Of a stretch of DNA of 64,000 nt, positions 1 through 64,000 are shown piece after piece; position 1 is the stretch's first letter; every line of letters starts with the position of its first letter. The notes under the pieces were generated by a model. That model saw only the letters and a list, made by a program, of their open reading frames with translations. It did no database searches and was not told the origin of the DNA. A program made the position numbers and the translations under genes. The DNA lies in assembly GCA_004017535.1 (NCBI GenBank), contig SAJS01000012.1:67501-131500 (forward strand). The letters run 5' to 3'. Origin of the DNA: Mesorhizobium sp. (GTDB lineage: Bacteria; Pseudomonadota; Alphaproteobacteria; Rhizobiales; Rhizobiaceae).

Positions 1-633
1 GGCCCACACCAGCCCGCGGCGCAAGATGGTGTGCATCTGCGGCACCTGGAATTCTGACGCTGCGTGGCCGAGCGACGAATAGAACACCCGCCCCTTTCCG
101 TGCCTGCGCTTCCACACCACCGGCATGACGACGCCGTCGATCCACGGCGCGTGCGAACCGGAGAAAGTGGTGGTCGCCAGCACCTCGTTCGAAGGATCGA
201 CATGCATGTAATACTGCTCGGAGCGGTAAGGGAAATCCTCGATGCCTCGCATGATCGGGTCATCGGGCCGGGTAACATTTACATGATAGTCGATGATGTT
301 GCCGGGGTGCGCGACCCATTGCCCGCCGCACATGAACTGGTATTCGGGCGATTCACGAAATGCGTCGCCCATGCCGCCATGGTAGCCGCCGAGTCCGACG
401 CCGTTTTCGACCGCTTTCGTCAGATTGGCTTCTTCCGCCTTGGTGAGCTTGGACATCGTGTAGATCGGCACAATCAGGCTGAGTTCGGCGATCGCCGGGT
501 CGGCGAAGACCGCGGTCGTATTCTCGACGCGCACGGCAAAGCCTTCCTCCTCGAGCATCGCCTTGACGACACGGGCGCCGGCTTCGGGCTCATGGCCCTC
601 CCAGCCGCCCCATACGATCAGCGCCTGCCGCAT
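1..633 (-). CDS. thuA: ThuA-like protein (partial, 3' end outside window)
   Basis: The N-terminal about 211 residues of a ThuA-domain protein (trehalose utilization family, glutamine amidotransferase-like fold). The frame starts with MRQALIVWGGWEGH, and further on holds a GGYHGGMGD stretch and a HVDPSNEVLA stretch typical of the family. The start at 633 is preceded by a good GAGGAG ribosome site. The reading frame runs off the left edge with no stop. ThuA-like proteins often sit beside sugar ABC transporters and dehydrogenases, but that side is not visible. The upstream neighbour on the same strand is a serine recombinase whose frame overlaps this start by 16 bases, so the native promoter of this gene may have been displaced by an insertion. 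The family is fairly sure; the enzymatic role is not established. Confidence 0.85.
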   Translation of the reverse strand, partial: MRQALIVWGGWEGHEPEAGARVVKAMLEEEGFAVRVENTTAVFADPAIAELSLIVPIYTMSKLTKAEEANLTKAVENGVGLGGYHGGMGDAFRESPEYQFMCGGQWVAHPGNIIDYHVNVTRPDDPIMRGIEDFPYRSEQYYMHVDPSNEVLATTTFSGSHAPWIDGVVMPVVWKRRHGKGRVFYSSLGHAASEFQVPQMHTILRRGLVWA

Positions 634-2438
634 CTCTCTCTCCTCATGCCTCGCGCCGCGGGCGAATATGCATGGCGCGCGGGCTCCGAGCGACCATCGC
701 TGCAAAGCTCCGCGGAGTCGAGTTGGAAAGAAACGTCAGGCAAAAAACAAAAACGCCCGCGCGAGGCGGACGCGCGAGGCGGGCTGTTTTGGTTTTGGTT
801 GGGAGGACCCGATGCCCCTTTTGTCATAACATCGTCGGGCTGTTCGTTTGGGTCGAGTTTGGCGAATTCGAGGATGCCGAACAACTCGCCGCGTAGCTCG
901 GCATGAACCTCGCCGCGCTTGTCGCCGGGAATGAGGACAATCTCTCCGATCAATGATCGCAACGCCCCTGCAGCTTGGCGCCCGTCCTCGTGGTCGTCGA
1001 GCGCTTGCGTGAGCTGCTCGACGCGCTTGCGGAAAAGAGTGGCGATGTTGGGATGCAGGTCGGGCACATCGGCGGGCGCCAGGGCCAGACGCGCGGTGAC
1101 CTCCGCCTTCTGCCGTTCCAGGTCTTCCATCCTTGCTTTCATCGAAGGTTGGTAGAGGCCATCCTCGATTGCGGCCATGATGCCGGCGATGGCGCGCTCG
1201 ATCTTGTCGAGTGCCTTGCGGTCCTGTTCACCTTGCGCGCGACGCTCCTGGTTGAGGCGGTTGGTCTCCTGGGCATAGGCTCTGATCGCCTCGGCCACGG
1301 CATCGGCCGAGACCAGCCTTTCGTTCAGGCCTGCGAGGACTCGCTGCTCGATCTTGTCGCGGGTGATGGTGCGGCCATTGTCGCAGATGCCCCGGCGCTG
1401 GTGGTTGAGACAGGCATAGCGGTCGCGCGTGAACAGGCCATAGCGCCCGCCGCAGCAGCCACAGATGAGGAGGCCGGAAAGGAGGGAGACAGGCCGTTTC
1501 ATGGTGTGCAGCCTCCTCGCCCGGGCCTTGCGCGTGCCGATCACCACCGCCTCGAACTGGCTGGCGATTGATTTCTGTCTCTCCTTCACGGTCTGCCACA
1601 GTTCGTCCTCGATGATCCTGAGATGCGGCACCTCGGTGCGGATCCATTTGATTGGCGGATTGGCCCGGGAGACGCGCTTGCCGGTCGCGGGATCCTTGAC
1701 GAAATGCAGACGGTTCCAAACCAGTACGCCGGTATAGAGTTCATTGTTGATGACGCCGGTGCCTCGGATGACATGCCCGCGCACGCTGGTATCACCCCAG
1801 TGTCGGCCGAGCGGACCAGGGATGCTCTCCTTGTTGAGGTCTACGGCGATTGCCTTCGGGCTCTTGCCAGCGGCGAACTCGCGAAAGATGCGGCGCACGA
1901 TGGTCGCTTCCTCGGGCACGATCTCGCGGTCGCCGCGAACAGGCTCGCCTTCGCCATCCAGTTTCTTCACCACCCGGTAGCCGTAGCACAGCCCGCCCCC
2001 GGCCTTGCCCTTCTCCACTCTCCCCCGCAGGCCGCGATGGGTCTTGAGGGCAAGGTCCTTCAAGAACAGGGCATTCATCGTGCCCTTGAGGCCAACATGG
2101 AGTTCGCTGATCTCGCCCTCGGCCAAGGTGACGATTGTCACGCCGGCGAATTTGAGATGCTTGAAAAGGGTGGCGACATCTGCCTGGTCGCGGCTGATGC
2201 GATCGAGCGCCTCGGCCAACACCACCTCGAAGCGGCCGCGCTGGGCATCGCGCACCAGATGCTGGATGCCCGTCCGCAGCACCGTGCTGGCGCCGGAGAT
2301 CGCAGCATCCTCGTACGTTCCCGCCACGCTCCAGCCCTCACGCGCCGCCTGCTCGCGGCACAGCCTCAACTGGTCCTGGATTGACGCATCCCGCTGGCTG
2401 TCAGAAGAATAGCGGGCATAGAGTGCGACACAGGTCAT
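618..2438 (-). CDS. Large serine recombinase (resolvase/integrase type)
   Basis: A 606-residue site-specific recombinase. The N-terminus (VALYARYSSDSQ) carries the nucleophilic serine of the resolvase domain, residues about 1-150 give the catalytic fold (DRISRDQAD motif), about 160-300 the Recombinase domain (GLCYGYRVV, PLGRHWGDTSV), and about 315-350 a zinc-ribbon with CGCCGGRYG and CLNHQRRGICDN cysteines. A long helical or coiled part follows. The last about 65 residues are low-complexity and are encoded through a hairpin plus A/T tract, so the functional protein probably ends functionally near residue 540. It starts by ATGA overlap with the small gene upstream. Large serine recombinases integrate phages and genomic islands; here it sits at the edge of a presumed integrated element next to thuA. 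The exact attachment site is not identified. Confidence 0.9.
   Translation of the reverse strand: MTCVALYARYSSDSQRDASIQDQLRLCREQAAREGWSVAGTYEDAAISGASTVLRTGIQHLVRDAQRGRFEVVLAEALDRISRDQADVATLFKHLKFAGVTIVTLAEGEISELHVGLKGTMNALFLKDLALKTHRGLRGRVEKGKAGGGLCYGYRVVKKLDGEGEPVRGDREIVPEEATIVRRIFREFAAGKSPKAIAVDLNKESIPGPLGRHWGDTSVRGHVIRGTGVINNELYTGVLVWNRLHFVKDPATGKRVSRANPPIKWIRTEVPHLRIIEDELWQTVKERQKSIASQFEAVVIGTRKARARRLHTMKRPVSLLSGLLICGCCGGRYGLFTRDRYACLNHQRRGICDNGRTITRDKIEQRVLAGLNERLVSADAVAEAIRAYAQETNRLNQERRAQGEQDRKALDKIERAIAGIMAAIEDGLYQPSMKARMEDLERQKAEVTARLALAPADVPDLHPNIATLFRKRVEQLTQALDDHEDGRQAAGALRSLIGEIVLIPGDKRGEVHAELRGELFGILEFAKLDPNEQPDDVMTKGASGPPNQNQNSPPRASASRGRFCFLPDVSFQLDSAELCSDGRSEPARHAYSPAARGMRRERCGRR
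741..784 (-). terminator. Hairpin with T-tract inside the recombinase tail
   Basis: On the minus strand GCCCGC (779-784) pairs with GCGGGC (755-760), and a run of T residues interrupted once follows (742-753). It has the form of an intrinsic terminator but lies about 120 bases before the stop codon of the recombinase frame, so the recombinase mRNA may end before its nominal stop, or the frame was extended by an insertion event. Confidence 0.45.
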
Positions 2439-2710
2439 GGCGGCAGATCCTCTCTTCTGTTCCCAGAGGGCTTATCGTCCTGCCCCCTGCCCTCTCCCTC
2501 TCGGTGGCTCGGCCGATTGTCGTTGGCCGCCTGCTCCGCCTCGAAGGCCTCCCGCGCCAGCTGCCGGCCGATCAGCCGAGCGATATCCAGCACCGTCCGA
2601 TCCAGCCTGGCCGCCGCCACGTTCTCGCGGCGATCCTCGGGGCTGACGAGATCGCCGTTGTCATTCGCCGGAACAAACGCCTGCGGCCCAGTGGTGCTTT
2701 CCTCTGCCAT
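2435..2710 (-). CDS. Small hypothetical protein upstream of the recombinase
   Basis: A 91-residue acidic and polar protein of unknown function. The middle (about residues 30-65) is a predicted helix rich in Ala, Arg and Leu, with a DIARLIGRQLARE stretch, and the C-terminus is disordered and basic. Its stop overlaps the recombinase start in an ATGA arrangement, so the two are translationally coupled. Small proteins in this position may be recombination directionality or accessory factors of serine-recombinase elements, but nothing in the sequence proves it. The ribosome site before the start is weak. Confidence 0.6.
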   Translation of the reverse strand: MAEESTTGPQAFVPANDNGDLVSPEDRRENVAAARLDRTVLDIARLIGRQLAREAFEAEQAANDNRPSHREGEGRGQDDKPSGNRREDLPP

Positions 2711-2834
2711 CGCGGTCGTTCTCTAATGTTGGATCGACCAGCCATCAGAGACCTCCAGACGACGAAGGAAAGCGCAAACTTCATGTCGTAAGGCCACAGC
2801 GCGCAATGACTTGCGCCGTGCGGTTTTCGGCGTT

Positions 2835-3437
2835 TCAGAAGACCGCTGCATCTCCTCGGAACTCGGCTGCGCCTTCCTCTTTCAGGGCCGCGACCAGCTT
2901 GACTGCGGACTCCCAATGCCTGGCAACATCGCTCCGCGTCCTTTCCCGGCTCCGGCGACAAATGGGCAAACCCCCAGCGATCGCCCGCAAGTCACGCAGT
3001 ACGGAAGCAATGTGCGGCCACGGGAAGTCGGTTGGGTCACCAATATCCCGATCGGCGCCGACGATCATTTCCAACTTGGCGATGACGCCGACGAGCGACG
3101 TAGCCGCGATATCAGGGATAGAATCTTGAAGTTTCAGAGCTTCCGTCATCGCAAAGACCTCGGCCTCCCGCGCAACTGCGTAGTCCCGTGGAGCACCAAG
3201 AGTGAGCGCCTCTTCGTTTTGAACACGCGCCGTTGAATTTGCGGTCAATCCCTGAATTCCGGGATTGACCATGATTTGGCTCTCCAAGCGCTGCTGCACG
3301 CGGCATAGCAGCAGGGAGATGTACCGAGCCATTTGCCAATCGCTCATCAGCAGAAGCGCGGGATCGCGTGGGGTTGCCGGCTGCAAATCCATGTCGCTGA
3401 GGCATGAGGCGAGAACGGTCGGCTTTTTCCTTGGCAC
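2835..3437 (-). CDS. Hypothetical protein (200 aa)
   Basis: Not recognised. The start at 3437 has a strong AAGGAGG ribosome site seven bases upstream, which supports a real gene. The product is a soluble, mostly helical protein with no obvious catalytic motif or membrane segment; residues about 30-60 (MSDWQMARYISLLLCRVQQRLE) and 100-190 look helical. It lies between the recombinase operon and the divergent XRE regulator, with only 93 bases between the two starts, so the regulator may control it. Probably cargo of the same integrated element. Confidence 0.6.
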   Translation of the reverse strand: MPRKKPTVLASCLSDMDLQPATPRDPALLLMSDWQMARYISLLLCRVQQRLESQIMVNPGIQGLTANSTARVQNEEALTLGAPRDYAVAREAEVFAMTEALKLQDSIPDIAATSLVGVIAKLEMIVGADRDIGDPTDFPWPHIASVLRDLRAIAGGLPICRRSRERTRSDVARHWESAVKLVAALKEEGAAEFRGDAAVF

Positions 3438-3530
3438 GGCATGGCCTCCTTCCGTGGGGTAAGTCTCCTGCTGGCGAATACATATTATAGTTGATAAACT
3501 TAAAGTGTGTAAACCTCGATTGTCCGACGC

Positions 3531-3749
3531 ATGGACATGCGTCAGCTGGTTGGAAAAAACTTCGCGCGTATTCGGCGAGAGAAAGGCCTGACGCAGGAGG
3601 ACGTCGAAGCACGCTCTGGATTTAGTCAGCAGTATCTGAGCAGCCTCGAACGCGGCCGGCGGAACCCCACGGTGATCACTCTTTACGAACTTGCTCAGGC
3701 GTTAGGAGTAAGTCACTTGGAGTTGGTCAAGCCAACCGATCATCCCTAG
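3531..3749 (+). CDS. XRE-family helix-turn-helix regulator
   Basis: A 72-residue single-domain DNA-binding protein of the Cro/C1 type. The HTH is clear: IRREKGLTQEDVEARSGFSQQYLSSLERGRRNPT (positions about 14-46 hold the two helices), followed by LYELAQALGVS. There is no effector domain, so it should be a small dimeric repressor. The start could be Met1 or Met3 (3537). It is divergent from the 200-residue unknown gene and sits at the end of the recombinase element, so regulation of that element is a reasonable inference. It could also be an orphan antitoxin-like protein, but no toxin partner is seen. Confidence 0.85.
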   Translation: MDMRQLVGKNFARIRREKGLTQEDVEARSGFSQQYLSSLERGRRNPTVITLYELAQALGVSHLELVKPTDHP

Positions 3750-4422
3750 TTTCATAGCAATAATCTAAACGGATCCGCTCGCTCGCGCGCTTATTCAATG
3801 GCGCCGTAGCGAGCGAGCGGCGGGTTTGCGCCCAATATCGGACGCTGGCTCCAGCTTTGTCTCGCCTGGAAAGCCGCCTCTCCCTGAACGCTGTGCTCCC
3901 GAGCGCGGCTGCAAAGAAGGAGTGGGCATTCCAGTGCAAGAACCGCTATCGGCCGGCGTTGCAGACGCGTCTGTATGGCTTGTCTTATCCGCCCCTAAGC
4001 GGCCATTTGGCTCATAACGCACTGCATTCGACGGCTCGCCCCCAGTCCGTACAAGTACGTCAACCGTCGTTAACTCTTCTCTGAATTGACTGTTGACGCA
4101 CTACAACGGAGTTAATAATCTACTAATATGAGGGGTAGCGCCAAATAATCTCCCGACCGGCAACAACGAGTTACGGCGCTATTGGGGTAGGGAAGCCGCG
4201 CGGCTGCTGAAGCCGTCGTAGCCATCGCAATATGATCGGCGCAGGATAGCGAATCGCTTTATCAGCCATTCGCTGGTGGGCGCTCGGTTGTGTCTCGTCG
4301 CATGGCATTTTGATCGTTTCTTCTCCCCGGAAGTAAGCGCCGATCGTTTCGGCATAGTGTGGTCTGCCGATTGCGGACGGCAAATTTGCTGGCGCCGGGC
4401 GCGCTGGTCGGGGAGATAAAAA
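3750..4422 (+). other. Gene-free stretch upstream of the adhesin
   Basis: About 670 bases without a convincing gene. It is less GC-rich than its surroundings near 4080-4140. A GGGGAGA ribosome site (about 4410) precedes the adhesin start. It presumably holds the adhesin promoter and its regulatory region; no specific operator could be recognised. Confidence 0.5.
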
Positions 4423-7400
4423 ATGGCAACTCAGCAGGTCGCCGACGCGGGCGGTACGACTGTTTCCTTCTCCAACACGCCGCAGGCCAAGGACGACGCT
4501 TTCTACTTCTCCGAAGATTCGACCGGCGTCTTGATCCTTAACGTCCTGGCGAACGATTTGGGTGGGGCCGCCAAGCTACTCTACTCCGTCGACAATTCCA
4601 TCAGCGCGTCGACAGCGACCAAAACGCCGGCGCCGTCGGATCTGCTGATCCGCGACACCACATATTCCAGCACCAACGACAGCGCCGGACTTGCAGGAAC
4701 CACCGACACAAGCTTCCTCGGAGCGCGCATCTGGATCGCCAGCGATGGGACGATTCACTACAACACAGCCGATATCAACACGCTGCTGCAGTCGCTTGCG
4801 CAGGGCCAGGTTCTCACCGACAAGCTGACTTACGCCATTCAACTCGGCAACGGCACGCTGAGCTGGGCCACGACCACCATTCAGTTCACCGGCACCAATG
4901 ACAAGCCGCTGATCGCCGCCGCCACGCTTGCCGGCGCCGTCACCGAGGACGCCCATACCCCCACCGAGACCGCAACAGGAACGATCGCCTTCGGTGATGT
5001 CGACCTCACCGACGTGCATCTGGTTTCGGCGGTGTTCAAGAGCACCGACTATAGCGGCCAGCTCGGTTCGCTCGCCGCGGTGAAGACGACCGACACCACC
5101 GGAACCGGCACCGGCGGCCTGATCACCTGGACCTTCAGCGCCGCGGATTCGGCTCTCGACAAGCTGGCGGCCGGCCAGGTTGTGCACGAGACCTATACGG
5201 TCACGCTCGACGACCAGCATGGCGGCGTCGTCACGCGCGATGTCGTCATCACCATCACCGGCACCAACGACGTGCCGGTGATCGGCGCGGCAACACTTGT
5301 CGGCGCGGTCACCGAGGATGCCCATACCCCTACCGAGACCGCCACCGGCACCATCGCCTTCGGGGACGTCGACCTTACCGACGTGCATCTGGTCTCGGCG
5401 GTGTTCAAAAGCACCGACTATAGCGGCCAGCTCGGTTCGCTCGCCGCGGTGAAGACCACCGACACCACCGGGACCGGCACCGGCGGCCTTATCACCTGGA
5501 CCTTCAGCGCAGCGGATTCGGCTCTCGACAAGCTGGCGGCCGGCCAGGTCGTGCACGAGACCTATACGGTCACGCTTGACGACCAGCATGGCGGCGTCGT
5601 CACCCGCGATGTCGTCATCACCATCACCGGCACCAACGACGCTCCGACGATCACGGCGGCGGACACGACTGCCGCGGGCTCGGTGGTCGAGGATGCGCCG
5701 ACGACGGCTGATCCGAGCGATTCGCTCAACGCCGCCGGCACCATCGCCTTCCACGACGTCGATCTCATCGACGGCCACACCGCGACCTTCGTGGCGACGG
5801 CCGGCGAGACGGCGCTCGGCACCTTCTCGCTCGATCCGGTCAGCGAGGCGGCGGGCGCGGCCGACGGCACGCTCCAGTGGCATTATGCCCTCGACAACAA
5901 TGCCGCGCAGTATCTGGCCGCCGGCCAGAGCGTGGTCGAGCACTACACCGTGACCGTCGACGACGGCCATGGCGGCACGGTCGACCAGGTGGTGGCCATC
6001 ACCATCACCGGCACCAATGACAACCCGACGATGAGCGCGACCGCGACCGGGTCGGTGACGGAAGACACCCCGGCGGGTGCGACCGAGACCGCCTCGGGCA
6101 CGGTCAGCTTCGCCGATGTCGATCTGACCGACACCCACACGGTGAGCTCCAACTTCGTGTCGTCGACCAATGCCGGCGGCGTTCAGCTCGGCTCGCTCGT
6201 CGCGGCCAAGACGCTGGACACGTCCGGCGGCACCGGCGGGACCGGAACCTGGAACTACAGCGTCAACAACGCGGCCATCCAGTTCCTGGCGGCGGGGCAG
6301 ACGATCCAGGAGACCTACCAGGTCACGGTTGCCGACAACCATGGCGGCTCGACCAGCCAGAATGTCGTCGTCACTATCACCGGCACCAATGACAACCCGA
6401 CGATGAGCGCGACCGCGACCGGGTCGGTGACGGAAGACACCCCGGCGGGTGCGACCGAGACCGCCTCGGGCACGGTCAGCTTCGCCGATGTCGATCTGAC
6501 CGACACCCACACGGTGAGCTCCAGCTTCGTATCGTCGACCAATGCCGGCGGCCTCCAGCTCGGCTCGCTCGTCGCGGCCAAGACGCTGGATACGTCCGGC
6601 GGCACCGGCGGGACCGGAACCTGGAACTACAGCGTCAACAACGCGGCCATCCAGTTCCTGGCGGCGGGGCAGACGATCCAGGAGACCTACCAGGTCACGG
6701 TTGCCGACAACCATGGCGGCTCGACCAGCCAGAATGTCGTCGTCACCATCACCGGCACCAACGACAACCCGACGATGAGCGCGACCGCGACCGGATCGGT
6801 GACGGAAGACACCCCGGCGGGTGCGACCGAGACCGCCTCGGGCACGGTCAGCTTCGCCGATGTCGATCTGACCGACACCCATACGGTGAGCTCCAGCTTC
6901 GTATCGTCGACCAATGCCGGCGGCCTCCAGCTCGGCTCGCTCGTCGCGGCCAAGACGCTGGATACGTCCGGCGGCACCGGCGGGACCGGAACCTGGAACT
7001 ACAGCGTCAACAACGCGGCCATCCAGTTCCTGGCGACGGGTCAGACGATCCAGGAGACCTACCAGGTCACGGTGGCCGACAACCATGGCGGCTCGACCAG
7101 CCAGAACGTCGTCGTCACCATCACCGGCACCAATGACGCACCGGCCATTGACCTGGACAGTGGCACTGCGGGAACGTCGACGAGCATCAACTACACGGCC
7201 GGATCAGCTGCCACGGCCATTGCCCCATCTGCGACGGTCACGGATGTAGACTCCGCCGACTTCAATGGTGGCAAGCTCACGGTTGCATTCGCCGCAAATG
7301 GCACGTCCGCCGACCAACTGACCATCCAAAATCAGGGGACCGGCGCCGGTCAGATCGGCGTGAGCGGCAGCAGCGTCACCTATGGCGGCACGACGATCGG

Positions 7401-9450
7401 AACCTTCACCGGCGGCACAAACGGATCGAACCTCGTCATCACGTTCAATGCTAATGCGACGCAAGCCGCGGCTGCGGCCCTGGCCGACCATATTCTCTAT
7501 TCCAACGCGACCAGCCCCAACGCGACCAAGACAGTGACTTACACGTTGGTGGACGGCGATGGCACTGCCAACGGCGGTACTGATACCGGCAGCGCCACTG
7601 CCACGATCAATGTGACGGGTAGCGATTCTACACCGCCAAGCGTCTCGATAAGCCACCAGCTTTCTTCGAGCCAGCAGCAATCAACCTTCACCGTCCACGC
7701 GACGGATGCCAGCGGCATTCAGGGCGTCCAATTGTACGACAGCATTAACGGTGCAGCGCCCGTTCTGATCTATACCTTCACTGCTGCAGAACTCGCAGCC
7801 GGATTGGCCAGCGGCAACTACGTTCATACCTTCGATGACGGAGTGGCTCCGTTCCCGGTCAGCAACTCCGTTCACCAGATAAGTGCTGTGGTCACCGATA
7901 ACAGCGCAGCACACAACTCTGGCACGGCAGTGGACAGTGTCACATTCAAGACAAATGGCGGCGGCGGCAGCAGCAGCAAGTTCACTGCTCCCGCCGGTAC
8001 CGCGGGCGAGCCGATCAACCTCGCGCTCACTGACCCGTCGGACGGCCAGACCGTCACCGTCACGGTCAAGGACCTGCCTTCCGGCTGGATCATCGATGGC
8101 GCGACGCAGAATGCCGACGGCTCCTGGACGGTGCAGTCCAACGCCATCCACGAGCTGACGGTCACCACGCCGGCCGATTTCGTCGGCGCGGCGGTACTGG
8201 ATGTCCATCTGACCTGGACCAATGCCGACGGCACGGCAGGCAGCATGTCCATCGCCGACAATGTCGAGGCCTATGCTCAGGGCTCGCCTATCTTCGCCTG
8301 GTCGGGCGACGACGTGCTCACCGGTTCAAGCGGCCACGATCTGTTCGTCTTCTCGCAGCCGATCGGCAACGATACGGTGCACAGCTTCGACGCTGCGGCC
8401 GACCAGATCGACCTGATCGGCTACAGCGGGCTGGCGAGCTTTGGCGATTTGCAAACGCACATCACCGACGATGCGCACGGCAATGCCGTCATCACGCTCG
8501 GTGACGGGCAGTCGATCACGCTGGAGGGCGTGCATTCCTCGGCCCTCGGTGCCGGCAATTTCGTCTTTGACCAGACGCCGGTGGTCAACAATACTGGCAC
8601 CATGACGCTCGGTGATGGCGCTCTGTTGCCGCTGAGCGGCACGGTCAACAACAGCGGCCTTATCTCGCTGAACTCGACCGGCGACGACACGCTGCTGCAG
8701 GTCATCCAGCACGGCGTCACCCTGCAGGGCGGCGGCCAGGTCGTCCTGTCCGACAACGCCGCCAACTTCATTTCCGGCACCGGTCCGGACGTCACGCTGA
8801 TCAATGTCGACAACACGATCTCCGGCGCCGGCCAGCTGGGCGACGGCATGCTCAGCCTCGACAACAAGGGCACCATCGTCGCTACCGGGACCAACGCCCT
8901 GGTGATCGACACCGGCGGCAGCGTCGTCGTCAACTCGGGCATGCTCGAGGCGACCGGTTCGGGCGGCTTGGTCGTCGCCGGCGGGCTGGCGAACTCGGGC
9001 ACGCTCTGGGCCAATGGCGGCGATATCGTCATCGACGGCGCGGTCACCGGAGTGGGCGACGCCACCATCGGCAATCTGTCGAAGCTGGAGTTTGGTGGCG
9101 CATCGTCGAGCGACGTCACCTTCGCGCATGATGCGGCAGGCACGTTGGAGCTCGACGATTCCTTCGACTACAGCGGGCATATCGGCGGCATCACCAACGA
9201 CGACAAGCTCGACCTGAACGACATCCTGTTCGGTACCGGCACGACGGTCGCCTATCAGGCGAGCCAGGATGGCAGCGGCGGCATTTTGAGCGTCTCCGAC
9301 GGCGCCCACAATGCCACGCTGCATCTGCTCGGCACCTATGACGCCAACGGCTTCAAGCTGGCAGACGATGGCGAGGGACATACCGTCGTCACCTACAATC
9401 CGGAATTCACGCTGACGGGCGTGGCCGGCGGAACGGGCGAGCTCGTGTGA
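4423..9450 (+). CDS. Giant VCBS-repeat adhesin, type I secretion substrate
   Basis: A 1675-residue secreted repeat protein with no Sec signal peptide, as expected for a type I substrate. Residues 1-155 form an N-terminal VCBS/cadherin-like segment. Residues about 157-900 hold six VCBS-type modules of about 123 residues, each ending in VxITGTND, two of which form one near-identical pair and three a near-identical triplet. Residues about 905-1070 are a divergent module, about 1080-1270 further Ig-like domains, and about 1290-1380 an RTX-like C-terminal unit (LTGSSGHDLFVF, IDLIGY, ITLGDGQSI, GNFVF) like the targeting region of such adhesins. A beta-helix-like tail with repeated VNNSG/LSNSG motifs ends the protein. 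It is followed directly by a type I exporter, so it is the likely cargo, with a role in attachment, biofilm or plant surface contact inferred from the family. Confidence 0.9.
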   Translation: MATQQVADAGGTTVSFSNTPQAKDDAFYFSEDSTGVLILNVLANDLGGAAKLLYSVDNSISASTATKTPAPSDLLIRDTTYSSTNDSAGLAGTTDTSFLGARIWIASDGTIHYNTADINTLLQSLAQGQVLTDKLTYAIQLGNGTLSWATTTIQFTGTNDKPLIAAATLAGAVTEDAHTPTETATGTIAFGDVDLTDVHLVSAVFKSTDYSGQLGSLAAVKTTDTTGTGTGGLITWTFSAADSALDKLAAGQVVHETYTVTLDDQHGGVVTRDVVITITGTNDVPVIGAATLVGAVTEDAHTPTETATGTIAFGDVDLTDVHLVSAVFKSTDYSGQLGSLAAVKTTDTTGTGTGGLITWTFSAADSALDKLAAGQVVHETYTVTLDDQHGGVVTRDVVITITGTNDAPTITAADTTAAGSVVEDAPTTADPSDSLNAAGTIAFHDVDLIDGHTATFVATAGETALGTFSLDPVSEAAGAADGTLQWHYALDNNAAQYLAAGQSVVEHYTVTVDDGHGGTVDQVVAITITGTNDNPTMSATATGSVTEDTPAGATETASGTVSFADVDLTDTHTVSSNFVSSTNAGGVQLGSLVAAKTLDTSGGTGGTGTWNYSVNNAAIQFLAAGQTIQETYQVTVADNHGGSTSQNVVVTITGTNDNPTMSATATGSVTEDTPAGATETASGTVSFADVDLTDTHTVSSSFVSSTNAGGLQLGSLVAAKTLDTSGGTGGTGTWNYSVNNAAIQFLAAGQTIQETYQVTVADNHGGSTSQNVVVTITGTNDNPTMSATATGSVTEDTPAGATETASGTVSFADVDLTDTHTVSSSFVSSTNAGGLQLGSLVAAKTLDTSGGTGGTGTWNYSVNNAAIQFLATGQTIQETYQVTVADNHGGSTSQNVVVTITGTNDAPAIDLDSGTAGTSTSINYTAGSAATAIAPSATVTDVDSADFNGGKLTVAFAANGTSADQLTIQNQGTGAGQIGVSGSSVTYGGTTIGTFTGGTNGSNLVITFNANATQAAAAALADHILYSNATSPNATKTVTYTLVDGDGTANGGTDTGSATATINVTGSDSTPPSVSISHQLSSSQQQSTFTVHATDASGIQGVQLYDSINGAAPVLIYTFTAAELAAGLASGNYVHTFDDGVAPFPVSNSVHQISAVVTDNSAAHNSGTAVDSVTFKTNGGGGSSSKFTAPAGTAGEPINLALTDPSDGQTVTVTVKDLPSGWIIDGATQNADGSWTVQSNAIHELTVTTPADFVGAAVLDVHLTWTNADGTAGSMSIADNVEAYAQGSPIFAWSGDDVLTGSSGHDLFVFSQPIGNDTVHSFDAAADQIDLIGYSGLASFGDLQTHITDDAHGNAVITLGDGQSITLEGVHSSALGAGNFVFDQTPVVNNTGTMTLGDGALLPLSGTVNNSGLISLNSTGDDTLLQVIQHGVTLQGGGQVVLSDNAANFISGTGPDVTLINVDNTISGAGQLGDGMLSLDNKGTIVATGTNALVIDTGGSVVVNSGMLEATGSGGLVVAGGLANSGTLWANGGDIVIDGAVTGVGDATIGNLSKLEFGGASSSDVTFAHDAAGTLELDDSFDYSGHIGGITNDDKLDLNDILFGTGTTVAYQASQDGSGGILSVSDGAHNATLHLLGTYDANGFKLADDGEGHTVVTYNPEFTLTGVAGGTGELV
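4891..5628 (+). repeat. Tandem pair of 369-bp VCBS units
   Basis: Two adjacent in-frame 369-bp copies (4891-5259 and 5260-5628) encode almost identical 123-residue modules; the differences are mostly silent third-position changes. The copies begin at the GTND codons. Confidence 0.9.
6010..7125 (+). repeat. Tandem triplet of 372-bp VCBS units
   Basis: Three head-to-tail in-frame copies of exactly 372 bp (starts 6010, 6382, 6754) are nearly identical even at the nucleotide level; only a handful of bases differ. This points to recent duplication or gene conversion, and the number of copies could vary between strains. Confidence 0.95.
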
Positions 9451-9456
9451 ACCAAA

Positions 9457-9486
9457 GGGTGAGCCGCCGGCTGAGGCGGCTCACCC
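9457..9486 (+). terminator. Perfect 12-bp hairpin between adhesin and exporter
   Basis: GGGTGAGCCGCC (9457-9468) pairs perfectly with 9475-9486 around a 6-base loop. It begins six bases after the adhesin stop and ends four bases before the first possible ATG of the exporter gene. There is no T-tract, so rather than a strong terminator it may be an mRNA-stabilising or attenuating stem that lowers exporter expression relative to adhesin. Confidence 0.7.
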
Positions 9487-9490
9487 GCAA

Positions 9491-11221
9491 ATGTCTGGCC
9501 TGACGCGTATCGAGTGGGGTTTGGAATTGAACGGCAAGCCTAAAATCGTGAGGGAAGCGCTTCTCGCCTGCCGCCGCTATTTCCTGTTCGCGGCGGTATT
9601 CAGCCTGGCGATCAATCTGCTTTACCTCGCATCCCCGCTCTACATGCTGCAGATCTACGACCGTGTCGTCACCAGCGGCAGCGAGACGACGCTGGTGATG
9701 TTGACGCTGGTGCTGCTCGCAGCCTTCCTGGCAATGGCCGGCCTCGACCTCGTGCGCGCCGCGATCCTGACGCGCGCCAGCGCCCGGCTCGACCGGCTGC
9801 TTTCGGCCAGGATCCTGGCCGCCTCGGTCGAGACGCCGTCGCTGGGTGCTGCGCAAAGCCAGCCGATCCGCGATTTCGACACGTTCCGCCAGGTGATCAC
9901 CGGCAGCGGCATCCATGCCCTGTTCGACCTGCCGTGGTCGCCCATCTATATCGGGGTCATCTTCCTTCTGCACCCCTGGCTGGGTTTCTTCGCGCTTGGG
10001 TCCTCGCTGATCCTTATCGCCATGGCGGTGCTCAACGAATACATGGTCAGGGCGCCGCTGAAGCAGGCCAACGACCTCGCCACCGCGAACTACAATTTCA
10101 CCGAGATGAGCCTGCGGAACGCGGAAGTCGTCCGCGCCATGGGCATGATCGACGGCCTCGTCCGCCGCTGGGGGCGCGACCGTGGCATGGCGCTGCGCCG
10201 GCAGGGACAGGCCAGCGACCGGGCGGCGCTGATGTCCGGGATGATCCGCTTCCTGCGCCTTACCATGCAGTCGCTGATCCTCGGCCTCGGCGCCTATCTG
10301 GTCATCGAGCGGCAGATCACCGGCGGCTCGATGTTCGCGGCGAGCCTGCTTCTGGGCAGGGGGCTGCAGCCGGTCGAGCAGATCGTCGGATTGTGGCGCA
10401 GCCTTATCCTGGCGCGGGCTGCGCTCGGAAGGGTCGAAAAGCTGCTTGACGGCGGCGCGCAAGGCGAACGTTCGTTCAACCTTCCCAAGCCCACCGGCAA
10501 GATCGCCGTCGAACAGCTTACCTTCGCCATTCCGAACCTGCAGAAGGTGCTGTTGCGCGATGTCTCGTTCAAGCTGGAGGCAGGCGAGGCGCTCGGCATC
10601 GTCGGTCCCTCCGGCGCCGGCAAGTCGACGCTCGCCCGCCACCTCGCCGGCATCATGCAGCCGAGCCGCGGCACGGTCAGGCTGGACGGCGCCGACATGA
10701 CGCAATGGGGCAGGGAAGCGCTCGGCGACCATATCGGCTATCTGCCGCAGGACATCGAGCTGTTTTCCGACACGGTGGCCGCCAACATCGGCCGCTTCAA
10801 AACCGACGTCGACCGCGAGGTGATCGAGGCCGCCCGGCTTGCCGGCGTGCATGAGATGATCATCCGCCTGGCGCAAGGCTATGAGACGCAGATCGGCGAG
10901 GGCGGCGCCGTGCTGTCGGGCGGTTACCGGCAGCGCATCGCGCTTGCGCGCGCCGTCTTCGGCACGCCGAACCTCATCGTGCTCGACGAGCCGAGCTCCA
11001 ACCTCGACGCCGACGGCGACCGCGCGCTTGCCGAATGCGCGCTGGAGCTCAAGCGTCGCGGCAGCACCGTCATCATCGTGTCGCACCGGCCCTCGACCTT
11101 GGCCAATGTCGACAAGATCCTGCTGCTCAGGGATGGCGGCGTCGAGGCCTTCGGCATGCGGAACGAGATCGTCGCGCTGCTCAATCAGCGCGCCGCGCCG
11201 ATCGCGGTGGCAACCCAATGA
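9491..11221 (+). CDS. prsD: Type I secretion permease/ATPase (PrsD/AprD type)
   Basis: A 576-residue inner-membrane ABC exporter half-molecule. The N-terminal about 300 residues hold the transmembrane domain (hydrophobic segments around 30-60, 70-90, 150-190 and 260-300). The ATPase domain follows with Walker A GPSGAGKST near 373, signature LSGGYRQRI near 475, and Walker B LIVLDEPSS near 496. The family exports RTX-like proteins with a membrane-fusion protein and an outer-membrane TolC-type channel. The first ATG (9491) lacks a ribosome site because it abuts the hairpin; in-frame TTG codons at 9521 and 9527 lie after GAGTGGGG and are possible true starts. The gene overlaps the next one by ATGA, and no outer-membrane partner is in the window. 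Confidence 0.93.
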   Translation: MSGLTRIEWGLELNGKPKIVREALLACRRYFLFAAVFSLAINLLYLASPLYMLQIYDRVVTSGSETTLVMLTLVLLAAFLAMAGLDLVRAAILTRASARLDRLLSARILAASVETPSLGAAQSQPIRDFDTFRQVITGSGIHALFDLPWSPIYIGVIFLLHPWLGFFALGSSLILIAMAVLNEYMVRAPLKQANDLATANYNFTEMSLRNAEVVRAMGMIDGLVRRWGRDRGMALRRQGQASDRAALMSGMIRFLRLTMQSLILGLGAYLVIERQITGGSMFAASLLLGRGLQPVEQIVGLWRSLILARAALGRVEKLLDGGAQGERSFNLPKPTGKIAVEQLTFAIPNLQKVLLRDVSFKLEAGEALGIVGPSGAGKSTLARHLAGIMQPSRGTVRLDGADMTQWGREALGDHIGYLPQDIELFSDTVAANIGRFKTDVDREVIEAARLAGVHEMIIRLAQGYETQIGEGGAVLSGGYRQRIALARAVFGTPNLIVLDEPSSNLDADGDRALAECALELKRRGSTVIIVSHRPSTLANVDKILLLRDGGVEAFGMRNEIVALLNQRAAPIAVATQ

Positions 11222-12558
11222 CCGATGTCGCCGCCACCTATCGCAGTCTGCCCGGCGTCGTCGACGTCGGCGCCGATGCGGACTCGATCCGGGGTCCGGT
11301 CTGGGTCGGTTTGCTCATCATTTTCGCTTTCTTCGGCGTGTTCGGCGGCTGGGCGGCGGTCGCGCCGCTCAACGGCGCCGTGCTTGCCGACGCGATGGTG
11401 AAGGTCGAAGGCAACCGCAAGAGCGTTCAGCACTTCGATGGCGGCACGGTGAAGGAGATCCGCGTGAAGGACGGCGACATCGTCAAGGCAGGCGATGTGC
11501 TGGTCGTGCTCGATGACACGCGGGCCCGTTCGGAGTTCAACCTCTACTCCCAGCAATATGCGCTGCTGCGCGCCACGGATGCCCGCATCCGCGCCGAGCT
11601 CGACGGCAGCGCGGCGGTCGCCTTTCCCAAGGACATCTCCGCCGAGCATGAGGGCTACCTGCAGGACGCGATGGCCAACCAGATCACCGACCTCGAGAGC
11701 CAGCGCGCCTCGATGGCCGGCGCCACGAAGATCCTGCAAAAGCGGATCGCCGAGCTCGAGGAGCAGATCGAGGGCAAGGAGGCGCGCGTGGAATCCTACC
11801 GCGCGCAGCTCAAGTCGACCGTGGACGAGAAGACCGGCCTGAACAAGCTGCTGAAGGCCGGCCTGACGACGCGCACGCGCATCCTGGAGCTCGACCGCTC
11901 CGCTTCCGACCTGCAGGGCCTCATTGACCAGTCGCTGGGCGAGATTGCGGGCAACCGCCAGAACAAGGCGGAATTCGAAAGCCAGATCGCGCAGCTTACC
12001 AACGAGCGTCGCGCGAAACTGTCGGCCATGTTGATCGACACCCAGTCGAGCCTTGCCGACCTGGTGCCGAAGATGTTTGCCGCGCAGGCCACCGTGGACC
12101 GCGCCGAAGTGCGCGCTCCCTATGACGGCCAGGTGATGGACTTGACGATCTTCTCGACCGGCGCGGTCGTCACCCCCGGCCAGACCATCCTCGACATCGT
12201 TCCGGCCAGGAATTCGCTGATCGTGCAAGCGCAGGTCCGGGTCGAGGACATATCCAGCCTCCGCCAGGACATGACGGCCGAAGTCCGATTTACCTCCTAT
12301 AAACAGCGCACGACACCGGTCATCCACGGCCGCGTCACTCGCATCTCGGCGGACCGCGTGACCGACGCCAAGACTGGCCTTCCATATTATGTCGCCGACA
12401 TTGCGGTGGAGCCGCGGGAACTCGCCGCGGCACCACAGATCCAGCTCTATCCCGGTATGCCGGCGCAGGTCATGATCGTGACCGAGGAACGCACCGCGTT
12501 GGATTACATTGTGGGGCCACTGACGGCTTCGCTGCACACGGCGTTCCGGCAGAAGTAG
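11218..12558 (+). CDS. prsE: HlyD-family membrane fusion protein (PrsE type)
   Basis: A 446-residue periplasmic adaptor of a type I secretion system. One N-terminal membrane segment lies near residues 25-47 (VGLLIIFAFFGVFGGWAAV), then a lipoyl-like half-motif (HFDGGTVKEIRVKDGDIV), a long coiled-coil hairpin (about 100-280), the second lipoyl half (VRAPYDGQVMDLTIF) and the C-terminal beta-barrel with a PGMPAQVMI motif. The ATG at 11218 overlaps the ATPase stop, which fixes the start; longer in-frame extensions upstream are inside the ATPase gene. It should pair with the upstream ATPase to export the giant adhesin. Confidence 0.93.
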   Translation: MTDVAATYRSLPGVVDVGADADSIRGPVWVGLLIIFAFFGVFGGWAAVAPLNGAVLADAMVKVEGNRKSVQHFDGGTVKEIRVKDGDIVKAGDVLVVLDDTRARSEFNLYSQQYALLRATDARIRAELDGSAAVAFPKDISAEHEGYLQDAMANQITDLESQRASMAGATKILQKRIAELEEQIEGKEARVESYRAQLKSTVDEKTGLNKLLKAGLTTRTRILELDRSASDLQGLIDQSLGEIAGNRQNKAEFESQIAQLTNERRAKLSAMLIDTQSSLADLVPKMFAAQATVDRAEVRAPYDGQVMDLTIFSTGAVVTPGQTILDIVPARNSLIVQAQVRVEDISSLRQDMTAEVRFTSYKQRTTPVIHGRVTRISADRVTDAKTGLPYYVADIAVEPRELAAAPQIQLYPGMPAQVMIVTEERTALDYIVGPLTASLHTAFRQK

Positions 12559-12578
12559 ACCTTGCTAACGTGACCTAT

Positions 12579-12603
12579 GGATGTTGGCTTTTGCCGAACA
12601 TCC
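12579..12603 (+). terminator. Hairpin after the secretion operon
   Basis: GGATGTTGGC and GCCGAACATCC pair around a TTTT loop, 20 bases after the HlyD stop. No T-tract follows, so it is a likely but imperfect terminator. Confidence 0.45.
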
Positions 12604-13222
12604 GCTTCTGAAGGGGGTCTACCGAAAACAGACCATCCGCTTCCGGCCTCCATGCGGACATTTGGAGGGACAAGCGACTAACTTGTCATTGGGCGATGAC
12701 ATCCACAACATTGCTGAGCGATCGAAATCCGGAAGTAGCACGAGGCGCCTCGCAACCTGCGAATTCCAAAGCTGGATCAGTAGCTTAGTAACAGTCGCAC
12801 TTTGCAGCAAGTACTCACAATGTGTGGGGTGCGAAGAAAAACCCAGCAAAAACAACCAACCGACGACCGAACAATGTGCGGCCTTTTATCTTGCCATCGC
12901 TCTTCGGTCGTATTCCCTGGCCCTCGCTCGACAGCACCCACCTTCGCTCTGGCACGCGGCAATGTCCCGCTGCCCCCTTGTTGCACAGAAACTACGAAGG
13001 GAAGCAGATGGCTTCTAAGCGCTCAGCTGATTCTCACCGAGAGCGCTGCTTCAGCTGCAGCCGATCTGCAGCCGCCTTGATGATGTAAGTGCATTCGTGA
13101 CTTATCGAGGGCACGTTGTAATTCCCAGATTTGACCTCAGATGGCACTGGCCGGCTTGTCACATTGACATTGCGAAGGCGTGCCAAAAGCAGGCCGGCTG
13201 AACGAAATGGAGGTAAGCCGAC
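12604..13222 (+). other. Gene-free stretch at the left edge of the defence island
   Basis: About 620 bases with no convincing gene. Open frames occur on both strands, but they lack ribosome sites and protein-like composition. Base composition drops from the level of the secretion operon, consistent with an island boundary. A GGAGG ribosome site for the next gene is at about 13209. Confidence 0.4.
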
Positions 13223-14386
13223 GTGTGGCAGAAAGACATTCTTGTGTTGCCCGACGATCTGATTGCGTTCGCCTGGTCTGCACCGATGCGGGACTTGGCG
13301 GCGAAGCTCGAACTGTCCGACGTCGGGCTGAAGAAGCTGCTGACGCGATGTGGAATTGCGTCGCCGCCGCAAGGCTATTGGAACAAAATACGTGCCGGAA
13401 AGAAGGTGCCAGCACTACCGAAGGCGCCACCGCGACGCCCCGGTGAAATGGGCCGAGCAAGTGTCGACGCGCGGTTCAAGAAGGTCCTGTCGATTGCAGC
13501 CCCTCTTGCATCCAATGGGCCATTTGCATCCGCTCTGGTTCCAGAAGACCTCGACGAACTCCACGCACAGGAATTGCAAGCGATTGGCAAAGCTTCCGTC
13601 CCACACACGTTGGACAGGCCCCACAAAGGGCTCGTCCAAATACTCAAGCAGGAGCAGCGCCGCCGCGACAAGAATGCAGAACGCGAGTGGACCTTTGACG
13701 AACCCAAGTTCGACAATCCGCTAGGCAAGCGACGCTTGAGAATCTTCAACGCCTTGTTTTTGGCGCTTAGCAAGCGCGGCCACGACGGTAGTGCCTACGA
13801 GCGCGATGGAGAAATTCACGCGGGAGCAGCTATCGGCGACACACACGTCGGTTTGGAAATTGAAATAGCCGGTAGCCACCGAACTGTGCGTCAGCAGGGG
13901 TACCTGCGGCCGGCGCCGGAACTGCCGGCATCAACCCCGCTCGCGCTGCGGATCGATCCAGGTTTCGATCGCAAGAATACAGTCTCGTGGCAGGACAGCG
14001 GCGACGCCAAGCTTGAGTCAAAGATCGCTGAGATCGCAGCCGCGATCATCGTGGCGGGCGAGAAAACGTTTCGCCTTAGCCTGCGGGAAGCCGAGGAGCG
14101 TGCAGAGCGTGAGCGGATTGAAAAGGAGAAGCAGCGCCAGGAATGGCTAGTCCAACTCAACCAAAAGCGCTTGCAAAACCTGCGGACCAGTGGGGAGCTG
14201 CTGCGTCAAGCGGAAGAGATTCGCGCGCTTGTTGAGCGCGTCCGTCGCGCGATCGATGATGGTTCAGCTGACATCGATGGCTCGGCACTGGACGCATGGC
14301 AACGTTGGGCACTTGCAGAGGCAGACAGGATCGACCCAGTGCGGTCTGGTCAAATCTTGACGCATCTCAACGAGCCGTCGCTATGA
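13223..14386 (+). CDS. Hypothetical protein with HTH-like N-terminus
   Basis: A 387-residue protein of unknown function. The GTG start is supported by a well-placed GGAGG. Residues about 12-55 carry the pattern MRDLAAKLELSDVGLKKLLTRCGIASPPQGYW and look like a helix-turn-helix of the type found in a widespread family of unknown proteins (known by the GYW end). Residues about 110-150 are rich in Lys/Arg and Glu and about 285-345 form a long charged coiled coil (EERAERERIEKEKQRQEW). The middle may be a small alpha/beta domain. It lies alone before the AbiV-like gene, 147 bases away, and could be an accessory or regulator of the defence island. Confidence 0.7.
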   Translation: MWQKDILVLPDDLIAFAWSAPMRDLAAKLELSDVGLKKLLTRCGIASPPQGYWNKIRAGKKVPALPKAPPRRPGEMGRASVDARFKKVLSIAAPLASNGPFASALVPEDLDELHAQELQAIGKASVPHTLDRPHKGLVQILKQEQRRRDKNAEREWTFDEPKFDNPLGKRRLRIFNALFLALSKRGHDGSAYERDGEIHAGAAIGDTHVGLEIEIAGSHRTVRQQGYLRPAPELPASTPLALRIDPGFDRKNTVSWQDSGDAKLESKIAEIAAAIIVAGEKTFRLSLREAEERAERERIEKEKQRQEWLVQLNQKRLQNLRTSGELLRQAEEIRALVERVRRAIDDGSADIDGSALDAWQRWALAEADRIDPVRSGQILTHLNEPSL

Positions 14387-14533
14387 TATATTCTAAGATA
14401 CTTGACTTCTGATCGACCATCGAGCTGCAGAATGCTGGGCCGTAGTGGTCGGCCAAGTAGGGATCTGGAACGGACGACAACACTCCCAAAAATAATCCGA
14501 GCTAACTAGAATTGGCGAACTCACTGGAGTTTC

Positions 14534-16090
14534 ATGAGCGTACTGTCCACGCATCAGAACACTGCTTTCCGCATCGATAAAACCATACTGGATGCGATGG
14601 ATGCCTGCCTTGTGAATGCGCGCGCCCTTGTCGAGTCTGCGAAAGCAGTGCGCGCATCTGGCCACCAAAATATTGCCTATCACCTGGCGACCTTGGCCCT
14701 GGAGGAAATCGGCAAGCGTGAGCTGTTCGGGGTACAGGCGGTGGCGGATCGACGGGAAACCTCTCCCGCTTGGCCAAACAAACATACTCAGGACCACGTC
14801 AAAAAGCTTTTCTGGGCCTTCTTCGGAGCGGAGTTTTTCGCCGATGAGCTGACCAAGGAAGCGTTCGACAATCTACAAGGACTTGCCAGCACAATTCACA
14901 CCAATCGCCTAGCGGGACTCTACGTTGATCTCACCTCAGATGGGCTGAACATCCCAGCCGGCGCGATCGACAACCTCCAGGCCGACAACTTGATTGGCCT
15001 TGCTGAAGCGCGGCTCGGAATAGCCGAAGTGGTCACGGTCCGTGAGGAGATTCCCGCGGAAGACGCTGCGCTTCAGGCATGGTTCGAAATGGCCACGAGT
15101 GATCCGGATCAGAGGCGTCAAATCCTCTCCAGTGCATCCCTGAAAAAGCTGGCCGAGCTGAAAAGCCCCAAGGAATGGATTCGCTGGCTCAAAGGCCTGT
15201 TCGACGAGGCCGAAGCGGAGGGCCAAGCCGCAGTTGCCCTTGAGCTAAAGCGCAGTCGTAACCTCCCCGCCGAGGGTACTAAGGACAAGTGGAGAATTCG
15301 CGTACGCATCCTCTCGGCGTCTCACTCGATTCGCCCAAAGGCTCTAAAAGCTTGGAACGATCAAGTTGAATTTATCAAGCTCGTCGCGGTCTCCGGTAAG
15401 AAGGATCAGTTGATCGTCGAGTTCACTTTGAAGGATCAGGTGCCGATCGAGGCGCTGTGGCATTTCGGTTGGGGTATTGCCCGCCATTTCGTTGTAGCCC
15501 TGAACATAGGCACGATGGGATTCTGGTGGTGGCGGCTGCCCGAACAGATCAGCCGCTACTGGGACGGTATGGTCGATTTGGAAAGCGGCAAGGAGATTGG
15601 AGTCGAGCGCTGGCCCAGCCTGGTGATCGATTGGGGCGAGAACCGCGTGCTGGCCGAACAGGACCTCTATCAGGTTATGGCCTGCTTCGCTGCACTTCCG
15701 GGTCCCAATCGTAGGGACGAGCATAGAGCTTACAACTACTACATTGGCGGCCTCACTTTCCTATCGCTGAACGACATCCACTGGCAGAACGAGACAACGG
15801 CATTCGCCAATTTCATCTCGAGCCTACAGGCCATGATGGAGGATGCAGGCGACGTCAACGAAGGCGCTAGCTTCGAACCAACTTTCCTTGCGTTCCTGGA
15901 AAATTTATTTCCGAACTTCGATGAGCGTGAGCGCTACATGGAGCTTTGCCGCCTATTCGCGGCCGGCAATTTGGGGCAAGCCACTATCACGTTGAAAGAG
16001 GTGTCGTTCATTAAGCTGTTCTGCGATGCCTACTTCTTACGTACGATTCAGCCGAAAGCCTTTGAGAAGTTCAACCAGGAAAGCGGGTAG
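14534..16090 (+). CDS. AbiV-like abortive-infection protein with long C-terminal extension
   Basis: A 518-residue protein. Residues about 20-90 match the AbiV pattern: NARALVESAKAV, then a helix with AYHLATLALEEIGK at about 48-61, which is the family hallmark. Characterised AbiV proteins of lactococci are short (roughly 200 residues) phage-abortive-infection proteins; here about 300 further residues follow with no recognised motif, including a WRWL-type hydrophobic stretch near 330. The start has a GGAG ribosome site. The gene stands alone in the island, with an AT-rich upstream region. A role in phage defence is inferred from the N-terminal domain and neighbourhood only; what the extension does is unknown. 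Confidence 0.7.
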   Translation: MSVLSTHQNTAFRIDKTILDAMDACLVNARALVESAKAVRASGHQNIAYHLATLALEEIGKRELFGVQAVADRRETSPAWPNKHTQDHVKKLFWAFFGAEFFADELTKEAFDNLQGLASTIHTNRLAGLYVDLTSDGLNIPAGAIDNLQADNLIGLAEARLGIAEVVTVREEIPAEDAALQAWFEMATSDPDQRRQILSSASLKKLAELKSPKEWIRWLKGLFDEAEAEGQAAVALELKRSRNLPAEGTKDKWRIRVRILSASHSIRPKALKAWNDQVEFIKLVAVSGKKDQLIVEFTLKDQVPIEALWHFGWGIARHFVVALNIGTMGFWWWRLPEQISRYWDGMVDLESGKEIGVERWPSLVIDWGENRVLAEQDLYQVMACFAALPGPNRRDEHRAYNYYIGGLTFLSLNDIHWQNETTAFANFISSLQAMMEDAGDVNEGASFEPTFLAFLENLFPNFDERERYMELCRLFAAGNLGQATITLKEVSFIKLFCDAYFLRTIQPKAFEKFNQESG

Positions 16091-16736
16091 TTCAGTCGGA
16101 CTAAGCGGAATACAGGCAATTGCGCTGCCAGAGCACCCCAGTCGCGTACGCTATTTAACCTAGGCTGCATTTCTTGGGAGCCAGATTCAGGATGCGCGCA
16201 TCGGGAGCGCATTCGCGGGGGCCGCCACAGCTTCCTCTGGCCGGATTAGTTTCCGTTAAGTCGATGGGCATCCATTCCCATGACGCACCCAGAACGCTTT
16301 TTTGTTGGTCGACGCCTGATGGCAGTTTCGTCAGTACCCTTCGCCGAGCAGCAGAGTTGTGGAAAACAGCCTTTTCACAACTCTTAGCAGTGAATCCAGC
16401 CTATATTAGTTACGTCAGAGCAAACGGAAAGCACATGGGCGGTAATCTATGTTTGATGACAACGAGGCGGCGGACACCGCTGCCGATTGGGGCAAGTTGA
16501 TCGCGCTAGGTGTAGCGCCCGGGAGCGTCACCAGGGGAGTCAGCTTAAACGCGTTCGACAAGCCTGACCCTGAACCAAATGAATAGCCACGGTTTGCGGC
16601 TTCTAGTCACCGCGCATGGGCGATCAGGCGCCCAGCAGTGCGGCGCTTCCAAGTGGGAGCGTGTTCAGAGCGCTCCTGGTTTTTCTAAGTTTGGGTGAAC
16701 TGGGACACTCGTGAATTTCAACAAGTTGGGGTCAAT
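16091..16736 (+). other. Gene-free stretch before the helicase module
   Basis: About 640 bases with no convincing gene. A 108-codon open frame at 16174-16500 has no ribosome site and no protein-like features. The stretch is likely promoter DNA for the following two genes plus decayed sequence. Confidence 0.4.
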
Positions 16737-17591
16737 ATGAGTGGACACATATTGTTTGTCGACGACGATGAGGACATTCGGCAAGGTGACGTGATCCGCC
16801 GTTTTAATTCTGCTGATCGCATTTCGGCATCATATGGTTTTATCATTACAGCTGACTGCGACATTGCACAGAAGAAAACTGGAGACCGCTTTACATGGCT
16901 GGAAGTCATTCCAGCGGCTCAATATCTCGAAGAATTTTGGGCTACTGAGCAATTTAGGCGTATAGCTGATAGAAACCTGAAGACCGCATGTGAGGGTCTG
17001 AACAGCAAAATCAAGCGATCCGAACTGGGATTGTCTCTGCTTGACGATGGCGCACTTCGAGCTTGGTTGGCGGAAGCCGATGCTGATGCCATCCTCACGG
17101 CCATTGGTGGCAAATCAGACGTCAAACTTCGATCCCAACTGGCATGCATTCGATTGGCCCTCGGGTTTGACAGCTCAGGCTCACGTGTGAAAGACCTACA
17201 GCAGGCTTGGACCTTGCTTGGTCGCGATCAGAAGGGCCAGCAGTCGGCGATTAAAGAAGCCTTTGATCCTGACCGGGGCTTTCCTGATTTTGTTCTGATT
17301 CCGGAATTGCCAGCAACCGACGGATACGGGTTCGTCATTCTGCTCCGGGCCATTTCAATGATCCGGGCAGATGGGCTCTTCAGGTCAGAGACGGAAGCTC
17401 GCATCAACGGAAAACCAGAAGCATTTCACCGTATAGGACGATTTACAGACGGCTTGCGATTTTCAGTCGCCCAGAAGCTAGCGTTTCTCTTCTCTCGCAT
17501 TGGCATGCCAAAGAAATTCGAAGACGCATGTGACGCAGCCACCGAATTGCTCGTGGAACTCGTATATAAAGAAGCCGGAGAAAAGATATGA
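16737..17591 (+). CDS. Unknown partner of the helicase (GDVI...DCDI protein)
   Basis: Not recognised. The 284-residue product begins MSGHILFVDDDEDIRQGDVI and has GFIITADCDIAQ at about 34-45. This looks like a small beta-barrel or phosphoesterase-like N-terminal part with a conserved Cys-Asp pair, but no family can be named. The start at 16737 is chosen because GGGG lies suitably upstream; longer GTG/TTG starts lack support. The VDDDED opening superficially recalls a response regulator, but no phospho-receiver pattern follows. The stop overlaps the helicase start by ATGA, so the two are almost certainly one functional unit, and the gene composition is less GC-rich than the flanking metabolic regions. 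Confidence 0.65.
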   Translation: MSGHILFVDDDEDIRQGDVIRRFNSADRISASYGFIITADCDIAQKKTGDRFTWLEVIPAAQYLEEFWATEQFRRIADRNLKTACEGLNSKIKRSELGLSLLDDGALRAWLAEADADAILTAIGGKSDVKLRSQLACIRLALGFDSSGSRVKDLQQAWTLLGRDQKGQQSAIKEAFDPDRGFPDFVLIPELPATDGYGFVILLRAISMIRADGLFRSETEARINGKPEAFHRIGRFTDGLRFSVAQKLAFLFSRIGMPKKFEDACDAATELLVELVYKEAGEKI

Positions 17592-19807
17592 GTACTGAAT
17601 TTGTTATAATCGACGAAGACGCCTTAGGCGCTCTCGATGCGGCGCTGATAGAAGATTCATGGTTCTCCGATTTCAATATACCAAGAAACGCGAATGGTCT
17701 TCGACGGGTGCAGATCTCAAATTTCACCTATATTTTATCCGAGTATGCATCTCTTGAGTCAGGATTGCTTGTCATCAAAACAGGAAAGGAGGGAATATTC
17801 GCGAGAGTTTCAAAGCCAAGATCTGCGTTCGAGCGCATCATGCGTGTAGCCCTGAGGCAATTCGACAGGAACATCACACTGCCCGTTTCCTGGCAGCCCT
17901 ACCATGATGGCTCGCTGCTTTCTGTGTATGCTGAGCCGTCGAGCCGTAAAATGCCGCACAGAATTTACTTCGATCAGGCTCCATGCGGCACGCCCAATCT
18001 GTTCGCTTTCGGCGTGACTGATGCGCCCCAAGCGCTGGGCACAGTTCCAATTGATCTCGCCGGCTTCAAGGCTTCGATTGAAGGCCTCCTGGAGGCTCTA
18101 CTGGAAGAGGCACCGCAGTCAGAAGTTGTAGGCAACTTTGGCATCTTGCTGAGCGCGCCGTTGGGGGTTGACCTCGCCGGCAGTGGAACCCTGCAAGACT
18201 GGTACGAGCGCAAGCTCAGCGCCGAGCAGATTCGGTTTGTCGACCAACCACATGATCGGCCGATAAGATTGCGTGGAGCAGCCGGGACCGGCAAAACCCA
18301 GGCGATGGTAGTAAAATGCTTGAAGGATCTCTATGCCGACGCCGACGCGGGCGGCGACAAGACATTCGCATTCCTCACACATAGTGCCGCGCTGGCACAC
18401 GAAGTCGTGCGCGGTATGTTTTTTGCACTCGACCCCTCCGAGAGATGGACTGGCCTCAAGACGCCAGCGGGGCGGCCCAAGCTGTGGATTGGGACGCTGT
18501 ATGAACTCGCCCAGGAACAGCTCAACTATGAAAGAAAGGGCCTGAAGCCCTTGTCACTCGATGGGCGGGACGGGAGAGAATTGCAGCGCCTTTTGATCCA
18601 GGATGCCATTGAGGAGGTGAAGCGCAGCCCACGAATCGCGCTTGGCATTCTAAGAGACTCTCCCGCGATGGCATCACGCATCGAGAGTCAAGAAATGCGT
18701 CCCGCTCTCGTTGAAGAATTGATGAACGAATTCGCTTGCTCGCTCGATGCTGAGAATATTCGCAAAGGAACCCCTGCCTCGGAAAAGTACATCAACGGCA
18801 ACCGGGAGGCCTGGCAGATGTCACTCCCCTCGCCTGATGATCGCAAAGTCGTTTTAGAGATACATGAGTCATACCAAGGACGGCTTCGTAACGAGCGATT
18901 ACTGAGCATGGATCAGATGATTGCAGACTTTGGTAGGTATCTGACAACTCACGAGTGGAACCAGCTGCGCGACATCACTGGGTTCGATCTGATATTCGTA
19001 GATGAGTACCATTACTTTACAAGAGTAGAGGCGATGATATTGCAAAACCTTTTCGCTTCGAGGGCTGAACATGTCGGTCGGTGGCCGCTAATTATGGCGT
19101 ATGACCTTAAGCAAAGTACAAATGACGCTGCCCTAGGTGGCGGTCTGGATCGCTTCAGAAACCCGGGAGTCGGAGAGTCGGTTCCTGTCGACTTGAAGCA
19201 GGTATATCGTTCCACCCCGCAGATAGCGTCTTTTCTAAGCGATCTGGACGCGTCTTTCCCAGCCATCGACTTGGAGGGGGAATTCGTAACATATGGAGCG
19301 ACTTCCAGCACCACCGATGGGGACCGGCCCGTAGTCGCCGAATTCGACACAAACATACAGCTTATCGACGAGGCGCTGAATAAAGCGAGCAGCATTGCCC
19401 GCACGCTGGATGGCGGAGGTAGTCAGGTTGCTATTCTATGCATGAATGAGGAGCTGTTTGACACCTATCGAAATGCGGGCCGAACAAAAGAGAAAATGGT
19501 GGCAGTTACCTCTAGAGAGGATCTTAGGGAACTTCGTTATGCTAAGAGCCGGTGCGTATTCAGCATGCCCGAGTACGTAGCGGGACTTCAATTTGACACG
19601 GTCTTACTCATCCACGTCGATCAAGTTGACCTTTCGGGTGAGTATTTGAGCCAGGGCGCGCGACGGCGCTATGTCTCTCGCGCCTATCTAGGAGCGAGCA
19701 GAGCTGCGAGGCGCCTTTTCATAGCGTCTTCGGTCGAACGCGGTGGCTTCAGTCAAATCCTGCGGGGTCCAATCGCCAGTGGTAGCTTGCAAAAGGAATC
19801 TTTCTGA
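17588..19807 (+). CDS. Superfamily 1 (UvrD/Rep-like) helicase of a putative defence module
   Basis: A 739-residue protein with all main SF1 motifs: Q-motif LSAEQIRFV near 210, Walker A GAAGTGKT at 230-237, Walker B VDEYHYF with DEYH at 472-475, motif III-like LIMAYDLKQS near 501-510, motif IV QVYRSTPQI with Arg541, motif V SMPEYVAGLQFDTVLL near 659-673 and motif VI YLGASRAARRLFIA near 700-713. The first about 200 residues precede the motor domain and resemble no known domain. The family unwinds or translocates on DNA/RNA using ATP. It is coupled by ATGA to the preceding unknown gene and followed by a hairpin. Its placement between AbiV and CBASS genes suggests a defence role, but this pairing does not match a system I can name. 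Confidence 0.85.
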   Translation: MSTEFVIIDEDALGALDAALIEDSWFSDFNIPRNANGLRRVQISNFTYILSEYASLESGLLVIKTGKEGIFARVSKPRSAFERIMRVALRQFDRNITLPVSWQPYHDGSLLSVYAEPSSRKMPHRIYFDQAPCGTPNLFAFGVTDAPQALGTVPIDLAGFKASIEGLLEALLEEAPQSEVVGNFGILLSAPLGVDLAGSGTLQDWYERKLSAEQIRFVDQPHDRPIRLRGAAGTGKTQAMVVKCLKDLYADADAGGDKTFAFLTHSAALAHEVVRGMFFALDPSERWTGLKTPAGRPKLWIGTLYELAQEQLNYERKGLKPLSLDGRDGRELQRLLIQDAIEEVKRSPRIALGILRDSPAMASRIESQEMRPALVEELMNEFACSLDAENIRKGTPASEKYINGNREAWQMSLPSPDDRKVVLEIHESYQGRLRNERLLSMDQMIADFGRYLTTHEWNQLRDITGFDLIFVDEYHYFTRVEAMILQNLFASRAEHVGRWPLIMAYDLKQSTNDAALGGGLDRFRNPGVGESVPVDLKQVYRSTPQIASFLSDLDASFPAIDLEGEFVTYGATSSTTDGDRPVVAEFDTNIQLIDEALNKASSIARTLDGGGSQVAILCMNEELFDTYRNAGRTKEKMVAVTSREDLRELRYAKSRCVFSMPEYVAGLQFDTVLLIHVDQVDLSGEYLSQGARRRYVSRAYLGASRAARRLFIASSVERGGFSQILRGPIASGSLQKESF

Positions 19808-19808
19808 C

Positions 19809-19829
19809 GGCCCGTCATAGGACGGGGCC
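19809..19829 (+). terminator. Hairpin after the helicase
   Basis: GGCCCGTC and GACGGGGCC pair, with one extra base, around ATAG, directly after the helicase stop. No T-tract follows, so termination efficiency is uncertain. Confidence 0.45.
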
Positions 19830-20037
19830 TGCGGCATTGCTCCAGAATGTCCTACCCCAATAGCATCAGACGTACGCAGGCCATATGGTGCCGTCGCCTT
19901 GGACCGTAGGCGCATAGGGCATTTGCCAACCGATATCGCCAGACTTGCCAGAGCCAGCGCCGCCGCGATCGGTCCTCTCATCCGATCTTGTCATGTGCCA
20001 GCATGGCGGGCGGTCCGTGCTGTGCATTCTCAATCTT

Positions 20038-20271
20038 CTACCCCAATTTGCTGCTTCCCTGGCGCATCACCACGCAATCAGGATTGCGGTGCTTAGCAAT
20101 GGCAATTGCCTCCTCCAGATTTGCCGCTTCTACAAGCTCGGTGCGACCGAGCGAACCATTCTTGTTGGCTTTACGGAGTTCAGGTGACGGCTTTCCGCCC
20201 ATCCAGAAGTCCAGCCACTCTTGCGTTCGGCCGCGTTCGACGATCGAAATTTGATAGGTGTATTTTGCCAA
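20038..20271 (-). CDS. Small hypothetical protein (TTG start)
   Basis: A 77-residue protein of unknown function. The start is a TTG at 20271, supported by an AAAGGAA ribosome site eight bases upstream. The sequence is a compact alpha/beta mixture (TYQISIVERGR, then a helical EAANLEEAIAIAKHRNPDCVVM), resembling a small stand-alone domain. No operon partner is certain; the next gene on the same strand starts about 290 bases upstream. It could be a small cargo gene of the island. Confidence 0.5.
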   Translation of the reverse strand: MAKYTYQISIVERGRTQEWLDFWMGGKPSPELRKANKNGSLGRTELVEAANLEEAIAIAKHRNPDCVVMRQGSSKLG

Positions 20272-20327
20272 GTGAAAATTCCTTTCCGTTCAGCCATGCT
20301 ACAGGTCTAGCGGCGGGCGCGCTTCCG

Positions 20328-20558
20328 TTAGCCTCGCCCAATCGCAACTTGAGAGGTGGCTCCGCCTTCTCCTTCGATGAGAAATTCGTCGAGCGCACCC
20401 ATCAGCCATTCAGCGGCGAATTGATCCAGTGTCAGATAGACAGGCTCATCTTCTTCGCCCACCAACTCCAAGGTACCTTGCAACGGCTTGCGTGAGGTCA
20501 CGGAAACGTCGCCATCCTGATACTCAACAAATCTGGACATAACCTCTTCCAATTCCAT
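20328..20558 (-). CDS. Small acidic hypothetical protein
   Basis: A 76-residue acidic protein with VSVTSRKPLQGTLELVGEEDEPVYLTLDQFAAEWLMGALDEFL as its core (residues about 20-62), likely a small beta sheet followed by a helix. A second ATG at 20540 has a GGAAGAGG site just upstream and may be the real start. It lies in the same direction as the 77-residue gene downstream. Function unknown; no motif points to a toxin or antitoxin. Confidence 0.45.
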   Translation of the reverse strand: MELEEVMSRFVEYQDGDVSVTSRKPLQGTLELVGEEDEPVYLTLDQFAAEWLMGALDEFLIEGEGGATSQVAIGRG

Positions 20559-20749
20559 TTGCGCTGCGGACGCGCGTGGGCGACGCCGCGAGCAGGTTAA
20601 TGTTCAAAGAGTTTTGTTGGGCAGCTGCGCTGCTCGTTGTCTACGACGTGAGGGCTCCCCCATCGTCGGTTATCATCCGGCTTATTCCCTGGTGCCCGGC
20701 GCCGGTTCTCTCAAGGCCACCGGAAAAATGATTGATCGCTCAAAGGCCG

Positions 20750-21013
20750 TCAAGATATTTGTCGGCCGCCCCAGGTGATGTTTGACGTTTGCGTTCCCAC
20801 AGACCATCGCCGATAGCAGAAGAATGCTTCCTCAATAGTGGGTCTCACAATGTAGCGGTCTACCGACTCGAAACCCTGACTCAGTGGTCGATCAGGGCTC
20901 TCACAAACGGATTCTGACATCCCAGCCTTTATCGCGAGCGCGCGTAATTCAGCTGCCTCGACCCCCGCGGAACGCACATTGAGGCGGGAGATAAGCGCAG
21001 ATGAGCAATGCAC
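20750..21013 (-). CDS. Doubtful small hypothetical protein
   Basis: An 87-codon frame beginning with GTG. It has plausible composition but no clear ribosome site and no recognised feature. It sits between the ImmA-type gene and the smaller genes. Kept at low confidence. Confidence 0.25.
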   Translation of the reverse strand: MHCSSALISRLNVRSAGVEAAELRALAIKAGMSESVCESPDRPLSQGFESVDRYIVRPTIEEAFFCYRRWSVGTQTSNITWGGRQIS

Positions 21014-21099
21014 ATACCCATCGCGACAGCACTGACACTAGTTTTCCGCAGGGGGCGATCGTCCCGGCAACAGGTGCCGCAGGAAGGAGACCGACGAAA

Positions 21100-21858
21100 T
21101 CAAGCAACGGCTTCGTCCGATAGAGTCAGGACCACGAGAATCTCCTCATCTGGCAGGAGAAACGACTGCTCCGACACCTCGTGGCGATCCGCGCCCCTGA
21201 AATCGAACCAGGCTTCGGCTGGCATTTTGCGCGGAAAATTCTGCTCGGTCGCGCCCTGCAGCAGCATTTCGGCGGTGAAGGTCTGCGGATCCAGCATCTG
21301 CACCGGCATCCACCACGGGTGGATCATCCGCGCTCTTTCGAACCAGCGCCGCTGCATCGCCTTGTTGTAGCAGGCGATGACCATCGGGAATCTGTTCGAC
21401 AAGGTCATCTTAAGGAGCGTCGCGGTTAGGCTCGCGCAAAACTCGTCGGAGAGCTGCCGGGCGGCAACGAGTGTCGGCTTCTTGATTTTTTGAAGTCGCG
21501 GCGTGAGCAGATAGTCCGGCAGGATTAGATCAGAAGCAAATGAATCGGCCTGCCTCTCCGGATTGATCGCCGAACTCGCATAATTACCTATGTCGTGCTT
21601 GTCGCAAAACAGCACGCGGCCGCGATGGTGGTGCCAATGCCCAAGCTCGTGCGCGAGTGAAAAACGTCGGCGGCGTTCAGGGCTGCGGCTGTTGACGGAG
21701 ATCACCGCCTTTCGCTTCGAGCCAATGATGCGTGCCTCGCAGCCGTTGAGCGGCCGATAGTTGACGGCAGCTCCTTGTGTCCATGCGATGGCTTCAAGAT
21801 CGATGTCCTTGGGATCAGCGATGCCGAGCGATTGCAGCAAACTTTCTGCTGGCGTCAT
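21100..21858 (-). CDS. ImmA/IrrE-family metallopeptidase
   Basis: A 252-residue zinc peptidase. RFSLAHELGHWHHH (residues about 65-78) gives the HExxH site with His70, Glu71 and His74, and Glu101 in the stretch NPERQADSFASDLI is the likely third ligand, as in ImmA/IrrE proteases. Residues 120-252 form a helical substrate-recognition part. Members cleave repressors in response to damage or phage signals, and the related CapP protease controls some CBASS operons by cleaving the CapH repressor. Here it is the last gene of an ATGA-coupled operon with the acidic protein and a sigma-like protein, divergent from the CBASS genes. No XRE repressor is seen beside it, so its target is unknown. Confidence 0.88.
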   Translation of the reverse strand: MTPAESLLQSLGIADPKDIDLEAIAWTQGAAVNYRPLNGCEARIIGSKRKAVISVNSRSPERRRRFSLAHELGHWHHHRGRVLFCDKHDIGNYASSAINPERQADSFASDLILPDYLLTPRLQKIKKPTLVAARQLSDEFCASLTATLLKMTLSNRFPMVIACYNKAMQRRWFERARMIHPWWMPVQMLDPQTFTAEMLLQGATEQNFPRKMPAEAWFDFRGADRHEVSEQSFLLPDEEILVVLTLSDEAVA

Positions 21859-22286
21859 TCTTTCGGCGCCTCGGGATCCTCAGCCTCTAGCGCCTCGAGC
21901 TGCGCGAGATCATCCAGGGCGCCGTCTTCGTCGTCGGAAGAGAGATGTTTGCCTTTGCGCGCAGCCATCGTCATGCTCTGGCCGTCGCCGCCAGAACGCA
22001 TCCGATCGAATTTACTGCGTAGCGCCGCCCGATCCGGGAAACGGGTCGTCGTGGGCTTGCTGTGGAAGTCGGCCATCGCCTGTTTGGCCCGTTCCAGACG
22101 CAACCGCCCCGCCATCTTTTTGGCTTCCTGCGCCAAAGCTTCCATCTCGACAGCGACCTTCGTGGGATCCAGACCTAGCAGAGCCAGTTCCTCGTCGATT
22201 TCATCATCAGAGGCCGCGAGAATGGATTCATCGATCGCGTCGCTCAGGTCCCGAAGTTCATCGACCGATTTGCGCTTGCTGCTCAT
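21855..22286 (-). CDS. Acidic helical protein between sigma-like and peptidase genes
   Basis: A 143-residue protein of unknown function. The ATG at 22286 overlaps the preceding stop by ATGA; an in-frame ATG nine bases further up is also possible. The N-terminus has a helix rich in Asp/Glu (residues about 5-40, DLSDAIDESILAASDDEIDEELALLGLD), the middle is basic, and the end (about 110-143) is very acidic. The last codons overlap the ImmA-type start by ATGA. Such a strongly charged, probably disordered protein between a DNA-binding protein and a protease could be the cleavable anti-sigma or substrate of the protease; this is inference only. Confidence 0.65.
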   Translation of the reverse strand: MSSKRKSVDELRDLSDAIDESILAASDDEIDEELALLGLDPTKVAVEMEALAQEAKKMAGRLRLERAKQAMADFHSKPTTTRFPDRAALRSKFDRMRSGGDGQSMTMAARKGKHLSSDDEDGALDDLAQLEALEAEDPEAPKE

Positions 22287-22882
22287 AACGGCCATCCTTT
22301 CGGATATTTCTTGGCCACTGCGCGTCTGATCCGTTTCATAATGTAGTCGTACCCTGCCTGGGTGATGCCGAGCTCGTCGCGCAGCGACCTGCCCTTTTTG
22401 CCATCAACGATCGCCATGATCGTCAACTGCGCCTCGTCGTCCCCCTCAAGTAGCTTGTAGACTTCATCGACCACATCCGCGGCCTCCTTCTCGAGAAGTG
22501 TCTGTTCGGGATCGAGCTGGTCAGCGGCGATCTGCAGTTCGACGACGACACCGGAGCTGTCGGTTCTGCTGAGGGGAACCTGGCGGGACAGAGCCTTGCG
22601 TCGATGCGAGGCAATGCTCCGCATCGACTGCGCGAGGAAGGCAATAAACGACGCCTCGACCGGGCAGCGCCGTTCACCGACGATCACCTGGCAAAGGGCC
22701 TCCTGATAGAGCATCCCAGGACCAAAATCCGTGCCGTCGCGCCGTCTTTCCTCGATCAGGCGAAGCTTCTTGCGTTCGGCCGCCGAGAGCGAATCGAGCT
22801 TTCTCAGCACCTCTTCAGCGGCAAGGTGCCCGTTTTCCGGCTGACCAATGTCGCCGGCGAGAGGAGCGCTCGCTTCATTCAT
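22283..22882 (-). CDS. Sigma-70-like / HTH regulator
   Basis: A 199-residue DNA-binding protein. Residues about 57-100 (MLYQEALCQVIVGERRCP...AFLAQSMRSIASHRRK) resemble sigma region 2 and its DNA-binding helix, and 165-195 (GRSLRDELGITQAGYDYIMKRIRRAVAKK) resemble region 4 with an HTH. The length fits an ECF-type sigma factor, though the region-2 core is degenerate, so it might be a sigma-like transcription factor without polymerase activity. It is the first gene of a three-gene ATGA-coupled operon facing the CBASS operon across a 179-bp intergenic region holding an inverted repeat. It is a good candidate for the regulator of both sides. Confidence 0.7.
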   Translation of the reverse strand: MNEASAPLAGDIGQPENGHLAAEEVLRKLDSLSAAERKKLRLIEERRRDGTDFGPGMLYQEALCQVIVGERRCPVEASFIAFLAQSMRSIASHRRKALSRQVPLSRTDSSGVVVELQIAADQLDPEQTLLEKEAADVVDEVYKLLEGDDEAQLTIMAIVDGKKGRSLRDELGITQAGYDYIMKRIRRAVAKKYPKGWPL

Positions 22883-22918
22883 GGCCTGACTGCCATCCTA
22901 TGCCGACGTGCTACGCGA

Positions 22919-22964
22919 TTTCGGACAAAAAATTCGCCTCAATTGAAAAGAATTGAGTCCGAAA
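22919..22964. promoter_or_regulatory. Compound inverted repeat between sigma-like and CBASS operons
   Basis: TTTCGGAC (22919-22926) pairs with GTCCGAAA (22957-22964), and inside it CTCAATT (22938-22944) pairs with AATTGAG (22951-22957) around GAAAAG. The arrangement sits in the divergent promoter region and could be an operator or two nested sites for the sigma-like protein, or a hairpin in the leader of either transcript. Confidence 0.5.
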
Positions 22965-23061
22965 CGCGCCCCCTGCCCGGCATTCTCGAACAGATGCCCG
23001 GAAAGCCGACTCATTAGGCTCCGAGCCAGGCCGAGAATATTCGAAAAAGGCAGGAAAGACG

Positions 23062-24252
23062 ATGAATTACCTCGATCCGCAGCTTCAGGCACGCCAGACC
23101 CAGATTGTGGAGGTCCTCGAACTGGTCTGCCAGTCGCTAGAGCTCACCGACGCGCAGTTCGCCCTCGCCCGGCAGCGCTATGAAGGCGTGGGCGCCTGCC
23201 TTGCCGGCTCCGACGATCCAGTGCTGCGCGCCATTTCGATCTATCTCCAGGGCTCGACAGCGCTGCGCACCACAGTTCGCCCGGTCGGCATCAACGAGCA
23301 TGATGTCGACCTGGTGGCCCACGTGTCCAATGTCGACGTGGCGATCTCGCCAGCAGCACTCAAGAAGGCCATCGGCGATTGTTTGCGCGCCAATGGCAAC
23401 TACGCGCCCCTTCTTGAAGAGATGTCGCGGTGCTGGCGCCTCAGCTACGCCAACGAGTTCCACATGGACATTACCCCCTCGATCCCCAACCCTGACTGCC
23501 GGTCAGGTGGCGAGCTGGTTGCAGACAAGACGCTGAAGACTTGGAAGCCCTCGAATCCGAAGGGCTACAAGCGCCTGTTCGAGGAGCGCGCCAAGCTGGT
23601 CCCTGTCATCCGGCTACGTAAGCGCATTGCCAAGGACGGCGGCCACGCCAGCATCGAGCCCTATCCGGAGGCGGGAGGCTTCAAGGGCATCCTGCGGCGC
23701 ACCGTCCAGATCGCCAAGCGCCATCGCGATATCATGTTTGTCGATGAGCCCGATCTGGCGCCGCTGTCGGTGATCGTTACCACGCTCGCGGCACGCAGCT
23801 ACGAATGGTGCGTGCGCAATCATGAGTATGAGAACGAGTTGGAGCTTGTGCTCGATGTCATCGATCACATGCCCGACACGGTCGAGGCCATCCAAATCGA
23901 TGGGCGGACTCAGTGGTTCATCTGGAACGAGACCACCGCTGGCGAGAATTTCGCCGAAAAGTGGAACCGCCATCCGGAGCGGGCCGAGAGCTTCTATCGC
24001 TGGCATCGCGCGTTCCGCGCGGATCTGGCGCAACTGGTGGCCGTCAGCGGCCTCGATCGGCTCGGCGAAGCGCTCAAGGGGCTGTTCGGGTCGCGTCCGG
24101 CAACTGCGGCCATGGACTGGCTGACCAATCGCGTCACTGCGGCGCGCAGCGGCGGCAATCTGTACCTCGCCCCCAAGGTCGGCCTGAGCGTTGGCGCATT
24201 GCCGGCGTCGACCGCAGTACGGGCCAACACGTTCTACGGAAGCAATGGCTAA
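23062..24252 (+). CDS. CBASS CD-NTase (cGAS-like nucleotidyltransferase)
   Basis: A 396-residue nucleotidyltransferase of the cGAS/DncV-like group. The active site is visible: GS at 64-65 in QGSTALRTTV, the metal-binding pair Asp81/Asp83 in EHDVDLVAHV, and the third acid Asp136 in EFHMDITPSI. Residues 200-300 form the helical core. In CBASS it makes a cyclic oligonucleotide on phage sensing, which activates the effector. A good AGGAAAG site precedes the start. It is the first gene of the CD-NTase/E2/patatin operon. The nucleotide product cannot be told from the sequence. Confidence 0.92.
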   Translation: MNYLDPQLQARQTQIVEVLELVCQSLELTDAQFALARQRYEGVGACLAGSDDPVLRAISIYLQGSTALRTTVRPVGINEHDVDLVAHVSNVDVAISPAALKKAIGDCLRANGNYAPLLEEMSRCWRLSYANEFHMDITPSIPNPDCRSGGELVADKTLKTWKPSNPKGYKRLFEERAKLVPVIRLRKRIAKDGGHASIEPYPEAGGFKGILRRTVQIAKRHRDIMFVDEPDLAPLSVIVTTLAARSYEWCVRNHEYENELELVLDVIDHMPDTVEAIQIDGRTQWFIWNETTAGENFAEKWNRHPERAESFYRWHRAFRADLAQLVAVSGLDRLGEALKGLFGSRPATAAMDWLTNRVTAARSGGNLYLAPKVGLSVGALPASTAVRANTFYGSNG

Positions 24253-24255
24253 GTC

Positions 24256-24699
24256 ATGTTGATCGGACGACGTAAGCCTCTGACAGCGGCGCAGCAATTC
24301 ATCAATCTGCGCAGCAATCCTGTCAGCCAAGGAACTGGCCGGCTCCGCGGAGGGGTGATCACTTGGCGTTACAGCGCGTCGCCCTCGCCACTGAGCCGGG
24401 CTTACGGCATCCGGATCGACTTCAAGCAAGGAGGCGTGCCGGGGATTTTTGTCGAGGCCCCAGACCTGCACGTCCTTGCTGGCGAACGCCGCATCCCCCA
24501 CCTTTATCAACAGACGCCGCCGAGGCTCTGTCTCTATCTGCCTCGCATCTTTGAATGGCAGTCGTGGATGCGGCTCGACCTGACGATCGTGCCTTGGACC
24601 GCCCTGTGGCTCTTCTACTTCGAGGAGTGGCTCGTCTCCGACGACTGGAAGGGTGGCGGCATGCACCCCGGCGAAAACGACAATGAGGAGGCCGCATGA
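24256..24699 (+). CDS. E2-like protein of a short type II CBASS
   Basis: A 147-residue protein with the hallmarks of bacterial E2-like conjugating proteins of E2-only CBASS operons: the single cysteine Cys92 lies in RLCLYLP, followed by EWQSWMRLDLTIVPWTALWLFYFEEWL and WKGGGMHP. In the known short type II systems such an E2 acts on the CD-NTase to prime it, without E1 or a JAB-type peptidase; none of these two is encoded nearby. The gene starts three bases after the CD-NTase stop and overlaps the patatin gene by ATGA. The identity is based on motif memory, not on a database search. Confidence 0.8.
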   Translation: MLIGRRKPLTAAQQFINLRSNPVSQGTGRLRGGVITWRYSASPSPLSRAYGIRIDFKQGGVPGIFVEAPDLHVLAGERRIPHLYQQTPPRLCLYLPRIFEWQSWMRLDLTIVPWTALWLFYFEEWLVSDDWKGGGMHPGENDNEEAA

Positions 24700-25706
24700 G
24701 TGCGCCCTTGCCAGAACCCACAAGCGGAGATCGGTTCTACCGTATCTTGTCGCTCGATGGCGGGGGGATACGCGGCGTCTTTCCTGCCGCCTTCCTGGCT
24801 CGTCTGGAAGAGCATCTCGACCATCCGATCGGGCGATATTTCGATCTCATCGCCGGCACCTCGACCGGCGGCATCATCGCGATCGGGCTCGGCCTCGGTC
24901 TGTCGGCGCGCGACATCCTCAGGCTCTATATCGAGCAAGGTCCGGCAATCTTCGGCCAAGAACGCGGCCCGCTCGAAAATTGGATTCGCCAGAAACTGCG
25001 CGGCTTGGCGCACCTGGTTGTCACCAAGCATTCCTCTGCGCCCCTACAACGCGCCCTCGAAGACGTTCTGGGTCCTCGCAAGCTGGGCGAAAGTCGCACG
25101 CGACTTGTCATCCCCGCCTGGCATCCCGTCTTGGAGCGCGTTTACATTTACAAGACGGCACATGACCCCAGGCTCGAGACGGACTACAGACAGCCCGCCA
25201 TCGACGCCGCGATGGCCACGGCCGCCGCTCCAACGTTCTTGAAGCCGCATATGACGGAATCTGCGGTCGAGCTTGTCGATGGCGGCGTCTGGGCCAACAA
25301 TCCGATCGGTGTGGCCGCGATCGAGGCGACCGGGATGCTTGGCTGGCCGGGGGACAGACTCAAGATATTGTCGATCGGCACGATTTCCGAACCCGGAAAC
25401 CTTCCCATGCTAAGGGGTAAACTGCCGATGGCCGCTTCGGTTGCCCGCCTCTTCATGGCAGGTCAAGCGCATAGCGCGCTCGGCACCGCAAAGATTATCA
25501 CCGGCGATGTCCACGAGCGTAAAGCGATCTGGCGCATAGACCAGATCGCGCCGGAGGGGCGCTACACCCTGGACAATGCCTCTCGCATTTCCGAGATGCG
25601 TGACCGTGCTTTTGCCGAGGCGCGTGAACAGCTACCGGAACTCAGACGTCACTTCTTTAGTGGCCCGGCCGCTGAATTCGTGCCGTGCCACTCCCTGCCC
25701 ACCTGA
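24696..25706 (+). CDS. capV: Patatin-like phospholipase effector (CapV)
   Basis: A 336-residue patatin-domain lipase. DGGGIRG at 21-27 gives the oxyanion hole, GTSTG at 54-58 the nucleophile Ser56, and VDGG near 194-197 the catalytic Asp195. In CBASS, CapV is activated by the cyclic nucleotide made by the CD-NTase and degrades membrane phospholipids, killing the infected cell. It is coupled by ATGA to the E2-like gene. No signal peptide or membrane segment, consistent with a cytoplasmic effector acting on the inner membrane. Confidence 0.92.
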   Translation: MSAPLPEPTSGDRFYRILSLDGGGIRGVFPAAFLARLEEHLDHPIGRYFDLIAGTSTGGIIAIGLGLGLSARDILRLYIEQGPAIFGQERGPLENWIRQKLRGLAHLVVTKHSSAPLQRALEDVLGPRKLGESRTRLVIPAWHPVLERVYIYKTAHDPRLETDYRQPAIDAAMATAAAPTFLKPHMTESAVELVDGGVWANNPIGVAAIEATGMLGWPGDRLKILSIGTISEPGNLPMLRGKLPMAASVARLFMAGQAHSALGTAKIITGDVHERKAIWRIDQIAPEGRYTLDNASRISEMRDRAFAEAREQLPELRRHFFSGPAAEFVPCHSLPT

Positions 25707-26018
25707 AGCGTTTCAAGACTCTTCGCCGTTGCGGCAAAAATGAGGATAGCCTTCCCTGAACGCAAAAACCGTTCCGGTTAGACCGGGACGGTTGTTGAAG
25801 CATTCTCAGTCACGACATTGATGACCGGCTGCAGTTCTACCGCGTCGGACGTGAGGTGAATGCTGCTGCAATAAACAAGCAGCCTTGACAACGCTTCGCT
25901 CATAGAGCCGATCAAGCTGCTTTGAACCATGCTCCAATTAACTGCATGCGGACGAACGTCTATTACCAAATTGCAAAACGCCCCCTACTATGCCAATTTG
26001 GGGGCGGGGGATGGGCAA
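25707..26018 (+). other. Intergenic stretch after CBASS
   Basis: No gene that can be supported. A 63-codon minus-strand frame (25778-25969) ends inside the hairpin of 25767-25793, and might be a tiny gene with its own terminator, but there is no further evidence. The upstream part of the lipoprotein gene may be its promoter. Confidence 0.4.
25767..25793 (-). terminator. Hairpin repeat copy 1
   Basis: A 12-bp stem with one G-T pair and loop TAG. On the minus strand it is followed by TTTTTGCG and so looks like an intrinsic terminator. A related copy with base changes in the stem lies at 28219-28246, and both share the flank CGCAAAAACCG. Confidence 0.6.
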
Positions 26019-26381
26019 ATGTTTCGCCAACGGTTGCTTCTATTTGCAGCAACGCTCTCAATATCGGGCTGCGCGGCTGACTATCTCAACAACTACGACT
26101 CGATGACGTTGGCGTCAGGGGACGCCAACAACACCAACAGTCTCTTGCAGACGGTTGATCCGTTCAACCCGAACAGCAACAACACACACATTGAAGGCGA
26201 CGGTGCCCGGTCCGTCGCGATCGTGGCGCGGTATCGCAACGGCTCTGGATCTCGTGGCGGTGATTTGGATTGCGCCGGCGGCAAAGGGAACAATCCCGTC
26301 GTTCAAGGTCCGGTGGCGGTTAGCGGGTCTGACCCGAACCGCCTTGACGGGGATCACGACGGTATCGGCTGCGAAAAGTGA
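26019..26381 (+). CDS. Small lipoprotein with Excalibur calcium-binding domain
   Basis: A 120-residue protein. The first 17 residues are a lipoprotein signal ending in the lipobox ISGC, with Cys18 as the lipidated residue. Residues about 85-120 hold DLDCAGGKGN and a DxDxDGIGCE motif (LDGDHDGIGCEK), the Excalibur (extracellular calcium-binding) signature. Anchored in a membrane, it probably binds calcium. It is six bases before the nuclease gene, which carries the same type of C-terminal motif. A longer in-frame extension upstream lacks a signal and is less likely. Confidence 0.85.
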   Translation: MFRQRLLLFAATLSISGCAADYLNNYDSMTLASGDANNTNSLLQTVDPFNPNSNNTHIEGDGARSVAIVARYRNGSGSRGGDLDCAGGKGNNPVVQGPVAVSGSDPNRLDGDHDGIGCEK

Positions 26382-26387
26382 CGGCCA

Positions 26388-27221
26388 GTGGAGTCATCTC
26401 GGTACGACAATCGATCTGAACAGTGGCGGAATAGGTCCGGCGCCAGGCGCTCACGCGCTCGCCGATGGGCGAGCGTACCGCGACGCCTGATTTTCGTGAC
26501 GGTCGCGGCGGTCGCCGCTCTGGTCACGCAGTTTGTCATCCACAAGAGCGCACCGCTGCCGGAAATTAACCTGCAAAACCTCACCACGCCGAAGCCAATG
26601 GAGCCGATTGCCGGCGTCGCGTCGGTCATCGACGGCGACACGATCGAGATCCACGGCCAGCGTGTCCGCTTCAACGGCATCGACGCGCCGGAGAGCCGCC
26701 AGTATTGCGACGACGCCAAGGGCTTCGAATATCCGTGCGGCCGGCGATCGGCGGAAGCGCTGGACGGATTCCTGGCCGCCTCGAGGCCGGTCCAATGCAC
26801 GTTCGTGACCTGGGATCAGTATCACCGCTTCGTCGGCGACTGCCGGCGCGCCGACGGCGCCAGTGTGGCCGCTTGGATGGTCGAGCAGGGCCAGGCGCTT
26901 GATTGGCCGCGCTACAGCCATGGCGCCTACGCATCGCAGCAGGCGAAGGCCAAGGCAGCGAAGTTGGGCATGTGGGTGGGCAACTTCGAAGCGCCGTGGG
27001 ATTGGCGCGCCTCGCACGCCGACGGCGCAGCGCCGTCGAGCCAGCCGCTCAGGATCATCAGCCGTCGGCAGGTCGCGCAAAGCAGCTATTCGTGCGAGCC
27101 GCGCCGCTACTGTTCGCAAGTCAGCTCGTGCGAAGAAGCGAGGTGGTATCTGGCCAATTGCTCATGGGGCGGCAAGTTGGACCGCGACAAGGACGGCATT
27201 CCATGCGAGGGGCTTTGCTAG
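26388..27221 (+). CDS. Thermonuclease-like (SNase) protein with Excalibur domain
   Basis: A 277-residue protein with an N-terminal membrane anchor or signal (residues about 34-52, LIFVTVAAVAALVTQFVI), a staphylococcal-nuclease-like fold from about 68 to 200 (IDGDTIEIHGQRVRFNGIDAPESRQ, with the acid and Arg positions of the family), and a C-terminal Cys-rich Excalibur part (DRDKDGIPCEG). The GTG start is the only one before the anchor segment. Substrates are probably extracellular nucleic acids; whether it acts in defence, nutrition or biofilm is unknown. It follows the lipoprotein by six bases. Confidence 0.85.
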   Translation: MESSRYDNRSEQWRNRSGARRSRARRWASVPRRLIFVTVAAVAALVTQFVIHKSAPLPEINLQNLTTPKPMEPIAGVASVIDGDTIEIHGQRVRFNGIDAPESRQYCDDAKGFEYPCGRRSAEALDGFLAASRPVQCTFVTWDQYHRFVGDCRRADGASVAAWMVEQGQALDWPRYSHGAYASQQAKAKAAKLGMWVGNFEAPWDWRASHADGAAPSSQPLRIISRRQVAQSSYSCEPRRYCSQVSSCEEARWYLANCSWGGKLDRDKDGIPCEGLC

Positions 27222-27224
27222 GTC

Positions 27225-27674
27225 ATGTCCATAGGCACTCTATCTGTCGACTACGTCTGGAACCAAAAGCGCATCCCGGTAGCTTGGCGAAAGACCGGCA
27301 AAGGTGAGAAATTGCTCGTCAGACTTCCGTACGCAACAAACAACCGCGCCTGGCTCGGGGCGCTTGGGCGCGTAAGGCCAACCTGGGATCAGAGACAGAA
27401 CCATTGGAAACTGCCAAAAGCGTGGTTCAACGGCTTCGTCGAGAGGTCGCTATCCCACTTCGGAAAGGTCTACATAATTCAGCCCTATCGAGAGCAAGAG
27501 AAGTGCTCTCCAGCATGCCAGAATGCGGTTGGGCACGAATGCGAATGTTCGTGCATGGGCGAGCATCACGGTGCAGGCAATGATGGAAGCTGGTTCGAGG
27601 TGTCCGACACCTTTGCCACCCGTTGGGGAAGCGAGGAAATCGCGTGTCGCCTGCTAACCTCCCGCAGTCGATAA
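27225..27674 (+). CDS. Hypothetical Cys-rich protein
   Basis: A 149-residue protein of unknown function. It has several aromatic-rich segments (WRKTGKG, WLGALGRVRPTW, WKLPKAWF) and a CSPACQNAVGHECECSC cluster near residues 90-106, possibly a metal site. No signal peptide. It starts three bases after the nuclease stop, so it probably belongs to the same transcript. Confidence 0.6.
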   Translation: MSIGTLSVDYVWNQKRIPVAWRKTGKGEKLLVRLPYATNNRAWLGALGRVRPTWDQRQNHWKLPKAWFNGFVERSLSHFGKVYIIQPYREQEKCSPACQNAVGHECECSCMGEHHGAGNDGSWFEVSDTFATRWGSEEIACRLLTSRSR

Positions 27675-28218
27675 CCACTTCGCGCCCTCGACTCGGATGG
27701 TCGGTGGAGCCGAAACGATCTCCGGTGAAAAGATTGCCACCGGTCGGCGCACGGTTTGCCAAAATCTTGCGGTTACACTGCCTCATCACTATGTGCAGCT
27801 GCGGCGGGTCGGGTGACACCAAGGTCCCTATTTCCACTTTTGCCCCTCTGTCCTGGGTAACCAGGTACGGGCTACATAGTGCAGGAACCAAGGGCTGACA
27901 GAGATAGTCGGAGGCGACCCGCTCCGATATCCCTTGCGCCAGTCCCGTTATCGTCAACCCCGGCCGCAGCCACACGCCCACGCGGCCATCCCCGCCAGCC
28001 GGTACGCCAAGCCCGGTCCTGGCGCACGGTTGATGTCGATCGACGGGAGGTGCTTCCGGTAGAGGTTCGGCTGATGGGGCTGCACGCCATTGTCCGGATC
28101 CGGGTCGATGCTTCTATCGCTCAATCTTAGGGCTGAGGCGCAACCCAGACAGTTCGAGAGGCTTCCAGGAATCCCAGACAACTTCGACGCCCCGGTCGGC
28201 GGTGCTTCTAAACGCAAA

Positions 28219-28246
28219 AACCGCCCCGGGTTAGACCGGGACGGTT
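28219..28246 (-). repeat. Hairpin repeat copy 2
   Basis: A variant of the hairpin at 25767-25793, sharing the flank CGCAAAAACCG and the loop region; the stem has one mismatch and one bulge. Like copy 1 it reads as a terminator on the minus strand. Confidence 0.5.
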
Positions 28247-28264
28247 ATAGATTTATGATAAAAT

Positions 28265-28328
28265 TGGTTGCGGGGACACGCTTTGATCCGAAGTTGCGGA
28301 ATTCCAGGTTGATATGGTTGCGGGGGCA
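28265..28328 (-). repeat. Two tRNA-3'-end-like remnants, 50 bp apart
   Basis: TGGTTGCGGGGACA (28265-28278) and TGGTTGCGGGGGCA (28315-28328) differ by one base. The second, read on the minus strand, is TGCCCCCGCAACCA, which matches the acceptor end of the initiator tRNA of alphaproteobacteria. No tRNA body is present, so these look like leftover attachment-site sequences. Confidence 0.5.
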
Positions 28329-28428
28329 AGAGCCTCTCAAACTCCGTTTTCGCGCGGCCGCTTAAGCTATTGTGGAATATAACGATTGCATCTGGCAGAT
28401 TTCGGGTAGTGGCTCAGCACACCAACGA

Positions 28429-28630
28429 CTCACCCACGACACCTACTCGGCCGAGCGCGCGGCGCTGTCGAACAACGCCCAGATCATCACCATGGGCGCG
28501 CGCGTGATCGGCCGAGTAGCTGGCGAAGTCGATCGCCGATGCCTTCCTCAAGGAGACGTTCGATCCACAAGGGCGCTCGGCCGGCAATGTCGCCGCCATC
28601 GACCAGGTCGACGCACAGTACAACGGACGC
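28429..28630 (+). pseudogene. rpiB: Fragment of rpiB/eryI in inverse orientation
   Basis: About 200 bases encode residues corresponding to the last about 65 of the RpiB at 30537-30992, including [28 protein letters not shown], but on the opposite strand. A net one-base insertion after ARVIG destroys the frame. The base identity to the intact gene is high with scattered changes, so it derived from a related rpiB, perhaps from another ery locus. Confidence 0.9.
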
Positions 28631-28703
28631 CAAACTTTCGAGCACCGGATCGAGGACGTCGGAGCCTCGCTGGACAATACGAGGTGATCGCCCACGAAAG
28701 AGG

Positions 28704-29312
28704 TTAAGCGGCTTTCATTGCGTTGCAGATTTCTTCGACCAGCATTGCGGCCGAGATCGAGCCCGGGTCCGGGTGGCCAAGTGAGCGCTCCCCGAGACGC
28801 GCGGCGCGCCCGACAGTGGCGACCATGTCGCGAGTCGCTTCCGCGCCCCGGCGGGCGGCGGCGGCTACGGCATCGACATTCTGGCCGTTGATTGCCGCAT
28901 CCGCGGCCGGAGCCCAGGCATCGAGCATCGTCTTCTGGCCGGGTTCCGCCTTGCCACGCTGGGCGATGCCGTCGCGCATGGCCGCAATGACGGTTCGCAA
29001 CTCGGCTCTCGGCATGGATGCGCGCGGACCCGCCGCCTTGCCGGCGCGCAGAAGCGCGGTCGCGTAGAGCGGTCCCGAGGAGGCGCCGACCGCGTTGAGA
29101 AAGCCTTTGGCGGCGGCGTTGAACAAATCCTGCAGCGTGCCCTCGGCGTCCTGGGCCGCGTCGGCCGCGGCCTTCATGCCTTGTTCCATGGCGATACCGT
29201 GGTCGGCGTCCCCGATCACCCCATCGAGCGCGCAGAGCTTGTCGCGCTCGGCGGCCATCCGCGCGGAGAAGGCACTGAAAAGGGCTTTCAAATCTCCAGT
29301 CCCGAATTCCAT
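28704..29312 (-). CDS. dhaL: Dihydroxyacetone-kinase-type subunit L (ATP-binding)
   Basis: A 202-residue helical kinase subunit. The motif [10 protein letters not shown] (residues about 30-40) supplies the Asp residues that bind the magnesium-nucleotide, with [11 protein letters not shown] (about 74) and [10 protein letters not shown] (about 123) also typical. In the dihydroxyacetone kinases this domain hands phosphate to the substrate bound by DhaK. The gene starts five bases after dhaK. It sits downstream of the ery genes and may phosphorylate dihydroxyacetone or a tetrulose such as erythrulose; the sequence cannot decide. Confidence 0.9.
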
Positions 29313-29317
29313 CCCGC

Positions 29318-30337
29318 TCAGCTCCGGAACATAGCGCAGTCGCAGGGATGATCGATCATGCGTTGCAATTCGTCGTCGAGATGCATGATGGTGATCGAGG
29401 CGCCGGCCATGTCGAGGGACGTGCAGTAGGGGCCGACAAGCGTCTTGTGGACGACCAGCCGGGCGGCCTTCAGGCGCTCCGCGATCCGGGCATTGAGGAT
29501 GTAGAGTTCCATCAGCGGCGTCGCGCCGAGCGAATTGACCAGCACCGCGACGCGATCGCCGGCAGGGGCCTTCATTTCCGCCAGGATCGTGTCCATGATT
29601 TCGTCGGCGACATCGTTGGCCGAACGCAACGGCCCGCGCCGCACGCCAGGCTCGCCATGGATGCCCATGCCGATCTCCATCTCGCCGACGGGCAGATCGA
29701 AGCTTGGCCGCCGCGTCTGCGGCAGGGAACAGGACGAAAGCGCCACGCCCATAGTGAAGGTGCGGTCGTTGGCACGCCGGGCGATCCGCTCCACCTCCTC
29801 CAGCGGCATCATCATGTCGGCGGCCGCGCCCGCGGCCTTGAAGATGAAGACGTTGCCGGCCACGCCGCGACGCTTTTGCCGCTGGTCGCGCGGCGCCGAC
29901 GCGATGTCGTCTGTGGTCAGCACGGTGCGTGCCTCGATCCCTTCCATCTCCAGCAGCTCGGCGGCCATGTCGAAGTTCATCACGTCGCCGGCATAGTTGC
30001 CATACATAAACAGGACGCCGGCGCCACCGCTCGCGGCCATGGCCGCGTCGACCGCCGGCTGCGGAGGAGGCGAGGCGAAGACGTTGCCGATCGCAGCGGC
30101 ATCTGCCAGGCCTTTGCCGACATAGCCCAAGAAGGTCGGTTCATGGCCCGAGCCGCCGCCTATGACCAGCGCCACCTTGCCGGGCCGCGGGCCGTGTTTG
30201 GCAACGACCGCACGCGGTGCATTGTCCGGACGCCAAAGGTGCTCGGGATGCGCGGCCATGATGCCGGCCAGCATTTCGTCGACCGCCGCATTGCCGTCGT
30301 TGATCAGCTTCTGCGTCAGGCTCATTCGCATCTCCAT
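29318..30337 (-). CDS. dhaK: Dihydroxyacetone-kinase-type subunit K (substrate-binding)
   Basis: A 339-residue DhaK-family protein. GGGSGHEPTF (about 60-69) and the substrate histidine of the family in GIHGEPG (about 225) are visible. ATG codons at 30331 and 30325 are alternatives; the latter has GGAG six bases upstream. Such two-subunit kinases phosphorylate dihydroxyacetone or, in erythritol pathways of other bacteria, L- or D-erythrulose. The gene is in the same direction as eryI but 199 bases away, with a palindromic repeat in between, so it may be transcribed separately or be a later addition to the locus. Confidence 0.9.
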   Translation of the reverse strand: MEMRMSLTQKLINDGNAAVDEMLAGIMAAHPEHLWRPDNAPRAVVAKHGPRPGKVALVIGGGSGHEPTFLGYVGKGLADAAAIGNVFASPPPQPAVDAAMAASGGAGVLFMYGNYAGDVMNFDMAAELLEMEGIEARTVLTTDDIASAPRDQRQKRRGVAGNVFIFKAAGAAADMMMPLEEVERIARRANDRTFTMGVALSSCSLPQTRRPSFDLPVGEMEIGMGIHGEPGVRRGPLRSANDVADEIMDTILAEMKAPAGDRVAVLVNSLGATPLMELYILNARIAERLKAARLVVHKTLVGPYCTSLDMAGASITIMHLDDELQRMIDHPCDCAMFRS

Positions 30338-30360
30338 GCATCGTCCTCGGCCGCCAGACT

Positions 30361-30460
30361 AAAGCATCTCTCCCGAAAGTGGGAACCGGTTTCGGGACAA
30401 AGACATGCGCAAAATCAGGAAAGCTTGATCGCATAAAGCGAATCCGAAGGATCGCCACGC
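30361..30460. repeat. Rhizobial palindromic intergenic repeat
   Basis: CCCGAAA (30372-30378) and TTTCGGG (30390-30396) form the core, followed by a GACAAAGACATGCGCAAAA stretch. This resembles the abundant extragenic palindromic repeats of Mesorhizobium and other Rhizobiales and lies between dhaK and rpiB. Confidence 0.7.
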
Positions 30461-30536
30461 GCTTCAGGTCGTTTCGCGGCGGTGTGGAAAGTGTCTTCCT
30501 CCGGCCCAAGGCCGCGAGTCGCGAAGTATCGAAGCT

Positions 30537-30992
30537 TCAGCGGACGTTGTATTTGGCGTCGACCTGGTCGATGGCGGCGACATTGCCGGCCGAGCGCCCC
30601 CGCGGATCGAAGGTCTCCTTGAGGAATGCATCGGCGATCGACTTTGCCAGCTCGGGCCCGATCACGCGCGCGCCCATGGTGATGATCTGGGCGTTGTTCG
30701 ACAGCGCCGCCCGCTCGGCCGAATAGGTGTCGTGGGTGAGCGCCGCGCGAATGCCCGGCACCTTGTTGGCCGAGATGCAGACCCCGATGCCAGTGCCGCA
30801 GATCAGGATCGCGCGGTCATATTTGCCGGCCAGCAGATCAGTGGCGACGCGATCTGAAAGATTGGCATAGAAGGGATCGGGGCCGGCGTCCGTGCGAGAC
30901 ACGTCCGATACCTCGTGCTTGTCCTTCAGGTGATCGGCCAGAATCTTGGCCAGGGCTTCGCCGGCGCTGTCGCCTGCTATCGCGAGCTTCAT
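30537..30992 (-). CDS. eryI: RpiB-like D-erythrulose-4-phosphate isomerase (EryI)
   Basis: A 151-residue RpiB-family sugar-phosphate isomerase with the catalytic cysteine Cys65 in [13 protein letters not shown] and the [10 protein letters not shown] loop. In the ery pathway of Brucella the RpiB homologue converts D-erythrulose 4-phosphate to D-erythrose 4-phosphate, which then enters the pentose phosphate pathway. The start has a strong AAGGAGA ribosome site. It follows eryH by 12 bases in the ery operon. Confidence 0.93.
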
Positions 30993-31004
30993 GATGGTCT
31001 CCTT

Positions 31005-31772
31005 CTAGAGTTTGGCGGCGCATCTGGACAGGATGTCGAGATAGCCCTCGACGGCCCATGCGGCGCGTCCGATGAACAGCCCGTCTATATGCGGGCACGC
31101 GATGAGTTCGGCGCAGTTATCCCGGTTGACCGAACCGCCATAGAGGCAAGGCACCCGGCGCCCGAGCACGTCCTGAGCAGTGGCGATGATCTCCGCCTGG
31201 CGCGCATCGGCATAGTCCGAGGTCGCCGGAATGCCGTTGACCCCGATCGCCCAGACCGGCTCGTAGGCGAGCAGTATCGGCGCGGTCTTCTGCGCGCCGC
31301 CGAGCTTGGAAAGCGCGCCGCGCACCTGCCTGTCGAGAACCTCGCCGGCCAGGCCGGCCTCGCGCTGGGCCAACGTCTCGCCGATGCAGATCAAGGGGGT
31401 GAGGCCATGGCGTATGGCGGCCTCCGTCTTGAGGCCCACGGTTTCGTCCGTCTCGCCGAAATGCTCGCGGCGCTCGGAATGGCCGAGCTCGACCATGTCC
31501 AGATTGCAGTCCCTCAGCATCGGCGGCGAAATCTCGCCGGTCCATGCGCCTTCATCGGCCCAATGCATGTTCTGGGCTCCGACCTTGACGGACGTACCTT
31601 GAAGCATCGCCTTGACCTCGCGCACCGCCGTGAAGGGCGGGATGACGAAGCGCTGGATGCGCAGTTCGCCTCGCGGCTCGGCAAGCAGTCCACTGGCGAA
31701 GGCACGCGCCTCAGCGAGTGTCTTGTTCATTTTCCAGCTCGTCCCGATCCAGACGTGTGGCATCTGTTTCAT
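31005..31772 (-). CDS. eryH: TpiA-like tetrulose-phosphate isomerase (EryH/TpiB)
   Basis: A 255-residue triosephosphate-isomerase-fold protein. GTSWKMNKT (Lys14 catalytic), LGHSERREHFGE (His) and AYEPVWAIGV (Glu) are the classical active-site motifs. In the ery pathway this homologue isomerises D-3-tetrulose 4-phosphate to D-erythrulose 4-phosphate. It lies directly downstream of eryD. It could still have triosephosphate isomerase activity, but context favours the tetrulose role. Confidence 0.93.
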   Translation of the reverse strand: MKQMPHVWIGTSWKMNKTLAEARAFASGLLAEPRGELRIQRFVIPPFTAVREVKAMLQGTSVKVGAQNMHWADEGAWTGEISPPMLRDCNLDMVELGHSERREHFGETDETVGLKTEAAIRHGLTPLICIGETLAQREAGLAGEVLDRQVRGALSKLGGAQKTAPILLAYEPVWAIGVNGIPATSDYADARQAEIIATAQDVLGRRVPCLYGGSVNRDNCAELIACPHIDGLFIGRAAWAVEGYLDILSRCAAKL

Positions 31773-31779
31773 GCGGTGG

Positions 31780-32772
31780 TCATTCCGTTTCGCTCACGAG
31801 AGCCCTGGCTGTCGACTCATCGGTGATGAGACCTTTCAACCGCGCGCTTTTGAGTACCGCTCGGACCGCCTCGACCTTTGTCGGACCACCCGCGATCGCG
31901 ATAATGCGGCTATCCGCCGACCCGTCCAGATCGACGGCGAGCGTGCGGGCGGTCAGGGTCGTTTCCAGCACCCGGCCCCGCGCATCGAAAAAGTGCCCGA
32001 GCATTTCGCCGACGCCGCCGACGGCAGTGATCTCGGCAATTTCGCGCGGCTCGATCATGCCCGTCGCCACGAGCTGAGCGCCCGCATCCGCCGTGCCGAT
32101 GCCGACGAACTTCAGCGTCGCCCGGTTTGACATCTCGAAGATTTCCCGCACACCGCGCTGCGCCAGGAGCACTTCGCGGTCGTCCGCGGAATTGGCAAAA
32201 AACGGCACCGGCATGACGTAGGCCTGTGCGCCGGTCTTTTCGGCCAGTCGATGCATGACGTCGTGCGGATTGGCCGCATAGTTGCGCGTCAGGCCGCCGA
32301 GCAGCGAGACGAAGCGCACGCCGGCTGCCTCGAAGCGCGGCAACTGATGCACCGCGGCGGCGAGCGTGCGGCCATGACCGATACCGATGACCCTGTCCTC
32401 GCCGCGCTCCATCTCGCGACGCAGGAAACCGGCGCCCGCCAGTCCCAGCGCCCGCAATGGCAGGCCATCCTCGCCCAGATCCGGCGCGACCTCGCAAAAG
32501 CCTAGCCCGAAGCGATCGCAGAGCTGGTTCTCCAGCAATGCGCATTCAACGACCTCGCCGTCGATCGAGACTTTGACCGCTCCGTCGGCCACAGCCCGGG
32601 CGATCAGCCGATGCGCCTTTACAGACGGCAGCCCGAGCCGCTTCGCCACCTCGGCCTGAGTAAGCCCGCCGGCGTAGTGCAGCCAAGCGGCACGGGTCGC
32701 GAGCGACCCTTCAGGGTCCAGTCCAGCTGGGCGTTTCGGCATCTGCGGTCCTTGATCGTGCGTTTGGGTCAT
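31780..32772 (-). CDS. eryD: SorC/DeoR-type repressor of the ery operon (EryD)
   Basis: A 330-residue regulator with an N-terminal HTH (AAWLHYAGGLTQAEVAKRLGLPSVKAHRLIARAV, about 28-62) and a C-terminal sugar-binding domain (GIGHGRTLAAAVHQLP, FVGIGTAD, AVGGVGEMLGHFFD). EryD in Brucella represses the ery operon, with erythritol as inducer. It lies seven bases before eryH. It should bind in the 36.8-37.6 kb divergent region; the site itself is not recognised. Confidence 0.9.
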   Translation of the reverse strand: MTQTHDQGPQMPKRPAGLDPEGSLATRAAWLHYAGGLTQAEVAKRLGLPSVKAHRLIARAVADGAVKVSIDGEVVECALLENQLCDRFGLGFCEVAPDLGEDGLPLRALGLAGAGFLRREMERGEDRVIGIGHGRTLAAAVHQLPRFEAAGVRFVSLLGGLTRNYAANPHDVMHRLAEKTGAQAYVMPVPFFANSADDREVLLAQRGVREIFEMSNRATLKFVGIGTADAGAQLVATGMIEPREIAEITAVGGVGEMLGHFFDARGRVLETTLTARTLAVDLDGSADSRIIAIAGGPTKVEAVRAVLKSARLKGLITDESTARALVSETE

Positions 32773-32782
32773 TCTCAGCCGG

Positions 32783-33718
32783 TCAGATATTCAGGCCTTG
32801 CACGCCCGTGTCGATATGGGGAGCCCAGAAGGCTATGCTCTCGGCGATCTGCGGGATGACCTGCCGATCGTCCGGCTCCCGTTCCTTGAAACTCAGCTCC
32901 AGGCAGATCTCGTTGTCGACGGCCCCGCCTTCGGCGAAAGCCTTCAGCAGCGGCTCGGGATGAATGCGGCCCCTGGCATTGAACGCCGCGGTGAAGGGGC
33001 GATGCCCGCCCTTGTCCATGAGGCTTTGCTTGATGTGGATGATCGGCGACAGCCTCGGCACCGCGCGGGCCCAGGCATAGGGATCGTAGTCATCTGGATT
33101 GGCGCTGCTCACGTCGCCATGGTCGATGTCGGCCATCATCCACATCGGCACCGCCATTTCTGCTTTGGTCAGCCTGTCCTGCAACTTCAGGCATTCGGCG
33201 ATGGTCTGGCCGAACTCGCGCCCGATGCTCATCGGTTCCCAGAAAACGTAACGCAACCCGGCCGCCTTGGCGTGTTCGGCCACCTCCGCCCAGCAGTCGA
33301 TGGCTATCCGCATCAGGTCCTCGCGCCGGACCGGATCGTCATAATCCTTGTAGGTGAAGATGGCGAACTGGGTGCCGATGGAGACGCCGCCGAGGTCGGC
33401 GGTGATGTCGGCGAAGATCTTGAACCAGTCGACATAATAGCGGCGCACCTCAGCGTCGGGATGGCCGAAATGGTTGAGGCGGCCATAGGGGCCGGTCATG
33501 CCGCTTGTGACGCGCACGCCGGTTCGCCGCAGGGCCGCCCTCATCTGCCGGGTCAGGCGCCGGATCGCCGGCGCCGGCCAGCTCGGATTGATGAACTCAT
33601 GCGTCAGCTGCAGGTCGCGCAGCCTGAGGTCGCGCGCGACGGTCTCGACCAGGTCGTCCGGATCGGCGAAGCGGTTGACCAGCGGATTGGTGTTCAGGGA
33701 AAGCGTCAGCGCCATCAT
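32783..33718 (-). CDS. eryC: Tetrulose-4-phosphate racemase/epimerase (EryC)
   Basis: A 311-residue sugar-phosphate isomerase/epimerase of the xylose-isomerase-like TIM-barrel family. Conserved stretches include FWEPMSIGREFG (metal-binding Glu), MMADIDHGDVS and SPIIHIKQSL. In the erythritol pathway EryC interconverts the L- and D-forms of 3-tetrulose 4-phosphate. The start at 33718 uses ATGATGA, overlapping the eryB stop, which fixes it; a longer frame upstream belongs to eryB. Confidence 0.92.
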   Translation of the reverse strand: MMALTLSLNTNPLVNRFADPDDLVETVARDLRLRDLQLTHEFINPSWPAPAIRRLTRQMRAALRRTGVRVTSGMTGPYGRLNHFGHPDAEVRRYYVDWFKIFADITADLGGVSIGTQFAIFTYKDYDDPVRREDLMRIAIDCWAEVAEHAKAAGLRYVFWEPMSIGREFGQTIAECLKLQDRLTKAEMAVPMWMMADIDHGDVSSANPDDYDPYAWARAVPRLSPIIHIKQSLMDKGGHRPFTAAFNARGRIHPEPLLKAFAEGGAVDNEICLELSFKEREPDDRQVIPQIAESIAFWAPHIDTGVQGLNI

Positions 33719-35232
33719 GCAGCCTCGGCAAGACGCTCGGCGTCGAACCACATGGCGAAAGCGTCCCGTTCCGCCTCGGTGAGGTGCAAATGGTGCTTGG
33801 TGCGCCGAAGCAGGATGTCGTCGGGCGTGCGCGCCCATTCCCTGGCGACGAGATAGCGCACCTCCGCCTCGTAGAGCAGGCCGCCGTGATGGCGGCCAAG
33901 GCCGTCGAGGCAGGCCGCGTCCTTGACGAGGTCCCTGGTGCGCGCGCCGTAGAGCCGCCCATAGTGATGCACGAGATCGCGCGGCATCCACGGATAGGCT
34001 TCGCGCAGGCCGTTGGCGAAGGTCTCGTAGTCGGCATTGGGGATTTCGCCGCCGGGCAGCGGTGCGGTCTCTGTCCAGTCCTCGCCCATCCGCGGGAAAA
34101 CATGCTTCAGCCGGCGCATGCCGCGCTCGGCCAATTCGCGGAAAGTGGTGATCTTGCCGCCGAAAATGTTGAGCAGCGGCGCGCCGCCGGTCTCGTCGAG
34201 GTCGAAGACATAGTCGCGCGTCACCGCGGACGGGTTGCCCTTGCCGTCGTCGAATAGCGGCCGTACGCCGGAGAAGGAGTAGAGCACGTCCTGACGCCGC
34301 AGTTTCTCCTTGAAGTAGCGGTTCACCGCCGCAAGCAGGTAGTCGATCTCGGCCTCGTCGGCCCTGACGTCCTCGGCGCGGCCGTCGTAGGCGATGTCCG
34401 TGGTTCCGATCAGCGCCATATCTCCTTCATAGGGGTTGATGAAGATGACGCGCTTGTCGTGGTTCTGCACCAGATAGGCGTTGGCGCCCTGCCAGAACTT
34501 CGGCACGATGATGTGGCTGCCTTTGACCAGGCGCACGTTGCGCGATGAGTTCGATCCCGCGACACGGCCGATGACGTCCGAAACCCAAGGGCCGGCGGCA
34601 TTGACGAGGCAGCGGGCGCGGAAGAGGCGCGTTTCGCCGGTCATCGCGTTTCTGGTCGTCACCGTCCAGGCGCCATTCTCGCGGCGGGCGGAGACGGCGG
34701 GCGAGCGGGTGAGCACCTCGGCCCCGCGCTCGGCGGCGCCGACAGCGTTCAGCACCACCAGCCGCGCATCGTCCACCCAGCAGTCGGAATATTCGAAGCC
34801 GCGCGTGTATTGGTCGAGCAGCGGCGTTCCTTCCGGGTCGCGCTCGAGATCGAGCGTGCGCGTGCCCGGCAGCTTTTTTCGACCGCCCAGATGGTCATAG
34901 AAGAACAGGCCGAGCCGCACCAGCCAGGCAGGCCGGTCCTGCGGACTATGCGGCAGCACGAAGCGCATCGGCCAGATGATATGGGGCGCGGCCTTGAGCA
35001 ACACCTCGCGTTCGATCAACGCCTCGCGCACCAGGCGGAACTCGTAATATTCGAGATAGCGCAGGCCGCCATGCACCAGCTTGCCGGACCGCGAGGACGT
35101 GCCCTCGGCAAGATCGTCCTTCTCGCACAGCACGACCGACAGGCCGCGACCTGCCGCGTCCCGGGCGATGCCGGCACCGTTGATGCCGCCGCCGATGACG
35201 AAGAGGTCGACCTCTTTCGGCTCATGCCCCAT
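33715..35232 (-). CDS. eryB: Erythritol-phosphate dehydrogenase (EryB, GlpD-like)
   Basis: A 505-residue FAD-dependent dehydrogenase related to glycerol-3-phosphate dehydrogenases. FVIGGGINGAGIARDAAGRG (about 11-30) binds the FAD dinucleotide, followed by GTSSRSGKLVHGGLRYLE and a C-terminal GGKITTFRELAE FAD motif. EryB oxidises L-erythritol 4-phosphate to the tetrulose phosphate and passes electrons to the respiratory chain. The ATG at 35232 lies one base after the eryA stop. A longer frame upstream runs into eryA and is not used. Confidence 0.93.
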   Translation of the reverse strand: MGHEPKEVDLFVIGGGINGAGIARDAAGRGLSVVLCEKDDLAEGTSSRSGKLVHGGLRYLEYYEFRLVREALIEREVLLKAAPHIIWPMRFVLPHSPQDRPAWLVRLGLFFYDHLGGRKKLPGTRTLDLERDPEGTPLLDQYTRGFEYSDCWVDDARLVVLNAVGAAERGAEVLTRSPAVSARRENGAWTVTTRNAMTGETRLFRARCLVNAAGPWVSDVIGRVAGSNSSRNVRLVKGSHIIVPKFWQGANAYLVQNHDKRVIFINPYEGDMALIGTTDIAYDGRAEDVRADEAEIDYLLAAVNRYFKEKLRRQDVLYSFSGVRPLFDDGKGNPSAVTRDYVFDLDETGGAPLLNIFGGKITTFRELAERGMRRLKHVFPRMGEDWTETAPLPGGEIPNADYETFANGLREAYPWMPRDLVHHYGRLYGARTRDLVKDAACLDGLGRHHGGLLYEAEVRYLVAREWARTPDDILLRRTKHHLHLTEAERDAFAMWFDAERLAEAA

Positions 35233-35233
35233 C

Positions 35234-36826
35234 CTATGCTCCCTCAGGCGTCTCGGCAGAGGCGCCGGCCGTGTTGCGACGTTGGGCGGCCAGCGCTTCC
35301 CAGGCCGGCCCCAGGGCATGGCGTGCCCCGGTAAATGCCGGAAAAAGGCCGTCATAGACGTCGACCAGTGCCGGATCTGGCGCCTCGACGGGCCCGAGCA
35401 GCGGCGTGACCCAGTCGGCGATGCAGGCTCCCATATCGGGATAGGCGCCGATGGCGACCGCCGCCATCATCGCGCAGCCGGCAGCACCGGCCTCCTCACG
35501 CGAAGAGACGCGCACCGGCGCGTGGACCGCCGCCGACAGGATGCCGCGCAATCCCTGCGAGCGGGCAGCGCCGCCCGACAGTCGCAGTTCCGAAGGCAGG
35601 TCGCCCATCGCCGCGTAGCAGTCGCGCATCGCGAGCCCCAGCCCCTCGAGGACGGCACGCACCAGGCTCGGGTAGCGGTGATTGACCGACAGACCGACGA
35701 AGCCAGCGCGGGCGTTGGCGTTGACGAACGGCCCGCGCTCGCCGGCTTCCGAGATATAGGGATGATAGACGATCTGGCCGGGCCGGCTGTCGCCGAGCCA
35801 GCGATCGATGCGGGCGACCAGATCGCGGTGACTGGCCTCCTGCCCGAATTCCTTCAGCACATCCGCGGCAAGACCGATAACCCAGTCAATGTTGAGCGTG
35901 GTCGCCATGTTGGTCTGGACCTGCGTCACCAGATCCGGAATCGGCAGGGTGATGACGTAGCCCGAGCCCTCCTTGTTGAGGTGCACTGCGCCTGTCGGGA
36001 CGGCCCGCATGTGGACGCCGGTCGAGCCGACGATCGAGCAGGCGACGTCGCCTTCGCCGCCGCAGACCCCGGCACCGAGCGCGGTCATGACCATGTCGAC
36101 ATAGCCGAGGCTGACGGGCGTGCCCGCTTTCAGCCCAGTCTCGGCCGCCGCCGCGGTGGTAAGCGGATAGGTCACCATCGTGCCGTCGACGATCTCCGGC
36201 AACAGCTTGCGCCGGCCGGAAAGGCCGAGCGCCTCGATGACGGTGTCGTCGTAGCGGCGGGTGCGGAAATTGCCGAATGTGAAGCTTGCTTCCGACGGGT
36301 CGGTGGCGCGCACCCCGGTCAGGTTCAGATAGAGCCAGTCCTTGCAGTGCAACGCCACTTCGGCATGCTCGAGAAGCTCGGGCGTGTGGCGGTCCATATG
36401 GGCCATCTGAGTGCCCTGCTGACAGGTGTTGAGCCCGGTTCCGGTCGCCTCGAAACGCGCGCGGTTGAGCGGCCCGGCGGCCAGGCGCTCGACGGTGGGC
36501 GCGGCGCGGGCATCGAGCCACAGCCATGCGTCGGCGACCGGCGTGTCTTGCCGGCCCACGAGCCAGGTGCCGTCGCCCTGGGCCGTCACCGCGAGCGCCG
36601 CGGCACGCGCCGCCAAGTTTTCAACCCTGTCGCCAAGCCCTCGAAGCGCCGCGACGCAGTCGCGCCAGGTCTGGGAGAGCGACTGTGTCGCCGAACCGTC
36701 GGCGGCGGACGCGTACCGGTTCGGAACCGAGGCAGATGCAATCTGGCGGCCGTTCAGCTCGAAGGCGACCGCCTTGATGACCGACGTGCCGGAATCGATA
36801 CCTATTATGACGTCAGCGTCGGCCAC
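35234..36826 (-). CDS. eryA: Erythritol kinase (EryA, FGGY family)
   Basis: A 530-residue FGGY carbohydrate kinase. VIIGIDSGTSVIKAV (N-terminal phosphate loop), a central ATP-fold with GSTGVHMRAVP and a C-terminal SGGAARSQGLRG motif are visible. EryA phosphorylates erythritol, the first step of the pathway. The GTG at 36826 is preferred: GGAGAG sits just upstream, and the protein then begins VADADVIIG as in EryA. An ATG at 36853 lies nine codons further up but has no ribosome site. First gene of the leftward ery operon. Confidence 0.93.
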   Translation of the reverse strand: MADADVIIGIDSGTSVIKAVAFELNGRQIASASVPNRYASAADGSATQSLSQTWRDCVAALRGLGDRVENLAARAAALAVTAQGDGTWLVGRQDTPVADAWLWLDARAAPTVERLAAGPLNRARFEATGTGLNTCQQGTQMAHMDRHTPELLEHAEVALHCKDWLYLNLTGVRATDPSEASFTFGNFRTRRYDDTVIEALGLSGRRKLLPEIVDGTMVTYPLTTAAAAETGLKAGTPVSLGYVDMVMTALGAGVCGGEGDVACSIVGSTGVHMRAVPTGAVHLNKEGSGYVITLPIPDLVTQVQTNMATTLNIDWVIGLAADVLKEFGQEASHRDLVARIDRWLGDSRPGQIVYHPYISEAGERGPFVNANARAGFVGLSVNHRYPSLVRAVLEGLGLAMRDCYAAMGDLPSELRLSGGAARSQGLRGILSAAVHAPVRVSSREEAGAAGCAMMAAVAIGAYPDMGACIADWVTPLLGPVEAPDPALVDVYDGLFPAFTGARHALGPAWEALAAQRRNTAGASAETPEGA

Positions 36827-37623
36827 GGATCTCTCCGCTTCCGATGCGACCATACCTGGATCGACAACAGGGCAATGTCCGTCTCCTCCTGATCTTTTCC
36901 CGCCTGCAGCCCGACCCGGGAAAGGGCGGCGGCGAAAGATACGCCGTTGCCCACTCCTCCCTAACGACGCCTTGCGCAGTCCATTCTAAGTTATCATGGA
37001 AATAACACAATGCATGATTTTTCTTGCAGACACCGAAAATTTTTTCAGTTACGCTGATATCAGTCAGGAGGAACTCGACAATCCGACCCTGTCGTCCTTC
37101 AATAGACAGGCGGGAAGCGGACAAACAGGCGACCGGATGCTTAAGGCTTGTCTTCACCCTGCGCCGCAGCACAGGGTGGCGAGCATAATTTCTAATGAAA
37201 TTAGCATCTTACTGGCTGATCAATTCATTCCTGCAGCAGAGCCGTGCCATATCTGGGAGATGAAGAATCCCAATGATCGGCCATAGCGGCAATCGAGAAT
37301 ATTAAGCTATTCCGGAGATGCCGTTCTGAAAATCGCATATCCGAGGATCCCTGCAACAGGCCAGAATCAGCCCTCAAGCGGAATTCAAATCTAACATGCT
37401 TGACGCGGAAGATAACATTAACATAACATAACTCTAACAGACGGGCGTGGATGCGGTGGGAGGAAGACGCTGCATCGCCGGCCAAGGGTGGAGAAAATCG
37501 ATGCAAGCCAAGCGACCCTTTTATGCCGTGCCACCATCCGGCGGCAGGCGTGCGTCGTGGATCCGCAGCGCTTTCGCATCGGCCCCTGCCCGCCCCGTTC
37601 TATCGCCGGCAAGGCCCTGAACC
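36827..37623. other. Divergent ery promoter region
   Basis: About 800 bases between eryA and the transporter operon. AT-rich around 37010-37060 and 37390-37440. A perfect palindrome CTGATATCAG lies at 37054-37063, near a good ribosome site (CAGGAGG) with no following gene. No supported gene; it should hold the promoters for both operons and the sites for EryD and EryR-type regulators. Confidence 0.6.
37392..37439. promoter_or_regulatory. Repeated TAACAT motifs upstream of the transporter operon
   Basis: TAACAT occurs at 37392, 37413, 37419 and 37424, with partial copies at 37429 and 37435. Similar half-sites flank the palindrome at 42969-42983 downstream of the DeoR gene. DeoR-type repressors commonly bind repeated short half-sites, so this is a likely operator of the regulator encoded at 42087-42959. 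Confidence 0.5.
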
Positions 37624-38280
37624 ATGAACGTCATGTCTGCCCAGACGCCGAAGGCCCCTGCCGCGCCACGCCGCGGTCTGATGGTTGCCGTCGGTCTCGG
37701 CGTCGTGATCCTTGCCGCGATCGCGCTCGACACGAAGGTGGTACGGATCGGATCGTCCGCCGACGTCAGCCAGGAGGCGTTTTCGCCCGACCGGTTCGGC
37801 GAAAAGGAGTTCCCGCGCATCCAGGCCTTCGTCGTCGAGCACGCCGTCAACGCCGCCACCTTCGGACCGGCGGTCATGGCCGACAAGAATGCCGCCGCCA
37901 AACAGTACGGAACTGCCTCGTCGACCGGTGCGATCATCCCGGTCAGGGTGACGGCGGTGGCGGGCGAAGCGAAATCGGGCGTCTACGACCTCAAGGCCGA
38001 AGGTGTGCCGGCCGACATCCATGTTCGGGTGCAGACCGGCCCGGCCATCAACGGCACCGACCTGCGCGATGCGACGGGCGACATCGTCTTCGGCAAGTTC
38101 AAGAACCAGATCGAATACCAGGACGCCGGCTCGGGCATCAACCGGGCCATGAAAAAGGCGACACTCGACGGTATCGACACCGCCAGCCTGTCGGGCAAGA
38201 CGTTGGAGATCTTCGGCGTTTTCCGCCTAATCAACCCGAAGAACTGGCTGATCACGCCGGTGAAGGTCACCGTCAAATGA
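37624..38280 (+). CDS. DUF2291 protein of the ery transporter operon
   Basis: A 218-residue protein with one N-terminal membrane segment (about 19-37, GLMVAVGLGVVILAAIAL) and a periplasmic beta-rich domain. It matches the DUF2291 family often found beside sugar ABC transporters. No lipobox is clear. Role: probably a periplasmic accessory of sugar uptake. An internal ATG (37633) is an alternative start. The stop overlaps the next gene by ATGA. Confidence 0.8.
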   Translation: MNVMSAQTPKAPAAPRRGLMVAVGLGVVILAAIALDTKVVRIGSSADVSQEAFSPDRFGEKEFPRIQAFVVEHAVNAATFGPAVMADKNAAAKQYGTASSTGAIIPVRVTAVAGEAKSGVYDLKAEGVPADIHVRVQTGPAINGTDLRDATGDIVFGKFKNQIEYQDAGSGINRAMKKATLDGIDTASLSGKTLEIFGVFRLINPKNWLITPVKVTVK

Positions 38281-39815
38281 GCGGCGCCGCGACCTCCCGG
38301 CCGGCCGGCGAAGTGGTTCTGGCGGCGCGCAACATCGCCAAGTCCTACAACGGCGTGAAGGCGCTGAAAGGCGTCAATTTCGACATCCACCGCGGCCAGG
38401 TGACGACACTATTCGGCGAGAATGGCGCCGGCAAGTCGACGCTGATGAAGATCCTCTCCGGCGTGGTGCAGCCGACCTCTGGCGAGATCGTCCTCGATGG
38501 CCGGCCCATCGTGTTTTCCTCCTCCACCGATGCGCGAAACCATGGCATCTCGATCATTCATCAGGAGCTCAGCCTCGCGCCCAATCTATCGGTTCGCGAC
38601 AACATCTTCATGGGGCGCGAGATCACCGGCCCGACCGGCGTCGACTACGCGGAGGAGGAACGCCAGGTCCGCAGGCTGCTGGCGGAGCTCGAGGAGGACA
38701 TTGACCCGCTCACCCCTGTCGAGGAACTGCGTCTGGGACAACAGCAGATCGTCGAGATCGCACGGGCGCTTTCGGTCGACAGCCGCATCCTCATCATGGA
38801 CGAGCCGACATCGGCGCTTTCGGCCACCGAGGTCGAAGTTCTTTTCAGCGTGATCCGCGACCTTACCGCCAAAGGCGTGTCGATCGTCTACATCTCGCAC
38901 CATCTGGAGGAGGCCCTGCAGATCACCGATCATGCGGTGGTGCTGCGGGACGGCAACATGACCGCCTACGCGCCACGCGCCGACATCGATCTTGAATGGA
39001 TCGTGCGCAACATGGTCGGTGAGAACTATGATCTGGGCAGTCCGCCTGCCGGTCATGATTTCGGTCCGGTCATGCTCTCGGTCCGCGACCTGACCGTGCC
39101 AGATCCGGCCGGCGGCGGCTACAATGTCGTCGACCGCATGTCGCTCGACGTCAGGGCCGGCGAGATCGTCTGCATCTATGGCCTGATGGGGGCCGGCAGG
39201 ACGGAACTGCTCGAAACCGTCGCCGGCAAGCTGAGCGCGACGTCCGGCGAGATCGTGCTTGAGGGCATGGAGATATCCCACCTCCCCATCGGCGAGCGCA
39301 TCGCCCGCGGCCTTGCGCTCGTGCCAGAGGATCGCCAGCGCTACGGGCTCGTCCAGACGATGTCGGTCGGACAGAACCTTTCGCTCGCCTCGATCATGGA
39401 ATTCACGCGCGGCGTCTTCACCTCGATCAAGCTCGAACGGGCGCTGATCCAGAAATCGATCAGGGACGTGACGGTCAAGACCGATGGACCGGACGTGCCG
39501 ATCGGGTCGCTGTCCGGTGGCAACCAGCAGAAGGTGGTGATCGGCAAGATGCTCGCCACCGATCCCAAGGTCATCCTGCTGGATGAACCGAGTCGCGGCA
39601 TCGACATCGGCGCCAAGGCCGAGGTGTTCCGTATTCTGGCTCATCACGCGGCGGCCGGGCAGGCCGTCGTCTTCACGACATCGGAAGTCAACGAGTGCCT
39701 GTCGATCGCCCACCGGATCATCATCATGCGGCGCGGGCGGATCTCGGCCGAGTTCACTTCGGACATCACCAAGGAAAAGATCATGGCCGCCTCGGGCGAG
39801 GCCGTGGCAGCCTGA
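38277..39815 (+). CDS. eryE: Sugar ABC transporter ATPase (EryE)
   Basis: A 512-residue double ATPase of the sugar (CUT2/RbsA) type. First domain: Walker A GENGAGKSTL near residue 50, LRLGQQQIVEIARAL near 150. The second domain has GLMGAGRTELL, the divergent Walker A of this class, and LSGGNQQKVVIGKML near 410 with VILLDEPSRGIDIGAK. It powers erythritol import. The ATG at 38277 overlaps the previous stop; a longer frame upstream is in the DUF2291 gene. Confidence 0.93.
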   Translation: MSGAATSRPAGEVVLAARNIAKSYNGVKALKGVNFDIHRGQVTTLFGENGAGKSTLMKILSGVVQPTSGEIVLDGRPIVFSSSTDARNHGISIIHQELSLAPNLSVRDNIFMGREITGPTGVDYAEEERQVRRLLAELEEDIDPLTPVEELRLGQQQIVEIARALSVDSRILIMDEPTSALSATEVEVLFSVIRDLTAKGVSIVYISHHLEEALQITDHAVVLRDGNMTAYAPRADIDLEWIVRNMVGENYDLGSPPAGHDFGPVMLSVRDLTVPDPAGGGYNVVDRMSLDVRAGEIVCIYGLMGAGRTELLETVAGKLSATSGEIVLEGMEISHLPIGERIARGLALVPEDRQRYGLVQTMSVGQNLSLASIMEFTRGVFTSIKLERALIQKSIRDVTVKTDGPDVPIGSLSGGNQQKVVIGKMLATDPKVILLDEPSRGIDIGAKAEVFRILAHHAAAGQAVVFTTSEVNECLSIAHRIIIMRRGRISAEFTSDITKEKIMAASGEAVAA

Positions 39816-39835
39816 GCGGAACACGGAAACGAACA

Positions 39836-40888
39836 ATGACGCAAACCAGCGCCAACCGCATGTCGTCCCAGGTCTCGCCCGTCAAGGGAACACGCAACCC
39901 GATCAAGCTTTTGCTGAAGGGCCGCGCCTTCTTCGCGCTGATCGCCATCGTCGTCGTCTTTTCGTTTCTGTCGCCGAACTACCTCACCGTCTCCAATCTG
40001 CTGATCATGTCCTCGCACGTGGCCATCTACGGCATACTGGCGATCGGCATGCTGCTGGTCATACTCAGTGGCGGCATCGACCTCTCGGTCGGCTCGATCC
40101 TGGCTCTGTGCGGCGTCGTCGCGGGCGCACTCATGCAGGGCGTGGAATTAAAACCGCTCGGCGTTATCCTGTTTCCGCCGGTATGGGCCGTGGTCGTGCT
40201 GACCTGCGCGCTCGGCGCCGCGCTCGGCGCGCTCAACGGCATTCTCATCGCCTGGTTCAAGGTGCCCGCCTTCGTCACCACGCTGGGCGTCATGTACATG
40301 GCGCGCGGCATCGCGCTGCTGATGACCAACGGCCTCACCTACAATAATCTCGCCGGTCGGCCGGAGCTCGGCAACACCGGCTTCGACTGGCTGGGCTTCA
40401 ACCGGCTCTTTGGAGTGCCGATCAGCGTGTTGGCCCTGGCGGCCCTCGCCGTGCTGACCGGGCTGATGCTCAGTCGCTCTTCCTTCGGCCGTTGGCTCTA
40501 TGCCGCGGGCGGCAACGAGAACGCGGCCGACCTGTCGGGCGTGCCCGTGAAGCGGGTCAAGATCACGGTCTATACGCTCTCCGGTATTCTGTCCGCCATC
40601 GCCGGCCTGGTGCTCTCCTCGCAATTGACGTCGGCCGGTCCGACCGCCGGCACCACCTACGAACTGACCGCGATCGCGGCAGTCGTCATCGGCGGTGCCG
40701 CGCTGACCGGCGGGCGCGGCACCGTGCGCGGCACCATGCTCGGTGCATTCGTCATCGGCTTCCTGTCGGACGGCTTGGTCATCATCGGCGTGTCTTCCTA
40801 CTGGCAGACCGTCTTCACCGGCGCCGTCATCGTGCTCGCCGTGCTCATGAACACCATCCAATACGGGGCCCGCGGCATCCGACAGTGA
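39836..40888 (+). CDS. eryF: Sugar ABC transporter permease (EryF)
   Basis: A 350-residue RbsC-type membrane protein with about eight to ten hydrophobic segments, starting FFALIAIVVVFSFLSPNY. The family motif LSGGIDLSVGSILAL (about 76) and AAVVIGGAALTGGRGTVRGTMLGA (about 282-305) are clear. It forms the channel of the importer with EryE. The ATG at 39836 is 18 bases after the ATPase stop; weak ribosome site. Confidence 0.92.
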   Translation: MTQTSANRMSSQVSPVKGTRNPIKLLLKGRAFFALIAIVVVFSFLSPNYLTVSNLLIMSSHVAIYGILAIGMLLVILSGGIDLSVGSILALCGVVAGALMQGVELKPLGVILFPPVWAVVVLTCALGAALGALNGILIAWFKVPAFVTTLGVMYMARGIALLMTNGLTYNNLAGRPELGNTGFDWLGFNRLFGVPISVLALAALAVLTGLMLSRSSFGRWLYAAGGNENAADLSGVPVKRVKITVYTLSGILSAIAGLVLSSQLTSAGPTAGTTYELTAIAAVVIGGAALTGGRGTVRGTMLGAFVIGFLSDGLVIIGVSSYWQTVFTGAVIVLAVLMNTIQYGARGIRQ

Positions 40889-40995
40889 CGCCGCGCCTCG
40901 CCGAAAGCTTCTCCGGACGCAAGGAGATCGACCGGTAAGAAGGCCGAGACAATCGGCAAACCGCAACCGCAATCTATAACTAGGGAGTGAGAGAA

Positions 40996-41943
40996 ATGAT
41001 CGATAAAGCCAGAAGGATACTGTTGGTCGCCGCCGCCACGCTGCCGTTGATGGCAAGCCATGCCTGGGCGGCGGGCCTGATCAGCATCATCGTGACCGAT
41101 CCGGCCAATCCGTATTGGCTCACGGAAGGCCAGGTCGCCAAGGCCACGGCCGAGAGCCTCGGCTACACCGCCAATGTCAGCGCCCACAAGGGCGACACCA
41201 ACACCGAAAGCACAATGATCGACACCGCCATCACCAACAAGTCGGTGGCGATCATTCTCGACCCGGCCAATGCCGACGGTTCGATCGGCGCTGTCAAGAA
41301 GGCGATCGCCGCCAACATCCCGGTCTTCCTGGTCAACGCCGAGATCAACCAGGACGGACTCGCCAAGGCGCAGCTCGTCTCCAACAACGCCCAGGGCGCC
41401 GCGATCGGCGCGCAGCAGTGGGTCGAGGCGATCGGCGACAAGGGCAACTATGTCGAGCTGTTCGGCAACCCGGCCGACAACAACGCGGCGACGCGCTCAA
41501 ACGGCTACGAGACCGTGCTCACCCAGTATTCGGACCTCAAGAAGGTCGGCAAGGAAGTGGCCAACTGGGACCGCACCCAGGGCTACCAGAAAATGCAATC
41601 GCTGCTGCAGGCCCATCCCGACATCGTGGGCGTCATTTCCGGCAATGACGAGATGGCCCTCGGCGCCATCGCGGCGCTGAAGGAAGCCGGCAAGCTCTCC
41701 CAGGTGAAAGTCGGCGGCTTCGACGGCTCGCCGGACGCGGTTGCCGCCGTCAAGGCGGGCGAAATGCAGTACACGGTGCTGCAGCCTGTCGCGGTCTTCT
41801 CGGCCGAAGCCGTGAAGCAGGCCGACAAGTTCATCAAGACCGGCTCGACAGGTGCTGCCTCCGAAAAGCAGCTCTTCGACTGCGCCCTGATCACCAAGGA
41901 CAATGTCGACAAATACACCGGCCCGTTCACACTCTCCCAGTGA
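40996..41943 (+). CDS. eryG: Periplasmic sugar-binding protein (EryG)
   Basis: A 315-residue substrate-binding protein of the ribose-binding type. The signal peptide (residues 1-26, ending MASHAWA) is followed by ISIIVTDPANPYW, the usual start of this fold, and GNDEMALGAIAALKEAG near 215. It delivers the polyol to EryE-EryF. The ATG at 40996 has GGGAGTGAGAG upstream. Last gene of the transporter operon before the DeoR regulator. Confidence 0.93.
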   Translation: MIDKARRILLVAAATLPLMASHAWAAGLISIIVTDPANPYWLTEGQVAKATAESLGYTANVSAHKGDTNTESTMIDTAITNKSVAIILDPANADGSIGAVKKAIAANIPVFLVNAEINQDGLAKAQLVSNNAQGAAIGAQQWVEAIGDKGNYVELFGNPADNNAATRSNGYETVLTQYSDLKKVGKEVANWDRTQGYQKMQSLLQAHPDIVGVISGNDEMALGAIAALKEAGKLSQVKVGGFDGSPDAVAAVKAGEMQYTVLQPVAVFSAEAVKQADKFIKTGSTGAASEKQLFDCALITKDNVDKYTGPFTLSQ

Positions 41944-42086
41944 ACCGCCGGACGGGGGCGCGCAGCGTTGCGCGCCCCTTTTCCTGCCGCGCAAAGGCTT
42001 TCGATGCGCAAAACCCTGCCCGCCCCCAAGGTGCCCGCTTGCCATCGGCGCCAGATATGCGAATGGCATCGGCAGGAGAGGCTTGG

Positions 42087-42959
42087 ATGACAGATCGCGA
42101 GATTCGGCCCGAGCAGGCGTTGAAGACCCTTGCCGGGGATCAGGTGCCCGCCGACAGCCGCCACGCGCGCCAGCTGGCGCGCCGCCGGATGATTGCAGAG
42201 GCAGTCATGGCCGAGGGCACGATGCGCATCGAGGATCTCACCGAACGTTTCGGCATCAGCCTGATGACCGCGCATCGGGACCTCGACGAACTGGTCGAGA
42301 AGGGATTGCTGCGCAAGACGCGCGGCATCGTCTCGGCCGCCCCGACCAGCCTCATCGAATCGAGCGATGTCTACCGCTCGTCACGCCAGGCGGCGGAGAA
42401 ACGCGCGATCGCGCAGGCGGCGGCGGCTTTTCTGGAACCTGGCCAGGCGGTCTTCTTCGACGATTCCACCACAGTCCTGCAGCTCGTGCCGCACCTTGCG
42501 GCGCACGTGCCGCTGACGGCGATCACCAACTCCATCACCCTGATGAACGAGCTCAAGGACACGCGCGACTTGACGCTGCTCGGGCTTGGCGGCCAATTCT
42601 ACAACTGGTGCAATGCCTTCATGGGGCCGGTCACGGTCACGGAGATCCGGCGGCTGAGGGCCGATCGCCTCTTCATGTCGATGTCGGCCATCACCGACGG
42701 CATGGTGTTCCACCAATCGCCGGAAATGGTCGAGACCAAGCGCGCAATGTTCGACAGCGCCGCAATGCGCATCCTGCTTGCAGATCACACCAAGTTCGAG
42801 CGCCGGGCGCTGCATGCCATGTGCGCGCTGAACGAATTCGACGTTATCGTCGTCGATGACGGAACGCCGCCCCGGCAGGTCGAGGAGATGAAGGCAGGCG
42901 GCATGACTGTCGTCGTCGCCGCCGTGCGACAACAAGATGTTACCATCGGCCAATTGTAA
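42087..42959 (+). CDS. eryR: DeoR-family regulator (EryR-like)
   Basis: A 290-residue DeoR regulator. The HTH is RIEDLTERFGISLMTAHRDLDELVEKG (about 50-76). The C-terminal domain carries PGQAVFFDDSTTVLQLVP and ADHTKFERRAL, as in sugar-phosphate-sensing members. AGGAGAG precedes the ATG at 42087. It is 143 bases after eryG. In Mesorhizobium an EryR-type regulator controls the transporter genes. Its likely operators, TAACAT-type sites, lie at 37392-37439 and 42957-42983. Confidence 0.88.
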   Translation: MTDREIRPEQALKTLAGDQVPADSRHARQLARRRMIAEAVMAEGTMRIEDLTERFGISLMTAHRDLDELVEKGLLRKTRGIVSAAPTSLIESSDVYRSSRQAAEKRAIAQAAAAFLEPGQAVFFDDSTTVLQLVPHLAAHVPLTAITNSITLMNELKDTRDLTLLGLGGQFYNWCNAFMGPVTVTEIRRLRADRLFMSMSAITDGMVFHQSPEMVETKRAMFDSAAMRILLADHTKFERRALHAMCALNEFDVIVVDDGTPPRQVEEMKAGGMTVVVAAVRQQDVTIGQL

Positions 42960-42968
42960 CATCCATTG

Positions 42969-42983
42969 ATGTTAATTTAACAT
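42969..42983. promoter_or_regulatory. 15-bp palindromic operator between eryR and the second kinase
   Basis: ATGTTAATTTAACAT is a perfect palindrome around a central T, and an extra TAACAT lies at 42957. Its half-site matches the repeats at 37392-37439. The kinase gene starts 54 bases downstream. Confidence 0.65.
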
Positions 42984-43036
42984 GATGCTACGTGATGGCG
43001 TCATGAGATGCACGCGACGTGCATGGCGAGGAGCGT

Positions 43037-44563
43037 ATGCCCTGTCTGCTGGGGATCGATAGCGGCCTGACCGTCACCAAGGCGGTGGTTTTCGACGAGG
43101 CCGGCACGCCGCTTGCCGTAGCCCGCCGCCGGTTACCACAGACCATTCCGGCGCCGCGTCATGTCGAGCGCGACATGAACGAGCTGTGGCGCGCTGCCGC
43201 CGAAGCGATCGCGGAAGCGGTCTCCAGCTGCGGCAGACCGCCCTCGGACATCGCCGCCGTCGCTGCCACGGCGCATGGCGACGGCCTCTACATGCTCGAC
43301 CGCGACCGCCGGCCGCTTGGGCGCGGCTTCCTGTCGCTCGACAGCCGGGCTGGAGATGTTGTTGCTCAGTGGCAAACCGACGGGACGGCCGGCAAAGCGC
43401 TGTCGCGGACCGGCCAGACGCCGCACGCCTCGGCGCCGTCTTCGCTGCTGGCCTGGATACGCGATCGGGAACCGGAGCGTTTTGCCCGCATCGGCCACGT
43501 GCTCGCCTGTAAGGACTGGCTGCGCTTCTGCCTGACGGACAGCCTCGGCACCGACCTCACTGAGGCGAGCACTTCGTTCACCGCGGTCGACAGCCAAACC
43601 TACGCGCCGGACATCCTCCCGATCTTCGGTCTCGAAGCGCTCGGCGATGCGCTACCGCAGGCAGTGCGGCCGGACGAGGTCGTCGGCGCAGTAACAGTGC
43701 AGGCGGCCCGATCCACGGGCCTAACTGCCGGCACGCCGGTCGTGGCCGGCCTGCACGACGTGACTGCCTCGGCGCTCGGCATCGGCGGCTATGGCGAAGG
43801 CGTGGTAGCCATCGTTGCCGGCACCTATTCGATCAATGAGACCGTCTCAGCCGCGCCGCGCATCGATGCCCGCTGGTTCTGCCGTAACGGATTGAAGCCC
43901 GGCGAATGGAACAATATGTCGATCTCGCCGGCATCGGCGGCAAACTACGACTGGTTCCTCGACACGCTGTGCGGTTCCGAGCGGGCGGCGGCGGAAGCTG
44001 ACGGTCGCTCGGTCCACGCCATTGTCGGCCCGGAAATCGAGGCGGCGTTGGCGCGGCCCTCGACGCTGCTCTTCCATCCCTATCTGTTCGGCTCGCCGCA
44101 TGGCCCGACCGCCAGCGCCGGCTTCCTCGGGCTGCGCGGCTGGCATGATCGCGGCGACATGCTGCGGGCGGTGATCGAAGGCATTGCCTTCAACCATCGC
44201 GTCCACGTCGATGCGCTGCGCGAGGGTTTTGCGCCGCGCGAGGCGCGGCTGACCGGCGGCATTTCCCGCAACCCGGCCTTCGCGCAGATCTTTGCCGACG
44301 TGCTCGCCATGCCGCTCACGGTGACCGAGACGGAAGAAGCCGCCGCATGGGGTGCAGCACTCTGCGCCGGCGCCGGCGTCGGCCTGTTCGCCTCGCCGCG
44401 GCACGATCCGCGCGACCTCGCAGCGCTTGGCCGCACCTATCGGCCCGACCCCGAGCGCAGCGCTGCCATGGACAAGCGCTACCGGCTGCACTGCGACATC
44501 GCCAGCCGCCTCGCCGAAGCCTGGCCGTCGATCGAAGCGCTCGCGGGAGGGGGTGAGCGATGA
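43037..44563 (+). CDS. Second FGGY carbohydrate kinase
   Basis: A 508-residue FGGY kinase. LLGIDSGLTVTKAVVFDEAG at the start, GTYSINETV and LTGGISRNPAFAQIF, then WGAALCAGAGVG near 440 are typical. It has a start with GAGGAG ten bases upstream. The substrate is unknown; the context (a DeoR regulator and a GlpD-like dehydrogenase in one operon, next to the ery transporter) suggests another polyol such as ribitol, arabitol or threitol. It is coupled by ATGA to the next gene. Confidence 0.88.
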   Translation: MPCLLGIDSGLTVTKAVVFDEAGTPLAVARRRLPQTIPAPRHVERDMNELWRAAAEAIAEAVSSCGRPPSDIAAVAATAHGDGLYMLDRDRRPLGRGFLSLDSRAGDVVAQWQTDGTAGKALSRTGQTPHASAPSSLLAWIRDREPERFARIGHVLACKDWLRFCLTDSLGTDLTEASTSFTAVDSQTYAPDILPIFGLEALGDALPQAVRPDEVVGAVTVQAARSTGLTAGTPVVAGLHDVTASALGIGGYGEGVVAIVAGTYSINETVSAAPRIDARWFCRNGLKPGEWNNMSISPASAANYDWFLDTLCGSERAAAEADGRSVHAIVGPEIEAALARPSTLLFHPYLFGSPHGPTASAGFLGLRGWHDRGDMLRAVIEGIAFNHRVHVDALREGFAPREARLTGGISRNPAFAQIFADVLAMPLTVTETEEAAAWGAALCAGAGVGLFASPRHDPRDLAALGRTYRPDPERSAAMDKRYRLHCDIASRLAEAWPSIEALAGGGER

Positions 44564-45327
44564 ACGCGGACAATCGCCGGCAGGACATTGCCGATTACAT
44601 CATTCAGCATGGCGAGGCGCGCATCGACGAGCTCGTCGCGGTCTTTGGCGTGTCGCGCATGACCATCCATCGCCACGTCGATGAACTGGCTCGCCAGGGT
44701 GTGCTGCGCAAGCTGCATGGCGCGGTCAGCGCTCAGCCGTCTGGCGTCTACGAAAGCCTCTTCCGTTTCCGCGAGACGCACGCGGCGGCGGCCAAGCGGG
44801 CGCTTGCCCGGGCGGCTCTGGCCGAAATCGAGCCGGGGCAGGTCGTGCTGCTCGATGATTCGACCACCGCTAATGCGCTCGGCCCGCTCCTGCCGCAGAT
44901 CGCGCCGCTGACTGTCGTCACCAACAGCCTGTCGCTGGCGGAGCGACTGGTGGGCAAGGATGAGCTGAAGCTGATCCTGCTCGGCGGCGAATACCATCCG
45001 ACCTACAATGCCTTCATCGGTCACATCTGCGAGAATGCGCTGCAGAAGATCAGGGTCAATCTGCTGATCTGCTCCGCTTCGGCGATCGACAAGACCGCGA
45101 CGCTGATCCAGGACCCGCAGGTGGTGCGCGTGAAACAGGCGATGGCGGCAGCGGCCTCGCGCAGCGTACTGCTGATCGATTCCTCCAAGTTCGGCAAGGT
45201 GGCGCTGCATCTCTTTGCGGACCTCACCGACTTCGATCTTGTGCTCAGCGACGACGGCCTTCCCGAAGAGGTTGTCGTCAGCCTGAAGGCGGCCGGGGTC
45301 AAACTCAAGATCGTGCCGGTGCAATGA
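44560..45327 (+). CDS. DeoR-family regulator of the second polyol operon
   Basis: A 255-residue DeoR regulator. HTH: RIDELVAVFGVSRMTIHRHVDELARQG (about 22-48). The C-terminal sensor has PGQVVLLDDSTTANAL and IDSSKFGKVAL. It is related to the EryR-like regulator at 42087, so the two probably came from a duplication. It overlaps its neighbours on both sides by ATGA, and so should be made in a fixed ratio to the kinase and dehydrogenase. Confidence 0.9.
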   Translation: MNADNRRQDIADYIIQHGEARIDELVAVFGVSRMTIHRHVDELARQGVLRKLHGAVSAQPSGVYESLFRFRETHAAAAKRALARAALAEIEPGQVVLLDDSTTANALGPLLPQIAPLTVVTNSLSLAERLVGKDELKLILLGGEYHPTYNAFIGHICENALQKIRVNLLICSASAIDKTATLIQDPQVVRVKQAMAAAASRSVLLIDSSKFGKVALHLFADLTDFDLVLSDDGLPEEVVVSLKAAGVKLKIVPVQ

Positions 45328-46988
45328 CCGGGACGGCGCGCGATGTCGATGTCCTCATCATCGGCGCCGGCATCAACGGCGCCGGCCTTTTTCGCGACCT
45401 GTGCGAACAGGGCCTGCGGGTCGCGATCGTCGACAAGGCGGATTTCGGTTCCGGCACCAGCGCCGCGCCGTCGCGGCTGATCCATGGCGGCATCAAGTAT
45501 CTCGAAACGGGCGAGTTGGGCCTCGTCGCGCAGTCGACGCTGGAACGCAACCTTTTGCTGTGCAATGCCCCGCACGCGGTGCGGCCGCTGCCGACCGTCA
45601 TCCCGATCTTTTCCTGGCTGACGGGCATCGGGGCGGCGCTTCGCACCCTTTTTGGCAGCACGACCGCTCCGCGCGGCCGCGGCGCTCTGCTGATCAAGAT
45701 CGGCCTTGCCATGTATGACTTCTACGGCGCCCGCCGCCGCGTCATGCCCCGGCATAGCATGTGGTCGAAAGCGCGGGCGCTGAGCGAGATACCGCCGCTG
45801 ACGCCGAGCATCGTGGCGGCCGGCACCTACTACGACGCCACCGTCCGTCATCCCGAGCGGCTGGTGTTTGAGCTTCTCCAGGACGGGATCAGGGCAAGCG
45901 CCGGATCCGAGGCTCTCAACTATGCGCAATTGCTGGGCAGCGACGGCAGTGTCGTGCGCTTCGCCCGGCCGGACGGCGGCGAGGTCGGTTTCCGGCCGCG
46001 CATCGTCGTCAACGCGGCGGGGCCATGGATCGACCATGTCAACACGGCGCTCGGCGCGCCGTCGCGGCTGATCGGCGGCACCAAGGGTTCGCACATCGTG
46101 CTCGACCATCCCGACCTGCTGCGGGCGCTGAACGGCCGCATGATCTATTTCGAGGCTAATGACGGCCGCATATGCCTGGTGTTCGACTATCTCGGCCGGG
46201 CACTGGTCGGCTCCACCGACATCCGCGCCGCCGACCCCGAGACGGTGCGCTGCGAGGATGACGAGATCGACTATTTCCTGGCGAGCCTGCGCGAACTACT
46301 GCCCGGCCTTGCCTTCGGCCGCGAGCAGATCGTCTATGCCTATTCCGGTATCCGTCCGCTGCCGGCGTCGGACGGCACCGCGCCGGGTCTGATCAGCCGT
46401 GATCACTCGGCTCCCGTCGTCGAGATCGAGGGCAGCCGGAACTGGCCGATCGTCTCATTGGTAGGCGGCAAGTGGACGACCTTCCGCGGTTTCGCCGAAG
46501 AGGTGACGGACATGCTTTTGTCCAGGCTTGGTCAGCCCAGACGGGTGAGCACGCAAAGCCTCGCCATCGGCGGCGGCCGCGACTTTCCGACCGATGCGGC
46601 TGCGCATGCCCGCTGGATCTCCGCTGCCACGGCTGAGACAGGTTCATCGCCGGCCCGCGCCGAAGCACTGCTTGACCGCTATGGCACGACGGCCCGCCTC
46701 ATTCTGGCGCACGAAGCCGAACGACAGGCGGAGCCGCTTGCCGACGCGTTGGAGTACACGCTGGCGGAAATCGATTGGTTGGCGCGCAACGAGAATGTCG
46801 TCCACCTGGCCGACATCGTCATGCGGCGCACCGCACTGGCGATCACGGGCCGGGTCAGCCGCGGCAACCTTGAACAGATCGCCGACACCGCAGCAGCCGC
46901 GCTGTCGTGGAACGCCGGACGACGCGAGAAGGAGCTGGAAGCGACTTCAAAAGAGCTCAGGGAGCGGCACCGATTTTGCCTTGAGTAG
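45324..46988 (+). CDS. FAD-dependent glycerol-3-phosphate dehydrogenase-like enzyme
   Basis: A 554-residue FAD-dependent dehydrogenase. DVLIIGAGINGAGLFRDLCEQG binds FAD, SAAPSRLIHGGIKYLE follows, and GGKWTTFRGFAEEV is the C-terminal FAD motif. It is a paralogue of EryB and should oxidise the phosphorylated polyol made by the kinase two genes upstream. It starts by ATGA overlap with the regulator. Confidence 0.92.
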   Translation: MTGTARDVDVLIIGAGINGAGLFRDLCEQGLRVAIVDKADFGSGTSAAPSRLIHGGIKYLETGELGLVAQSTLERNLLLCNAPHAVRPLPTVIPIFSWLTGIGAALRTLFGSTTAPRGRGALLIKIGLAMYDFYGARRRVMPRHSMWSKARALSEIPPLTPSIVAAGTYYDATVRHPERLVFELLQDGIRASAGSEALNYAQLLGSDGSVVRFARPDGGEVGFRPRIVVNAAGPWIDHVNTALGAPSRLIGGTKGSHIVLDHPDLLRALNGRMIYFEANDGRICLVFDYLGRALVGSTDIRAADPETVRCEDDEIDYFLASLRELLPGLAFGREQIVYAYSGIRPLPASDGTAPGLISRDHSAPVVEIEGSRNWPIVSLVGGKWTTFRGFAEEVTDMLLSRLGQPRRVSTQSLAIGGGRDFPTDAAAHARWISAATAETGSSPARAEALLDRYGTTARLILAHEAERQAEPLADALEYTLAEIDWLARNENVVHLADIVMRRTALAITGRVSRGNLEQIADTAAAALSWNAGRREKELEATSKELRERHRFCLE

Positions 46989-47047
46989 CCGCGATCCCAT
47001 TGCCAAGCGATATCTACAATAGCCGGCCAACAGACCACGGCGCGTAG

Positions 47048-47453
47048 GTGCATATCGGAAGCTGGCGTTGCCGAGGAATCCCCAACCTTGAGATCGTCGA
47101 AATGCGTGAAATGCTCGACGACCGCGAAAAGGCCTATTCGGAAGCCTCCGCCTTGCTCGAGCGCCATCCCGACCTCGCCGCGATCTACAATGTCGGCGCC
47201 GGTAACACCGGCATCGCCCGCGCGCTGAAGGAACGCGGACGCGCGAAGGAGATCATCTTCCTCGGCCATGAGGTGACCGACGGCACCAAGCAGCTTTTGC
47301 TCGACGGCACCCTTGACGCGGTGGTCGACCAGAACCCGCGAGTCGAAGCCAGGGAGGCGTTCAACATCCTCTCCCACTACATTAGGCTTGCCCTACGAGC
47401 TCCACCAGCCGCGGCTACAGGTCATCTTCCGCGAGAGCATCCCGGAGATTTGA
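47048..47453 (+). pseudogene. C-terminal remnant of a LacI/periplasmic-binding-type regulator
   Basis: The frame encodes EIVEMREMLDDREKAYSEASALLERHPDLAAIYNVGAGNTGIARAL, DAVVDQNPRVEAREAFNILSHYIR, which matches the ligand-binding half of a LacI-type regulator. The DNA-binding part is missing, and a one-base frameshift near 47386 moves the last residues (LPYELHQPRLQVIF) into another frame, ending at 47453. So the gene is broken at both ends. Confidence 0.8.
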
Positions 47454-47741
47454 AGGCTCCATGAGGGAGAGCCGCGCGCGACGTCCAGCTGATTGCGAAT
47501 TGTAGAACTGTGCAAGGATCCAGCGAACGTTCTAGCCGTGAGCGGACCGTGGAAAGCCGACATCTAGATCCAGCCAGGGTTTTAATGGCTTCAGCGCTGA
47601 ACGCGTGGCTTCCGTAAGCAGGCTCCGGGCCCCTGCGAGCCTCGACCTAATTTGATCTGCTGTGGTCTGGCCTCGCAGCGGGGCGCGACCCGTCGCAAAT
47701 GCCGGGAAGGTCCCGCTTCGGCTGGACAGGTCCTTCTTGCT
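47454..47741 (+). other. Gene-free stretch
   Basis: About 290 bases without a supported gene; no repeat or hairpin was recognised in it. Confidence 0.4.
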
Positions 47742-48821
47742 CTAGGCCGGAAACAGAAATGCCGCCGCGGGATCGAAGAAGATCTGCCGACCGTAAGCCG
47801 CATCGACGCTGTTCACTTCTGCGGAATCTGAAGTTGGCCTGGCATCGATCTCGTCGCCGGAGCCGGTGCGGGCTACGACGCGCCGGCGGTCCCCGAAGAA
47901 GGCTGTATCGAGGATCTCGACAGTGAGTGATGCGTTCCCGTCGGCTGGCCTCAGTCGGAATGCCTCCGGCCGCACCATTAGTCTGGCCTTCTGGCCGCGT
48001 TCGAGCTTGTGAGTCGCCTTCACGCCCTTGACGATCGAGCCGTCGGCCAGCCGTACACGGGCGGTTCCGCCCACCGTCTCCAGGTACTCGGCGGCGAGGA
48101 AATTCGAATTGCCGATGAAACCAGCGACGAATTCGGTGGTCGGGCGGAGATAAAGGTCCTCGCCCGTGCCGATCTGCTCGATACGACCATCGCGGAAAAG
48201 CGCGATGCGGTCCGACAGATGCAATGCTTCCTCCTGATCGTGGGTGACATAGAGGATGGTCACGCCGGTCTCGCGGTGGATGCGACGGATCTCGGCCTGG
48301 ATTTCCTCGCGCAGCTTCTTGTCGAGCGCAGACAGCGGCTCGTCCATCAAAAGGATCGGCGGATCGTAGGCCAGAGCGCGGGCAAGCGCGACGCGCTGCT
48401 GCTGGCCGCCCGAAAGCGCGGCAGGCAGCCGTTCGGCGAAGTTTTCGAGACGCACCAGCGCCAGCATATCGGCGACCTTGCGCTTGACCTCGCCCTCCGG
48501 CCGGCGGCGGACGCGGAGCGGGAAGGCGACGTTTTCGGCGACGCTCAGATGCGGGAACAGCGTGTAGCGCTGAAAGACCATGCCGATGTTGCGCTTGTGC
48601 GAGGGGATCGACAGCAGCGACTTGCCTTGCAGCAGCACGTCGCCCGACGTTGGATCCTGGAAACCCGCGATGGCGTAGAGCGTCGTCGACTTGCCTGAGC
48701 CGGATGGGCCGAGGAAGGTCAGGAACTCGCCCTTCGGGATGTCCAGCGTCACGTCGTGCACGGCGGTGAAGGCGCCGAACGCCTTGCGCAATTTGCGAAT
48801 CGAGAGAAAGGGTTCGGTCAT
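47742..48821 (-). CDS. Polyamine-type ABC transporter ATPase (PotA family)
   Basis: A 359-residue importer ATPase. Walker [10 protein letters not shown] (about 39-47), [15 protein letters not shown] (about 139-153), Walker [12 protein letters not shown], switch His in [10 protein letters not shown], and a C-terminal TOBE-like domain ([26 protein letters not shown]). The family feeds spermidine/putrescine-type or related small solutes. It is the last gene of an eight-gene operon and overlaps the permease by ATGA. Confidence 0.92.
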
Positions 48822-49618
48822 GTCTGCAACTTTCGGCGCAAGAGTGCCGTGACGATCATCAGCGCCAGCGTGAGCGCGACCAGCAGGCTGGAGGCGGCGG
48901 CGATGACGGGGGTGAGGTCGGAGCGGAGGCTGCCCCAGATCTTGACCGGCAAGGTCTGCAAGGTCGGGCTCGCCATGAAGATCGCCACGACGACTTCATC
49001 CCAGGAGGCCAGGAAGGAAAAGATCGCGGCGGAGAAGATGCCGATGCGGATCGACGGCAGGGTGATGCGGAGCTTCGCCTGAAGCGGACTCGCGCCGCAA
49101 ACGATGGCCGCGTCCTCGATCGATTTGTCGAAGCCCTCCAGCGCTGTTGCGATCGGGATAATGGCGAAAGGGAGCGCAAGCACGGTGTGGGCCAAAACGA
49201 AGCCGGCCGTGGTGCCGCCCAGGCCAAGCCGCAGGAAGAAGGCATAGACCGCGATTGCGAAGACGACGACCGGCAGTACCATCGGCGTCAAGAGCAGCCC
49301 GCGCAGGATCTCGCGGCCGCGGAAGTCACCGCGAACCAGCCCGAAGGAGGCTAGCAGGCCGATGGCGACAGCGAGGATAGCAGTCATTGTGGCAATGCGG
49401 GCGCTCGTGAGTGCCGCTTCGATCCAGGAGGGATCGGCAAACAGGTCTTCATACCATTTGAGCGTCCAGCCGGGCGGCGGAAAGGCCAGCCAGCGCGACG
49501 AGCCGAATGAAAGCAGCACGATGAAGACCATCGGCAGGAGCAGGAATGCCGCCACCAGCGTGGTGAAGCCAAGCAGCGCGACCTTCAGCCAGCCGAGGCG
49601 GTCATAGTCGAGCAGCAT
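48818..49618 (-). CDS. ABC transporter permease (PotC type)
   Basis: A 266-residue inner-membrane permease with six hydrophobic segments, starting with LKVALLGFTTLVAAFLLLPMVFIVLLSF. The EAA-like loop (EDAAIVCGASPLQAKLRITLPSI, about 169) is the ATPase contact. The ATG at 49618 overlaps the upstream permease stop in ATGA. A longer frame upstream lies inside the other permease gene. Confidence 0.92.
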   Translation of the reverse strand: MLLDYDRLGWLKVALLGFTTLVAAFLLLPMVFIVLLSFGSSRWLAFPPPGWTLKWYEDLFADPSWIEAALTSARIATMTAILAVAIGLLASFGLVRGDFRGREILRGLLLTPMVLPVVVFAIAVYAFFLRLGLGGTTAGFVLAHTVLALPFAIIPIATALEGFDKSIEDAAIVCGASPLQAKLRITLPSIRIGIFSAAIFSFLASWDEVVVAIFMASPTLQTLPVKIWGSLRSDLTPVIAAASSLLVALTLALMIVTALLRRKLQT

Positions 49619-50478
49619 CAAGCGGCTCCCGTAGCGCGGCTGTTCCCGACAAGGCGCAACTGCAGCGCATAAAGCGCCATTGTGACGACGAGCAGGATGA
49701 AGGCGGCAGCGCTGCCGAGGCCCCAGTTGAGCAGGGACTGGATCATCTGCGCGATCATTTCGGCCAGCATCATGTTCGACGTGCCGCCGAGCAACGCCGG
49801 GGTGACGAAATAGCCGAGCGACATCACGAAGACCATCAGGCCGCCGGCAGCGATGCCCGGCAGCGACAAGGGCAGAAGAATGCGTCGGAAGGCCGCGAAA
49901 GGGCTGGCGCCGCAGAGCGCTGCAGCGCGCAGTGTCATCGGATCGATGGCGCGCAAGGTGCCGACCAGCGGCAGGATCATGAAAGGCAGCATGATGTAGA
50001 CCATGCCGATGGTGACGCCGGTGAGATTGTTGATGAGAGGCAATGGCTGATCGATGATGCCGACGCTCATCAGCGCCCGGTTGATGACGCCCGTGCGCTG
50101 CAACAGCACCATCCACGCGTAGGTGCGGGTCAAGAGGTTTGTCCACATGGATAGGATTATGATGCTGAAGAGCAGCGAGGCGAGCGCGGGCGGCATGATT
50201 GCCAGCATCCAGGCCACCGGAAACGCGACGAGCACTGTCACGATGGTCACGACAAAGGCGACGAGGAACGTATTGAAGAACACTCGCGCATAGGTGCCGT
50301 CGCCGAGAAGAGCCGCATAGTTCTGCAGGCCCGCGACGGGGTCGGTGACGCTGCGCAGCAAAAGCGCCAACACCGGCACAACGAAGAAGAGCCCGATCAG
50401 GATCAGCGCTGGAGCCAAGCCGCCCAGGCCTGCCGATGTTCGCGGGCTTGCGATTCCTTGCTGTGCTTGCACCGGCAT
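49618..50478 (-). CDS. ABC transporter permease (PotB type)
   Basis: A 286-residue permease with six hydrophobic segments (first: LAPALILIGLFFVVPVLALLL). The EAA-like loop is MTLRAAALCGASPFAAFRRILLPLSLPG near 181. It lies 69 bases after the binding-protein gene and pairs with the PotC-type permease. Confidence 0.92.
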   Translation of the reverse strand: MPVQAQQGIASPRTSAGLGGLAPALILIGLFFVVPVLALLLRSVTDPVAGLQNYAALLGDGTYARVFFNTFLVAFVVTIVTVLVAFPVAWMLAIMPPALASLLFSIIILSMWTNLLTRTYAWMVLLQRTGVINRALMSVGIIDQPLPLINNLTGVTIGMVYIMLPFMILPLVGTLRAIDPMTLRAAALCGASPFAAFRRILLPLSLPGIAAGGLMVFVMSLGYFVTPALLGGTSNMMLAEMIAQMIQSLLNWGLGSAAAFILLVVTMALYALQLRLVGNSRATGAA

Positions 50479-50547
50479 GGCGGTCGTCCTGGATTGCCGA
50501 TCGGGACGGACGCGGCCGTCCCGATCTGTTTCATCGAATTACAAGCG

Positions 50548-51552
50548 TCACTTCGCCTGCCACGCGTACCAGCGCTTGGCGATTTCATCGCGATGCTCGG
50601 CCCAATAATTCATGTCGAGATTGATCTGGCCGTCCACATGGGCGTCGGGCAGGCCCTTGACCACGTCCGCGCGCATCTCAGCCTTGGCTTTGGTGTTTAT
50701 GGGCGCATAACCGCTCGCCTCGGCGAATTCCGCCTGACCGGTCGGGCTGGTCGCGGCCGCGAGGAACTTCATCGCCGCGTCCTTGTTCTTTGCGCCCTTG
50801 GGCACGACAAGCACGTCGGCGGCTGTGAGGTTCTGGTTCCAGGAGACGCCGACATCGGCACCGTCTTTCTCCAGCGCGAACACGCGCCCGTTCCAGAGCT
50901 GGCCGAAAGCAGCTTCGCCGGAGGCGATCAACTGCTGCGATTCCGCGCCGCCGCCCCACCAGACGATATCCGACTTGATTGTGTCGAGCTTCTTGAAGGC
51001 GCGGTCGAGGTCGAGCGGGTAGAGCTTGTCGGCCGGCACCCCATCGGCGAGGAGTGCGATCTCGATCACGCCCGGAGCCGACCATTTGTAGAAGGTGCGC
51101 TTGCCAGGAAACTTTTTGGTGTCGAACATGTCCGCCCAGCTTGCCGGCTCGCCGGAGACTGCGCCCTTATTCCAGGCCAGCACGAAGGAATAGTAGAAGC
51201 TGCCGACGGCGTTCTCGTTCGAGAAGCGCGGATCGAGATCATCCTTCGGCACGACGGCAAAGTCGATCGGCTCGAGCAGACCGTCCTTTGCCGCCTTGAT
51301 GGCGAAGTCCATCTCGACGTCGACGACGTCCCATGTGACGTTCTTGGCGTCGACCATGGCCTTCAGCTTGCCGTAGTCGGTCGGCCCGTCCTGCAAAACC
51401 TTGATGCTCGACGAGGCGGAGAACGGCTCAGCCCAGGACTTGGTCTGTGCTTCCTGGGTCGTCCCACCCCAGCTGGTGAACACCATCTCGTCGGCCTTCG
51501 CGGCGGTGGTCGCCATCAACCCGGCAAGGATGCCGGCGAAAATCAGTTTCAT
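50548..51552 (-). CDS. Polyamine-type periplasmic binding protein
   Basis: A 334-residue extracellular solute-binding protein (PotD/spermidine-putrescine family). Signal peptide residues about 1-20 (ILAGLMATTAAKA), then the mature start DEMVFTSWGGTTQEAQ. WGGGAESQQLIASGEAAFGQLWNGRV near 190-215 is typical of the second lobe. The ATG at 51552 follows a GAGGAGAACG site; earlier codons in the frame are inside the ALDH gene. The solute cannot be told. Confidence 0.9.
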   Translation of the reverse strand: MKLIFAGILAGLMATTAAKADEMVFTSWGGTTQEAQTKSWAEPFSASSSIKVLQDGPTDYGKLKAMVDAKNVTWDVVDVEMDFAIKAAKDGLLEPIDFAVVPKDDLDPRFSNENAVGSFYYSFVLAWNKGAVSGEPASWADMFDTKKFPGKRTFYKWSAPGVIEIALLADGVPADKLYPLDLDRAFKKLDTIKSDIVWWGGGAESQQLIASGEAAFGQLWNGRVFALEKDGADVGVSWNQNLTAADVLVVPKGAKNKDAAMKFLAAATSPTGQAEFAEASGYAPINTKAKAEMRADVVKGLPDAHVDGQINLDMNYWAEHRDEIAKRWYAWQAK

Positions 51553-51617
51553 GTCGTTCTCCTCTGATTGGTTATGCCGTTTCTTGTTCTTTTCAGTCCA
51601 ACCTTCGTCACGCCGTT

Positions 51618-53090
51618 TCAGCGCATGACGAAGGGATCGGGGATCGGGTCGTCCGAGGTGCGGATCCACACCGATTTCGAGCGCGTGTAATCGCCGATTG
51701 CATCGAGGCCGCCCTCGCGGCCGAGACCGGAAAGGCCGTAGCCGCCAAAGGGCACCAGCGGCGACACGGCGCGGTAGGTGTTGACCCAGACAACCCCGGC
51801 GTGGATGCCGCGCGCCATACGATGCGCCTTGGCGAGATTGCTCGTGAAGACGCCGGAAGCGAGCCCGAAGAGCGTATCATTAGCCAGGGCGAGTGCTTCA
51901 GCCTCGCTGTCGAAGGCAAGCACGCTCAGCACGGGTCCGAACAATTCCTCGCGCACACAGGCGAGTGATTGATCCTGCGCCTCGATGATGGTCGGGGCGT
52001 AGTAGTACCCGTCAGTCTTGTCTTTCGGCCGTGCGCCGCCGGCGACAAGCCGCCCGCCCGACGCCACGCTTTCCGCGACGATCGCCTCGATCTTTTCACG
52101 CTGACGCGAGGTCGCCAGCGGTCCCATCTCGGTGGCGGGATCCTGTGGATCGCCGATGACGATGGCTTCGGCCTTGACCTTCAGCCGCGCAAGGAAATCG
52201 TCCTTGATGGAACGCTCGACCAGCAGCCGTGAACCCGCGACGCAGCTTTGGCCGGTGGCCGCGAATATGCCGGCCACGATCGCGTTGGCGGCGCTGTCGA
52301 GATCGGCGTCGGCGAAGATGACGACAGGGCTTTTGCCGCCGAGCTCGAGCGTCGTGTAGGCGAGGTTCTCGGCGGTGTTGGCGACGATCCGTCGTGCGGT
52401 CGAGGGGCCGCCGGTGAAGGCGACGCGAGCGACGAGCGGATGACTGGTCAGGCGCTGCCCGCAATCATGGCCGAAGCCGGTGAGAATATTGACGCTGCCG
52501 GCTGGAAAGCCGGCTTCGTGGACGAGTTCCGCGAAAGCGAGCAGCGGCGCCGGGCCGTCCTCGGAGGCCTTCAGCACGACGGTGCAGCCGGCCGCCAGCG
52601 CCGGACCGAGCTTTACCGCCGACAGGAAGAGCTGCGAGTTCCACGGCACGACGGCAGCGACGACGCCGATCGGCTCCGGCCGCACCGTCACTTCCATATC
52701 GGCCTTGTCGATCGGGATGAAGGCGCCTTGGTTCTTATCGGCCAGCCCGCCATAATAGCGATAGAAGTCGCCGACATAGGCGATCTGGGCGCGCGTCTCG
52801 CGGATGATCTTGCCGGTGTCGCGCGTTTCCAACTCGGCCAGCCGGCCGGCATTGGCGGCGACGAGATCGCCGAGCTTCACCAGCAACTTTCCACGCGCCG
52901 TCGCGGTCATGGCCGCCCACGGACCGGAGCGCAGCGCCCGGTGCGCGGCCTCCACGGCGCGGTCGACATCGGCAATGGTTGCGGCGGGCATCGTCGCCCA
53001 AGGCAAGCCTGTGGACGGATCGACGCTGTCGAAGGTGGAGGTGGCCTCAGTGAACCGGCCGTCGATGTAGTTCTTGAAGGCATTGCTCAT
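51618..53090 (-). CDS. Aldehyde dehydrogenase
   Basis: A 490-residue NAD(P)-dependent aldehyde dehydrogenase. Catalytic Glu249 in TLELGGKSP and Cys283 in ATGQSCVAGSR, and the nucleotide motif FTGGPSTARRIV at about 225. The length fits the family. It is 65 bases upstream of the binding-protein gene and coupled by ATGA to the monooxygenase gene. It should oxidise an aldehyde released by the operon's catabolic route. Confidence 0.93.
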   Translation of the reverse strand: MSNAFKNYIDGRFTEATSTFDSVDPSTGLPWATMPAATIADVDRAVEAAHRALRSGPWAAMTATARGKLLVKLGDLVAANAGRLAELETRDTGKIIRETRAQIAYVGDFYRYYGGLADKNQGAFIPIDKADMEVTVRPEPIGVVAAVVPWNSQLFLSAVKLGPALAAGCTVVLKASEDGPAPLLAFAELVHEAGFPAGSVNILTGFGHDCGQRLTSHPLVARVAFTGGPSTARRIVANTAENLAYTTLELGGKSPVVIFADADLDSAANAIVAGIFAATGQSCVAGSRLLVERSIKDDFLARLKVKAEAIVIGDPQDPATEMGPLATSRQREKIEAIVAESVASGGRLVAGGARPKDKTDGYYYAPTIIEAQDQSLACVREELFGPVLSVLAFDSEAEALALANDTLFGLASGVFTSNLAKAHRMARGIHAGVVWVNTYRAVSPLVPFGGYGLSGLGREGGLDAIGDYTRSKSVWIRTSDDPIPDPFVMR

Positions 53091-54139
53091 AGCGCCCCAG
53101 CCTCCTGGAAAGCCGGCATCACTTTGTCGATGAACAACTGGAGCGATTTTCTCTTCCGCTCGTGCGAGAGGCCGCTGTCGATCCAGACCGAATATTGGTC
53201 GTAGCCCTGCGCCTCATAGGTTTTCAGCCTGCCGATCACCTCGTCGGCCTCGCCGATGACCAGGTTCTGCCGGATCTTGTCCGGCGCGTATTGCGGCATG
53301 GCCGCGATCTCATCCTCGGTCAACGGCTCCAGGACGCCTTGGCGGACGGGCTTCTTGTTCTGAAACCAGGCGCCGAACTGACAGTAGAATTGCGACAGGT
53401 CACGGGTCAGGCGATCGGCATCAGCCGCGTCCTCGGCCACGAAAGTGTGCATCAGCAGCATGATCTGCGGCCGCGCTATGTCCGGATGCGACTGGCAGGC
53501 GGCAGTGAACCGTTCCATCAGGCTCGCGACCTCGCCATCGCCGGAGGCGAGCGGCGTCACCTGTACTTGGCATTTGTTGGCCACCGCGAAGTCATGCGAA
53601 TTCGGGTCGCGCGCCGCCACCCAGATCGGCGGGTATGGCTGTTGCAAAGGCTTGGGCGAGGAGGTGGTCGGCGGGAACTGCCAGAACTCGCCGGCATGCT
53701 CGTAATCGCCATCCCACAGACCGCGTATCGCCGGTATCATCTCACGCATGCGCTGGCCGGCCCCCCAGGCGTCCAGCCCGGGGAAGACCCGCTGGTACTC
53801 GTAGCTGTAGGCACCGCGCGCGATGCCGAGGTCCAGCCTGCCGCCAGTTACGACATCGGTCATCGCCGCTTCGCCGGCGAGTTTGATCGGATGCCAAAAG
53901 GGAGCGATGATGGTGCCGGTGCCAAGGCGGATGGTTTTCGTTCTCGCCGCCAGATGGGCGATATTGATGAACGGGTTCGGCGAGATGGTGAATTCCATCC
54001 CGTGATGCTCGCCTATCCAAGCCGTCTCGAAACCCGCCGCTTCCGCCAGCAGCACGAGCTCTTCCAGTTCCGCCAGCAATTCGGAATGCGGCTTGGCGAG
54101 GTCCGAACGCTCCATATGGACGAAAAGGGAAAACTTCAT
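53087..54139 (-). CDS. Luciferase-like (LLM class) flavin-dependent oxidoreductase
   Basis: A 350-residue TIM-barrel monooxygenase using reduced flavin. It begins KFSLFVHMERSDLAKP and carries AEAAGFETAWIGEHHGMEF, RLGTGTIIAPFWHPIKLAGEAAMTDVVTGGRLDLGIARG and AARDPNSHDFAV. The ATG at 54139 is six bases before the fusion-protein stop. It should receive reduced flavin from the flavin-reductase domain of the neighbouring fusion protein. The combination recalls the pyrimidine-cleaving Rut enzymes, so an N-containing ring or amide substrate is likely but not shown. Confidence 0.9.
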   Translation of the reverse strand: MKFSLFVHMERSDLAKPHSELLAELEELVLLAEAAGFETAWIGEHHGMEFTISPNPFINIAHLAARTKTIRLGTGTIIAPFWHPIKLAGEAAMTDVVTGGRLDLGIARGAYSYEYQRVFPGLDAWGAGQRMREMIPAIRGLWDGDYEHAGEFWQFPPTTSSPKPLQQPYPPIWVAARDPNSHDFAVANKCQVQVTPLASGDGEVASLMERFTAACQSHPDIARPQIMLLMHTFVAEDAADADRLTRDLSQFYCQFGAWFQNKKPVRQGVLEPLTEDEIAAMPQYAPDKIRQNLVIGEADEVIGRLKTYEAQGYDQYSVWIDSGLSHERKRKSLQLFIDKVMPAFQEAGAL

Positions 54140-54144
54140 CGGTC

Positions 54145-55953
54145 TCACCGTTGGCCGGAATGAATTGGGCCGGAATGGATAGGTGCCGACGGGGCCGGCT
54201 TGGCGAGCGGCCGGACCTCGCCTTCGACTTCGTTGCCGACATAGACCCCGAACATGTCTTCGGCGCGCTCGCGCGCGTAGCGGGCGAGCATCGAACGGAC
54301 AGCCGAGTCGGCAATATTCAGCTCCGCGATGCGGTCGATCTCGATGAAGCGGATCTGGCCGTCGCCAGAGACCGGCGCATCTACTGTGCCGCGATAGTAG
54401 ACATGGGTGCGCGAGGCGTCTGCCGCGTCGTCCCACACCGCGTAGAGGAAGCCGAGCTCGGCATCGATCGCCTTGGCCGCAAGCTTTCCTTTGAGGCTAC
54501 GCGGCTCGTTCGCGGAACCCAGGCCACGCCCGGCAGGCAATTGGTACGATCCCTCGGCGGTCTCGAAGAAGAGCACGCGGCCTTCGTTCTCGAGAATGAC
54601 GCCGACTTCGGTGCCGGGTGGAGCGGCAGCCGCAAGCGCCTCCTGGCTCAGGCCTGGTGTGACATAAGCGCCGCGGCAGTAGCCGAGCGGCTGTGCGCCG
54701 TTGTAGGTAAAGTCATGGACGCGGCCGATGAGGATGGAATGATCGCCGGCATCGACCAACTGCTCAAGGTCGCAATCGAAAACCGCGACCGAACCCCCGA
54801 TCAGCGGATTGCCGGTTTGCCCTGGCTGCCACGCCACGGACGCGAACTTGTCCGCGGCTTTCGAGGCGAAGATTCCAGAGGCGGCTTTCTGGTCTTCCGC
54901 CAGGATGTTCACGGCAAAGCCTCTTGAAGTCGAGAAGGCCTGGTGCCCCAGTGCCCTCTTGGCGATGCAAACCAGCACCAGCGGCGGCTCGAGTGAGACG
55001 GAGGTGAAGGAATTGGCGGTGAAGCCGCGTGGATCGCCAGCATCGTCGATTGTGGTGACGATGGTGACTCCAGTCAGGAAGGAGCCCAGCGCGCGCCGGA
55101 ACTCCACGGCGTCGAATGGCGGTCCGGCCTCGGCGTTCGTCGAGGCATTCGACGCCTGATCAAGAAAGGCCATGATGCGCTGAGTCACGTTTTGCGGCGA
55201 CGCGATTGTCATCATGTGCCTTTCGCCGCTGAGCACAGCACATTGCCCTGCTGGTGCGAGCCGCGCCATCGCAGCCGACATGGCGGGCGTCGAGTTACGG
55301 TCCTCCGAGCCGGTCATGAACAGCGCGGGCGCTGCCAAGTCGCCGAGACGGTCGGCGTGCGCGGTATCGGCGCGGGCAAAGAGGCGGTAGGTGCGGGCAT
55401 AGCCCTCGGCATCGACGTTCTCGAGTGCCGAGCGGGCCGTTGCGGCAGCGTCCGCCAAAATTGGCGGGATCGGATCGCCGAACCAGCGAGCGATTGTAGC
55501 CGCGATCGCCAAGGGATCGTGAGGGCTGCCGAGCGCTGCCGCCCTTTCGCGCACCGCATGTGCCAATTCGGGCGGGCGACGGAACACGGCGTTGAGGCAG
55601 ACGAGCGAGGCGACGCGTGACGGCGCGCGAAGTGCGACCTCCTGCGCGACCAGCGCCCCCATGGAATGACCGGCAACGGCCACGCGGTCGAGGCCGAGAT
55701 GATCGAGCAGGCGGATCGCCTGATCGGCGAAGTCGGAAAGGCCGGCGGTCTCCGGGGGCAGCGGCGAGGTGCCATGACCGAGCATATCTATGGCGACGAC
55801 ATCGAACCGGTCCTGCATCACCACGATCTGCGGCCGCCAGATGGCCGCATCCATGCCGACGCCGTGGATCAGCAGGACCGGTTTCCCTGAACCGGCGCGG
55901 ATGAAACCGGTCCCGTCGGGAGCGCTGCTGCGGACCATCGTGGCGTCAGCCAT
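54145..55953 (-). CDS. Fusion: alpha/beta hydrolase + flavin reductase + C-terminal domain
   Basis: A 602-residue multidomain protein. Residues 1-265 are an alpha/beta hydrolase: GHSMG at 95-99 (nucleophile Ser97), GSED with Asp218 and GERH with His246. About 275-440 is a flavin reductase (HpaC/RutF type): FRRALGSFLTGVTIVTT, FTANSFTSVSLEPPLVLVCI, GFAVNILAEDQ. About 445-590 resembles a Nudix-like fold (RVLFFETAEGSYQLPAGRG), but no intact catalytic Nudix box is seen. Domain fusion couples a ring-opening monooxygenase's reductase with a hydrolase acting on its product. It overlaps the DUF1185 gene by eight bases. Confidence 0.88.
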   Translation of the reverse strand: MADATMVRSSAPDGTGFIRAGSGKPVLLIHGVGMDAAIWRPQIVVMQDRFDVVAIDMLGHGTSPLPPETAGLSDFADQAIRLLDHLGLDRVAVAGHSMGALVAQEVALRAPSRVASLVCLNAVFRRPPELAHAVRERAAALGSPHDPLAIAATIARWFGDPIPPILADAAATARSALENVDAEGYARTYRLFARADTAHADRLGDLAAPALFMTGSEDRNSTPAMSAAMARLAPAGQCAVLSGERHMMTIASPQNVTQRIMAFLDQASNASTNAEAGPPFDAVEFRRALGSFLTGVTIVTTIDDAGDPRGFTANSFTSVSLEPPLVLVCIAKRALGHQAFSTSRGFAVNILAEDQKAASGIFASKAADKFASVAWQPGQTGNPLIGGSVAVFDCDLEQLVDAGDHSILIGRVHDFTYNGAQPLGYCRGAYVTPGLSQEALAAAAPPGTEVGVILENEGRVLFFETAEGSYQLPAGRGLGSANEPRSLKGKLAAKAIDAELGFLYAVWDDAADASRTHVYYRGTVDAPVSGDGQIRFIEIDRIAELNIADSAVRSMLARYARERAEDMFGVYVGNEVEGEVRPLAKPAPSAPIHSGPIHSGQR

Positions 55954-56533
55954 GCAGATCTCCCAGTTCCTTGAGGTCCTGGTAGCGATCGCCGATGCGA
56001 TGGTGCGGACGGCCGCCGATCGACGCGCCCAGCGCCACCACCAGTTCGTCCGGAGCAGGTGCGTCGCCGATCTGGAAATGCACTGTGAGATAATGGGAGC
56101 GCCGACCTTCGTCGTTCTTGTCCATCAGCGGGATCATGATCGGCGTGTTGGGACCGCCGCGTAGATTGGTGAAGGCGAGATAGGTCTTGGCGCCGATGGC
56201 GCGGCGGTAGTGGTTGCCGAAATGGAGCGTGTGGATCAATGCCGATGCATGCTCGATCTCGCCCGACGTGCCGCAGATTGCGGCCTTCCCGTAGCCCTCG
56301 ATCGCCTCGCCCGAACCTGCCGCACTGATGACCTCCGCGGTCAGCTTTTCGCCAAGCACGGGTGCGAAAGCTCGGATTTCGGGTGAAAGATCCTCGGTGA
56401 AGCCGCGGCCTGCCCACGGATTGGTCAGCACCGCGGCGACGCCGATCAGGCGCAGCGGACGCGGCGCTGCCTTACCGCCTTCGGTCAGCGTGTTCTCCGT
56501 ATAGGTCACGATCTTGCGGATGTCCGGCTGCAT
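55946..56533 (-). CDS. DUF1185 amino acid synthesis family protein
   Basis: A 195-residue protein of the family named amino acid synthesis (DUF1185). Typical stretches: IRKIVTYTENTLTEGG, RLIGVAAVLTNPWAGRGF, GYGKAAICGTSGEIEHASALIHTLHFG and the later GASIGGRPHHRIGDRYQDL. The true reaction is unknown. First gene of the leftward catabolic operon, facing the GntR regulator. Confidence 0.85.
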   Translation of the reverse strand: MQPDIRKIVTYTENTLTEGGKAAPRPLRLIGVAAVLTNPWAGRGFTEDLSPEIRAFAPVLGEKLTAEVISAAGSGEAIEGYGKAAICGTSGEIEHASALIHTLHFGNHYRRAIGAKTYLAFTNLRGGPNTPIMIPLMDKNDEGRRSHYLTVHFQIGDAPAPDELVVALGASIGGRPHHRIGDRYQDLKELGDLHG

Positions 56534-56585
56534 GGAATTCCTCAGGCTGAGCCGCTCTGGGCCGCATCGATTTCTATATCATCTT

Positions 56586-56597
56586 ATGGTATACCAT
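56586..56597. promoter_or_regulatory. Palindromic GntR/FadR-type operator
   Basis: ATGGTATACCAT is a perfect 12-bp palindrome. It fits the TGGT-N-ACCA pattern of FadR-subfamily sites and lies between the divergent DUF1185 and GntR starts. It is probably bound by the GntR protein, controlling both directions. Confidence 0.75.
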
Positions 56598-56671
56598 GAT
56601 ATGGAATGCAAAAGGCCTTGTCAACCGGTAGCGGAATCTGGTTTTTGTGACGAGGCTAGGGATTGTGGAAA

Positions 56672-57436
56672 ATGGCTGACGACACGCTTCGCATCGACCG
56701 CTCCGCCAAGACGCTGAGGACGCTGGCGCTGGAGCGCATGCGCGAGGCGATCATGGATTTCCATTTCCAGCCCGGCGAGAGGCTGGTCGAGCGGCCATTA
56801 TGCGATCAGCTCGGGGTCAGCCGTTCGGTGGTGCGCGAGGTCTTGAGGCAGCTGGAGACCGAAGGCTTGGTGCAGATGATACCAGGGCACGGGCCGGCGG
56901 TGGCCAAGCCTGATCTCGGCCGGACCGACGAGATCTACGAGTTGCGCGCGTTGCTGGAAGGTATTGCGGCGAAGGCCTGCGCCACCTCGGCTACCGACGA
57001 TCAGATCGCCTTGCTCGATACGGCCTTTGCAAAGCTGCTCGAGGCATGGGCTTTGGGCGTGCCGGCCGAAGTGATGCGGGCGACGACCAAATTCTACGAG
57101 GCGCTGTTCGAGTCGGCCGACAAACGCGTCGCCTGGGAGATCGTGAGCGGGCTCAACGTACGCATCAATCAGCTGCGATCGATGACGATTGCCTCAGCGA
57201 ATCGACGCGAGCCGGCGATCGCCGAAATGCACGAGATCATGGATGCTATCCGCTCGCGCAAGCCGGAGGCGGCCGAGGCCGCCGCGCGTAGGCATGTCGA
57301 ATCCGCCTGGAACATTGCCCGCACTGCGTTGCAGCCCGACGGTGAGCTTGGTTCGGCTGCCGAGAAAGTGGTCGCCTCCGCAGCCTCTCGTACCAAGGAG
57401 GTCGGGTACCGGCCCGCTGGCTCATTTTCGAAATAA
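56672..57436 (+). CDS. GntR-family regulator (FadR/FCD type)
   Basis: A 254-residue regulator. The winged HTH is ALERMREAIMDFHFQPGERLVERPLCDQLGVSRSVVREVLRQLETEG (about 17-64), followed by the FCD ligand domain with EIYELRALLEGIAAKAC and metal-binding-type residues in ATTKFYEAL and the terminal RHVESAWN helix. The ATG at 56672 is favoured over an upstream TTG. It probably represses the catabolic operon until an acid or amide intermediate is bound. Confidence 0.9.
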   Translation: MADDTLRIDRSAKTLRTLALERMREAIMDFHFQPGERLVERPLCDQLGVSRSVVREVLRQLETEGLVQMIPGHGPAVAKPDLGRTDEIYELRALLEGIAAKACATSATDDQIALLDTAFAKLLEAWALGVPAEVMRATTKFYEALFESADKRVAWEIVSGLNVRINQLRSMTIASANRREPAIAEMHEIMDAIRSRKPEAAEAAARRHVESAWNIARTALQPDGELGSAAEKVVASAASRTKEVGYRPAGSFSK

Positions 57437-57825
57437 GTTCCTTTGTGATTGTTCACCCTACGAGAGCTTTGACTTCCAGGGCGGCTGACGATTGTCTGGT
57501 TCCAGGAGAGGGCGGAGCCGATCTCCTCGGTAGAGATATGGCAAATAGCTGCCCTTTCCCGACATCAGGCCGTTGTGCCCTGCCCCAACACTCGCTGATC
57601 GTGGCTGTTTGCGTAACGTCCGACAACCAACGCAATTCTCAGGTCTGTCGTGGGCCTGGAGGACATATTAGAACGGTTGATTTTATTGTCTTTTTTCGTG
57701 GGCTAAAGAACTCAAGCCCTCCCGTGTTGTTCCGAATGATCTTGCCACGTTGGATGGTTGCGAAGGCGTATCTTCGGCCGGTGTCGCCAAACTGCGATGG
57801 CAGCGGGATGCCGGAGCAGTGCGGA
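57437..57825 (+). other. Gene-free stretch
   Basis: About 390 bases between the GntR gene and the epimerase gene. Frames on both strands lack ribosome sites and protein-like features. Nothing recognised. Confidence 0.4.
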
Positions 57826-58845
57826 TCAGACTTGATAAAATTCTCGATACCATTCCACAAAACGCCGGACCCCGATCTCGATCGGGATCCTCGGCCTGAA
57901 GCCGGTCGCTTGCTCAAGTGAGCTGACATCGGCGCAGGTCGCGGGCACGTCACCCGGCTGGAGCGGCATGCAGTTGCGTTTCGCCTTTTTGCCCAGCGCG
58001 TCTTCCAGCAGTTCGATCAGATGGTTCAGTTCAACCGGCGAACTGCCGCCGATGTTGTGGATCCTGAACGGCGCATTGCTGGTCGCGGGGTCAGGCGCGT
58101 CACTGCTCCAGTCCTTATCGGGCGTGGCAGGCAGTTGCATGATGCGGATCAGGCCCTCGATGACATCATCGATATAGGTGAAGTCTCGCTGCATGTTGCC
58201 GTGGTTGAACACGTCGATGGGCTCACCTGCAAGTATGGCCTTGGTGAAGATAAACAGGGCCATGTCAGGGCGGCCCCATGGCCCGTAGACCGTGAAGAAC
58301 CGCAAACCAGTCGTCGGCAGTCGCAGAAGGTGGCTGTAGGCATGGGCCATCAACTCATTGGCCTTCTTGCTGGCCGCGTAAAGACTGAGCGGGTGATCGG
58401 CAGAATCGTGAACTGAGAACGGCATTCGCGTGCTGCCGCCATAGATCGAGCTCGAGGACGCATAGACCAGGTGGCCGACCGAGGCGTGGCGGCATCCTTC
58501 CAGGACATTCAGGAAACCGCTCAGATTGCTCTCGCCGTAGGCGTAGGGATTGGTGAGCGAATGACGAACGCCGGCCTGGGCTGCGAGATTGACGACGATT
58601 TCTGGACCAATCGAGGCAAAGAGCGCCGAAACGCGGTCACGATCGGCGAGATCGACATGCTCGAATCGGAAATGCGGAAATTCTTCCAACTGATCGAGCC
58701 GGGCCCGCTTCAGGTTGCCGTCATAATATTCACTCATGGAATCGAGGCCTACAACTTGCCAACCATCGCTAAGCAATCTCCGGCACAGATGAAAGCCGAT
58801 GAAACCCGCTGCCCCGGTGACAAGAACAGGCCTATTTGATGTCAC
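57826..58845 (-). CDS. NAD-dependent UDP-sugar 4-epimerase (UDP-glucuronate type)
   Basis: A 339-residue short-chain-dehydrogenase-fold epimerase. VLVTGAAGFIGFHL binds NAD; the catalytic Ser and the YxxxK pair (LYAASKK, about 155) are clear. DSMSEYYDGNLKRARL is typical of UDP-glucuronate 4-epimerases, which make UDP-galacturonate for capsule, LPS or exopolysaccharide. Divergent from the adenylation-domain gene. It may serve the neighbouring cluster or surface polysaccharide. Confidence 0.9.
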   Translation of the reverse strand: MTSNRPVLVTGAAGFIGFHLCRRLLSDGWQVVGLDSMSEYYDGNLKRARLDQLEEFPHFRFEHVDLADRDRVSALFASIGPEIVVNLAAQAGVRHSLTNPYAYGESNLSGFLNVLEGCRHASVGHLVYASSSSIYGGSTRMPFSVHDSADHPLSLYAASKKANELMAHAYSHLLRLPTTGLRFFTVYGPWGRPDMALFIFTKAILAGEPIDVFNHGNMQRDFTYIDDVIEGLIRIMQLPATPDKDWSSDAPDPATSNAPFRIHNIGGSSPVELNHLIELLEDALGKKAKRNCMPLQPGDVPATCADVSSLEQATGFRPRIPIEIGVRRFVEWYREFYQV

Positions 58846-58992
58846 GGCATATCCCTAACGTTAAGCTGTGACCCGATTCACACCCGTTTCCACCCTCGCC
58901 TCTCTTTGTCCCCGGAAGCATCATCAGAATGATCGATGAAACATCTCTTGAGCAGAGCCATAACCAAACTTCACCTCTAGCTCAGGCAAGCC

Positions 58993-61728
58993 ATGCTCCC
59001 GGCATATGTGAAGGCACAAGCAGCGGACCAGGATCTTGATGAGGCTCCTCTTCCGCCGGAGCTGCCCAGGTGGGCAGAGGTGCGCGACTATGCCCTGGAC
59101 CGGGGCGGGCCTGCCTTGCGGTCCTATCCGCCCTTGCCAGCCGGATTTGCGGATGTGGGGATCGGTCCTCGGCTGGAAACCGTGGTAAGACAACATCCGC
59201 ACAAGATCGCCATCAATGACGGCGCGGATGAACTCTCCTACTCGGCGCTCGGCGCCGCCGTCGAAATTCTATCCCGCCGCGTCGCGAATGCCGTTCCCGA
59301 AGGCAGGCCGGTCGGAATCTGCCAGCCATGCTCCGTCTGGAGCGTCGTCGCCATGCTCGCCACGATGGCAGCCGGCCGGATCTCAATTCCGCTTAACGCG
59401 AGAGATCCCGGCCCCCGCATCAAGGAGATCGTCTCAGCGGCCAAGCTCTCGGCGATGCTGGGCATCGGTGACAGGCCCAGCGATCTGCCTGCGAAAATTC
59501 AATGGATCGACATGGGCGTAAGTTCGGCCTCCGAGCTAGAGCTTTTGGCGAAGTCCTTGCCGCATCCTTCGGTCGATGCGCCAGCCATCGTTCTCTATAC
59601 GTCAGGCAGCACAGGGCGCCCCAAAGGCATAGTCAACAGCCAGCGCAGTTTGCTGTGGCGCGTGCAACAATATGTCGAGGCGTGTCACATCAATTCGGAC
59701 GATGTTTTTCTCCCCCTGGCGGGCTTCGCCACTATAGCCGGCTGTAGAGAGATTCTGGCGGCCGTCCTCACCGGGGCCACCTTGCAGCTCGTTGAACTGG
59801 AGGCGATCGGGCTGCGCGGCGTCCGCGCACGGATGCAGGACCAGGGTACGACCATCACATACATCGTGCCCGCTTTGCTGCGAACGCTGATGGCGGATGC
59901 TAGCGCCGATCCGTTCAGATCGCTCAGGGTAGTCCGCGTCGGCGGCGAGAAAGTGCTGTGGTCCGACATTGCGCTTCTGCGCAAAGCTATCCCGCCGCAT
60001 TGCCTCATCCAGATCGGCTATTCGTCCACGGAAACGACGGGATCGCAATGGTTCGTGCCATCGCCCCCCCAGAACACCGAGCCCGACGTGCCGGTTGGGC
60101 GGCTTCTGCCGGGAATCGCGTTCTCGATCGTCAACGAGCAGGGACGCGTCGTCCCGCCCGGAGAAACCGGAGAGCTCGCGATCAAGAGCCCCTATGTCCT
60201 GCTTGGGCGTTGGGAGAATGGCGCCGTCATTCCTGCCGATGTGGACCCTGACAATCCGCGCGAGCGGATTTTTCCGACGGGTGATCTGGTACGGTTGGAC
60301 AATGATGGTTTGCTGAGGATCGTTGGCCGGAAGGGGCGGCAGATAAAGGTCAACGGGCGGCGCATCGAGCCGGCCGAGCTCGAAAGAGTGCTACGATCCG
60401 CTCCGTCGGTTCGCGACGCTGTGGCGATCGTGACGGAGGCAGCCGAACTGGTCGCATTCGCCGTTCCAGGCGATGCCGGGGGTCCGGATTTCGTGGAGGA
60501 CCTGCGCCGGCTGATTGCCGAGACGCTGCCTGCAGCGCTGCGGCCCCTGCGGCTGCACCGCGTGAGCGAGATTCCCTGCCTCGACGGTGGCAAGCTCGAC
60601 CTCGTCAAACTGGGTAAAATGGATCTCCTCGCCAGGAGGCCGGACACCGCCGCCGATGCTGCCGGGTCGGATGCCGATTCCGCCGTCGCCAAGGTGGTAC
60701 AGAAAGCATGGGGCAAGGTTCTCAACACCCGAGCGGCTGTAGGCAGGTGGGACGAGGCTGGGGGGGACTCGCTGAAGCTGCTGCACTGCGTGATGGAGAT
60801 CGAGAATCTCATCGGCCAGGAACTCGGCCTTGAGAGTTTCACCGTCGGGATGAGCGCGGGCGAGATGGTGAGGGCTGTGGTCGCGGCGCAAGCCGCTGCA
60901 TCCGGCAAAGCCGCTCCCGAGCATAATCCGCCGCTGCTTTTCCTGCTTCCCGGATCCGTCGGCTACGGTCCAAGTCTGGCCGCCTTCGCCTCCGCCATGG
61001 GAAAAACAGCGAAGGTGGTTCCGATCAGGTATCCCGGTCTCGCGCTCATCCTTCGCGGACAAAGCGATCTCGCCAGCATGGCAGACGCCGCGATCCAGCA
61101 AATCAACCGCGCTCAGCCGTCGGGCCATGTCAGGCTTCTAGGCCACTCGCTCGGCGGAGCCGTCGCGCTGGAGGTAGCCGTGCGCCTGCTCAAAGCTGGA
61201 CGGTCGGTCAAGTTCATCGGCATCCTCGACACAAGCCTGGAGGGCGAGCGCAGCCGCCTATGGGACACCATCATCCGTACGGTGCGCCGGCTGCGGTCCA
61301 ACCGCATATCGTTCCAGCGCGTCGCCTGCCGCGCCCTGGCGAAGATCGCGGTCAGATCGGGTTACGAAACCCGTTTGGCGCGCGCCATCGACCGTTACAC
61401 CCAGGGCCAGTTCAATGGAGCCTGCTTCCGCATCAGGCTGGAACTGCAAGAGGTTTTGCGGGCTCGCGCATTTTTCCGATGGCTGGAGGAACCGAAGGCC
61501 GCACTTCCTGTGCAAGGGACCCTGTTTCGCTGCGCTCGCCCGGGTATGTCGCGCGCCATCGGGTGGGATCAAGTGTTTCGCGAGCTGCAGGTGGTACCGA
61601 TTGTCGGCACCCACATTGATCTTGTCGTGGAGCCTCACGTCGCCACCAACCGTCCGCTGATCGAGAAAGCCGTTTTGCAGACATATACGACGGCCGAAAC
61701 CCTGCAATTGGAGGTCCGGGCGGCGTGA
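58993..61728 (+). CDS. NRPS-like protein: adenylation, carrier, thioesterase
   Basis: A 911-residue single-module enzyme. The adenylation domain covers about 50-560: LYTSGSTGRPKG at 201-212, and GYSSTETTGSQWF and TGDLVRLDNDGLLRIVGRKGRQIKVNGRRIEP later. The carrier domain has its phosphopantetheine Ser near residue 592 in GGDSLKLL. The thioesterase covers about 650-900, with GHSLGG and Ser near 719. No condensation domain, so it loads one acid and releases it. The GTG start of the next gene overlaps its stop. The substrate acid is not clear from this reading. Confidence 0.88.
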   Translation: MLPAYVKAQAADQDLDEAPLPPELPRWAEVRDYALDRGGPALRSYPPLPAGFADVGIGPRLETVVRQHPHKIAINDGADELSYSALGAAVEILSRRVANAVPEGRPVGICQPCSVWSVVAMLATMAAGRISIPLNARDPGPRIKEIVSAAKLSAMLGIGDRPSDLPAKIQWIDMGVSSASELELLAKSLPHPSVDAPAIVLYTSGSTGRPKGIVNSQRSLLWRVQQYVEACHINSDDVFLPLAGFATIAGCREILAAVLTGATLQLVELEAIGLRGVRARMQDQGTTITYIVPALLRTLMADASADPFRSLRVVRVGGEKVLWSDIALLRKAIPPHCLIQIGYSSTETTGSQWFVPSPPQNTEPDVPVGRLLPGIAFSIVNEQGRVVPPGETGELAIKSPYVLLGRWENGAVIPADVDPDNPRERIFPTGDLVRLDNDGLLRIVGRKGRQIKVNGRRIEPAELERVLRSAPSVRDAVAIVTEAAELVAFAVPGDAGGPDFVEDLRRLIAETLPAALRPLRLHRVSEIPCLDGGKLDLVKLGKMDLLARRPDTAADAAGSDADSAVAKVVQKAWGKVLNTRAAVGRWDEAGGDSLKLLHCVMEIENLIGQELGLESFTVGMSAGEMVRAVVAAQAAASGKAAPEHNPPLLFLLPGSVGYGPSLAAFASAMGKTAKVVPIRYPGLALILRGQSDLASMADAAIQQINRAQPSGHVRLLGHSLGGAVALEVAVRLLKAGRSVKFIGILDTSLEGERSRLWDTIIRTVRRLRSNRISFQRVACRALAKIAVRSGYETRLARAIDRYTQGQFNGACFRIRLELQEVLRARAFFRWLEEPKAALPVQGTLFRCARPGMSRAIGWDQVFRELQVVPIVGTHIDLVVEPHVATNRPLIEKAVLQTYTTAETLQLEVRAA

Positions 61729-62708
61729 TCTCGGGATTCACCAAGGAAGCACTGGCGTTGGACGCAGCCGCGGAGGCGGACCGCATCGTGTCATCGACGC
61801 GCGAGCAGGTTCTGGTCACGCTTCGGCGGCGCGGCGTGGTGGTCGGGCTGTCGGGCGGCATCGACAGTTCCGTGGTCGCATCCTTGTGCGTTCGCGCTTT
61901 CGGAAGGGATAAGGTGCTGGGACTTTTCATGCCGGAGCGGGACTCCTCGGGAGACTCGTTGAGGCTCGGACGCGTCATCGCGGCTCAGCTCGGCATCGAT
62001 ACTGTGGTTGAAGACATCGCCCCGGCGCTGGATGCAATCGGCGCCTATCGCCGGCAAGTCGAGGCGATCCAGGCCGTTGTTCCAGAGTATGGCGAGGGTT
62101 GGAAATGCAAGCTGGTGCTGACCTCGGTTCTGGAGAACCAAGGCCTCAACATCACCCGTCTTACGGTTCAAGATCCGGAAGGCAAGGTCAACACGGTTCG
62201 GCTGCCCTTGACGGCTTATCTGCAGATCGTCGCCGCGACCAATTACAAGCAGCGCATCCGCAAAATGACCGAATATTATCATGCGGATCGCCTCGGCTAC
62301 GCTGTTGCCGGAACGCCGAACCGGCTCGAATACGACCAGGGTTTCTTCGTCAAGCAAGGTGACGGTATCGCCGACGTGATGCCAATCGTGCACCTGTACA
62401 AAACACAGGTCTACCAGTTGGCCGACTATCTCGGTGTGGACGAGGAAATCCGCCGCAGGCCGCCGACCACCGACACATTCTCAATGGCGCAAAGCCAGGA
62501 GGAATTCTACTTCGCGCTGCCTTATCAACTGACGGATCTATGCCTCTATGGCGTCAACCACGGGCTATGCGCCGACGAGGTCGCAGCCGCTGCGGGCCTC
62601 ACCGGCGGCCAGGTTGAGAAGGTCTTCAAGGACATCGAAGCGAAGCGCCGGGCAGCACGCTATCTGCACGCACGGCCCTTGCCGTCCGTACCGATGGATG
62701 TGGACTGA
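61725..62708 (+). CDS. NAD synthetase-like (NH3-dependent NadE family) amide ligase
   Basis: A 327-residue ATP pyrophosphatase. VVGLSGGIDSSVVASLC near 39-50 is the P-loop motif, and YHADRLGYAVAGTPNRLEYDQGFFVKQGDGIADVMPIVHLYKTQVYQL is typical of NadE. No glutaminase domain, so it uses ammonia or receives nitrogen from the next gene's product. Standing in an operon with an adenylation protein and AsnB homologue, it may form an amide in a metabolite rather than NAD. GTG start overlapping the upstream stop. Confidence 0.85.
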   Translation: MISGFTKEALALDAAAEADRIVSSTREQVLVTLRRRGVVVGLSGGIDSSVVASLCVRAFGRDKVLGLFMPERDSSGDSLRLGRVIAAQLGIDTVVEDIAPALDAIGAYRRQVEAIQAVVPEYGEGWKCKLVLTSVLENQGLNITRLTVQDPEGKVNTVRLPLTAYLQIVAATNYKQRIRKMTEYYHADRLGYAVAGTPNRLEYDQGFFVKQGDGIADVMPIVHLYKTQVYQLADYLGVDEEIRRRPPTTDTFSMAQSQEEFYFALPYQLTDLCLYGVNHGLCADEVAAAAGLTGGQVEKVFKDIEAKRRAARYLHARPLPSVPMDVD

Positions 62709-62713
62709 GGCCG

Positions 62714-64000
62714 ATGTGTGGGATCGCCGGGATACTGGCGCTGAACGCCACCGCGGAACCGCCTTCGCGCGAAGCATTGTTGCGCATGGCTGGCGCGCTT
62801 GCGCATCGCGGTCCTGACGAAAGGGGGCTCTACCGCGACAGACGAGCCGGGCTGGCGCATGCCCGCTTGTCGGTCGTCGATCTTCAGCACGGGCAGCAGC
62901 CCCTTGCCGACGTCGATGGTCCGGCTTGGATCGTCTTCAACGGCGAGATTTTCAACTATCTCGAACTGCGCGACAGGCTGTTCGCCCTCGGCCATCGGTT
63001 CCGCACCCGCAGCGATACTGAAGTCGTCCTGCACGCCTATCGGGAGTGGGGCCAGGCAGCCTTCGAACGTATGAACGGGCAATGGGCGCTGGCGATCTGG
63101 GACCCGGCTGCTGGCCGGCTGGTGCTGTCGCGTGATCGCTACGGCATTTGCCCGCTGCATTTTTGCGAGCATGGCGGCCGCCTGTTCTTTGCGAGCGAAG
63201 TCAAAGCAATTTTCGCCGCTGACATCGCGATCCCACGCGCGTTCGAACCGGCCGGCCTCGATCAGACCTTCACCATGTGGACGGCTGTTGCTCCGCAGAA
63301 CGTGTTCCAGGGCATCCGGGAACTCCCGCCCGGGCACGTGCGCCTCTACGAGAAAGGCGCGGCGCGAGAACATTCATTCTGGCAACCGCGCTTTCCGGAA
63401 ATCCGTGATCAGGACAATGACTGGTTTGGCGGCTCCCGAGACGAGGCGGTGGAGGAAGTGCGGTTGATGCTGGAAGGCGCCACGGCCTTGCGAATCGTGC
63501 AGGCCGACGTGCCGGTTGGCTGCTATCTGTCAGGTGGGCTCGACAGCTCCCTTGTCGCCACGCTCGGAAGACGCTTCGCCGGCGAGCGTTTCCAAACCTT
63601 CTCGCTACGTTTTGCGGATGCCGAATATGACGAGGCCGAATTCCAGCGGCTCGTCGCGAACGCGACGGGCAGCGAGCACCACGAAATAGTTGTTTCCCGC
63701 GGCGATATAGCCGCGGTCTTTCCTGAGGTGATCCGCCACACCGAGCGGCCAATCCTCAGGACCGCGCCGGCGCCACTCTTCCTGCTGTCAAGGCTCGTGC
63801 GGGAACGCGGCATCAAAGTCGTACTGACCGGCGAAGGCGCTGACGAGATGTTTGCGGGTTATGACCTGTTCCGTGAGGGCAAGGTTCGCCGCTTCTGGGG
63901 GCGCCAGCCAGCGTCGATAAGGCGCGCCCGCTTGCTCGAGCGGCTCTATCCGTATCTGTCACGCTCGCCGGTTCATCAGCAGGCATTGGCCCGGCAGTTC
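62714..64000 (+). CDS. Asparagine synthetase-like glutamine amidotransferase (partial)
   Basis: The first about 429 residues of an AsnB-type protein, cut by the window end. Met-Cys2 (MCGIAGILAL) is the glutaminase nucleophile after removal of Met1, with HRGPDERG and NGEIFNYLELRD. The synthetase half has YLSGGLDSSLVATLG near 270 and LTGEGADEMFAGYD. It starts five bases after the NadE-like gene. Such proteins make amide or lactam bonds in secondary metabolites as well as asparagine; the operon favours the former. Confidence 0.9.
   Translation, partial: MCGIAGILALNATAEPPSREALLRMAGALAHRGPDERGLYRDRRAGLAHARLSVVDLQHGQQPLADVDGPAWIVFNGEIFNYLELRDRLFALGHRFRTRSDTEVVLHAYREWGQAAFERMNGQWALAIWDPAAGRLVLSRDRYGICPLHFCEHGGRLFFASEVKAIFAADIAIPRAFEPAGLDQTFTMWTAVAPQNVFQGIRELPPGHVRLYEKGAAREHSFWQPRFPEIRDQDNDWFGGSRDEAVEEVRLMLEGATALRIVQADVPVGCYLSGGLDSSLVATLGRRFAGERFQTFSLRFADAEYDEAEFQRLVANATGSEHHEIVVSRGDIAAVFPEVIRHTERPILRTAPAPLFLLSRLVRERGIKVVLTGEGADEMFAGYDLFREGKVRRFWGRQPASIRRARLLERLYPYLSRSPVHQQALARQF

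What the first reader, a model, noticed from the sequence alone, without database searches (positions are those of the whole stretch)
21100..25706. Sigma-like/acidic/ImmA operon facing an E2-type CBASS
Three ATGA-coupled genes (sigma-like DNA-binding protein, charged small protein, zinc peptidase of the ImmA/IrrE type) lie back-to-back with a CD-NTase/E2/patatin CBASS operon. Known CBASS control uses an XRE repressor (CapH) cut by a peptidase (CapP). Here the peptidase is present but the DNA-binding partner is sigma-like and a charged protein stands between them, which suggests a different switch, or even a second defence system.
Basis: partly seen in the sequence, partly recalled or inferred. 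Interest (0 to 1): 0.8.

Follow-up and report, generated by a model that had tools for sequence, protein, structure and literature searches.

The report
Protease-released sigma switch for phage defence
Next to a bacterial antiviral (CBASS) operon sits a three-gene control unit that most likely holds a dedicated sigma factor inactive until a damage-sensing protease cuts its keeper, so that the defence genes are switched on; the same unit is found beside several other defence systems.

Summary
In detail: a sigma-like gene, a small charged gene and an ImmA/IrrE-type peptidase (CapP by profile) lie back to back with a CD-NTase/E2/patatin CBASS operon. Of 80 genomic loci found by the peptidase alone, 76 carry all three genes in this order. 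Of 87 trio loci, 23 face CBASS, 27 ThiF/Bub/Bil-like operons, 19 a Cas2-like/DUF2188 pair, 3 Pycsar, 15 others or unresolved. The sigma-like protein is ECF-type with both domains. Between the operons lie two mirrored, outward-pointing promoter-like units, TGTCCG-N17/18-GC[AC]TA (both directions in 55 of 85 loci, 3 of 3207 control tiles; regex chosen after seeing the data). The middle protein has an N-terminal part and a tail with an AxR motif (67 of 67) that is absent or altered in four CapP-less sister loci. Best reading: the middle protein is an anti-sigma factor; CapP cuts it after DNA damage; the freed sigma fires both promoters. CapH/CapP, CapW and CapK/CapS are repressors. Cleavage, sigma binding and trigger are inferred.

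The parts
22283..22882 (-). ECF-type sigma factor (sigma2 + sigma4), 199 aa
   Evidence: AlphaFold2 model mean pLDDT 86.5; best Foldseek PDB rows are ECF sigma factors; profile of 47 relatives against PDB SigH 4.2e-5
21855..22286 (-). middle charged protein, 143 aa: proposed anti-sigma factor (N-terminal part) with a proposed CapP-cut tail (C-terminal part)
   Evidence: A108 and R110 kept in 67 of 67 aligned relatives; N-terminal part alone found in three CapP-less sister loci; PADLOC capH matches 11 of 14 relatives weakly
21936..21977 (-). coding stretch of the conserved tail segment SMTMAARKGKHLSS (residues 104-117) in the middle protein
   Evidence: alignments A2/A5; position counted from the ATG at 22286 and read
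21100..21858 (-). CapP-type M78 (ImmA/IrrE) zinc peptidase, 252 aa, HExxH kept
   Evidence: Pfam PF06114 6.7e-13, PADLOC capP 5.8e-59 full length; H70, E71, H74 and E101 invariant in 14 of 14
22900..22926 (-). promoter-like unit reading towards the sigma gene: GTCCGAAA-N13-CGGCAT
22957..22983 (+). promoter-like unit reading towards the CBASS operon: GTCCGAAA-N13-CGGCAT, same spacing
23062..24252 (+). CD-NTase (CBASS cyclase), 396 aa
   Evidence: SMODS 6.9e-12; PADLOC Cyclase 1.4e-112
24256..24699 (+). CBASS E2-like protein, 147 aa
   Evidence: PADLOC E2 1.8e-52; no Pfam match at E<=1
24696..25706 (+). CBASS patatin-like phospholipase effector, 336 aa
   Evidence: NCBIfam CBASS_lipase 4.2e-67; Patatin 1.1e-28

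Best explanation
The trio is a stand-alone transcription switch for the divergent defence operon. The sigma-like protein is an ECF-type sigma factor that recognises a dedicated promoter (-35 TGTCCG, -10 GC[AC]TA, 17-18 bp between TCCG and GC[AC]T), present once in each direction between the two operons. In resting cells the middle protein holds the sigma factor with its N-terminal helical part (anti-sigma). When CapP is activated (in relatives by single-stranded DNA) it cuts the middle protein near its conserved AxR tail, the sigma factor is freed, and RNA polymerase fires both promoters: the CBASS genes and, as positive feedback, the trio itself. Shown here by sequence: gene order and its conservation, the sigma fold, the mirrored promoter-like units, and that the tail goes with CapP in the loci seen. 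Inferred: that the sigma binds these units, that the middle protein binds the sigma, that CapP cuts it, and the DNA-damage trigger.
For: (1) 76 of 80 loci found with the peptidase alone have sigma-middle-peptidase in that order. (2) Sigma model and profiles: the best Foldseek rows are ECF sigma factors (sigmaE, SigH, AlgU, SigW; EcfG-type RpoE lower in the list), and residues 21-117 align with sigma2, 118-199 with sigma4; profile hit to SigH over both domains, 4.2e-5. (3) Mirrored units: letter-free search score of 15 or more in 34 of 86 loci against 0 of 1029 control tiles (the window scores 14, reached by 53 of 86 loci and 30 of 1029 tiles); regex TCCG-N17/18-GC[AC]T in both directions in 55 of 85 loci, resampled sequences mean 0.11 (max 1 in 200 runs), real tiles 3 of 3207. 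In 51 divergent pairs the -10 variant agrees within the locus in 51 (38 A/A, 13 C/C), and the spacing agrees in 47 of 51, while the distance between the two TCCG boxes varies from 10 to 53 bp: two promoters read by one sigma, not one fixed palindrome. (4) A consensus scan found no sigma-70-like promoter at 22850-23100. (5) In CapP-less sister loci L017, L152, L153 the second gene keeps only the N-terminal part of the middle protein (2.5e-4, 8.9e-8, 1.8e-6) and no tail; L021 has a weak tail match (0.0055) with AFK for AAR, and no CapP on its plasmid record. (6) The CapP is full length by profile and keeps H70, E71, H74 and E101.
Confidence: 0.68

Rival explanations
1. Co-repressor reading: the sigma-like protein has lost polymerase activation and, with the middle protein, acts as a bipartite repressor bound to the mirrored boxes; CapP cuts the middle protein and relieves repression, as CapP does with CapH.
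For: CapH/CapP, CapW and CapK/CapS work by de-repression (passages of PMC13373217); the boxes form an inverted arrangement; PADLOC capH matches 11 of 14 middle proteins weakly.
Against: Both sigma domains are kept; the boxes form a rigid -35/-10 unit with the -10 side towards the gene, while the distance between the units varies from 10 to 53 bp; a consensus scan found no sigma-70-like promoter for a repressor to block in 22850-23100 (a weak test).
Confidence: 0.15
2. CapP acts on the sigma factor itself, or degrades it to switch the system off after a response, and the middle protein is an adaptor that presents the sigma to CapP.
For: The three genes occur together in 76 of 80 loci, which fits a three-body complex; no cleavage site has been shown.
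Against: The segment that goes with CapP is in the middle protein; sigma relatives without CapP beside them align over their length with the others.
Confidence: 0.1
3. The trio is a second, independent defence or toxin-antitoxin system that only happens to sit beside CBASS.
For: It occurs without a recognised CBASS in 64 of 87 trio loci; PADLOC RmrA-type and NCBIfam antitoxin models share the peptidase domain weakly.
Against: No effector or toxin family match in the three proteins; 54 of 87 trio loci face CBASS, ThiF/Bub/Bil-like, Pycsar or Qat genes, many across the same mirrored units.
Confidence: 0.05

Closest known systems
CapH + CapP (Lau et al. 2022, recalled; described in passages of PMC13373217 and PMC10904395)
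   Same: CapP-type M78 peptidase by full-length profile, beside CBASS and other immune operons.
   Different: CapH is a small XRE repressor that is itself cut. Here the DNA-binding partner is an ECF-type sigma factor and a separate middle protein is the likely substrate. The peptidases form a separate branch from 19 CapH-linked rows (two of them the same protein; SH-aLRT 99, quick tree), and no homology between CapH and the middle protein is seen by profile comparison.
CalpL/CalpT/CalpS of type III CRISPR (passages of PMC11417357)
   Same: Three-part switch in phage defence: protease, anti-sigma factor, ECF sigma factor; the protease cuts the anti-sigma factor.
   Different: The protease there is a Lon-type with a cA4-binding SAVED domain; here it is an M78 zinc peptidase. 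The CalpT and CalpS sequences were not compared. The calp genes belong to a CRISPR system, while this unit stands beside several kinds of defence operon.
CapK + CapS and CapW (PMC13373217: passages and section 7)
   Same: Small control cassettes beside CBASS, Bub, Bil and other immune operons.
   Different: Kinase/STAS or WYL repressors; no sigma factor and no protease.
SiwR, WYL-domain activator of mycobacteria (PMC10693628, title and start of abstract only)
   Same: A damage-responsive regulator reported as an activator of adjacent genes.
   Different: Single WYL protein; no sigma factor, anti-sigma factor or protease named in what I saw.
IrrE/PprI-DdrO of Deinococcus (passages of PMC10904395)
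   Same: M78 peptidase activated by ssDNA cuts a transcription regulator.
   Different: One repressor substrate (DdrO); no sigma factor in the passages seen.

Membership tests
CapH/CapP controller | CapP: M78 zinc peptidase, full-length profile match | tested here: met
   PADLOC capP 5.8e-59, residues 3-246; H70, E71, H74, E101 invariant in 14 of 14
CapH/CapP controller | CapH: XRE helix-turn-helix repressor as partner | tested here: not met
   No XRE family match in either partner gene in Pfam, NCBIfam or PADLOC at the thresholds used, apart from a weak C-terminal capH match of the middle protein; profile comparison with 15 canonical CapH gives probability 0.7%
CapH/CapP controller | ssDNA-activated cleavage of the regulator | not testable with these tools
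   needs purified proteins
ECF-type sigma factor | sigma2 and sigma4 domains, no sigma1/sigma3 | tested here: met
   Alignments span sigma2 at 21-117 and sigma4 at 118-199; profile to SigH over both domains 4.2e-5. TIGR02937 is below its cut-off
ECF-type sigma factor | autoregulated two-box promoter upstream of the sigma operon and its target | tested here: inconclusive
   Sequence units present in this window and in both directions in 55 of 85 loci, absent as a pair in 30 of 85; recognition by the sigma not testable here
Anti-sigma factor (middle protein) | known anti-sigma fold | tested here: inconclusive
   Helical model, mean pLDDT 83.9, no PDB match at E<=0.001
Anti-sigma factor (middle protein) | co-encoded with and binding the sigma | tested here: inconclusive
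   Co-encoded in 76 of 80 genomic loci, N-terminal part also in three CapP-less loci; binding not testable
CalpL/CalpT/CalpS | Lon-SAVED protease | tested here: not met
   Peptidase is M78, no Lon or SAVED match
CBASS (E2-only, patatin effector) | CD-NTase, E2-like protein and effector in one operon | tested here: met

The most novel reading that the evidence does not exclude
[quoted passage not shown] The private promoter can then be used to find new defence operons.
Probability: 0.6. Interest if true: 0.85.

Novelty: new variant of a known kind. Interest (0 to 1): 0.77.

Why it matters
[quoted passage not shown] A protease-freed sigma factor would be the opposite logic, with positive feedback and a private promoter that may not be read by the housekeeping polymerase, which would keep a killer system tightly off. 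Because the unit is portable and its promoter is recognisable, it offers a direct way to find unknown defence operons (here a Cas2-like/DUF2188 pair in 19 of 87 trio loci, Tle1-like phospholipases in 2 of 87), and the model can be tested with one reporter plasmid.

Tried and rejected
Middle protein as a split-off CapH tail: PADLOC capH matches 11 of 14 middle proteins (best 5.8e-8), but an alignment of 15 canonical CapH against 67 middle proteins shows no homology (probability 0.7%) and a tail-only profile hits none of these 15. The PADLOC model may have been built with such proteins; this could not be checked.

Global regulon: the loose pattern TCCGAA-N15/16-GGCAT has 23 matches in the own genome (1 in the reversed control). 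The strict one has 4: two are the pair here; one lies inside the coding frame L157:1424-3013; one has a longer spacer and lies upstream of an FtsK-like frame (named from memory) in L154. I read the switch as local; regulation of other genes by weaker sites is not excluded. The other loose sites were not looked at one by one.

Phage origin: a scan of viral contigs with the peptidase alignment gave 3 weak relatives, with no sigma or middle gene found in their loci. Plasmid search with the middle protein alone found nothing. Solved-structure searches with the middle protein alone or as a profile gave no credible match; the best profile row, 1.4e-3, is chain 6m6z_A, which I take for a designed helical protein. 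The unit is rare: sigma alignment at E<=1e-8 in 7 of 385 genomes of the class, peptidase alignment at E<=1e-30 in 3 of 398 genomes of the phylum, one of them a short piece with a stop inside, sigma at E<=0.001 in 9 of 297 genomes of the order.

Rows dropped: L005, L006, L007 (same places as L053, L076, L092) and L026 (the window itself) from all counts; L040 (peptidase frame broken into pieces; pieces left apart) from the 85-locus promoter counts but kept in the 86-locus letter-free test and in the 87; L105 (short upstream region) from both promoter counts but kept in the 87; L071, L085, L093, L094 from the 87 trio loci. The middle-protein alignment A5 holds 66 of 74 usable genomic loci (near-copies by sigma removed) plus the window. 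The careful tree did not finish; the quick tree was used.

Not in print: in the held library the searches listed no paper on a sigma factor with CapP; judged from titles and abstract starts, apart from the papers of which passages were read. One search listed 20 of 1,297 papers and 20 of 551. The CapH/CapP paper (Lau 2022) is not held and supplements were not read, so an earlier mention cannot be excluded.
Full report
What is there. On the minus strand three overlapping genes run 22882-22283 (199 aa, sigma-like), 22286-21855 (143 aa, charged) and 21858-21100 (252 aa, M78 peptidase); on the plus strand a CBASS operon starts at 23062 with CD-NTase, E2 and patatin. Profiles confirm the CBASS parts and the peptidase, which is capP in PADLOC over its full length (5.8e-59); the sigma-like protein matches the ECF superfamily model below its cut-off; the middle protein matches nothing but a weak capH (1.2e-4).

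Conservation. A plasmid search with the sigma protein gave 17 records; 12 of them were opened, the other five being Cereibacter records with the same match values as an opened one. Nine of the 12 (L012-L016, L019, L020, L022, L023) carry sigma, middle and peptidase in the same order; L017, L018 and L021 have no peptidase beside the sigma. A scan of one genome per species with the peptidase alignment kept the best 80 loci of 194; 76 have all three genes in order (in L040 and L103 partly as broken frames), two are cut by a contig end (L071, L093), and two have the peptidase alone (L085, L094). In the 14-member alignment the peptidases are 37-66% identical to the window's and keep H70, E71, H74 and E101. 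The 108-row quick tree puts 87 trio peptidases and the two lone ones on one side and 19 rows found with the capH model (two of them the same protein) on the other (SH-aLRT 99). The sampling differs between the groups: trio rows were found mainly with a trio peptidase alignment, the others through the capH model.

Partners. Of 87 trio loci (76 genomic, 10 from plasmids and whole genomes, the window), seed searches at E<=1e-4 put 21 beside CD-NTase genes, 22 beside ThiF/multiubiquitin genes and 19 beside a Cas2-like/DUF2188 pair, leaving 25. The CD-NTase of L030-L032 appears in pieces, and five ThiF matches are weak (8e-7 to 2e-5: L036, L045, L051, L060, L062). For 18 of the 25 one or two facing genes were scanned: a further CBASS cyclase (L037), a TRIP13 gene with a SAVED endonuclease effector (L046, counted as CBASS), ThiF or BilD (L033, L034, L042, L043, L084), Pycsar cyclase (L052, L058, L066), QatA (L049), an OLD/GajA-like ATPase (L041), PDC-S06 (L050), beta (L102), Tle1-like phospholipase (L029, L038), an HNH protein (L091) and no defence match (L023). 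L039 faces a patatin-like frame found by seed search only. The other six (L040, L056, L070, L073, L103, L105) were not scanned. This gives CBASS 23, ThiF/Bub/Bil-like 27, Cas2-like/DUF2188 19, Pycsar 3, Tle1-like 2, Qat, OLD-like, PDC-S06 and beta 1 each, 9 others; the partner class changes at least 25 times on the peptidase tree over 78 labelled loci. So the trio is a portable control unit and not part of CBASS. 'Cas2-like' is a label from memory; Pfam gave no match for that protein. 'Bub' is used for multiubiquitin/E2/ThiF operons as in L021 (Pfam Multi_ubiq and Prok-E2_E).

Promoter units. In the window the sequence GTCCGAAA-N13-CGGCAT occurs twice between the operons, on the minus strand at 22926-22900 towards the sigma gene (ATG at 22882, 17 nt on) and on the plus strand at 22957-22983 towards CBASS (ATG at 23062). 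A search that fixes no letters and only asks for the same two 8-bp boxes with the same gap in both outward directions scores 15 or more (of 16) in 34 of 86 loci and in 0 of 1029 tiles of the same contigs; at 14 or more, 53 of 86 (the window has 14) against 30 of 1029. The letters that emerge are TGTCCG and GC[AC]TA. With the regex TCCG-N17/18-GC[AC]T, chosen after seeing them, 55 of 85 loci have both directions and 74 of 85 at least one; resampled sequences give 0.11 and 5.8 on average, real control tiles 3 and 260 of 3207. The tiles are mostly coding DNA; intergenic controls were not made. In 51 properly divergent pairs, the variable -10 base is the same on both sides in all 51 (38 A, 13 C), and the spacing is the same in 47, while the distance between the two TCCG boxes runs from 10 to 53 bp. 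Close relatives contribute to these numbers, so the Fisher values printed there are not independent tests. The first in-frame ATG/GTG of the sigma lies 1 to 35 nt beyond the -10 box in 49 of the 51, 7 nt or less in 12, and was not found in the stretch in 2. Pairs occur with CBASS (16 of 23), Cas2-like/DUF2188 (16 of 19), Pycsar (3 of 3), ThiF types (9 of 27), Tle1 (1 of 2), Qat (0 of 1), OLD-like, PDC-S06 and beta (1 of 1 each) and others (3 of 9, two of which were not examined). A rigid unit that points its -10 side at a gene, whose two copies vary together, is what a sigma factor that serves two promoters would leave. A consensus scan found no sigma-70-like promoter in 22850-23100.

Middle protein. 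Across 67 relatives A108 and R110 are invariant, A109 at least 90%; the model is helical with the motif in its less certain C-terminal part, and no known fold matches. Sister sigma loci without CapP give a natural control: in L017, L152 and L153 the gene after the sigma keeps only the N-terminal part (2.5e-4, 8.9e-8, 1.8e-6) and shows no tail match; in L021 the N-terminal part is not detected, a weak tail match (0.0055) has AFK in place of AAR, and no CapP is found on that plasmid record. The sigma-side promoter unit is present in these four and absent in two further sigma loci without CapP, L008 and L018. In L018 an N-terminal match (8.7e-6) sits at the start of a helicase gene that follows the sigma. 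One search searched three plasmid records (L017, L018, L021) only, so a chromosomal CapP is not excluded, and L152 and L153 were judged from the annotated features of their fetched stretch. The simplest reading: the N-terminal part goes with the sigma, the tail goes with CapP.

Mechanism. Putting these together: middle protein = anti-sigma factor with a CapP-cut tail; CapP = damage-activated protease (ssDNA activation of CapP is reported for relatives: passages of PMC13373217 and PMC10904395); sigma = activator of both promoters. The logic resembles CalpL/T/S, where a protease cuts an anti-sigma factor (passages of PMC11417357), with a different protease and trigger. A repressor reading is kept as the main rival.

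Own genome. The same genome holds a second, canonical CapH/CapP pair (L002/L110; capP 4.2e-73, capH 6.9e-36) with a CD-NTase-like frame beside it (row L025), so both types of control may coexist in one cell. None of the 8 same-genus genomes listed (peptidase, E<=1e-30), nor of the 7 (sigma, E<=0.001), has a match, which fits horizontal arrival.

What is known and not. Of the papers, PMC13373217 was read as outline, passages and section 7; PMC10904395 and PMC11417357 as passages; PMC10693628 only as a listing; the original CapH/CapP paper was not available and is cited from memory. The verdict is a new variant of a known kind: CapP-type control joined to sigma/anti-sigma control.

Noticed in passing
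L015:4216-4732, L019:4844-5359, L007:2185-2701, L092: A 92-aa protein (MIYAINYDLK..., Cas2-like from memory, no Pfam match) and/or a DUF2188 protein (PADLOC PDC-S16) face the trio in 19 of 87 loci without CBASS or ThiF genes, and in 5 more together with them; possibly an unnamed defence module.
   Followed up: partly
L018:5863-9602: A sigma gene of this family is followed by a helicase gene whose first 55 residues match the N-terminal part of the middle protein (8.7e-6): a defence helicase that may itself hold the sigma.
   Followed up: partly
own genome C1:20126-21021 (L002, L110, L025): A canonical CapH/CapP pair (XRE 106 aa, peptidase 307 aa) with a CD-NTase-like frame beside it, in the same genome as the sigma type.
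   Followed up: partly
L152:4044-5731, L153:3966-5794: CapP-less sister sigma plus short middle protein, facing a small frame and then a gene annotated 'rRNA adenine N-6-methyltransferase family' on Bradyrhizobium plasmids; the promoter unit is kept on the sigma side.
   Followed up: partly
L029:5221-6792, L038:3794-5092: Tle1-like phospholipase genes (PF09994) in the defence position opposite the trio: possible effectors outside secretion systems.
   Followed up: no
window 16695-19807: A 298-aa gene without a family match followed by a UvrD-like helicase (PF00580 1.2e-7; weak DRT/Gabija matches), close to the CBASS locus; may be another defence pair.
   Followed up: no
window 28372-28707 and 30537-30992: Part of the RpiB-like gene at 30537-30992 (name from memory) seems repeated at 28372-28707 (shared stretch [26 protein letters not shown] in the translations); possibly a scar of an insertion.
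   Followed up: no
window 4423-12558: A 1675-aa repeat protein followed by an ABC exporter and an HlyD-like gene (names from memory), in the layout of a type I secretion locus.
   Followed up: no
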